In this document: positions 1 to 30,987 of the stretch, piece by piece
Layout of the letters: every line of letters starts with the position of its first letter
Numbering within the stretch: the first letter of the stretch is position 1
Origin: a virus
Length of the DNA: 30,987 nucleotides
Virus record (IMG/VR): IMGVR_UViG_3300042556_003267
Coordinates: 1 to 30,987 of that record
Strand: one strand, 5' to 3'
Program-made: the position numbers and the translations under genes
The notes under the pieces: model-generated
What the model saw: only the letters and a program-made list of their open reading frames with translations
What the model was told of the DNA's origin: nothing
Database searches by the model: none

Positions 1-446
1 TCATTCAATGGTTAGACGCGTCTCCGCTTACGCGTGTTCCTTCTACCGAGGAAGAGTGGGGGGCTGCGAATGGTGTGACGGATCGCACGTTGCGTCGTTG
101 GAAGCAGGATCCCGCGTTTGTTGCCCTTCGCGAGGAGATGGGTGGGGGGTCGGTGTCGGCGCCTACGGTGGTGGACGATGACGGATCTGACGAAGCCTCC
201 TACCGTGTTGTCAAGGCCAAGCTTGTGGAGGGTGCGCGTAGCGGTAACCCTAAGGCTCTTGAGCTGTATTTCAAAACTTACGGCAAGCCGTTCGTCGAGG
301 ACGAAGTGGCTGCTCGTTCACTCGATCTTGAGAATATGGAACTTCCTGGCCTGGTCGCGAGAGCTGTCGCGTCTCTTGCGCCCGACGAACTCGAGTCCCA
401 CCTCCGCCAGCTCGGCTGGACTGTGGGGAGACCAGACGTTGGTTAA
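1..446 (+). CDS. Terminase small subunit, 5' end outside window
   Basis: The frame is open from the window edge (codons begin at base 3), so the start lies upstream and 147 residues are visible. Small terminases bind the packaging site on phage DNA and pass it to the large subunit. The visible N-terminal part holds a helix-turn-helix: an EEEWGAANGV helix followed by the recognition helix TDRTLRRWKQDPAF. This is the form found in small terminases related to phBC6A51-type proteins. A linker follows, then a helical part with GARSGNPKALELYFKTYGKP, also typical. A GTG at 75 could be taken as the start, but it would remove half of the helix-turn-helix, so I reject it. The large terminase two genes downstream supports the call. 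The role is inferred from this pattern and position. Confidence 0.78.
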   Translation, partial: IQWLDASPLTRVPSTEEEWGAANGVTDRTLRRWKQDPAFVALREEMGGGSVSAPTVVDDDGSDEASYRVVKAKLVEGARSGNPKALELYFKTYGKPFVEDEVAARSLDLENMELPGLVARAVASLAPDELESHLRQLGWTVGRPDVG

Positions 447-450
447 CGTT

Positions 451-654
451 ATGGACATCGTACACGTTTTCCAGGAAGAGGACCGCGAAAGTCAGGACGG
501 TCACCTGGAAGACTGGTTTGGGCACGAGCCGCCGGACAACACCCCGCCTGACGCGGTGTGCGCCTGTGGGGCCCGGCTGGTCCGCCTCAACAAGGCCGGC
601 ACATCGGGCGGTGTGTGGCATCGTCGTCTCTGGTCACCGTGGGCGGATCTATGA
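451..654 (+). CDS. Small unknown protein with Cys pair
   Basis: This is a 67-residue protein that I do not recognise. It starts with an ATG four bases after the small terminase stop, and its TGA overlaps the ATG of the next gene (ATGA), so it fills the gap exactly. The N-terminal half is acidic (FQEEDRESQDGHLEDWF). The C-terminal half holds a CACG pair and ends with HRRLWSPWADL. Two cysteines in a CxC pattern could be half of a metal site, but no second pair is present. The ATG has no strong Shine-Dalgarno sequence, so it may be translated by coupling to the gene before it. Gene packing is the main evidence that it is real. Confidence 0.55.
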   Translation: MDIVHVFQEEDRESQDGHLEDWFGHEPPDNTPPDAVCACGARLVRLNKAGTSGGVWHRRLWSPWADL

Positions 655-995
655 GCACCCCCGCATCCGTCAAAGTTGGCCCGTACCGCTACAAGGTGGT
701 GGTCGACGCCGACCGTATCAAAGAGTTGGAAAAAGAGTCCAATTCGGAGCTCTACGGCATCACCAACCACGGGCACCTCGAAATTGCCCTGCAGCCCGAC
801 GTAGCCGACCTTATCCTGCGTGAGACGCTGCTGCACGAGGTTCTGCACGCCGTCCTCTACAACACCGGCGTGTCTGACCGTATGACCGACAAAGCCGAGG
901 AGCACCTGATCCGGGCCCTGTCGCCCGCCCTGTTCGCGCTGCTGCGCGACAACCCCGAACTTGTCGCATACCTTGTGGGCGGCGATGAACGCTAA
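651..995 (+). CDS. Putative zinc metallopeptidase-like protein (HExxH)
   Basis: This is a 114-residue protein. The key feature is LLHEVLHAVLYNTG at about residues 62-75, which contains the HExxH motif (HEVLH) of zinc metallopeptidases. It is followed by a helical region with a conserved-looking acidic patch (DKAEEHLIRALSPALF) that could supply the third ligand. Small phage proteins of this type often sit near packaging or early genes. Their substrate is generally unknown, and some may be structural rather than catalytic. The ATG at 651 overlaps the previous stop, and the gene overlaps the large terminase start at 985 by 11 bases, so all four packaging genes look co-translated. The fold and motif are visible; the activity is inference. 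Confidence 0.65.
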   Translation: MSTPASVKVGPYRYKVVVDADRIKELEKESNSELYGITNHGHLEIALQPDVADLILRETLLHEVLHAVLYNTGVSDRMTDKAEEHLIRALSPALFALLRDNPELVAYLVGGDER

Positions 996-2772
996 AAGGG
1001 CTCAGGAGCTGCAGGAACTGTGGGTGGAGCTCGAGTGGCGGCGTTGCGCCACCGATGAGACATACTTCATCCAGAACTACGTTTACATTCCCAGCGAACA
1101 GGACGCTCGCGGCCGCGTCAAATTCACAATGTTTGACTACCAGCACGACCTGCAGCAGCTCATCACCACAAACCGGTTCGTAGTATCGTTAAAGGCCCGC
1201 CAGATCGGTTACACGACCCTCGCGATGGCGCACGCCCTCTGGCTGGTCCTGTTCCGACCCGGCGCAAACATTCTCATCGTATCCAAAAACCAGGACTCGT
1301 CAAACAAGAACCTGGCCCAGGCCCGCCTAGCTTACAGGTTTCTCCCGGAGTGGATGAAGTCCCGCGGCCCACGCCTTGAAGCCGACTCGACGAAGGGTAT
1401 GTCTTTCGTCTTCCCGGACGGTATGATCTCCCATATGAAGGCCGCCGCGTCAACTTCTGGCGTGTTCGCCGGTGAGACCGCCACCTTCGTCATCTGGGAT
1501 GAGGCCGGACTAGTTGAACCTGCCTCCCTGCAGGAAGACGTGCTTCGCACGCTTCTGCCGACCACCGACGCCGGCGGATCTATGTGGATTATCTCTACCG
1601 CCCGCGGCGCACACAACCGTTTCGCGAAAACCTACCGCGCAGCCAAGAAGGGAGAGTCGCGTTTCGTGTCTTTCTTCCGTCCGTGGATGGTGTCACCGTT
1701 CCTTCAATGCAATAAGGACTGCGGATGGTGCAGCGGCGAGGAAGGCAAACGCGCCCCGTGCACCACGCGTCACGACCGTATGCGACGCGAGTTCGCCGAC
1801 GAACCGTGGAGGTTCGCGCAAGAGTATCCCGCCGACGACGAGGAAGCATTCCGCGAGTCCGGCCGCCCACGTTTCGTTGGCCTACCGCCAGAGGAGACCT
1901 TTGAAGACCTGCCCTACCGCGGCGATCTCGTCTGGAAAGACGACAAGACGCTAGAGTTCCAGTTCGATGAGCACGGCCCGCTGCGCCTAGCAACCCTCAC
2001 CCCGCTGGCTGAGGGCTTCTACGTGATCGGCGCCGACCCATCCCAAGGCGTTGGTAAGGACTATGCCTCCGCCCACGTACTTTTCATCAACGACGATGGG
2101 CGTCCTGAGATTGCAGGCTACTACCACTCAAATACCGTCCAACCACCCGAGTTTGCGTCCGCCCTCGACCGTCTAGGGCGCTTTTTTGCTGGCCGCCAAT
2201 GGGCCGCCCTGCTCGCCGTCGAAGACCAGGGAGGTCAGGGCGCCCTGCCGATCAACGAACTGCACCGCCATTTAGACTACCCGAACCCGTATATGCACCA
2301 AAACCCAGGCGCCCGCCGCAGCAAAGGCAGCCGTTTCTTCGCATTCCCTATGACGGTGGACCGCCGCCGGGCCGTTATCGACCGTTTGGCCAAATACCTG
2401 TCCACCGCCCACGGGGCGCCAATGCTTGACAGTATCTATCCTGCCCTGAGAGTAGAACTGGGCCAGTTCGTCGCCCAGGAGACTATGAACGGTAACATTC
2501 GCTACGCCGCCGACGTCGGCTGCCACGACGACTTGGTTATGTCTTTGGCCATTTCGCTCTGGATTCTTGTCGAGGAGGGCAGCGGCTCCCCACAAGCGGC
2601 TCCTATTGAGGAGAAAACGGATTTCGTGTTCGATGTCGGGCGCCCGATACGCGAGGCACGAGAGCAAGCTATCCTTGAGGCCGAAGCGGCCGCCACTAGG
2701 CAGTGGGAAACCATCAGCCTAAACAGCGGACAGGACGGACTCTATATTGGACCGAGAGGAATCTATGGCTGA
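985..2772 (+). CDS. terL: Terminase large subunit (packaging ATPase/nuclease)
   Basis: This 595-residue DNA-packaging motor powers DNA translocation into the prohead and cuts concatemers. The ATPase domain has the terminase-type Walker A region KARQIGYTT (about residues 70-78) and the Walker B region FVIWDEAG (about 166-173), followed by the coupling motif STARG. The C-terminal RNase H-like nuclease shows the expected acidic residues in IGADPSQGVG (about 347), AVEDQGGQG (about 410) and CHDDLVMS (about 512). A Cys cluster (CxxxC, CxxC, then a further Cys nine residues on) lies near residues 241-258, between the two domains, and may bind zinc. I chose the ATG at 985, which overlaps the previous gene; an upstream start at 961 has no better signal. 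The 3' end of the gene carries a copy of the repeated 26-base motif. Confidence 0.95.
   Translation: MNAKRAQELQELWVELEWRRCATDETYFIQNYVYIPSEQDARGRVKFTMFDYQHDLQQLITTNRFVVSLKARQIGYTTLAMAHALWLVLFRPGANILIVSKNQDSSNKNLAQARLAYRFLPEWMKSRGPRLEADSTKGMSFVFPDGMISHMKAAASTSGVFAGETATFVIWDEAGLVEPASLQEDVLRTLLPTTDAGGSMWIISTARGAHNRFAKTYRAAKKGESRFVSFFRPWMVSPFLQCNKDCGWCSGEEGKRAPCTTRHDRMRREFADEPWRFAQEYPADDEEAFRESGRPRFVGLPPEETFEDLPYRGDLVWKDDKTLEFQFDEHGPLRLATLTPLAEGFYVIGADPSQGVGKDYASAHVLFINDDGRPEIAGYYHSNTVQPPEFASALDRLGRFFAGRQWAALLAVEDQGGQGALPINELHRHLDYPNPYMHQNPGARRSKGSRFFAFPMTVDRRRAVIDRLAKYLSTAHGAPMLDSIYPALRVELGQFVAQETMNGNIRYAADVGCHDDLVMSLAISLWILVEEGSGSPQAAPIEEKTDFVFDVGRPIREAREQAILEAEAAATRQWETISLNSGQDGLYIGPRGIYG
2587..2612 (+). 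promoter_or_regulatory. Repeated 26-base motif, copy 1 (inside terL)
   Basis: TCCCCA, four bases (CAAG), CGGCT, five bases (CCTAT), TGAGGA. All fixed positions and both spacings match the eight other copies. Here the motif lies inside the large terminase reading frame, 153 bases before the portal start, with no gene start directly after it. That argues for transcription initiation rather than a ribosome-binding role. Promoter function is inferred. Confidence 0.6.
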
Positions 2773-4699
2773 GAACTACAAGAGCAAGTATTCGTTGAGC
2801 GACAAGCAGGCTGCGCTGCGTGACGCTATCCGACGAATGGAGCCCGTGCATCAGCATTGGCGTATGCTCGAGTCCCTCTACCGCATCGGCGCCCAACGCG
2901 AAGTCACCGCAATCGACATCAACCGCATCCTCCCCTATCCGGTGCCCGGAACTTTCCTCCGCACCGTGAATATGATCCTGCCGCACCTAAACCTGATCAT
3001 CAACTCCGTCACCGCCCGCGACCCGAAGCTTATTGTCACCCCGCTCGGCGGAGACCAGATGGTTGTCGAACGTAACGCGACCATCGCAAAAGCTGTCCTC
3101 GAGTACTTCTGGCGCCGCACCGAAGCAACCGGCGTTATGCGCGATATGACCCAGGATATGGTTGTCTTGGGCAACGGCTTCTGCAAAGTTGGTTGGGCGT
3201 ACTCGACAAGCACCGAGGATCGCACCGCCGAAGAGATCACCGCCGAAGTGGACGAGCTTATGGCCGCAGCAACCGAAGTTGCGGCAGAGATGGGCGCAGT
3301 GCTGACCGAGGCCGACATCACAGAGATCGTCAAATCCGTCGCCCTCACCAACGAGCTCGCAGAAGTAGACGAGCCATTCGTTGAGTACGTTTCACCGTAC
3401 GACATTTATGTTCCCGCCAACGCCCGCCGCATCGGCAACTCCCGCTGGATCGCCCAGAAGCTCCGCCTCCCCGTCGCCGAGTTGAAGGCCAACAAACTAT
3501 TTGACCGTCAGGCCGTCAAGGACATTGTTCCCGACACTGGTTACGCCGAGCGCGAAACGCTTGAACGCTACGAGGAGCAGGAAGGTTCGCTGCCGGAGAT
3601 CTTCTCGCACGCCACCGTCTACGAGTTTTACGATATGGAATCACGCACGCTTTGCGTATTCCAGCTTGACGCAAACACCCCACTCTTCGAGGGCCCGATT
3701 CCGTATGCGCACCGTCACGCGCCGTTCGTGCATATGCGCAACTTCAACGACGGCGGCCAGTCGTTCTGGTCGTTCGGTGACGTGGAAAACGTAGCCGGCC
3801 TGCAGCTGATGGTTAACGAAATTATGGTCGCAGAGATCAACGATCTCAAGCGCGTCGGCAACAAGTACTTCATCAACAAGAAGGTGCTCACACCGGAGCT
3901 CGCCAAGGCCCTGCAGGAAAACAAGCCTGACGCTGTAATCCCGGTGGATATTCCGGCGAATATGAACATTCAGGAAGTTCTCGTTCCGGTGCAGCGCCTG
4001 GCAACCCCGTCCGACAACTATATGATGGAAGGCAAGTTGCAGGACTATATGCAGCGCATCCTCGGCGTCACCGACCTTCAGGCTGGCGCTGTGCAGGTTG
4101 CTTCCCGTGTGCCGGCCTACGCCGCCGCCGCTGTCGAAGGTGCGTCTACGCTGCGCGCTATGGACAAGCAGGTTAACGTTGAGCGCGCCGCGCGAGACAT
4201 CGGCACCCGTATGCTTGGCCTCTGCCAGCAGTTCCTCGACGAGGGCAAGGCTGTGCGCATCGCTGGCCCAGACGCCCCGATGTGGTTGCAAGTTTCCGCG
4301 GACGACATCGAAGGAGAGTTCTCCATTGAGACCGAGGGCGGTTCGACGCAGGCAATCAACCCGATCACCAAGGCACGTCAGGGTATGGACATTCTCACCC
4401 AGATCGCCCCGATGCTTTCCCAGCTTGGCTACAACCCGGAGAACGCCATCCGTTCCGCGCTCACCTATCTCGGCCTCAACCCTGATCACCTGCTGGTTCG
4501 TCCCGAGCCGCAGCCGGCGCCCGCGCCCGCACCCACCGGCGTTCCGCCGATGGGCCCTGAGATGATGGGCGGTTTGCCGCCGGAGATGGCCGGTATGCCG
4601 CCCGCTGGTGGTATGCCGTTGGATCTGAATGACCCCGCGATCCTTGCAATGTTGGCTGGGGGCGGGACAATGATGCCGGAAGGAGGTATGCCGCTGTGA
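2765..4699 (+). CDS. Portal protein
   Basis: This is a 644-residue portal, the dodecameric ring at the capsid vertex through which DNA enters and leaves. The N-terminal region has a portal-like helical opening (LPHLNLIINSVTARDPKLIV) and the typical motif DMVVLGNGFCKVGW near residues 134-147. A long acidic helical insertion (about 155-200) precedes the region SPYDIYVPANARRIGNSRW. The helix that would line the channel is probably within 345-400. The tail is rich in Pro, Gly and Met (GMPPAGGMPL type) and probably disordered. GAGAGGA ends four bases before the ATG at 2765, so I prefer this to the TTG at 2747. The gene overlaps terL by 8 bases and the next gene by 4. No MuF-type fusion is present. 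The exact portal family is not assigned. Confidence 0.88.
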   Translation: MAENYKSKYSLSDKQAALRDAIRRMEPVHQHWRMLESLYRIGAQREVTAIDINRILPYPVPGTFLRTVNMILPHLNLIINSVTARDPKLIVTPLGGDQMVVERNATIAKAVLEYFWRRTEATGVMRDMTQDMVVLGNGFCKVGWAYSTSTEDRTAEEITAEVDELMAAATEVAAEMGAVLTEADITEIVKSVALTNELAEVDEPFVEYVSPYDIYVPANARRIGNSRWIAQKLRLPVAELKANKLFDRQAVKDIVPDTGYAERETLERYEEQEGSLPEIFSHATVYEFYDMESRTLCVFQLDANTPLFEGPIPYAHRHAPFVHMRNFNDGGQSFWSFGDVENVAGLQLMVNEIMVAEINDLKRVGNKYFINKKVLTPELAKALQENKPDAVIPVDIPANMNIQEVLVPVQRLATPSDNYMMEGKLQDYMQRILGVTDLQAGAVQVASRVPAYAAAAVEGASTLRAMDKQVNVERAARDIGTRMLGLCQQFLDEGKAVRIAGPDAPMWLQVSADDIEGEFSIETEGGSTQAINPITKARQGMDILTQIAPMLSQLGYNPENAIRSALTYLGLNPDHLLVRPEPQPAPAPAPTGVPPMGPEMMGGLPPEMAGMPPAGGMPLDLNDPAILAMLAGGGTMMPEGGMPL

Positions 4700-4917
4700 G
4701 CAAATACGTGAAACTGGCCGCGATTGAGCGGATGGCCAAATCGATGGACGAACTCCACGAGGAGGAAGGCTACGACGAAGGCAAGATGGAAGAGCACGGT
4801 GAGCACGAATGTAAGTGTGCTTGCTGTGGTGCGCCGTGCGAAGTGTGTAACGATGCAGAAGAGATCGAGGACTCTGAAAACGAGGAAGAGTCCGAGGACA
4901 ACGAAGAGTCGTACTAG
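4696..4917 (+). CDS. Small acidic Cys-rich protein
   Basis: This 73-residue protein begins at a GTG that overlaps the portal stop (GTGA). Its middle holds a dense cysteine cluster, CKCACCGAPCEVC (six Cys within 13 residues, about 38-50), preceded by HGEHE, which suggests a bound metal. The C-terminus is almost entirely Glu, Asp, Ser and Asn (ENEEESEDNEES). I do not recognise the family. Its place between portal and scaffold suggests a small assembly factor or minor head protein. An acidic DNA-mimic or scaffold-like role is possible but speculative. Confidence 0.6.
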   Translation: MSKYVKLAAIERMAKSMDELHEEEGYDEGKMEEHGEHECKCACCGAPCEVCNDAEEIEDSENEEESEDNEESY

Positions 4918-4919
4918 TC

Positions 4920-5528
4920 GTGAATCCGTTGGCTCGTATCGTTTACAATATGGTCGCAGAGGGCGCCGAGGCTGGTGCTAAGGCGTCTGCTGACGATGTG
5001 CTGCGCGCTGCGGAAAAGATAGCTGACGAGGGTGTTGAGGCCGCTGGCGATTGGGGCTGGAAAGGCGGCAAGCCTGGTGAGTTGACGGGTGGAGAGTATC
5101 ACAGACGTCTCGACAACCTATATGACAGCTATGACCAATCTGACCAGATTGATCGTGCGCGCTGGAGAACAGCGGAGGACAAGCTTAGGGACGAGCTGAA
5201 TTTTGAGATAGAGAACCAACTGGCCCAGTCCAGCTCCAACATAGACTCAATACTGTTTAATCGGCTCGACGGCGATATAGACAAGTTCACCACGGATATG
5301 CGCGAGTTGGAAAGGGCTGGTATTCCGCGGGAATGGACGGGTAAGGTGTGGCCGGCAATTCAAGGCCAGCTGCAATACCCAAATGACTATGTGCCTCCGG
5401 TTATAGCGCAACAGGTGTCTGACGCTATGCGCCCGATGACTAACGATCAGCGGGAGGAGTTTCTGGCCCTGCTGCCGGAATGGACGGAATCCCTGGAAGA
5501 CCTGGCTAACGCCGTTAAGACTCTCTGA
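4920..5528 (+). CDS. Unknown helical protein, upstream paralogue of next gene
   Basis: This 202-residue protein starts at a GTG two bases after the preceding stop. The N-terminal third is Ala-rich and helical, followed by an acidic, Gln/Asn-rich region (EIENQLAQSSSNIDSILFN). The last 30 residues contain DQREEFLALLPEWTESLEDL, which closely matches the C-terminal half of the next small gene. Some DNA identity remains (gatcagcggga and ctgctgccggaatgg are shared), so the two arose by duplication. I cannot assign a function. Position before the scaffold suggests a head-associated or assembly role. Its stop overlaps the next ATG (TGATG). Confidence 0.6.
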   Translation: MNPLARIVYNMVAEGAEAGAKASADDVLRAAEKIADEGVEAAGDWGWKGGKPGELTGGEYHRRLDNLYDSYDQSDQIDRARWRTAEDKLRDELNFEIENQLAQSSSNIDSILFNRLDGDIDKFTTDMRELERAGIPREWTGKVWPAIQGQLQYPNDYVPPVIAQQVSDAMRPMTNDQREEFLALLPEWTESLEDLANAVKTL

Positions 5529-5713
5529 TGTTCAAATACGACTGCCCTCCGTTCGTGAAGTCCCGGGCCGCCAAGCAGGTTGACGCATTCCTGGCGCTGA
5601 CCGAGGATCAGCGGGAAACGTTTATGATTCTGCTGCCGGAATGGGTCGGCTCGGTAGAGGACCTGATCAACGCCGCCGTCCACCTGTCCCCGAATGCCGG
5701 GACTGGGGAGTAA
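5528..5713 (+). CDS. Small unknown protein, paralogue of preceding C-terminus
   Basis: This 61-residue protein has its ATG overlapping the previous stop. Residues 23-49 (TEDQRETFMILLPEW and then EDLINAAV) are the same module as the C-terminus of the preceding gene. It is a free-standing duplicate with a different N-terminal stretch (MFKYDCPPFVKSRAAKQ). Function is unknown. It ends with TAA, five bases before copy 2 of the 26-base motif, so it is the last gene of the packaging-proximal group. Confidence 0.55.
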   Translation: MFKYDCPPFVKSRAAKQVDAFLALTEDQRETFMILLPEWVGSVEDLINAAVHLSPNAGTGE

Positions 5714-5717
5714 AAAC

Positions 5718-5743
5718 TCCCCAACGGCGGCTATATGTGAGGA
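5718..5743 (+). promoter_or_regulatory. Repeated 26-base motif, copy 2 (before scaffold)
   Basis: TCCCCA, ACGG, CGGCT, ATATG, TGAGGA. It lies in the 121-base gap before the scaffold gene. Unlike most copies it is about 90 bases from the next start codon, so its TGAGGA cannot be that gene's ribosome-binding site. The scaffold has its own site, AAGGGAGA, near 5819. This supports a promoter role for scaffold and coat. Confidence 0.6.
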
Positions 5744-5762
5744 ATACAACCGTATTCCTTTT
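5741..5762 (+). other. Hairpin with short T tract, directly after motif copy 2
   Basis: GGAATAC (5741-5747) and GTATTCC (5752-5758) form a perfect 7-base-pair stem around the loop AACC, followed by TTTT. The stem begins inside the last bases of the 26-base motif. If transcription starts at the motif, the RNA would open almost directly with this stem-loop, which could protect the 5' end. It could instead be a weak terminator for upstream transcripts. A second short stem (CCCAAA/TTTGGG) lies at 5780-5795 without a T tract. Confidence 0.45.
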
Positions 5763-5834
5763 ACCGCGAACAAGTTCACCCCAAACCCCTTTGGGACAAT
5801 TGGTGGCTGAAACACTCGTAAGGGAGAAAACAAT

Positions 5835-6860
5835 ATGACCGATACGCTCCGAGAGATCATCAACGAGGCGATGCAGGCGAACCAGAACCCTGAGACTCAG
5901 GACACTCCGGCCGCCAGCGACACTGAGGACACCGCCGCTGAAGCGGTTACCGAGGAGCTTCCTGAGGAGACGGAAGTTGAGGTTAGCGAGGAAGACCTTC
6001 TCGCAACCAACGACGAAGACGAGACCACCGAAGAGGCGGAGGAGACGGAGTCGAAGGAAGCAGGCGAAACGTACGAGGTGAAGGTTGACGGCGAAACCGT
6101 CAAGGTCACCCTGGACGAGGCGCTTGCAGGTTACCAGCGTCAAGCGGATTATACCCGCAAGGCGCAGGCGTTAGCAGCTGAGCGTGAAGAGATCGAGCAA
6201 TCGAAGGCGGAGTTCACGGAAGTGCTTGAGCAGGTTTCTGCTCTGGACACTGCCTGGAACGACAATCCAATTTCGGTGATCGCTCACTTTACCGCATCAA
6301 CGGAGAACCCGACCCAAGCGGTTGCTCTCCTCATCAAGGAGTTGGCTTCGGCCAATCTTCTCGAGAAGGAGTTCCTCGAGGTGTTCGGCATCACTCCAGA
6401 GGTGCGTGGTCAGTGGTCGCAGGAGGCGGAGCTTAACCAGCTTCGTTCGAAGGCGGCCCGTGTTGACACCGAATCCAAGACTCGCGCCGAAGAGGCTGAG
6501 ATGGAGGCGGCGGTCCAGAAGGCCATCGTTCAGTTTGACCGCGATTTGGATGAGATCATCACCAGTGAGGGTCTCAACCTTAACACGGCACAGCGCGCCG
6601 AATTCCGCAAGCAGCTTGCAGGCTATGCGCGGGACAACGAAATCACGAATCTCCGGGCCGCTTATAAGGCCTTGAGGTACGAGGAAGACAGCCAGAAGCG
6701 CAAGGTGGCCCAAAAGACCGCCGAGCGAACAAAGCAAAAGAAAGCCACTTCAGCGGTGGCCCGCAAAGGTTCAGGAGATGCCGGCAGTGCGCCAGTGTCA
6801 AGTGGACCGGCCGATCTCCGGTCGCTCATCGCAGAAACGATGAAGGAGATTGGAGGCTGA
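5835..6860 (+). CDS. Scaffolding protein
   Basis: This 341-residue protein directs coat assembly inside the prohead and is then lost or cleaved. The layout is the usual one for phage scaffolds. A very acidic, low-complexity N-terminus (about 15-75, rich in Glu, Asp and Thr) is followed by the characteristic module YEVKVDGETVKVTLDEALAG then YQRQADYTRKAQALA (about 79-115). A long helical region comes next, then a basic coat-binding-like segment (QKRKVAQKTAERTKQKK, near 293-309) and a short final helix (LRSLIAETMKEIGG). The ATG at 5835 follows AAGGGAGA at a suitable distance. The major coat gene comes directly after. The last codons and stop lie within a hairpin at 6852-6868. Confidence 0.85.
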   Translation: MTDTLREIINEAMQANQNPETQDTPAASDTEDTAAEAVTEELPEETEVEVSEEDLLATNDEDETTEEAEETESKEAGETYEVKVDGETVKVTLDEALAGYQRQADYTRKAQALAAEREEIEQSKAEFTEVLEQVSALDTAWNDNPISVIAHFTASTENPTQAVALLIKELASANLLEKEFLEVFGITPEVRGQWSQEAELNQLRSKAARVDTESKTRAEEAEMEAAVQKAIVQFDRDLDEIITSEGLNLNTAQRAEFRKQLAGYARDNEITNLRAAYKALRYEEDSQKRKVAQKTAERTKQKKATSAVARKGSGDAGSAPVSSGPADLRSLIAETMKEIGG

Positions 6861-6868
6861 TAGCCTCC
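6852..6868 (+). other. Hairpin spanning the scaffold stop codon
   Basis: GGAGGCT (6852-6858) and AGCCTCC (6862-6868) pair perfectly over a three-base loop, and the TGA stop at 6858-6860 lies within it. The following TCCTCCTT is C/T-rich rather than a T tract, so a classical terminator is unlikely. It could slow ribosomes or shape the RNA leader between scaffold and coat. Confidence 0.4.
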
Positions 6869-6882
6869 CCTCCTCCTTGTTG

Positions 6883-6911
6883 TTGACGCGCTGTTCCCGG
6901 TTCGGTTATCC
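6883..6911 (+). promoter_or_regulatory. Candidate host-type promoter before coat gene
   Basis: TTGACG (6883-6888) is followed after 17 bases by TTATCC (6906-6911), a fair sigma-70-like pair at ideal spacing. Transcription would start near 6918, in the 99-base gap before the coat gene. The -10 box is imperfect. The coat gap also holds a poor resemblance to the 26-base motif (TTCCC, CGGTT, then AGTGAATA) but with altered spacing. Confidence 0.35.
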
Positions 6912-6959
6912 CTATCAGTGAATAAGCCAAACTAACAATTTCCAAAGGAGGAAACTACA

Positions 6960-7970
6960 ATGGCTGCATTGGGTGACGATTTTTTCGTCCAGACGTTTGC
7001 CGCGACTCTTCAAAAGTATGAAAAGACGCTGGTGGACAACGTGTTGCTCGACCACCCTACCCTCGAGCTTTTCAAGAAGAATGCCAAGTCCATCACTGGA
7101 CGCGGTCTCGTGATTCCGGTTCGCGCGTCGAACCTCAACAGCACTGCTTTCGACTCTGCCTCCGGTTCCGGTGGCTTCTCGAGCGCTGTGTCTGCTGACA
7201 TCGTGGGTTCTGCTGTCTATGGCTGGGCCAAGGGCATCATCACTCCGTTCCGCGTCAAGCATCGCGAGATTCTCCAGAACTCCGGTCCTGAGCAGATCGT
7301 GAACTTGGTGGAGGAGTACGTCAAGGCCGCTGCCGCGGACCACGGCGACTTCATCACCTCGAAGCTTCACACTCTCACCGCTTCGTGGGACTCGGACTCG
7401 TTCAACTCGATCGACAACCTGACTGGTAACCTGTCCTCGGACACTTACTACGAGGGTGTCAACGCGGACTTCGCTGCCAACCCAGTTGGTGGAATCGACC
7501 CGTCAGACGCTGGCAAGAGCTACTGGCAGGCCGGTTTCCGTGGTGAGTCTTCGGCTGCTGCCGAGGACATCGCTGCGGCTCTCCGTCGCGCGACGAACGC
7601 AATCTACAAGGCTTCCCGCAAGCGCCCGACCCACATCATCGTGGGTATGGACGTCTACGAGGAGCTCGAGGCCTACCTGGCCGAGAAGGGCACCCTCCAG
7701 GTGCTCGGTGGTAACACCGTTGAGACTCGGTTCACCGAGATCAAGTTCGGTGGCACCGTCGTCCGGCTCGATCCGGATTGCCAGGATGACCGCGCCTACT
7801 TGCTCAACCAGGACAGCCTGCGCTTCGCGTACTGTGCCGGTGAGTTTATGAAGGCATTCCCCGCCCAGGCGGTTCCTGGCACGCTGGACACCGTTGTCCC
7901 GCTGGCCTCGACCATCACGGTCGGCACCTCCGAGCGCCGCGCAAACGGCCTCATCATCCGCACCGCCTAA
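6960..7970 (+). CDS. Major capsid protein (HK97-like fold inferred)
   Basis: This 336-residue protein forms the capsid shell. Its position directly after the scaffold, its length, and the even acidic/aliphatic composition identify it. The N-terminus reads as a helix (DDFFVQTFAATLQKYEK), then a strand-rich section with SITGRGLVIPVRASN. The middle holds DYW-like QAGFRGESSAAAEDIAAALR (about 191-215) and the strand THIIVGMDVYEELEAYL, both typical of HK97-fold coats in environmental phages. It has the strongest ribosome-binding site in the window, AAAGGAGGA at 6944-6952, seven bases before the ATG. A rho-independent terminator follows at 8009-8041. Codon choice is strongly C-ending, as expected for a highly expressed gene. 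No decoration domain is seen. Confidence 0.88.
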   Translation: MAALGDDFFVQTFAATLQKYEKTLVDNVLLDHPTLELFKKNAKSITGRGLVIPVRASNLNSTAFDSASGSGGFSSAVSADIVGSAVYGWAKGIITPFRVKHREILQNSGPEQIVNLVEEYVKAAAADHGDFITSKLHTLTASWDSDSFNSIDNLTGNLSSDTYYEGVNADFAANPVGGIDPSDAGKSYWQAGFRGESSAAAEDIAAALRRATNAIYKASRKRPTHIIVGMDVYEELEAYLAEKGTLQVLGGNTVETRFTEIKFGGTVVRLDPDCQDDRAYLLNQDSLRFAYCAGEFMKAFPAQAVPGTLDTVVPLASTITVGTSERRANGLIIRTA

Positions 7971-8008
7971 TCGGCGTTGCTTCTGCCCCGCAAGGGGGAC
8001 ACGGGATC

Positions 8009-8041
8009 GGCTCCCCGCTTCGGCGGGGGGCCTTTCTCGTT
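8009..8041 (+). terminator. Rho-independent terminator after coat gene
   Basis: A 10-base-pair stem (8009-8018 with 8023-8032, one G-T pair) closes a TTCG tetraloop and is followed by TTTCTCGTT. It lies 38 bases after the coat stop and just before motif copy 3. Coat, terminator, then a new start site mirrors the coat-terminator layout of T7-like phages. Confidence 0.85.
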
Positions 8042-8056
8042 ATATGGGGTAGTGAC

Positions 8057-8082
8057 TCCCCAACGGCGGCTACAAGTGAGGA
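8057..8082 (+). promoter_or_regulatory. Repeated 26-base motif, copy 3 (before adaptor)
   Basis: TCCCCA, ACGG, CGGCT, ACAAG, TGAGGA. It comes 16 bases after the coat terminator and 17 bases before the adaptor start. The adaptor's own Shine-Dalgarno (AGAGGAG, 8085-8091) is separate, so the motif is not needed for translation here. Confidence 0.6.
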
Positions 8083-8098
8083 ATAGAGGAGTTTCGTT

Positions 8099-9103
8099 TT
8101 GATTCTTAGCGACCTGCGCACTTATGCACGAGATCTGACTGGCGTCTATGAGACGTCGCTTATTTCCGACACGACTCTTAATCTGTGGATCAATGAGGCT
8201 TACTTTGAGCTGGCCCGGTTGGAGAAGTGGCCGTGGGCTCCCGCAACCACGTTGACGTCCTCGCAGTCGCCCGCTTTTGTGGCAGAGTTCCACCATATCC
8301 TTGCGTATCGCGCTGCCGTCAAGATCCTTGTATCGCAGGCCGACGACACAAACCGTGGCGCGGAGTACGGCAAGGAGTACACGTTCCTTCTCGAGGCTCT
8401 GCGGCAGGAGTACTTTCCTAAGCTCGCCGCCGGTACGGTCGGCAACCGCGGCCAGCTGCGCGACTACGTGCGCGACATCACAAACGTCCAGTCAGACCGC
8501 GTCTCCGACGCGATGCTGAACCAGTGGCTGCAGGAGGCCTACCAGACGGTGGCCCGTCAGCGTAGCTGGGACTGGCTGGAGAGCACGGACACGTTTGCCG
8601 ATATCACGGATGTCGGCCCATACCTGTTGGTTCCAAACGCACGTGTTCTTTCCGTGCAGTTGATAGATGGCCGCGGCGTCGTGGAGGAAGTGTTTGAGCG
8701 GCCCGACACTGTCAACGTGAACTCAAACCGCCGCATCGCGTACTACGATTTTGAGGACGCAACCGGATACCTGACCCTGGCCCCCGAGGAGCGTTTTGAT
8801 ACGGAAACCTACGATCTCCGTGTTCGCTACTCGGCACAGAACGTAACACTGTCGGCCGACAATGCGACCCCAGCATTTGCGGCGCAGTTCTACCCGCTGC
8901 TCGCCTACGCAACCGCGGCCCGCGTACTACGTGTGCTGGGCCAGGCACAAGACCCGAAGGCTGACGCCTTCGAGGAAATGGCAAACGCTTTGTTCAACGA
9001 CCTTGTCACCTACTACGAACTTAGCCACGATGACACCGCATTCCAGATGGGCGCAGAGGGGCGCGAACTTCAACAGTATCCTTACTGGTTTCGGAGGGTC
9101 TGA
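8099..9103 (+). CDS. Head-tail adaptor protein with internal duplication
   Basis: This 334-residue protein probably forms the ring that joins the portal to the tail nozzle, as gp4 of P22 or gp11 of T7 do. The first helical unit (residues 3-46: LRTYARDLTGV ... LNLWINEAYFELARLEKWPW) recurs at 118-160 (LRDYVRDITNV ... LNQWLQEAYQTVARQRSWDW). A second module, PAFVAEFHHILAYRAAVKIL (58-77), recurs near 260-279 as PAFAAQFYPLLAYATAARVL. So the whole adaptor domain is present twice. The first copy lacks the beta-rich section between the two modules, which the second copy has. The start is TTG at 8099, seven bases after AGAGGAG. Its stop overlaps the next start (TGATG). Adaptor function is inferred from the helical pattern and gene order. 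Confidence 0.72.
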   Translation: MILSDLRTYARDLTGVYETSLISDTTLNLWINEAYFELARLEKWPWAPATTLTSSQSPAFVAEFHHILAYRAAVKILVSQADDTNRGAEYGKEYTFLLEALRQEYFPKLAAGTVGNRGQLRDYVRDITNVQSDRVSDAMLNQWLQEAYQTVARQRSWDWLESTDTFADITDVGPYLLVPNARVLSVQLIDGRGVVEEVFERPDTVNVNSNRRIAYYDFEDATGYLTLAPEERFDTETYDLRVRYSAQNVTLSADNATPAFAAQFYPLLAYATAARVLRVLGQAQDPKADAFEEMANALFNDLVTYYELSHDDTAFQMGAEGRELQQYPYWFRRV

Positions 9104-11391
9104 TGCAAAAGCTGACACTTAGTCAGTTTAACGGCGGCATCCACGAAGCCACCGGACCTCGGGACTTCTCGCAGGGCGAGTGGTCGAAACTTGAGGGCCT
9201 TGTGTTCGAGGATCCGACACGTCTGGAAAGCCAGTGGCCCGTGCAGAGCATTGGCCTCACCTCCGGTTTTCAGGCCGTATTCCCAATCGTGTCAACGGTT
9301 GGAACGTTCCTTGTAGCTCTCTCCAACTCAGGATCTTTGTACTGGTGCAAGGCGCCAGATCCTGATGCAACCCGCACACAGACCCAGGCAAAAACCTGGT
9401 CCGCTGTTAGCACCATTGTTAACATTGGGTATGACGATGCGCAAGTTTCCCAGCCGGCACTAGCAACTCCTAGCGCGGACCCAAACCTTCGTTTTATTTG
9501 CGCCGTATCTGTTCCGATCGCCGACTACTGGGTGACGCCGAACGGGACCTACCCTGGCCGCCGGCACCTTGACGTGGGCGCGCGACAAGGCACGTTCCCT
9601 GGAGTGTTGCTTAACACGCGCACCAGAACGACATACCAGAACGCGGTAATCTGTTTTGTTGACACCACAGACAGCGTTGTCAAGATGATCCTGTTTCCGG
9701 CCTGGCGACGCTTCTATCAGTACGACACGTATGCAGACACGGTAACGGACCAGGGCGAAAACTGGATTACCCCTATTGCCAAGTACGGCGACTACTTTTG
9801 GTTGCGCGCCACCAACGTCGCAGTTTCCAACAACACGTGTACACTAACCCTTAAGCGTATTTCTAACGCCACGCGAGATATCACCGTGAACGGAAACTTC
9901 CGTGCCGCAACAACTCTGATTGTAAAAGCTGGCGACTGGATCACGGTATCCGGTGTAGGCGCAGGCATCGACGGTACACGTCAGGTTTTGACCGCGAACC
10001 TGGGCACCAAACAGATCACATTTTATGTGCCGTCTGATGACGTTGCGTCTAGTGCTGTTGGCGGTATCATCCGGATGATTATGCGTCCATTCCAAACCGA
10101 CCAGTCGTCCGATCTTCACGCGGAAACAGATTTCCGTATGCAGCCATACTACTACATCGACAACAATGGCGCAACCAGCCCAGGCCGCGGGGTTATCCCA
10201 CGCTCTAACGTAGGAGTTATGTGGAAGGAGCTGCTTCTTCTTGGGGACGTAGACTGGCGTATGGGCGCCGGCGTGCCCGCATACACCCCGTCGGATGCGA
10301 CACTAAACTTTCCGCTTATCAACAGCCAGACTGGGCCTTATCCGAACTATATGTATGTTTCGGCCGGAGAGCTCGACACATTCTACCCGTACGGCATTCT
10401 TGAGATCGCACCAAACGGCGCCCGCGTTCTAGGTATGCACATTGTGCGCGACACTCTTGTCGCAATCACTACAGCGGGAGGATCCGAGAGCGGCGTTATC
10501 GGCATTCGCGGAAACCTTGGCGAGGTGCTCACCTCTACCTTCAACCCCGCCCAGACGACCTTCCGCAAGGAGCTCATCAAGGGAGGTATTGGCGGCGTGG
10601 ACTCTACCGGCACCACGCACCGTCAGTTCTCGTGCCTGTGGCCCGAGGCCGGTGTCGCCGCATTCGTTGAGGCTTCTGGCGGCGTATGGTATACCAATGG
10701 CCAGTCGTGCAACCGCCTAGATCTTCGCGGCCCGGATGCCCCAGTTAAGGCAACTGCCGCCGACCACGTTGCGGCCGTAGGCCGCCACCTGTTTGTCTGG
10801 CGTGACGGGCGCCTGCTGGTGTTCTCCATTCTTAGCACGGGTGACGGTATGTCTGGCGCCTGGACTGAACTTGTCCCGCCTTGCACGCAGATCAAATCTA
10901 TGGTGGGAACTTCCAGCGAACTTTACTTCGTTAACGATGATGGACTGATTCAGCGTTACGCTATGGCGGGGCCGCTTGCCGAGCGCGGCGAGATGGACCT
11001 GTTCCGCACCGGCACACTCACCTATGCCACGAACGTATCGGCTATGATTCAGATCGGCACCCCCACAATCGATATGGGCGACGAGAATACCCGCAAGAAC
11101 TGGCACCGTTTCGGGGTGGTCTTTCAAACAGAGACAGACGCCATTCTGGAAAGTATCACCGTGTACGGGTCCGGCGTCCTTAACAGCACCGGCAGCACAC
11201 CATCATACTCGCCCGCCACGTTCCCTGTCACCTACGACAGCGCAGAGGACGAGCACCACGAGGTGGTAGTTCCCGCCGGTATTGGTATGCAGAATATCGC
11301 CTCGGCTTTGATACAAATGTATGGGCACGTCATCATTGAGTCGGCCTCTTTCTGGACGACAGGAGCCAGCAACAAGCGCGGTGATGCCTGA
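9103..11391 (+). CDS. Probable tail nozzle/hub protein
   Basis: This 762-residue, beta-rich protein has almost no Lys-rich or coiled regions. It opens with QFNGGIHEATGPRDFSQGEW and KLEGLVFEDPTRLESQWPV, the form seen in podovirus nozzle or DNA-stabilisation proteins: GG near the start, a statement of the ordered subunit, then a loop rich in Arg and Pro. The rest has repeated short strands, as in a beta-propeller (for example VGRHLFVWRDGRLLVFSI and TSSELYFVNDDGLIQRYAM). It follows the adaptor directly and is overlapped by the next gene, consistent with gp12 of T7 or gp10 of P22. No catalytic motif is seen. The role is inferred from position and fold pattern. Confidence 0.6.
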   Translation: MQKLTLSQFNGGIHEATGPRDFSQGEWSKLEGLVFEDPTRLESQWPVQSIGLTSGFQAVFPIVSTVGTFLVALSNSGSLYWCKAPDPDATRTQTQAKTWSAVSTIVNIGYDDAQVSQPALATPSADPNLRFICAVSVPIADYWVTPNGTYPGRRHLDVGARQGTFPGVLLNTRTRTTYQNAVICFVDTTDSVVKMILFPAWRRFYQYDTYADTVTDQGENWITPIAKYGDYFWLRATNVAVSNNTCTLTLKRISNATRDITVNGNFRAATTLIVKAGDWITVSGVGAGIDGTRQVLTANLGTKQITFYVPSDDVASSAVGGIIRMIMRPFQTDQSSDLHAETDFRMQPYYYIDNNGATSPGRGVIPRSNVGVMWKELLLLGDVDWRMGAGVPAYTPSDATLNFPLINSQTGPYPNYMYVSAGELDTFYPYGILEIAPNGARVLGMHIVRDTLVAITTAGGSESGVIGIRGNLGEVLTSTFNPAQTTFRKELIKGGIGGVDSTGTTHRQFSCLWPEAGVAAFVEASGGVWYTNGQSCNRLDLRGPDAPVKATAADHVAAVGRHLFVWRDGRLLVFSILSTGDGMSGAWTELVPPCTQIKSMVGTSSELYFVNDDGLIQRYAMAGPLAERGEMDLFRTGTLTYATNVSAMIQIGTPTIDMGDENTRKNWHRFGVVFQTETDAILESITVYGSGVLNSTGSTPSYSPATFPVTYDSAEDEHHEVVVPAGIGMQNIASALIQMYGHVIIESASFWTTGASNKRGDA

Positions 11392-11657
11392 TGACCCGCA
11401 AGGTTGTACAAAATGAAGAAGAGCCCACAGAGGTTAGAAAGCTTCGAGAGGACCTGTACGGGGACATCGGACAAGGCACCCGCATCCTGCTGGGCCGTGT
11501 CACCGAGATCCAGAATGACGGGACTATCATTTTCTCGGTAGACGGCGCACGTTACGAGGCACAAAACTTTGCGATCTCGGAGCTCGAACTCGGGGATAGC
11601 GTGGCCGCAATACTTGACACAAACAAGAGCGTTTACATCATCGGAGTACGACGCTAG
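11391..11657 (+). CDS. Small beta-barrel tail protein, paralogue of the next protein's N-terminus
   Basis: This 88-residue protein overlaps both neighbours by one to four bases. After a charged helix ([17 protein letters not shown]) it has five or six strands with the pattern [18 protein letters not shown] ... LGDSVAAI ... SVYIIGVRR, resembling an OB- or SH3-like barrel. The same pattern (GTVIEYQ ... VDDDG ... GDKVLF ... YILLGS) appears at residues 27-80 of the following receptor-binding-type protein. Probably it is a minor tail protein or connecting ring that presents the fibre. Name and function are not established. Confidence 0.65.
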
Positions 11658-13411
11658 TGTACCAGGAATATCTACGCAAACTTCAGGCAGACGTTGATGG
11701 TGAGGTGGCGCGCAGGCGCTTTGCCGATTTCAAGGCCGGTACCGTTATCGAGTATCAGCCCAGCCTGTACACTGCCCTTGTGGACGACGACGGGGTACCG
11801 CGCAAGATGCTGAACTATGCTGGGCGGAATGTCATCTCTGGAGATAAGGTTTTATTTTCTAAAACCGAGGCCGGCAGCTATATTCTTTTAGGATCAAACG
11901 CAAGCAGGATAGTAGATATTGGTTTTGTTTTCGAAAGAAACGCTGCGTCCGGCACAGCAACAACACGCGCCGGTTTTTATATATACGGCCCGGCAAACGT
12001 AACTGCAGATTGGGGAGATGGCACATCAACAACTATTTCCGTAAGTACGGGTTTTCAAATAATCTCAAAAACCTACGCAAATACCGCAAGATACAGTGTT
12101 CAACTAACCGGAACAGCCGAAAGAATTGCGTTAAGCGCTGATACGGGAGCAAGAAGCGTTTGGTCGCAACACTTACGAAAGTGTACCACTTTTGGAGCCA
12201 CTAGTCTTACAAGTATGCAATCAATGTTTCGCGGATGCGAAGTCCTGACAGAAGTTCCGACAAGCATACCTTCGTCTGTTCTTAGCACACGAGCTATGTT
12301 TTCCGGCGCGGACGTATTTAACCAAGATATAGGAAGCTGGGACGTATCTAACGTTACAGATATGAACCTTATGTTCTGGGGCGCAAACGCATTTAACCAA
12401 GATATAGGAAGCTGGGACGTATCTAACGTTACAGATATGGGCTCTATGTTTGACAACGCAAACGCATTTAACCAAGATATAGGAAGCTGGGACGTATCTA
12501 ACGTTACCGATATGAGCTATATGTTTGCCAACGCAAACGCATTTAACCAAGATATAGGAAGCTGGGACGTATCTAACGTTACAGATATGAGCTCTATGTT
12601 TTATGGTGCAAACGCATTTAACCAAGATATAGGAAGCTGGGACGTATCTAACGTTACCGATATGAGCTATATGTTTTCTTTCGCAACCGCATTCGATCAA
12701 GATATAGGAAGCTGGGACGTATCTAACGTTACAGATATGAGCTATATGTTTGCCAGCGCAAACGCATTTAACCAAGATATAGGAAGCTGGGACGTATCTA
12801 ACGTTACAGATATGAGCGGTATGTTTGCCAACGCAAACGCATTTAACCAAGATATAGGAAGCTGGGACGTATCTAACGTTACAGATATGAGCTCTATGTT
12901 TTTCTCTAACCAGGTGTTTAATCAAGATATCACCGGATGGGACGTATCTAACGTTACAGATATGAGCTCTATGTTTGAGAGCGCAAACGCATTTAACCAA
13001 GATATAAGCAGCTGGGACGTATCTAACGTTACAGATATGAGCTATATGTTTTTTTTCGCAGAGGTGTTTAACCAAGATATAGGAAGCTGGGACGTATCTA
13101 ACGTTACCGATATGAGTGGTATGTTTTTGCGTACAGGCGCGTTTAACCAAGATATAGGAAGCTGGGACGTATCTAACGTTACCGATATGACTGGTATGTT
13201 TGGTTTTACAACCGGCGTATCTCCAGCGTCTTCGCTATCAGTCACAAACTATAACAACCTACTTATTGGCTGGTCAAATCTTCCTAGTGTGCAGCCGAAT
13301 GTTAGGTTTGATATAAGACAATACTATGATCCAGTTATAGCGACAACGGCAAGAGGTATTTTAACAGATGCCCCCAATAACTGGATTATATACGATTTGG
13401 GCTGGGTCTAG
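11657..13411 (+). CDS. Receptor-binding-type tail protein with 12 DUF285 repeats
   Basis: This 584-residue protein starts at a GTG overlapping the previous stop. Residues 1-80 are a barrel-like domain related to the preceding gene and probably attach it to the virion. Residues 80-165 look like an Ig/PKD-type domain ([14 protein letters not shown]). Residues 219-518 are twelve exact-length 25-residue repeats ([17 protein letters not shown], two variable residues, MF, two variable residues, then usually Ala), the DUF285 or 26-residue bacterial surface-protein repeat. The C-terminal cap ([20 protein letters not shown] ... WIIYDLGWV) is the usual end of such proteins. DUF285 is known mainly from bacterial surface and lipoproteins. 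From about base 11845 to the stop the DNA is much more AT-rich than its neighbours (about 39% GC in one repeat counted by hand), which points to acquisition of the module. Receptor or host-surface binding is inferred. Confidence 0.8.
12311..13210 (+). repeat. Twelve tandem 75-base repeats (DUF285 coding)
   Basis: Twelve consecutive 75-base units encode 25 residues each, without insertions or deletions. Most of each unit is identical at the DNA level, including silent positions. The changes fall mainly in codons 19-20, 23-24 and the codons at the unit junction. Units 9-11 are the most divergent. Such repeats can gain or lose units by recombination. Confidence 0.95.
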
Positions 13412-13437
13412 TCCCCAGGCTCGGCTTATGGTAGGAG
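13412..13437 (+). promoter_or_regulatory. Repeated 26-base motif, copy 4
   Basis: TCCCCA, GGCT, CGGCT, TATGG, TAGGAG. It begins one base after the stop of the receptor-binding-type gene. Its last bases supply the ribosome-binding site (AGGAG) of the gene at 13443. Confidence 0.6.
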
Positions 13438-13442
13438 AAAAT

Positions 13443-14336
13443 ATGGCAGAGGACAACGTAGCATCCAGGATCGCCGGAGGGGTCCGGAACGAGCTGCTGA
13501 ACCAGTGGTTGGGGGTTGACGATTTTGGTCGGGTGCTAACCAAAGCAGGCGAAGGTAACTTTCTCGGCGCCCTTAAGTCCCTCGGCACCGGCACACTGGA
13601 GCTCGGCGGCACGGTTGCTTCTCTGCTGGCCGCCCCGTTTACTGGTGGCGGATCCCTGGCTGCTCGAGGCGGGTTGGCTCTCGGTGTGCGCGGCGCCACT
13701 AAGGCGCCCAGGATCCTGTCTGCGTTGCAGAAAGCCGGCAAGGCCCCTCGCCTGGTAAAAGGTTTGGAGACCGCGGCAGGTGCGCGTCGAGCCGCGAAGG
13801 TTGCGGCTGCCGGTCCTCGCGCAAAGTTGATTGAGCGTGTAACGCCGCTGCGCACTCTGCAGGAACGTATGCTTTTGACGCCAAAAGGAACAGGCGTCGC
13901 TCTATACAATCCGGCTGAGGCGGCAGCGTCAGTTGAGCGCGCCCGTCAAATGGGGCGTAATCCTTTGCGCGCTGCCGGCATCATCGATCCAACGTTTAGC
14001 TACCGATCCCTTGGCACGCTAGGATCTGGTCGAATTACCGGAAGGCTGCCAAGCAGCCTCGGAGCGTACACGCGCGGCGCGGCCAGGTTTACTGGTCTTG
14101 TTCCGTTTGCCGGCCAGTCGCTACCGTCGTTTGCTCTCCAACGCTCCGTGGTTCCGAGGATGCTTGGGGAGTTTGTTCAAGGTCCGCCGGCGGACGTGAC
14201 CGAGGGTTTGCTTCGTACTGGCGCAAACCAGCTGAGTCAAGCCGATCTGGACGCTATGCTAGCCGCCGCGGAGCTTGGCCCGGAGATGGCGCAGTTATCG
14301 CCCCTTGAGGCGTATCTTCGCGGGATTCCCCAGTAG
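13443..14336 (+). CDS. Ala-rich presumed internal virion protein
   Basis: This is a 297-residue basic protein rich in Ala, Gly, Arg and Leu. The ATG at 13443 is five bases after AGGAG; an in-frame ATG at 13428 lacks such a site. The region GTGTLELGGTVASLLAAPFTGGGSLAARG is hydrophobic and could insert in a membrane (about residues 45-75). The C-terminus ends in LSPLEAYLRGIPQ, which resembles the start of the 1581-residue protein (DSLEAYIRGQKP). I do not recognise a family. Composition and its place at the head of a block of Ala-rich genes suggest a virion-internal protein ejected with the DNA. Confidence 0.6.
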   Translation: MAEDNVASRIAGGVRNELLNQWLGVDDFGRVLTKAGEGNFLGALKSLGTGTLELGGTVASLLAAPFTGGGSLAARGGLALGVRGATKAPRILSALQKAGKAPRLVKGLETAAGARRAAKVAAAGPRAKLIERVTPLRTLQERMLLTPKGTGVALYNPAEAAASVERARQMGRNPLRAAGIIDPTFSYRSLGTLGSGRITGRLPSSLGAYTRGAARFTGLVPFAGQSLPSFALQRSVVPRMLGEFVQGPPADVTEGLLRTGANQLSQADLDAMLAAAELGPEMAQLSPLEAYLRGIPQ

Positions 14337-14352
14337 CGGCTATCTGTGAGGA
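14327..14352 (+). promoter_or_regulatory. Repeated 26-base motif, copy 5
   Basis: TCCCCA, GTAG, CGGCT, ATCTG, TGAGGA. The first half codes for the last residues of the preceding protein and includes its TAG stop. The end is the Shine-Dalgarno of the gene at 14359. Conservation across a coding boundary shows the constraint is on the nucleic acid. Confidence 0.6.
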
Positions 14353-14358
14353 GTTGAG

Positions 14359-15192
14359 ATGGCCTGGACACAATATCAAGCCGGTGGCAAACCAAAGAAG
14401 CAGAGCACGTCGCCCCTGTATACTTACAGCAGTGCTACGGGCGCTTCCGGCAATGTGCGCCGCGTAGAGAACACCACCGAGCCGACGCCCCCTGTTGCGC
14501 AGACTCCGCCCCCTGTTACCCAGGCCCCTGCCGCTCCCATCCCTGGCTATATGCCGTGGGCGCAGGATCCTCGCAACCCACAATCCCCAAACTATGTTGC
14601 TCCGCCTAAGCCGCGCGGTGAGCAGTATGTTGACTGGAGTCAGGATCCCAGGAATCCACAGTCTTCCGCGAGTCGCCAGTATTTGCCGTGGGAACAGGAT
14701 CCTCGCAATCCTGCGAACGCCGCTGCAAACACGCCGGCGCAGACGGCTTTAACAGCAGAGCAGTTGGCACAGATTGGTAACGCTATGCTTTCGGCAGATG
14801 CATCCGCCCGTGCTGCGCAGCTGCAGGCCGAGGAGGCTATAAAGACCGCCGACATCGATTACTTTGCAAACCTTCGTGGGGCGCGCCAGGGCGCGACCAC
14901 GTCAGCAAACGACTGGCGTGCCCTGCTCGCTGGGGCGGGGCTGAGCCGCTCGCCGGCTATTGGGCTTATGCAGCTGGAACGCATCCGTGGTGGTTTGACC
15001 GGCCGTGAGATTGGCCTGGAGGCCGAGCGCCGAGCCGATCAGGCGGCAGCCCGCCAGAGGGCTCGTGAGGCTGCTGCGGGGGCTGCGGAAACTAGAGCAA
15101 ATTTGGCCTCTCAAATTGCTATGTATGAGTCCGGCAACGTCGAAAAGTATCTTGAGGATTTGTTTAAAAATTATCTCCCCACCAGCGGCTGA
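14359..15192 (+). CDS. Ala/Pro-rich internal virion-like protein with three WxQDPRNP repeats
   Basis: This is a 277-residue protein. A Pro/Thr-rich stretch (about 43-65) is followed by three spaced copies of the octamer W-x-QDPRNP (WAQDPRNP, WSQDPRNP, WEQDPRNP) between residues 68 and 120. The C-terminal half is an Ala/Arg-rich helical region (AERRADQAAARQRAREAAAG) of the kind seen in small ejection proteins such as gp14 of T7-like phages. The ATG lies six bases after TGAGGAG, which is part of motif copy 5. Function is unknown. The repeats may bind a partner protein or peptidoglycan, but that is speculation. Confidence 0.6.
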   Translation: MAWTQYQAGGKPKKQSTSPLYTYSSATGASGNVRRVENTTEPTPPVAQTPPPVTQAPAAPIPGYMPWAQDPRNPQSPNYVAPPKPRGEQYVDWSQDPRNPQSSASRQYLPWEQDPRNPANAAANTPAQTALTAEQLAQIGNAMLSADASARAAQLQAEEAIKTADIDYFANLRGARQGATTSANDWRALLAGAGLSRSPAIGLMQLERIRGGLTGREIGLEAERRADQAAARQRAREAAAGAAETRANLASQIAMYESGNVEKYLEDLFKNYLPTSG

Positions 15193-15201
15193 TATTGAGG
15201 T
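15176..15201 (+). promoter_or_regulatory. Repeated 26-base motif, copy 6
   Basis: TCCCCA, CCAG, CGGCT, GATAT, TGAGGT. The first 15 bases are still in the preceding reading frame (encoding PTSG) and the stop TGA follows directly. It supplies TTGAGG as the ribosome-binding site of the gene at 15208. Confidence 0.6.
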
Positions 15202-15207
15202 ATTCTG

Positions 15208-16197
15208 ATGTCCGACACTTCTAGTTCCAACGAACAGTACAATTCCAGCCCATACCTGGATGTCTATAAGTCTGCGGAAAGCGAGTACAATCGCCGCAGA
15301 AACGAGGAAAAGCAGAGCCGCGCGCGCTCATTTTTGGGCACCATAGTTTCGCCGATAACCTCTGGATTTGGTGGCGCCAGGGAGTATTTGTTCGAAACAC
15401 AGGCCGCGCCGCAAGAACTTCTTTACACTGATCCCATTGCCAGACGTGAGCAGATTGTTTCGCAACGCGAACAGGCCGCGATAAGCGCCGCCGAGCAAGA
15501 CTACAATCGCCGTATGGCGGCGTTTACTGGCGGGTATAGCCCGGCCGCCGAACGCCAGATGCAAGCCGCACAAACCGCCTGGGATCGCGCACTGGCTGAC
15601 ATTGCCGGCCAGCAGGGCGCGGTTGGTGGCTACGCCACACAGTCTGGACGCGATTATCGTACGACCGGTACAAATGTAAACATTGCCGCGCAGCGCGCAA
15701 TGACCGGCCGTGGAACCATTCCCGCCACCGGCGTTGCCGGCCTGGGCGGGGTTACCGGCGTACCGGCTATGGATATGGCCGCACAGACGGGGCAGCGCGC
15801 TAACGTTGAAGCGGCCGCCCGTCAAGCCGCCTTGCAGGCGCGCGCCGGTCAACTCGGTAGCGTCCAGGACTTGATCCTGGCGCAGATGGCGGCATCGCAG
15901 GCGCAGCTGGCGCAGCGCAATTTGGATCGTGAGGCTGCTATTCGAGCAGCATACAACGAGCAGCGTATGCAAGCAGAGGCTGCGGCTCGTGAGCAGGCAG
16001 CCGCCAGTCGTGCAGCGTTTGACGTTCACAGCGCTACGGTCGCCGAGCAGACGCCTTTCTGGAGGCGCGAGTGGAAGAATTTGGGCAAGGACGAGAAGAA
16101 GCGTTTGGAGAGGGAAGAGGGAGTCAAGTCCGAATCTGACTACCTGATCAAGAAGAGCGCGGAGGCGTGGGCACTCGGGCAGATGGCTCAGGGGTAA
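15208..16197 (+). CDS. Ala/Gln-rich presumed internal virion protein
   Basis: This is a 329-residue protein with no recognised domain. It is Ala-, Gln- and Arg-rich and mostly helical (REQAAISAAEQDYNRR; AAREQAAASRAAFD), broken by a Gly-rich linker (GVAGLGGVTGVPAMDM, about 183-198). The N-terminus is Ser/Asn/Tyr-rich. A charged C-terminal part (KNLGKDEKKRLEREEG) ends the protein. It lies immediately before the 1581-residue protein, with three bases between them. In podoviruses such an Ala-rich helical protein before the giant protein is often an ejection protein. The role is inferred from position and composition only. Confidence 0.6.
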   Translation: MSDTSSSNEQYNSSPYLDVYKSAESEYNRRRNEEKQSRARSFLGTIVSPITSGFGGAREYLFETQAAPQELLYTDPIARREQIVSQREQAAISAAEQDYNRRMAAFTGGYSPAAERQMQAAQTAWDRALADIAGQQGAVGGYATQSGRDYRTTGTNVNIAAQRAMTGRGTIPATGVAGLGGVTGVPAMDMAAQTGQRANVEAAARQAALQARAGQLGSVQDLILAQMAASQAQLAQRNLDREAAIRAAYNEQRMQAEAAAREQAAASRAAFDVHSATVAEQTPFWRREWKNLGKDEKKRLEREEGVKSESDYLIKKSAEAWALGQMAQG

Positions 16198-16200
16198 CCT

Positions 16201-19200
16201 GTGGACAGCCTTGAGGCCTACATCCGCGGTCAGAAGCCGACAGATTACCGTTCGCTGACCCAGTTTCAGGATCTGCTGACGCAGCTCAGCGCCTATCAGA
16301 CTAACCGTGTTGCCGCTACGGCGCTCGGGGAGGATATGCCTAAGCCGCCCCGCAAGGGTCTGCTGTCCTGGTTCCTTGGTGACGTTGTCGGGGCGCCGGC
16401 AAAGGCTGTGCGCGGTGTCGTGTTCGGAGATCCTAACAAGACCGGTGGCGACGTCATCAAGGTTGATAAGGATGACTCGCTGCCGGAGAAGGCGGCTAAG
16501 TATGCTGGCGCTTTTGCCCTTGACATTGTCACTGATCCTCTAAGCTATTTTGGTGCCGGCACCGGGCTTGGCCGTAAAGCCATCGCTACTAGCGCTGTTG
16601 AGCTTGGCGGCAAGATGCTTGACGATGCTGTCAGGGTCGCGCCCGACTTGTCTCCTGCGGTTGCGGGCAAGATGGATGATATTGTCGATAGCCTGTTTCG
16701 CAACTCCGAGCAGTACCAGATTGCTGCCGCAGGCAGCGGTGACCTGTCTCTATTGGCCGATAACGTGGCACCGGAAGTTAAACGCCGCCTGGCCGGTGAG
16801 GAACTTGGTCGTGTGTTTGGTACATCTCTGTATGCGCGTGGCCGGAAGGGCGCGCTCGACGACCTTGAAAAGGTATTTGGAGACCGGCAATTTGTTACCC
16901 ACGTTGTCCGCAATCTGGGCCCCGCCTTTGAGGGCGGCGTATGGCTTACTAACCCAGTTACTGGTCAGGCCTGGCGCAAACTGACGCCAGGCACCGGAGA
17001 GCTCCTTGCCCCCGTCAGCGGCACAGCTAACACTGTGCGCGCGAATATCGGCAAGTATGTTGGTCGGCCACTGAAGCAGTTCCAAGAGGGTCGTTATGGT
17101 GGCCTATGGCAGGCATTCAAGGAGGGCGTTGATCCGGTAAGTGCCGTTGGGGAAAATCTCCTAAAGGGTCAGGTCACATTGACGGCATACGCCAACACCA
17201 AGAAGCTTGAGCGTCTGATGCGGGCGAGCAAAATGACGGGACGTTTCGGTGCGGCTGGTCTTGGCATTCAGCTGCGCGGGCGTATGGAGGAGTTGGCGCA
17301 ACGCTCTCCGCAAGAGGCGGAGGATTTCTACGCCGGAGTTACGCAGCACTATATGCTTCCGTTGCTTGAGGTTCCCGCTAACGCATCAGAGCTCTATCTT
17401 GAGGGGGCACGCTTTGCCAAGCAGCTGCACGACGAGGCTTATGCAATCGCGCAAGAGGCATATGAAAAGGGCCTTATCACCAATCCTCCAAAATGGGGAT
17501 ATGTTCCCACCATTCTCAAAGAAGAGGCCAAGGAACAACGCATTGCTACTCGTGGACGTCCGTCGGGTCCTGGATCCGCCGCGTCTGTTTACAACCCTAC
17601 CCGTTCACGCGCACAGCACATTGTTTACGATCCGGATCCCAAATCTGCGGCGCTCAAGGGAACATACTACGATGAGGCGGACGGCCTTGTTGCTTTGAGC
17701 CCCCTCACGATCAATCAGATGAATAAGACGGAAGACTTTCTTACCGATCCTATCAGCATTTTTGAGACCAACTACGATGAGCTGCTTGGGCGTCTTCTCT
17801 CCCGTGAGTTTGCCGATGAGGCTGTGCGCCGTGGTGTTGTGATCCGTGACGCGCAAAGCGTAAACCTTGCAGTTCAAAAGATTAAGGCCGACGTTTACCG
17901 TGAAGCTATCAAGGATGTCAGCCCGCAAATTGCCCGCCGCGTCAAGGAAGCCCGCGATGCTGCCGAAGCGGCGCTCCGCGAACAGCTTGGTGTTAAGACG
18001 GCAGAGACCGCCGCAGAACAGGCGGCTGTCCGCGCCAAGACGCAAGCCGACCTGGTTGCTGCCCGCGCGATGGTGTCGGACATCAAGAAAGAGTTGACCG
18101 AGGTTAATCGCAACATTGTTAAAATTCGGCCCACCGCGGCCCAGGCCATCCGCCGTTATCGTCGGTACGCGCAGGAGCGCGTCGAGGATGCGGTGCAGGA
18201 AAGCAAGGACATTGTACGCAACACTACCAAGCGCGTTTCTCGCGCGCAGGATCGCGCCGAAGAGACCGCTGCAGACGCCAGCGCACGTGGCACTGTGCAG
18301 TCAGTTGTGCGGGATGACGCCGCGCAAGCTGCGCTGCGCGAGCAGCAGCTTACACTGGCCGAGCAGCAGTATGAATTGGAGTTTGCCCGCCTAAATCGTG
18401 ACGATGTTCGGCGCAGTCTGGCCACCGAGGAGCTCGGCGTGTTTGACTCTATGGAGGGTTTGTATCAGCGAAAGCTGCAGCTTGAACGCGATCTGGTTGA
18501 GGCTCAGAATATGGCAGAGGCCGCGGCTACCGCACGCCAGTCCGCCTGGGCAGGCCCGGATATTGGCGCCATCAAGAACTTGGAAGACTATGTGTTTGCT
18601 TATATCCGTACGCGTTCCGATCTCCACGCAATGGAGCAGAAGTATGGCTTTGCGGTACGAGATGGCGTAAAGGATGCTGTTGACGGCAGCCGCTGGTATG
18701 AGCGTTTGATGCAGTCCCCTATCCTGGCGGCACGCGAGTCCATCACAGACGCAGTTCGTGCCACCTACACTGAGCGCCGCAGGATTGCGGAGCAGGCCGA
18801 GAAGGAACTTCGCAAGGTTCTTGGTATTGCGCAGGCCGGCCGCGAGGGGACATTGCTTGGGGAATATGCTGATACTCTTGTAAAGCTTTCTGACAAGATG
18901 TCTGACGCCGATCTGCTTAACACTATGATTGTTGCGTCTGACGAGCGCCTTACCAGACTGCTTGATGAGTTTGATCGCGCAGCCTCCCCGATAGCACAAG
19001 ACGTAGCCGCCGGCCGGATTATGCAGGTCTACGCGGTGTTGCGCAAGTTTGCCTCCAGGGAAGACATTGATAAGCTTACCGCTGCCGAAAAGGCCCTGAC
19101 CGGAGCGCTGTCTATGGATGGGGCCGAGGCGGCTATGAAGCGGGTGCTTACCGCGGAGGAGCTGCGCAAGCGCGGCTACCAGGCAATTGCCCCACTCGAT

Positions 19201-20946
19201 CCAAATGTTATTCTGCCAAAGGGCCTGGAAAACGTCTTTGTGGCTAACGGTACGCGCGAGTTTCTTGAGCGTGCGTATCGCGTAGAAAATAATCCAACAG
19301 TGGCGCAGAAGTTCCTACAGCAAACAGTAGAGCCGTTGCTTCTTCTCTGGAAGTCCGGCGTAACAGTTTTGCGCGGCCCAGCCTACACTGTTAACAACGC
19401 AGTCGGCGGCGTTATGCATAACTACTACCAAGGCAACACCACCAAGCGTATGGCCCGCGACGCAAAATTCCTGACGGATATGGTTAAGATTTTCCGACAG
19501 AAGTCTCTGCGCGGAAAAGACATCTACAGCCGGCTCAACGAGACACAGGTCCAACTTGCAAAGAAGTGGTCTGGCGTAAAGGTTGGCGATATGGAACTGG
19601 TAGATCTGTTGCGCTGGTACGTTGTTAACGGCGGAGCAGCAGATACGCAGATGGCCAGCGTTATGCGCCGCCTTGCCCAGGCCGGTGGTGACATTGAGGT
19701 TGACGAAATTACTGGTATGCCGGTTAAGTTTACGAGCGTTAACGACACTGTTGACCGCGCAGAGCGCGGCGCGGTCGGCAGCACGATTGACTCGATTATC
19801 AACTTTGCGCTTGGTAATCGTCTGTCGCTGGCCGCCGCGGACGGCAACCAACTTGTGGAACTGTGGTTGCGTTTTAGCTCCTTTGCAAAAGCTTACGACG
19901 ATTACGGCAATCTGGACGTTGCGTTGCAGATGTCCGATCTGTTTCACTTTAACTACGAAAACCTGTCGGACGCGGAGCGGGCCGTTCGCCGCTTCGTGCC
20001 CTTCTATTCGTGGACCCGTAACAACATTCCTCTGCAGCTGCGGGCAATGTTCCTCCAGCCTGGCAAGATCCAGCGCTTCATCTACGCCCAGCAGGAGTTT
20101 GGTAAGGCGTTCGGTGCGGATGAGGACGATGCCTGGCTAAACGAGGTGCTGCCTTCTTATATCGGAGAGACCGGCGGCTTTGCCCTCGGGCTTGAGTCCG
20201 AGGCAGGCAACTTGGCTTACGCCAGCCGCACCCCGTACACTGACGTTGACCGCCTGCTCCGCCCGTCCGCAATACCGGTTAACCTGCGCGAACTGGGCAA
20301 CCTGATTGGCCCGGCAGCGCTGCCCCTGCAGCTGCTGTCCGGCACCAACCCAGCCACAGGTGCGGCGTTTAGCGAGCAGGGCGTCGAGGCGCCGGGCTAC
20401 CTCAAGTGGCTGCAGTACACCGGCGTTGGACGCCAAGGCAAGGAAGGGGAGTACCGCCTGCCCGAGCCGCTGTTCTATGCGCTTACTGAATCTATCCCGT
20501 TCCTTGGCACCGCCGAGCGTGCAACCTCTGGTCTGGCCGAGCTTATCGATATTGTTGGCGCCGAGGGCGCCGCCGATGCGCTGCGCAAGATCCCGTCACG
20601 CCAGTCCTCGGAGAAGGGTCTGGCCAACCTGTTGAACTTTACCGGCGCCGGCGCACTAATCGGCGGGTCGTTCGGCACGCTTACCCCGCGTATCATCAAC
20701 AGCGAAGTGCGCCGCCGCAACAACGCCCTAAACGCGAAGCTGTATGATTATGCTGCGCAGCAGGGTGTCTCCCTGGAATGGGTCAAGGAGCAGCTGCGCG
20801 CAGGCGCAACGGCAGAGCAGGTACAGAACCTGATCCGGTCCGGTTTCGGACGACGCGAGGAGTATGAGGCGGAGAAGATTGCAAAATCACGCGGAATTAG
20901 CCAGCGTTCGTTGGACATCATAGCAGGTTTAGGGGGCGGTCAGTAG
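16201..20946 (+). CDS. Giant internal virion/ejection protein (1581 residues)
   Basis: The GTG start is three bases after the preceding stop. The N-terminal 350 residues contain short hydrophobic segments (AGAFALDIVTDPLSYFG). Residues about 578-780 form a long Ala/Glu/Arg-rich region with coiled-coil character. Two stretches near the C-terminal third are recognisable in giant structural proteins of environmental podoviruses: VTVLRGPAYTVNNAVGGVMH (about 1052-1071) and RRFVPFYSWTRNNIPLQL (about 1262-1279). The last 80 residues are helical. In podoviruses such proteins lie in the capsid core and are ejected to form a channel across the cell envelope. I see neither a transglycosylase motif nor the periodic helical pattern of a tape measure. 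A tape measure remains an alternative if the virion has a long tail. Confidence 0.65.
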   Translation: MDSLEAYIRGQKPTDYRSLTQFQDLLTQLSAYQTNRVAATALGEDMPKPPRKGLLSWFLGDVVGAPAKAVRGVVFGDPNKTGGDVIKVDKDDSLPEKAAKYAGAFALDIVTDPLSYFGAGTGLGRKAIATSAVELGGKMLDDAVRVAPDLSPAVAGKMDDIVDSLFRNSEQYQIAAAGSGDLSLLADNVAPEVKRRLAGEELGRVFGTSLYARGRKGALDDLEKVFGDRQFVTHVVRNLGPAFEGGVWLTNPVTGQAWRKLTPGTGELLAPVSGTANTVRANIGKYVGRPLKQFQEGRYGGLWQAFKEGVDPVSAVGENLLKGQVTLTAYANTKKLERLMRASKMTGRFGAAGLGIQLRGRMEELAQRSPQEAEDFYAGVTQHYMLPLLEVPANASELYLEGARFAKQLHDEAYAIAQEAYEKGLITNPPKWGYVPTILKEEAKEQRIATRGRPSGPGSAASVYNPTRSRAQHIVYDPDPKSAALKGTYYDEADGLVALSPLTINQMNKTEDFLTDPISIFETNYDELLGRLLSREFADEAVRRGVVIRDAQSVNLAVQKIKADVYREAIKDVSPQIARRVKEARDAAEAALREQLGVKTAETAAEQAAVRAKTQADLVAARAMVSDIKKELTEVNRNIVKIRPTAAQAIRRYRRYAQERVEDAVQESKDIVRNTTKRVSRAQDRAEETAADASARGTVQSVVRDDAAQAALREQQLTLAEQQYELEFARLNRDDVRRSLATEELGVFDSMEGLYQRKLQLERDLVEAQNMAEAAATARQSAWAGPDIGAIKNLEDYVFAYIRTRSDLHAMEQKYGFAVRDGVKDAVDGSRWYERLMQSPILAARESITDAVRATYTERRRIAEQAEKELRKVLGIAQAGREGTLLGEYADTLVKLSDKMSDADLLNTMIVASDERLTRLLDEFDRAASPIAQDVAAGRIMQVYAVLRKFASREDIDKLTAAEKALTGALSMDGAEAAMKRVLTAEELRKRGYQAIAPLDPNVILPKGLENVFVANGTREFLERAYRVENNPTVAQKFLQQTVEPLLLLWKSGVTVLRGPAYTVNNAVGGVMHNYYQGNTTKRMARDAKFLTDMVKIFRQKSLRGKDIYSRLNETQVQLAKKWSGVKVGDMELVDLLRWYVVNGGAADTQMASVMRRLAQAGGDIEVDEITGMPVKFTSVNDTVDRAERGAVGSTIDSIINFALGNRLSLAAADGNQLVELWLRFSSFAKAYDDYGNLDVALQMSDLFHFNYENLSDAERAVRRFVPFYSWTRNNIPLQLRAMFLQPGKIQRFIYAQQEFGKAFGADEDDAWLNEVLPSYIGETGGFALGLESEAGNLAYASRTPYTDVDRLLRPSAIPVNLRELGNLIGPAALPLQLLSGTNPATGAAFSEQGVEAPGYLKWLQYTGVGRQGKEGEYRLPEPLFYALTESIPFLGTAERATSGLAELIDIVGAEGAADALRKIPSRQSSEKGLANLLNFTGAGALIGGSFGTLTPRIINSEVRRRNNALNAKLYDYAAQQGVSLEWVKEQLRAGATAEQVQNLIRSGFGRREEYEAEKIAKSRGISQRSLDIIAGLGGGQ

Positions 20947-20972
20947 TCCCCAAAGGCGGCTTACTGTAGGTA
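20947..20972 (+). promoter_or_regulatory. Repeated 26-base motif, copy 7
   Basis: TCCCCA, AAGG, CGGCT, TACTG, TAGGTA. It begins on the base after the TAG stop of the giant gene. Its TAGG is a weak ribosome-binding site for the gene at 20976, three bases downstream. Confidence 0.58.
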
Positions 20973-20975
20973 CTT

Positions 20976-22472
20976 ATGGCTGGCGGAGAACTTATCAAAC
21001 TTGGAGGCGAGATCGCTTCCGGCCTTGGGCGCAAGTTCGACGACTCCCTGAAAGAGTACGGCAGAGAGCTCCTAGCCGGCAAGGGCGTTAAAGTTATTGC
21101 TCTGAAGTCGAAGGGCAAGACTACCAGAGTCGCTCTTGAAAAAGCCGACGCGGATCAGATCGCCGCCGCTTTGCGCAAAAAGAATATTGCGCTTACGTTG
21201 AGCACCGAGAAGTTTGGTGAGCTTTTTCCGGAGCTTGTGGAGTTTGGTTATGTTCCCATACCTGACTATGACTATGCTCGTGGGGTAGACCAGATTGGTA
21301 AACTCATAAAGAAAGATAACTCTCGTGCGGCTGTTAAGGCGGCCGTTGCGCAGAACTATCTTGCAACCGACGGATTATATACCAATCCGCGTTCCCCTAT
21401 TTTCCGCCGGATTGTTGGTCAGGAGACGGATCCTAAGAAACAGGCGACTCTTATCAACCGGGCTATTCGCCAGAACGAAAAGTTCTACGAAGATTTTACA
21501 AAAGATCTGCAAACAAACTATGGCGAGCTCGACCCCATAACTGCGGTTGGCGTTCAGGGCCCGCTGTCCGCCGGCTCTGGTCCTTCGGCGGAACTTCTTA
21601 CATTTAGCAATATGGTAGAAAATCCACGCAATATGTTTGCGCAGCCGGCCGATATCCCACAGGGTTTGCGTGATGTTTACGGAAATGCGCAGACAACCTA
21701 CGGCCCTTCTTCAATACTTAACGCTTTGCGCGCCGGACTATCTGGCCAGCGCTGGCTTGAAGATCCAACTGTGCTGTCTAGCACCGGTGGTGTTTTTAAG
21801 GTTGGATCTTATAGCAGAAATAAGCTACGTGCAGGAGAAGCTTTTCCTCTTCCTGGCGTTGGGCGCAGAGTCGGTAGAAAAGTTGTACGCGACCTTGAGG
21901 AGCGCGTCCCCGTTACACTGGACCGGCAGGCAAACGTTGCCGGCCTTGGCGGGTTTAGGCCGCTCGGCAGTGACTTAACGTTTATAACAAACCAAGACGT
22001 GTACAACTTCCTTTCCGAGATTGTCGGAGAGGTTGGCGCGGCGCGCGGCATCACGGCCGACGCTATGCAGGCCCGGGCCTGGTACCCAACTAGAGAACTT
22101 ATGAATGCCGAGGTTGGTGGGGCGGCTCCTATTGGCCGTCTTATGAACCCGTCAGAGGAAGCGGTTGCGGCGTTTGGTCGTGGCACGCAGGATCCTCGCG
22201 GAATTATGGAGGCCGCCGACGTTGCTTCGCAGCAGCGGCTTGCTGACGATTTAGCTAAAGCTACAACAGCGGCGGATCGTAAGTTGGCGCAAGATAAATT
22301 CAATGTAAGGACAGAAGAGCTTAAAAAGATTCGCAAAAATGATCCGCGCCTTATGGCGCTGGCCGCACTGGCTGCCGGCGGGGCTGGCGTTGCCAGCCTT
22401 TCCGGTAGTTCTCCGGCTTCCCGTCGGGCGGCATTTAGTGAGATAGCTGACGAGGAGAGTATGTATGGCTAA
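20976..22472 (+). CDS. Presumed virion protein, unknown family
   Basis: This is a 498-residue protein with no recognised domain. It has mixed helix and strand with many Arg and Ala residues. Notable sections are RGVDQIGKLIKKDNSRAAVK (about 93-112), VGQETDPKKQATLINRAIRQ, and a Gly/Arg-rich part with PLPGVGRRVGRKV. Near the C-terminus, a short hydrophobic stretch (LMALAALAAGGAGVASLSG) could insert in a membrane; a similar stretch ends the next protein. It overlaps that gene by 8 bases. Probably it is a further internal or tail-associated protein ejected with the DNA; this is inferred from position. Confidence 0.55.
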   Translation: MAGGELIKLGGEIASGLGRKFDDSLKEYGRELLAGKGVKVIALKSKGKTTRVALEKADADQIAAALRKKNIALTLSTEKFGELFPELVEFGYVPIPDYDYARGVDQIGKLIKKDNSRAAVKAAVAQNYLATDGLYTNPRSPIFRRIVGQETDPKKQATLINRAIRQNEKFYEDFTKDLQTNYGELDPITAVGVQGPLSAGSGPSAELLTFSNMVENPRNMFAQPADIPQGLRDVYGNAQTTYGPSSILNALRAGLSGQRWLEDPTVLSSTGGVFKVGSYSRNKLRAGEAFPLPGVGRRVGRKVVRDLEERVPVTLDRQANVAGLGGFRPLGSDLTFITNQDVYNFLSEIVGEVGAARGITADAMQARAWYPTRELMNAEVGGAAPIGRLMNPSEEAVAAFGRGTQDPRGIMEAADVASQQRLADDLAKATTAADRKLAQDKFNVRTEELKKIRKNDPRLMALAALAAGGAGVASLSGSSPASRRAAFSEIADEESMYG

Positions 22473-23133
22473 TTCATTGTCAACAATCCTTGACTTGATT
22501 GCCAGCCCAGGTGGCCGGCGCACGGTCTCTAGGACGTTCCGATCCGCCCTTTCGCGGCTATCTCCCGCAGAGGAATCTGTGGTAAGGGGCAATGTTATGG
22601 GCAACCTACCGGAGATTGCGTCCCGCAGCGCGGCTGGTGGACAGACCTTTAACCCTAGGACGGGCGAGTTTATCGAGACTATGTACAGCGATCTTCCCGC
22701 CGCTGCCCAGGATGCTGGATACGTTATGGCGCCTAGGGCAGAGCTGCCTGGCGCGCGCGCGTATCTGCCAGATATGCCGCTTAGCCCGGACGATATCGAA
22801 GCTTTGCAGGCAGAACTTGTTAGGGAGCGCGTTCTTGAGTTGATGAACAATCCGCAGATGCTTGAAGATCTGCAGCGTGGCGGTATGCTTGGCAGCTGGG
22901 CGTCAGGTCCGGCCGTTGTTGTGGACCCGTCGAGGCAGTATTTGTCTCGTGCTGCGTCCATTCGCGCCGGACGTGCGTCCGGTCAGGAGGCTGGGTTTGC
23001 GCCACGTTACGGGGAATATCCTGTGACTGGCCCGGAGGCGGACGCGGTGCTGCGTCGGCGTAACGCGCGCGTTGCGGCCGCGGCTCTTGCCGCTATGGCG
23101 GGCGGCGCCGGCGTGCTGGCGGCACAGGACTAG
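22465..23133 (+). CDS. Presumed virion protein, unknown family
   Basis: This 222-residue protein starts at an ATG inside the end of the preceding gene. The middle contains FNPRTGEFIETMYSDLPAAA and a Pro-rich segment (LPGARAYLPDMPLSP), followed by a helix (LQAELVRERVLELMNN). The C-terminus, RNARVAAAALAAMAGGAGVL, is hydrophobic and resembles the C-terminus of the preceding protein, so the pair may share a targeting or membrane-insertion signal. I cannot name the family. Confidence 0.55.
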   Translation: MANSLSTILDLIASPGGRRTVSRTFRSALSRLSPAEESVVRGNVMGNLPEIASRSAAGGQTFNPRTGEFIETMYSDLPAAAQDAGYVMAPRAELPGARAYLPDMPLSPDDIEALQAELVRERVLELMNNPQMLEDLQRGGMLGSWASGPAVVVDPSRQYLSRAASIRAGRASGQEAGFAPRYGEYPVTGPEADAVLRRRNARVAAAALAAMAGGAGVLAAQD

Positions 23134-23136
23134 GAC

Positions 23137-23162
23137 TCCCCACGGGCGGCTGATAGTGAATA
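23137..23162 (+). promoter_or_regulatory. Repeated 26-base motif, copy 8
   Basis: TCCCCA, CGGG, CGGCT, GATAG, TGAATA. It lies three bases after the preceding stop. Here the final block lacks the GG of a ribosome-binding site and overlaps the next start codon, yet the first two blocks are perfect. So the motif is kept without its translation role. Confidence 0.55.
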
Positions 23163-23569
23163 TGTCGTATCTACCAGAGCTCGTAACCGGAGGCAGTGCT
23201 GCCGGCGTTGTTGCCGCGGCCTGGGCGTTCCTGCGCTCCGCCACTGGCCGGGCTCTAGTGGCGCGGATCCGGTCCGGCATCAAAGCGGAGGCCGAAAGCC
23301 TTCGGGCGGCTATCGATAATCTGGCACAGGTTGTTGAGACACAAGGGCAGTCTATCGAGTGGCTGCGGGCAGAGTTGAGCACGACACGTAAAGATCTTGA
23401 GGAGGCGAGGGCCGCGTTGAACGACAAGGAAGGCAAGCTGGAGAAGGAAAACGAGAAGCTGCGTAGGCGTGTCGCAGAGCTCGAAGCACAGGTCAAGGCA
23501 TTGGAAGCAGCGCTTGCTAAGCGCTCCCGTGCCCCACGTAAAGTTTCTACCACAGGGAGGAAGAAGTAA
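23162..23569 (+). CDS. Coiled-coil protein with N-terminal hydrophobic segment
   Basis: This is a 135-residue protein. Residues 9-27 (TGGSAAGVVAAAWAFLRSA) are a short hydrophobic stretch. From about 38 to 118 the sequence is a regular charged coiled coil (ETQGQSIEWLRAELSTTRKD; EKENEKLRRRVAELEAQVKA). The C-terminus is basic (KRSRAPRKVSTTGRKK). It resembles single-pass spanin- or holin-like proteins and also trimeric fibre-connecting proteins; the sequence does not decide between them. A GTG at 23156 is an alternative start. No Shine-Dalgarno is evident. It is followed two bases later by the tail fibre gene. Confidence 0.6.
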   Translation: MSYLPELVTGGSAAGVVAAAWAFLRSATGRALVARIRSGIKAEAESLRAAIDNLAQVVETQGQSIEWLRAELSTTRKDLEEARAALNDKEGKLEKENEKLRRRVAELEAQVKALEAALAKRSRAPRKVSTTGRKK

Positions 23570-23571
23570 CA

Positions 23572-24960
23572 ATGTATACCTACGGAATTACTGGATCGTC
23601 CATCAACGAGTTTGGTGACGTTACTATCACTGGCGTTTTGAACGGCCAGATCCTGCAGTACAATACCAGCACTGGCCAATGGGAGAACGTCACGCCTTCT
23701 GGTGGGTCAAGTGACCTTGACGGCTTAACGGATGTCGTTATCACCTCTCCCGCCGAGTTTCAGGTGTTGGAGTACAACGGCACAAACTGGATCAACAAGT
23801 ATGCTTCGGTGGCTACCGAGGTCCGCAACGTTGACACGGTGACACTGGCCACTGGCACCGCCGTTTACCTGTTCGGTGCTACTGGTGACATTGCCACCGT
23901 AAAGCGTGCCGACAACGACAGCGACACCACCTCATCTAAGGTAGTTGGTCTGGTTGGGGCTCCGATTGCTCAAAACCAATCTGGCCCTGTCATCACCCGC
24001 GGCTATGTAGATGGCATCGACCTGTCTGTCGGTTACACTGCTGGCGACATCTTGTGGCTCGCCGAAGACGGCGGCTTTACGAAGGTAAAGCCCGTGGCTC
24101 CGGAACACACCGTGTTTCTTGGTGTGGTATGCCGCGCTAACGCCAACGGTATCGTGTATGTCGCAACGCAAAACGGTTACGAGCTCGACGAACTTCACAA
24201 CGTTGCAATCGACGCAGGAACGTTGGCAGATGGCGACGTTCTTACATTTGACGACGGTACTGGTCTCTGGGTAAACGCCCCCGCCTCTGGCGGTGCGGCG
24301 ACTCTTAACGATCTGACTGACGTCACTATCACGTCGGCAACAGATACGCAGGTTTTGCGCTATGATTCCACGACCTCTGGGTGGCGTAACGAGGATCCGT
24401 TTTTGCAAACACCTGTGGACCTGAAGTGGCACTACCCAATTGAAAACCAAACAATTACGTACAACAGCACGTTTTTTGGTAACGCTAGCAGAATCGTATT
24501 TGACACCGCCTGCAGCATCACAGATATCGGAATCGTGCTCAACGCAACGTTTTCCGGCGGCACCACTAACACGTGGCGTCTTGGAATCTACCGGGACAAC
24601 GGCTCCAACTATCCAGGGTCCCTTGAAGTTGACGCCGGAACTATATCTATCACCACCGGCGCAACTGCCGGTATCAAAAACATCACGTTGGGGACACCGG
24701 TATCTGTCGCTGCCCACGAAATTATTTGGCTTGTTATCAGCCTATGCAGCAATGGAGGTTCGCCGTTTCCAGTTATGGTTGTTCCATTCGGGCACGCGGC
24801 CCCGTATCGGAATAACGGCGTAGCCGGCACGTATTTGCCATCTGCAGTTGGGTACAGCTATGGCGGAGCTTCCGGAACGGCCTTGCCGGCAACTTTTTCT
24901 GCCGCCGCAGGAGCCACTGGTGCCGGCGCCCCGCTCGTTCTAGTTAAGGTTGACCTGTAG
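23572..24960 (+). CDS. Tail fibre protein with three fibre repeats and beta C-terminal domain
   Basis: This is a 462-residue protein, with AGGGAGGAAG just upstream of the ATG. Three copies of a common phage fibre motif are visible: GDVTITGVLNGQILQYNTST then WEN (about 15-39), DLDGLTDVVITSPAEFQVLE then WIN (44-72), and LNDLTDVTITSATDTQVLRY then WRN (243-271). Between repeats two and three lies a conserved fibre domain (VRNVDTVTLATGTAVYLFG ... LGVVCRANANGIVYVAT). The C-terminal 180 residues are a beta-rich, Gly/Thr-rich domain with RLGIYRDNGSNYPGSLEVDA, as in carbohydrate-binding jelly rolls at fibre tips. It probably forms a trimeric fibre that contacts the host surface. Exact ligand is unknown. 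Confidence 0.78.
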   Translation: MYTYGITGSSINEFGDVTITGVLNGQILQYNTSTGQWENVTPSGGSSDLDGLTDVVITSPAEFQVLEYNGTNWINKYASVATEVRNVDTVTLATGTAVYLFGATGDIATVKRADNDSDTTSSKVVGLVGAPIAQNQSGPVITRGYVDGIDLSVGYTAGDILWLAEDGGFTKVKPVAPEHTVFLGVVCRANANGIVYVATQNGYELDELHNVAIDAGTLADGDVLTFDDGTGLWVNAPASGGAATLNDLTDVTITSATDTQVLRYDSTTSGWRNEDPFLQTPVDLKWHYPIENQTITYNSTFFGNASRIVFDTACSITDIGIVLNATFSGGTTNTWRLGIYRDNGSNYPGSLEVDAGTISITTGATAGIKNITLGTPVSVAAHEIIWLVISLCSNGGSPFPVMVVPFGHAAPYRNNGVAGTYLPSAVGYSYGGASGTALPATFSAAAGATGAGAPLVLVKVDL

Positions 24961-24986
24961 TCCCCACGGGCTGCTATATATAGGAG
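24961..24986 (+). promoter_or_regulatory. Repeated 26-base motif, copy 9
   Basis: TCCCCA, CGGG, CTGCT, ATATA, TAGGAG. It has one change in the central block (CTGCT). It starts on the base after the fibre stop codon. The end merges into TAGGAGGAAA, a strong ribosome-binding site for the gene at 24993. Confidence 0.58.
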
Positions 24987-24992
24987 GAAACA

Positions 24993-25274
24993 ATGATTCT
25001 TACATCCGGAACAAGCATCGACACCAGCGACGCAACAGCTATGGCCGTCCACGGCCTCCCCGCCTTCACGGGCACGATGCGCCCGATCATCCAGAACCTG
25101 GGACCTGGGGACCTTTACCTGTCCACCGGTTCGGCTAGCATCACGACCCGCGGCATCAAGTTGCCGATCAACGCCGTGTACGAGCTCCCCGCCACCCTTG
25201 CTGAGGGTGCTGCGCAGGTGTGGCTGCACGCGTCGGGCGGCAACTGCGACGTACGCATCATCAACGTAGGCTGA
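24993..25274 (+). CDS. Small beta-rich presumed virion protein
   Basis: This 93-residue protein has alternating strands (LTSGTSIDTSD; GTMRPIIQNLGPGDLYLSTG; GAAQVWLHASGGNCDVRIIN). The Thr/Ser/Gly content and length resemble small capsid-decorating or tail proteins. It has a strong ribosome-binding site (AGGAGG six bases before ATG) following motif copy 9, which suggests high expression. Family unknown. Confidence 0.62.
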   Translation: MILTSGTSIDTSDATAMAVHGLPAFTGTMRPIIQNLGPGDLYLSTGSASITTRGIKLPINAVYELPATLAEGAAQVWLHASGGNCDVRIINVG

Positions 25275-25280
25275 GATGAG

Positions 25281-25838
25281 ATGCCTGCGTTTGTCCTACC
25301 TGTAAAGCCGTTGCGGAAACCGTCCTGCTTGGACGGTCAGCAGAACGGCAGGCTAGGAGCAGGCATTCTCAAGCGCTGTGGGATCGGTAACTTCCTGATG
25401 GCCGATCCGGCTGCCCGTGCGTGCCGGGCCCTGGTGGCCGCCGCTGCGGCCCGCGGGTTTCAGGTGCGTGCTACCGGAACCTACCGGAGCTACGCGCAGC
25501 AGGAGGCCCTGTTCCGGTCACGGTATACTCTCGAGGTGTTGAAGGGCCGGCCGACGAAGCGCTGGAACGGAGAGACGTGGTATCAGTTGCCGAAGACGGC
25601 AATGGCTGCGGTCCCGGGCACCTCTAACCACGGGTGGGGTTTGGCTATCGATTTTGCGGAGGAACTCGACGGCGACACCGCACCAGAGTCCGTGTCACCA
25701 AAGTTTGTCAAGTGGCTGATCAAGCACGCGGCCACCTACGGTTTCTCTGCTGAACTTCAAAGCGAGCCGTGGCACTGGCGGTATGTGGCTGGCGACAAGA
25801 TCCCTGCCGCGGTGCTGGCGTTTGAGGGGGCGGCGTGA
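25281..25838 (+). CDS. Endolysin, M15 family peptidoglycan peptidase
   Basis: This 185-residue enzyme probably cuts peptide cross-bridges in peptidoglycan to release phage. The fold is that of VanY/L-alanyl-D-glutamate peptidases of family M15. NGRLGAGIL (22-30) opens the domain, TGTYRSYAQQEALF (66-79) holds the conserved YRS, SNHGWGLAIDF (115-125) supplies zinc ligands His117 and Asp124, and EPWHWRY (162-168) supplies the base Glu and the third ligand His165. All catalytic residues are present. No signal peptide or separate wall-binding domain is visible, so export would need a holin. The ATG at 25281 follows the preceding stop by six bases. A hairpin lies in codons 13-19. A virion-associated role cannot be excluded. 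Confidence 0.85.
   Translation: MPAFVLPVKPLRKPSCLDGQQNGRLGAGILKRCGIGNFLMADPAARACRALVAAAAARGFQVRATGTYRSYAQQEALFRSRYTLEVLKGRPTKRWNGETWYQLPKTAMAAVPGTSNHGWGLAIDFAEELDGDTAPESVSPKFVKWLIKHAATYGFSAELQSEPWHWRYVAGDKIPAAVLAFEGAA
25319..25337 (+). other. Hairpin inside endolysin 5' coding region
   Basis: ACCGTCC (25319-25325) and GGACGGT (25331-25337) form a perfect 7-base-pair stem over a five-base loop, beginning about 38 bases after the start codon. It may slow translation or be chance. No experimental support. Confidence 0.3.
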
Positions 25839-26365
25839 CCCACGAGTTTCCGCGTATCCTGGCAGGCGACATCGGGTTTGACGCCGGTGTCGGCGTTTCC
25901 GGTCAGGTGATCCGGTTTGGTACGAAGTCTGCGTACGGTCACTGCTGGGTGTATCACGGCCTGGCTGACGTTTTGCCGGACGGCACCGAGGTGTGGGACA
26001 CGGTAGAAGCCGGGCCCCGCGAAGGTGTCATTCATCGTCTGCGCACTGCGCAGCCGAACAAAGTGGTGCGCGTATGGCAGGACGAGTTCGAACGACGCGA
26101 CCTGCTGCAGGCGTCTGAGGCGCTGGTAGGCTGCGAGTATGGCTGGGGTGAGATCGTGCGTATCGTCGCCCGTATCCTCGGCATCAAGGTCAAGAAGTGG
26201 CGGGACAACCCAGATAAAGTTATATGCTCAAACCACGTAGCCCAGGCCATCTTAGCGGGTCGTCCTGATTTTGGCCTGTATCTACGCTATGAGCCGCGTG
26301 AAGTTTGGCCCGGCGAGTTGGCGGTCACATTGGATGCGTTCATCTGGGATACGGAGATAGCGTGA
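25835..26365 (+). CDS. Permuted papain-fold (YiiX/NlpC-P60-like) cysteine peptidase or amidase
   Basis: This 176-residue protein starts at a GTG overlapping the endolysin stop (GTGA). The order of catalytic residues is that of circularly permuted NlpC/P60-type proteins. An early His lies in GTKSAYGHCWVYHG (His36) after the GDIGFDAG strand, and the later nucleophile region DKVICSNHVAQAIL contains Cys131 followed by a helix. Such enzymes cleave peptidoglycan peptides or amides. Placed between an M15 endolysin and a lysozyme-like gene, it is likely a wall-active lysis or entry protein. Activity is inferred; it could also be a lipid- or amide-modifying member of the same superfamily. Confidence 0.65.
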   Translation: MTHEFPRILAGDIGFDAGVGVSGQVIRFGTKSAYGHCWVYHGLADVLPDGTEVWDTVEAGPREGVIHRLRTAQPNKVVRVWQDEFERRDLLQASEALVGCEYGWGEIVRIVARILGIKVKKWRDNPDKVICSNHVAQAILAGRPDFGLYLRYEPREVWPGELAVTLDAFIWDTEIA

Positions 26366-26802
26366 CTCCCGCAGGCATCCCAGAGGCTGACTGGAAACTG
26401 GTGCGCCGGATCTGCCGTACGCACGGAGTGGACCCTCTACTCATTGTGGCTATTGGTATGGCCGAGACGCACTGGTTCACCAAGGGCGATGGTCTCAAAG
26501 GCAACGGTCTTGGCGTCGGCTCCTATGACTCCGGCTCAACCTACAAGTATGCGGGTGTGCGCGGCCAGGTGACGCGCGCCTGCGAGATCCTCGCCAAGCG
26601 CAAGGTCACCACTGTCATCGATATCGTCGACGGGAAACTCCACGCCACGGGCCGCTGGGAGAACGGCCGATATGTCGGGCCCCCAGGATCCGTCCGGTGG
26701 GCCAGTGCTGACACTGCCGACGGGGGCCCTCACGGCGGGCAGCCGTTCCCGTGGTCGTCTAACGTTGTCAAAATCTACAAAAGGCTGGTAAAAGAGCTAT
26801 GA
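26362..26802 (+). CDS. Lysozyme/transglycosylase-like protein
   Basis: This 146-residue protein starts at a GTG overlapping the previous stop. The N-terminal helical part, RTHGVDPLLIVAIGMAETHW (about 19-38), matches the catalytic helix of lytic transglycosylases and glucosaminidases with the Glu at position 35 (AETHW). NGLGVGSYDSG and the GVRGQVTRACEILA helix follow, as in lysozyme-like folds. It would cleave glycan strands and so complement the peptidases upstream. Small size and absence of a binding domain could also suit a virion-tip lysozyme. The gene overlaps the next by four bases (ATGA). Confidence 0.65.
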   Translation: MTPAGIPEADWKLVRRICRTHGVDPLLIVAIGMAETHWFTKGDGLKGNGLGVGSYDSGSTYKYAGVRGQVTRACEILAKRKVTTVIDIVDGKLHATGRWENGRYVGPPGSVRWASADTADGGPHGGQPFPWSSNVVKIYKRLVKEL

Positions 26803-27089
26803 CCCCCGCAAAGAAGCAGGCCCTAATCCGGATGGCTGGTGTCTCTGGTTTCAACAAGCCAAAGCGCACTCCAAATCACCCGACCAAGAGCCACGTCGTG
26901 GTGGCCAAGGAGGGCGACAAGGTGAAGACGATCCGTTTCGGACAGCAGGGCGTGTCTGGCAGCCCAAAGAAGAAAGGCGAGTCGGCTAGTTACCGGAAGC
27001 GCCGCGAGTCGTTCAAGGCCCGTCACCGGGCCAACATTGCTAAAGGCAAAATGAGTGCAGCCTACTGGGCAGACAAGGTGAAGTGGTAA
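26799..27089 (+). CDS. Small basic conserved phage protein
   Basis: This is a 96-residue, strongly basic protein (KKPKRTPNHPTKSHVVVA type; end AYWADKVKW). The sequence GVSGFNKPKRTPNHPTKSH and TIRFGQQGV are shared by many small phage proteins of marine and freshwater phages; I recall these as DUF6321 but am not certain. No enzymatic motif is seen. DNA or RNA binding is plausible from charge. It overlaps the lysozyme-like gene by four bases. Confidence 0.7.
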   Translation: MTPAKKQALIRMAGVSGFNKPKRTPNHPTKSHVVVAKEGDKVKTIRFGQQGVSGSPKKKGESASYRKRRESFKARHRANIAKGKMSAAYWADKVKW

Positions 27090-27091
27090 CT

Positions 27092-27271
27092 ATGCCGTTT
27101 AGATCAGAAGCACAACGTCGCTACCTCTACGCGACCAATCCGAAGATGGCTAAGCGTTGGTCAAAAGAGACCCCTGAAAACGCCAAACTCCCCGAGCGGG
27201 TCAAAAAGAAGAGGAGGGCATCTTCTCTTATGACCGCGCTCGAGGAGGGCGCGCGACGACTCGGGCGTTAG
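27092..27271 (+). CDS. Small basic conserved phage protein
   Basis: This is a 59-residue protein. The opening MPFRSEAQRRYLYATNP, then KMAKRWSKETP, is a recurrent form in phage genomes, usually of unknown function. The rest is Lys/Arg-rich (ERVKKKRRASS). The ATG at 27092 lies two bases after the previous stop; an upstream GTG at 27083 is less likely. Its TAG stop (27269-27271) interlocks with the stop of the converging gene on the other strand. It is the last gene of the rightward unit. Confidence 0.7.
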   Translation: MPFRSEAQRRYLYATNPKMAKRWSKETPENAKLPERVKKKRRASSLMTALEEGARRLGR

Positions 27272-27600
27272 AGCAACTGCCCCAGCACAAGCAGGTTGCT
27301 GATACCGACAACCAGGTATAGCCCAGAGATGATCGTCGCTGCGAGCGGACGCTTCCAGGTGGCCCACACAAGGAACGTGGAAGCAAGACCCTTGACGAAC
27401 AGGAACAGCGCCCAGTTGCCGACGATGGGCGCCATAAGGGGGTTCGTCTCAACGGCACCAAGCTGGATGCCGATGGTCGTAGTCAGGTAGTCGAGGGCCT
27501 GCGACAGCACGATTGCGGCTGCCCCGATGCGGGCGGCGCGCAGAGGCACGTTCTGGCGAACGGGCCGGAGGCTGAAGAAGGATCGGATGGCTGTGTACAT
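27268..27600 (-). CDS. DUF5658-like three-helix membrane protein, holin candidate
   Basis: This is a 110-residue protein. A positively charged N-terminus is followed by three membrane segments (about 22-45, 61-80 and 86-108). The first ends with LDYLTTTIGIQLGAVETNP (about 36-54). The pattern Asp, then Thr-Thr, then Glu-x-Asn-Pro is typical of small membrane proteins of the DUF5658 type. A small multi-pass membrane protein facing the lysis genes could serve as holin, but this is inference. The ATG at 27600 is preceded (leftward reading) by AAAGGAG at good spacing; a start farther upstream would lack it. The gene is last of the leftward unit and its stop interlocks with that of the opposite gene. 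Confidence 0.65.
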   Translation of the reverse strand: MYTAIRSFFSLRPVRQNVPLRAARIGAAAIVLSQALDYLTTTIGIQLGAVETNPLMAPIVGNWALFLFVKGLASTFLVWATWKRPLAATIISGLYLVVGISNLLVLGQLL

Positions 27601-27623
27601 TGGTTTCTCCTTTGGTAGACTTG

Positions 27624-27923
27624 TCACTGTCCGGCAGGGTTGCCGCTTCCTGGGACACAGGTGCCGGTGACGGTGCCGTCTTCGTTGATAGTGGCGGTGA
27701 TGCTGCCCGTGCAGCCGGTGCTACCGGTGTGGCACGGGGCCGGGACTTCGGTCTGGACTCCGGTCTGCACGTTGATCGTGACGGCCAGGCAGTCAAGTGC
27801 CGGGACGGTGGTGGTCGGCGTGGTGGGTGCTGCGTTTTCCCGCATTGTCGGTAACACATACACTAACACAAAGTGTGCTACGCCTGCAAGAATCGCCAGA
27901 GCCCAGATGTCCCTACGCCTCAT
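27624..27923 (-). CDS. Single-pass membrane-anchored protein with Cys-rich ectodomain
   Basis: This is a 99-residue protein. RRRD followed by a hydrophobic segment (about 6-25) makes a membrane anchor with the rest outside. The outside part is Thr/Pro-rich (PTTPTTTVP), then holds four Cys (45, 64, 71, 89), which could form two disulfides. It ends in a Gly/Pro tail. No lipobox is evident. Spanin-like or host surface-modifying functions are possible; none is proven. The ATG at 27923 lies inside the end of the preceding (upstream) gene. Confidence 0.6.
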   Translation of the reverse strand: MRRRDIWALAILAGVAHFVLVYVLPTMRENAAPTTPTTTVPALDCLAVTINVQTGVQTEVPAPCHTGSTGCTGSITATINEDGTVTGTCVPGSGNPAGQ

Positions 27924-28284
27924 TGGTCGGCTCCGGCGCACTATTCTGCTCGGGCTTTGGGGCGAGTCCAAACAGGTTATTGGCTAGTTCGTTTACCATC
28001 TGGTAAAGCATCTCAAGGTGGTTATCGCAGATCTTCTGAGCAGATCTCTTGGTTTTGGTGTCGTTGCGTCCAACTCGCTGGAGCAGTGACGCAGTTAGGC
28101 TATGTGCCATTTCGGAGACACTTTCCGCAAACACGCTGAATACCGTGTTTTGTACGCGAAGAGACTCATCCATCCTGGCAAGTACCCCGATCAGGAGATT
28201 GATGTCATCGCTGCTTAGTGGGTTGCCCGCGCGGACGTCCTCCACGATCTGTTCCACTGTTCTTGTTGCTGTTTCTTCACTCAT
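27913..28284 (-). CDS. Helical unknown protein
   Basis: This 123-residue protein is acidic at the N-terminus and otherwise helical with heptad-like stretches (DINLLIGVLARMDESLRV; HLEMLYQMVNELANNL). No catalytic motif is visible. The ATG at 28284 follows AAAGGAG in the leftward direction; a start further upstream at 28338 has no such site. It overlaps both neighbours, as do the other genes of this unit. I do not recognise the family. Confidence 0.6.
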   Translation of the reverse strand: MSEETATRTVEQIVEDVRAGNPLSSDDINLLIGVLARMDESLRVQNTVFSVFAESVSEMAHSLTASLLQRVGRNDTKTKRSAQKICDNHLEMLYQMVNELANNLFGLAPKPEQNSAPEPTNEA

Positions 28285-28669
28285 TGTCTGCTCCTTTCGT
28301 AGCCTTGTTGACAAGTGACACATAGTCATCCCATCCAAGGATGACTACTACCCGCTCGCCCTCGATGGGCTGACGGACCTTGAGGCCCGGCACGCGGACC
28401 AGTCTTTTCCAAACCACGGCAACCGGCACGGGCTGGCCGCCGTTGGCGGCGCTGGCCTTGGCCCGGGCTTTGCCGAGAGCTTCCTGCACGTTCAGGTTGC
28501 TGCGAGCCTTGCCCTCTAGCACCCACTTCTCGCCGGCAAGAGTCGCCTCAACGTCGCCCTCGTCGTTTGCCCCGCCTTCAGCTATGCGCCGCGCCGGATG
28601 CTTGTGCGTGGACAGCTCTTCTACTATCCAAGTTTCGTGGCTTGTGCCTTGCTTTTTCTGGCGGCTCAT
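28277..28669 (-). CDS. PD-(D/E)XK nuclease-like protein, possible Holliday-junction resolvase
   Basis: This is a 130-residue protein. The N-terminal part, GTSHETWIVEELSTH, is the helix seen in small resolvase-type nucleases. Then come ANDEGDVEATLAGE with the Asp, and EKWVLEGKARSN with the E-x-K pair (Glu52, Lys54), giving the PD-(D/E)XK arrangement. Such phage proteins resolve branched DNA in recombination or packaging. A C-terminal strand region (VVVILGWDDYVSLVN) follows. The gene's ATG overlaps the stop of the upstream sigma-like gene (ATGA). Exact substrate is inferred. Confidence 0.68.
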   Translation of the reverse strand: MSRQKKQGTSHETWIVEELSTHKHPARRIAEGGANDEGDVEATLAGEKWVLEGKARSNLNVQEALGKARAKASAANGGQPVPVAVVWKRLVRVPGLKVRQPIEGERVVVILGWDDYVSLVNKATKGADNE

Positions 28670-29112
28670 TGGCTGCCCTCGTGAAGTTTTTGCAGCACGT
28701 TAAGCACACCAGCCGAGGTGCCGAGCTTTTTGGTTGGCACTTCGTCTTCTGGCACGGCGCCGGAAAGAAGGTCAGCGATCCAGGCGGAATCGTTAAGACG
28801 CTGTTTGAGAGCTTCGACGCCTTTCTGGGCGCGCAACTTTACTGTCTTGTGATCCACGCCGAGAGATCTGGCAGCTGCGCGCAATGTCATACCGCTAAGG
28901 TAGATGGCGCGTACAGCTAAGCGCTGGTCCTCTGGCAGCTCTTCGAGCAGTTTGTCTAGAATCTTGATGAGGACGGTTTCCATATCCTCCCCCTCAAAGT
29001 ACACGTCCTCGTGCACAAGCTTGCTCATAATCGGGCCAATACTCTCGGCCTGGCCCGGATCGAATAGCCAATGCCGACGATCTCCGCCTGTTTGTCCTTT
29101 ATACTGTGCCAT
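28666..29112 (-). CDS. Sigma-region-4-like transcription regulator
   Basis: This is a 148-residue protein. Residues 56-106 form a sigma-70 region 4-like unit: LEELPEDQRLAVRAIYLSGM, then a helix-turn-helix (TLRAAARSLGVDHKTVKLRA) and a final helix (EALKQRL). No region 2 is present, so it cannot act alone as a sigma factor. It may be a partial sigma, an anti-sigma-like or activator protein that redirects host RNA polymerase, or a DNA-binding adaptor. The N-terminal 50 residues are acidic and unlike known sigma regions. Ribosome-binding site GGAAGG precedes the ATG at 29112. In actinobacterial and other phages such proteins are common. It is a candidate for timing gene expression. Confidence 0.72.
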   Translation of the reverse strand: MAQYKGQTGGDRRHWLFDPGQAESIGPIMSKLVHEDVYFEGEDMETVLIKILDKLLEELPEDQRLAVRAIYLSGMTLRAAARSLGVDHKTVKLRAQKGVEALKQRLNDSAWIADLLSGAVPEDEVPTKKLGTSAGVLNVLQKLHEGSQ

Positions 29113-29114
29113 AG

Positions 29115-29453
29115 TTACCTTCCTTCCAGTTGTTTCCGCAGCTGTTGTACCTCTGCCTCAAGCTTGCGGATTGCTTTTTGGTAGTTTCTGCGCTCAAACA
29201 TTTCGGCGATGTTCTCGTGGTTCGAGATGCGCTGAAGGTGGCTTGGCCGCACGCAGTTACGGTTGCTGCATTTGTGGTGCACCAGATCGTACTCGCCGAG
29301 CTCACCAACCCAAGCCTGGTATGCAAACCTGTGTGCCGCGACGCAGCGGCCAAGATACCAGAACAGCCCGTACCCTGAGCGCATAGCGCCTTTCCAGTAC
29401 CAGCATTTCTTGGTGCGCTGCACCTTTTTGTTGAATCGTTGTTCAGCATCCAC
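29115..29453 (-). CDS. HNH endonuclease
   Basis: This is a 112-residue protein. An N-terminal zinc-type section (KKCWYWKGAMRSGYGLFWY) leads to HRFAYQAWVG, and then the HNH site VHHKCSNRNCVRPSHLQRIS (about 58-77), with the His pair, two Cys for zinc, and the final His (HLQ). The C-terminus is a short coiled coil (about 84-112). This is a free-standing homing-type or packaging-type nuclease. I take the GTG at 29453, with GAGGAAA upstream. The start region lies in a 23-base tandem duplication, so a second GTG 23 bases upstream is out of frame. Confidence 0.8.
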   Translation of the reverse strand: MDAEQRFNKKVQRTKKCWYWKGAMRSGYGLFWYLGRCVAAHRFAYQAWVGELGEYDLVHHKCSNRNCVRPSHLQRISNHENIAEMFERRNYQKAIRKLEAEVQQLRKQLEGR

Positions 29454-29489
29454 GCTACCGTTTCCTCAGCATCCACGCTACCGTTTCCT
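29444..29489. repeat. Perfect 23-base tandem duplication at HNH start
   Basis: Two identical 23-base units, 29444-29466 and 29467-29489. In leftward reading each unit contains the GAGGAAA ribosome-binding sequence and the GTG start; the upstream copy also carries the stop codon of the previous gene. As 23 is not a multiple of three, the upstream start is out of frame with the HNH reading frame. Confidence 0.95.
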
Positions 29490-30011
29490 CTTCCCCTGCT
29501 CGATGCGGTCTGCCTCGAACGCGTTATGGTATCGCGGCTCTAGCAGCACCGGGACCGGGACCTTCCAGGCGTCTTTAGGGAACTTGGTGTCGGCGTCAAG
29601 CAGCAGCGGCTCCGCGTCTGGGTGCTGCACTGCCCACAGGACAGACGAAAGATCTGCGAATATGACGGCGTCTTTGCTGGTATCGTAGATCCCAAACCAT
29701 ACAGGCATCCACGCGTTCCAGGTGATGAGCGCTTCGAGCTTTTCTTTTTTGAAAATGATGTAGTCCCCGCCGGTGCCTTGGCATTCTATCAGGCGTCCGA
29801 ACTGCACGAAATCTGGCGCATACCGGATCAGCGGGTGCCAGGTGACCTGTTGCGCGCGGCCCGTGTCGGTCCGCGCCGGGCCGAACCTGACGACGGGGCG
29901 GTTTAGCTGCTCTTCTGATACCTTGGCTACGGCAGTTTCGGCAAGGTCTCCGGCGATGCTTGACGCACCGTACCGATCCTCGCCGCTCTGCTCGTAGTAG
30001 GCACCAGTCAC
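29478..30011 (-). CDS. PD-(D/E)XK-like protein with Gln in place of Lys
   Basis: This is a 177-residue protein. The central part reads IRYAPDFVQFGRLIECQGTG (about 62-81), i.e. an Asp after Pro, then E-C-Q where a nuclease would have E-x-K. KKEKLEALITWN and a strand-helix section with VWFGIYDTSKDAVIFADLSS follow. This is the outline of RecB-like or phage-type nucleases, with the catalytic Lys replaced by Gln, so activity may be lost or the site may differ. The GTG at 30011 overlaps the preceding stop. The C-terminal residues are basic (EQGKRKR). Confidence 0.58.
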   Translation of the reverse strand: MTGAYYEQSGEDRYGASSIAGDLAETAVAKVSEEQLNRPVVRFGPARTDTGRAQQVTWHPLIRYAPDFVQFGRLIECQGTGGDYIIFKKEKLEALITWNAWMPVWFGIYDTSKDAVIFADLSSVLWAVQHPDAEPLLLDADTKFPKDAWKVPVPVLLEPRYHNAFEADRIEQGKRKR

Positions 30012-30196
30012 AGGTCCTCCGTGTCCTTGTCGTTCTTGTAGAAGCCAGCACCTTTTAGGGTGATGCCAACAGCCTGCGGTACGCGCTTAGCCACCATACC
30101 GCAGTCGCCGTGCACCACATCGGTGTCGTCGAAAATGGACATAGCGTGCTCCCACACCTTGTCGCAGCGTGAACATTTGTAAACGTAGGTAGGCAT
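30008..30196 (-). CDS. FmdB-like zinc ribbon protein
   Basis: This is a 62-residue protein. MPTYVYKCSRCDKVWE is the standard start of FmdB-family zinc ribbons, with Cys8 and Cys11. The second half normally has CPxCG; here it is HGDCG, so His29 and Cys32 would complete a C3H site. Function in phages is unknown; it is often found near replication genes. It overlaps both neighbours. Regulatory nucleic-acid binding is a guess. Confidence 0.72.
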   Translation of the reverse strand: MPTYVYKCSRCDKVWEHAMSIFDDTDVVHGDCGMVAKRVPQAVGITLKGAGFYKNDKDTEDL

Positions 30197-30987
30197 CAGA
30201 AGGGGTTGCTCCTGTTTTCTACAGCTTCACGCGCCCAGTCGGCACGGGTCTTTTGCGGTTGATAGTATCCGACGTTGCCGGTGTTTGCGGACAGGTGGCG
30301 AAGCACCACGCTGTGCCCGAACTGCTGCAGGTTGAACTTCATTGGGGTGAATGGCTCGGAGTCCTTGCTTTTCTTCTGGCTGAGCGTGATGATCCCAGAG
30401 CTTTCCTGCCGATCCATATGAAGGGTGCAGTCGGATGCGCCGCGAAGCGCGGTCGAGCCGCGCTCTCGCAGGCCGTCGGCGCCGGAGTGGTGAACGATAA
30501 ACGGTGTGGCTCCAGTTTCGGCGCGTACCTTTTCGCACACGTCGATGGCAACGCCGGCGTCCTGTGCCGAGTTCTCGTCACCTCCGGTAAGGGACCGGGC
30601 CCAGGTGTCGATGATGAACAGGCGCAGATCACCGCGATCTTCAGCGACCTCCTTGCAGGTGTTGTTGAGCATAACTTGCTCGGTCGCCTCAAGAAGGCGC
30701 GGGGCGTGCGGAATGATGACAAGGTTCTTTTCCAGGAGATCGTAGTCGGCCTCTGGGTGTGCAAGCTTCCACGCCTCAATGCGCCAGCGCAGGCCGCGCA
30801 AACCTTCACCGACGCAGTACACGCCGGTGCCCGCCTTGACGGCGTGCCCGTGGAACGGGACGCCGGAGGCAATGCACAGGGCAGCATCGAGAATGCAGAA
30901 CGATTTGGTGGAACCAGGCGCGCCGTACAGGGTGGTGAGACCGTCGGCAGGGATGATGCCGTTGACAAGCCACTCCGGTTCGGGCAG
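30196..30987 (-). CDS. RecA-like replicative ATPase/helicase (AAA_25/RepA type), 5' end outside window
   Basis: The frame is open to the window edge, giving 264 visible residues and no start. Near the visible N-terminus, LTTLYGAPGSTKSFCILDAA holds the Walker A (GAPGSTKS). LRLFIIDTWARSLTGGDENS contains the Walker B Asp, and TPFIVHHSG holds a further conserved sensor-like segment. This is the RepA/AAA_25 form of RecA-like ATPases, which act as replicative helicases or with primase domains in phage. The missing N-terminus could carry a primase or binding domain. It overlaps the zinc ribbon gene. It anchors this leftward unit as early/replication genes. Confidence 0.85.
   Translation of the reverse strand: MPEPEWLVNGIIPADGLTTLYGAPGSTKSFCILDAALCIASGVPFHGHAVKAGTGVYCVGEGLRGLRWRIEAWKLAHPEADYDLLEKNLVIIPHAPRLLEATEQVMLNNTCKEVAEDRGDLRLFIIDTWARSLTGGDENSAQDAGVAIDVCEKVRAETGATPFIVHHSGADGLRERGSTALRGASDCTLHMDRQESSGIITLSQKKSKDSEPFTPMKFNLQQFGHSVVLRHLSANTGNVGYYQPQKTRADWAREAVENRSNPF

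Follow-up and report, generated by a model that had tools for sequence, protein, structure and literature searches.

The locus analysed here raises the question of why a short DNA motif, found in identical form in non-coding gaps, lies in a perfect copy inside the gene for the terminase large subunit (TerL), where every base also has to serve the protein code. The window, which is the whole 31 kb stretch of a phage contig that was analysed, carries a late region on the + strand, with the terminase, portal, scaffold, capsid, tail, and lysis genes, together with the first part of an early region, which is encoded on the − strand (Table 1). Viral contigs were scanned by terminase and capsid, and about 40 related contigs were obtained, all of them metagenome contigs, with two (G008 and G009, of 37 and 41 kb) covering nearly the full genome circle as judged by gene order. 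In clade A, the terminase is 62–100% identical to that of the window and the motif is present, while in a second, diverged clade B, the terminase is about 50% identical. Among cultured phages, no close relative was found by DNA or capsid protein, with terminase matches reaching at most about 27% identity, and no relative was found in the genome contigs searched for host identification. In one relative (L047:10001-11864), a frameshift breaks the terminase frame, either as an assembly error or as a real defect.

The consensus drawn from 116 distinct clade-A copies is a 25-base motif, yTCCCCAcnnnCGGCT, followed by six A/T-rich bases and a purine run, in which we number the first T of TCCCCA as position 0. 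Positions 15–20 are 83% A/T, this six-base block ends in T in 84% of the copies, and purines occupy positions 21 to 24 in 100, 96, 97, and 88% of them, respectively. Because the 116 copies were gathered at one mismatch at most to TCCCCA-N4-CGGCT, the letter conservation of these two blocks is partly the result of selection, leaving the flanking positions and the spacing control unaffected. In this control, the two blocks were found together 35 times at a spacing of 4 over seven long contigs, always on the + strand, and never at spacings 0–3 or 5–11 or on the − strand. The early strand of the near-complete genomes G008 and G009 is also devoid of copies. In the window, the pattern TCCCCANNNGCGGCTNNNNNTGA has six perfect copies which, together with three variants, make a total of nine, all on the late-gene (+) strand. 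Allowing up to 3 mismatches, 12 matches were found vs. 1.09 expected from dinucleotide shuffles (maximum 3), and these shuffles, together with the relatives, rule out the chance match that the preliminary description had considered very unlikely. Its further statement that every fixed base is kept is right for the perfect copies and fails for the variants at 13412, 20947, and 24961. Each genome has about 6–10 copies spread through the late region, some of them 100–350 nt from a start codon and one inside a gene, and a literature search found no description of this motif.

Table 1. Features of the window discussed in the text (promoter roles and RNA 5' ends are predictions).
Feature	Position	Strand	Remark
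TerL gene	985..2772	+	open reading frame; holds a motif copy
Motif copy in TerL (perfect), proposed portal promoter	2587..2612	+	predicted RNA 5' end 2608
Portal gene, proposed first in the transcript from 2608	2765..4699	+	ATG 2765
Inverted repeat, left arm and loop (TGGGGAG..)	5703..5717	+	ends in motif TCCCCA
Motif copy (perfect) before scaffold gene	5718..5743	+	predicted 5' end 5739
Leader hairpin from predicted 5' end	5739..5760	+	structure, not sequence, kept in 17/17 relatives
Intrinsic-terminator-like hairpin between major capsid gene and next motif copy	8009..8032	+	17/17 relatives
Motif copy (perfect) before head-tail adaptor gene	8057..8082	+	predicted 5' end 8078
Variant motif copy before ATG 13443	13412..13437	+	predicted 5' end 13433
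Perfect copy before ATG 14359	14327..14352	+	over upstream ORF's stop codon
Perfect copy before ATG 15208	15176..15201	+	over upstream ORF's stop codon
Variant motif copy before ATG 20976	20947..20972	+	
Perfect copy	23137..23162	+	ATG 23162 is 4 nt past predicted 5' end
Variant motif copy before ATG 24993	24961..24986	+	
148 aa protein, lone sigma-70 region 4 (PF08281), candidate late regulator	28669..29112	−	early strand

The copy inside TerL, TCCCCACAAGCGGCTCCTATTGAGGA, is exactly the string reported beforehand, and it is read in the terminase frame as TCC CCA CAA GCG GCT CCT ATT GAG GA. Its distance of about 153 bases to the portal ATG was also confirmed, and the distance from motif to portal start is 151–164 nt in the 6/6 long contigs measured. 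If this copy starts the portal transcript, it must be kept at the silent positions of terminase codons, and a comparison of such positions in related terminases had been set in advance as the test. In 25 clade-A terminase rows, picked by terminase similarity without using the motif, the codons of S535 (TCC), P536 (CCA), and A539 (GCT) are invariant (25/25) and the next GAG is kept in 23/25, with the codons between TCC, CCA, and GCT changing freely, vs. a mean top-codon share of 0.45 over the 228 four- and sixfold columns of the whole terminase. One other of these 228 columns is invariant, namely Gly163 (GGT in 25/25), and this codon may be a second hidden signal or a matter of chance. The full motif arises in 3 of 20,000 codon-preserving shuffles of the window terminase. 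If the terminase tail conserved a peptide, SPxxAxxE, and no nucleic-acid signal, this would explain why no clade-A TerL departs from S, P, and A, but constraint on the protein leaves the choice open among six codons for serine, four for proline, and four for alanine, and yet TCC, CCA, and GCT are used in 25/25 sequences; nor does it account for the identical string in non-coding gaps; the silent-site data thus refute a constraint at the peptide level, which retains practically no probability. An in-frame GTG at 2626 lies behind GAGGAG, and the relatives have GTT or GTC there, which means that this start is not kept and that the copy is followed by no conserved gene start, in line with what was first claimed.

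The diverged clade also carries an element at this place of the terminase gene. Eight clade-B terminase rows, including at least two pairs that are nearly identical, have GCC CCA and, ten bases on, ATAAT or ATGAT, giving the form CCCCA-N10-AT(A/G)AT where the clade-A copy sits, and clade-B terminases have no CGGCT block. The form CCCCA-N10-[A/T]3-N-T-purine-purine has 14 matches on the late strand of clade B and 1 on the other strand, with fewer matches at spacings other than N10, and these 14 include matches before TerS, in TerL, before the scaffold gene, and after the capsid gene. The fixed silent sites and the retention of the site in clade B uphold the early suggestion of a role in transcription or in another function at the DNA or RNA level, and transcription initiation is the best supported among the functions first named.

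The placement of the copies along the late region is informative about where an RNA would begin. In the gap dividing the late operon from the divergent early genes, the most conserved element is the motif copy at the operon head. In 17/17 phages, the capsid gene is followed in turn by a strong hairpin whose tail is T-rich, by the motif, and by the next gene, and such a terminator-like hairpin ahead of the post-capsid copy makes a new transcription start necessary there. Before the scaffold gene, also in 17/17 phages, the RNA following the A/T block forms a hairpin that begins within a few bases of position 21, with stem sequences that differ among the phages; its mean MFE is −9.3 when folded from position 20 vs. 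−2.1 from position 26, where the fold is lost, and its mean z is −3.3 vs. about zero at the other site classes, with the leader before TerS giving no structure signal over shuffles. Where copies lie close to a gene and the leader is short, the ribosome-binding site begins at position 21. Position 21 is therefore where the scaffold leader hairpin and this onset of the ribosome-binding site place the 5' end of the RNA, and a transcription start fits the purine found there in every copy. The comparison establishes in this way the conservation, orientation, and placement of the motif, and also the likeliest location of the RNA 5' end.

The preliminary description had separated the motif from ribosome binding, and this is correct for the TerL copy, but near start codons, the purine block doubles as a ribosome-binding site. 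A plain ribosome-binding motif was rejected because three classes of copy, those inside TerL, ahead of TerS, and ahead of the scaffold gene, are far from starts; a start codon 5–15 nt after every copy was looked for and none was found near these three. Ahead of TerS and the scaffold gene, nearly every copy has TGGGGA 7–8 bases before its TCCCCA, with an A/T loop between the two. The innermost pair of this inverted repeat is mostly G-C where the spacing is 8 and A-T where it is 7, being paired in 27/36 cases (shuffle P 0.026), and this speaks mildly for a hairpin rather than a rigid dimer site. We discarded the hairpin as an essential feature, given that most of the TerL, tail, and other copies, the window's TerL copy among them, have TCCCCA without the TGGGGA arm.

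Two other elements were seen near the operon head. Direct repeats of CGGACAT-N4-CGGACAT with an 11-base period, possibly origin iterons or an operator, are present in the early/late gap (L061:15474-15540, that is, G008 33474-33540), and such repeats also cluster upstream of the TerS motif in L017, L018, L021, L037, L039, L044, and L045. Several relatives also have a palindrome resembling a CRP/GlxR site (TGTGA-N6-TCACA or a close variant) immediately ahead of the late-operon motif (G010 13303-13332, in late orientation, the contig of L035; L011:4179-4208; L032:4897-4926; L042:419-448).

Most likely, with a probability that we put at about 0.75 from the sequence evidence, the motif serves this phage family as its late promoter. 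In this reading, TCCCCA-N4-CGGCT would be the recognition part, the six A/T-rich bases after CGGCT would be the strand-opening site, and transcription would start at the purine that follows, which for the TerL copy is 2608 and for the other perfect copies 5739, 8078, 14348, 15197, and 23158. The TerL copy is then most likely the portal promoter, predicted to give a transcript beginning with the portal gene. The host RNA polymerase in its usual form fits this layout poorly, given that, for a start at position 21, the usual −10 site would be CGGCT, which does not match a −10 consensus, and that the TATAAT-like bases at positions 15–20 are too close to such a start. A search for host sigma-70/sigma-A −35 and −10 hexamers (16–18 nt spacing) found no conserved −35 upstream of the motif, and none of the sigma-70-like matches in window positions 1–18000 falls on a motif copy.

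An RNA element would produce much of the same picture if a phage or host ribonuclease recognised UCCCCA-N4-CGGCU in late transcripts and cut in the A/U-rich block, so that the resulting mRNAs would start with either a ribosome site rich in purines or a hairpin that protects them. The motif is on the transcribed strand only, an inverted repeat often precedes it, and a cut between positions 20 and 21 explains the apparent 5' end and the leader hairpin equally well. Nevertheless, no late transcript is expected from upstream of the copy at the late-operon head, the terminator-like hairpins before the post-capsid copy would let little RNA through for cleavage and make a new start necessary, and no RNA structure was seen in the TerL copy itself (z +0.8). 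We consider such processing improbable and infer that the 5' end is made by initiation and not by RNA cleavage. A binding site for another process, such as replication, packaging, or repression, spread along the late region, would agree with the many copies per genome and with the TGGGGA..TCCCCA inverted repeat at some of them; it has a very small chance of being correct in view of an orientation strictly with transcription, of copies at likely transcription-unit starts, and of the purine start and the downstream leader structures.

If the motif is a late promoter, the enzyme that reads it could be a single-subunit RNA polymerase of the T7 type, too diverged to be detected or encoded in the small part of the genome, a few kilobases, that the contigs lack. 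T7-type promoters are about 23–25 bp long, work in one direction, have many copies in the late region, some of them in coding sequence, and are A/T-rich before a purine start. The phage motif shares this length, direction, distribution, in-gene copy, and layout, with a directional recognition block and A/T-rich melting bases (83% at 15–20) directly before the purine start (100% at 21), but it differs in sequence, and no polymerase gene was found in the near-complete genomes. A PF00940 search of the records, for some of them up to E=10, found no match, and this is not proof of absence because the search had no positive control. No PHROG polymerase was found in G008, G009, or the other contigs, with small gaps remaining in the genomes; polymerase catalytic motifs were not found in the largest protein, a virion protein of 1,581–1,664 aa, and family scans of the larger proteins of the long contigs found no T7-like polymerase. 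The prospects of a T7-type enzyme are slim.

The best candidate reader, as far as sequence can tell, is instead the lone sigma-4 protein of the early strand, in which an ECF-type sigma region 4 is the one domain recognised, with no Ltr-type family match. It is present in the 6/6 long motif-bearing contigs that reach the region, all six of which keep G(V/I)DHKT(V/I)K, while no relative was found in cultured phages; its AlphaFold model is confident only over the helix-turn-helix part. In clade B, the protein is diverged and has an insertion in the helix-turn-helix, a change that matches the change of the motif and is a lead only, since two clades amount to one event. A sigma-4 domain by itself cannot normally direct initiation, which counts against this reader, and no gp55-like or sigma-2 partner was recognised beside it. 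That the host RNA polymerase, redirected by this protein, reads the motif is a tentative proposal, somewhat short of an even chance. The fuller scheme is unlikely: the protein would take the host polymerase to a promoter class without the normal −35/−10, TCCCCA-N4-CGGCT would be recognised, transcription would start directly after the A/T run, and promoter and helix-turn-helix would have co-diverged in clade B (CCCCA-N10-AT(A/G)(A/G)T, insertion). An early helix-turn-helix protein of 205–235 aa present in both clades (L061:10056-10763 (−), from G008; G009 9004-9621, late orientation) is an alternative late regulator.

Known systems offer partial parallels. The start-associated sequences of cluster K mycobacteriophages are a repeated motif in short gaps just before genes; the phage motif likewise occupies short pre-gene gaps, but some of its copies are 100–350 nt away from any start codon or within a gene. 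T4 late promoters are read by the host RNA polymerase with gp55 and gp33 and have only a −10-region box, with no upstream element, gp33 being a sigma-4 substitute without DNA recognition (PMC2988020). The nearest functional precedent for the lone sigma-4 protein is gp33. Both systems would have many late promoters per genome and a host polymerase redirected by small phage proteins, which is only proposed here, but in the phage motif, the upstream blocks TCCCCA and CGGCT are the conserved part. In Gram-positive phages, the RinA/ArpU/Ltr activators are small early proteins that switch on the packaging and structural genes via a DNA motif in the late promoter; they act at a single promoter that directly follows the regulator gene, and the outcome is mostly one long late transcript (PMC13123087). 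The likeness, again only proposed, is that of a small early protein and a late-promoter motif, in contrast with the about 6–10 target copies and the ECF sigma region 4 protein of this phage.

The late-promoter reading provides a predicted map of late starts, about 6–10 per genome and to the base, for an uncultured family of tailed phages without a detected phage polymerase, and it points to a small sigma-like protein as the candidate late switch. In the TerL copy, a putative regulatory signal is kept within protein-coding DNA across terminases that share only half their residues, and thus one stretch of DNA would hold both a protein code and a conserved switch. If it is true that the lone sigma-4 protein reads the motif, this would be a new way to redirect bacterial RNA polymerase.

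Elsewhere in the window, a 584 aa DUF285 repeat family protein contains about eleven tandem 75-base units (12219–13268) and is perhaps a surface or receptor-binding protein, and in the early region, the 23-base string CAGCATCCACGCTACCGTTTCCT occurs twice in tandem (29444–29489).
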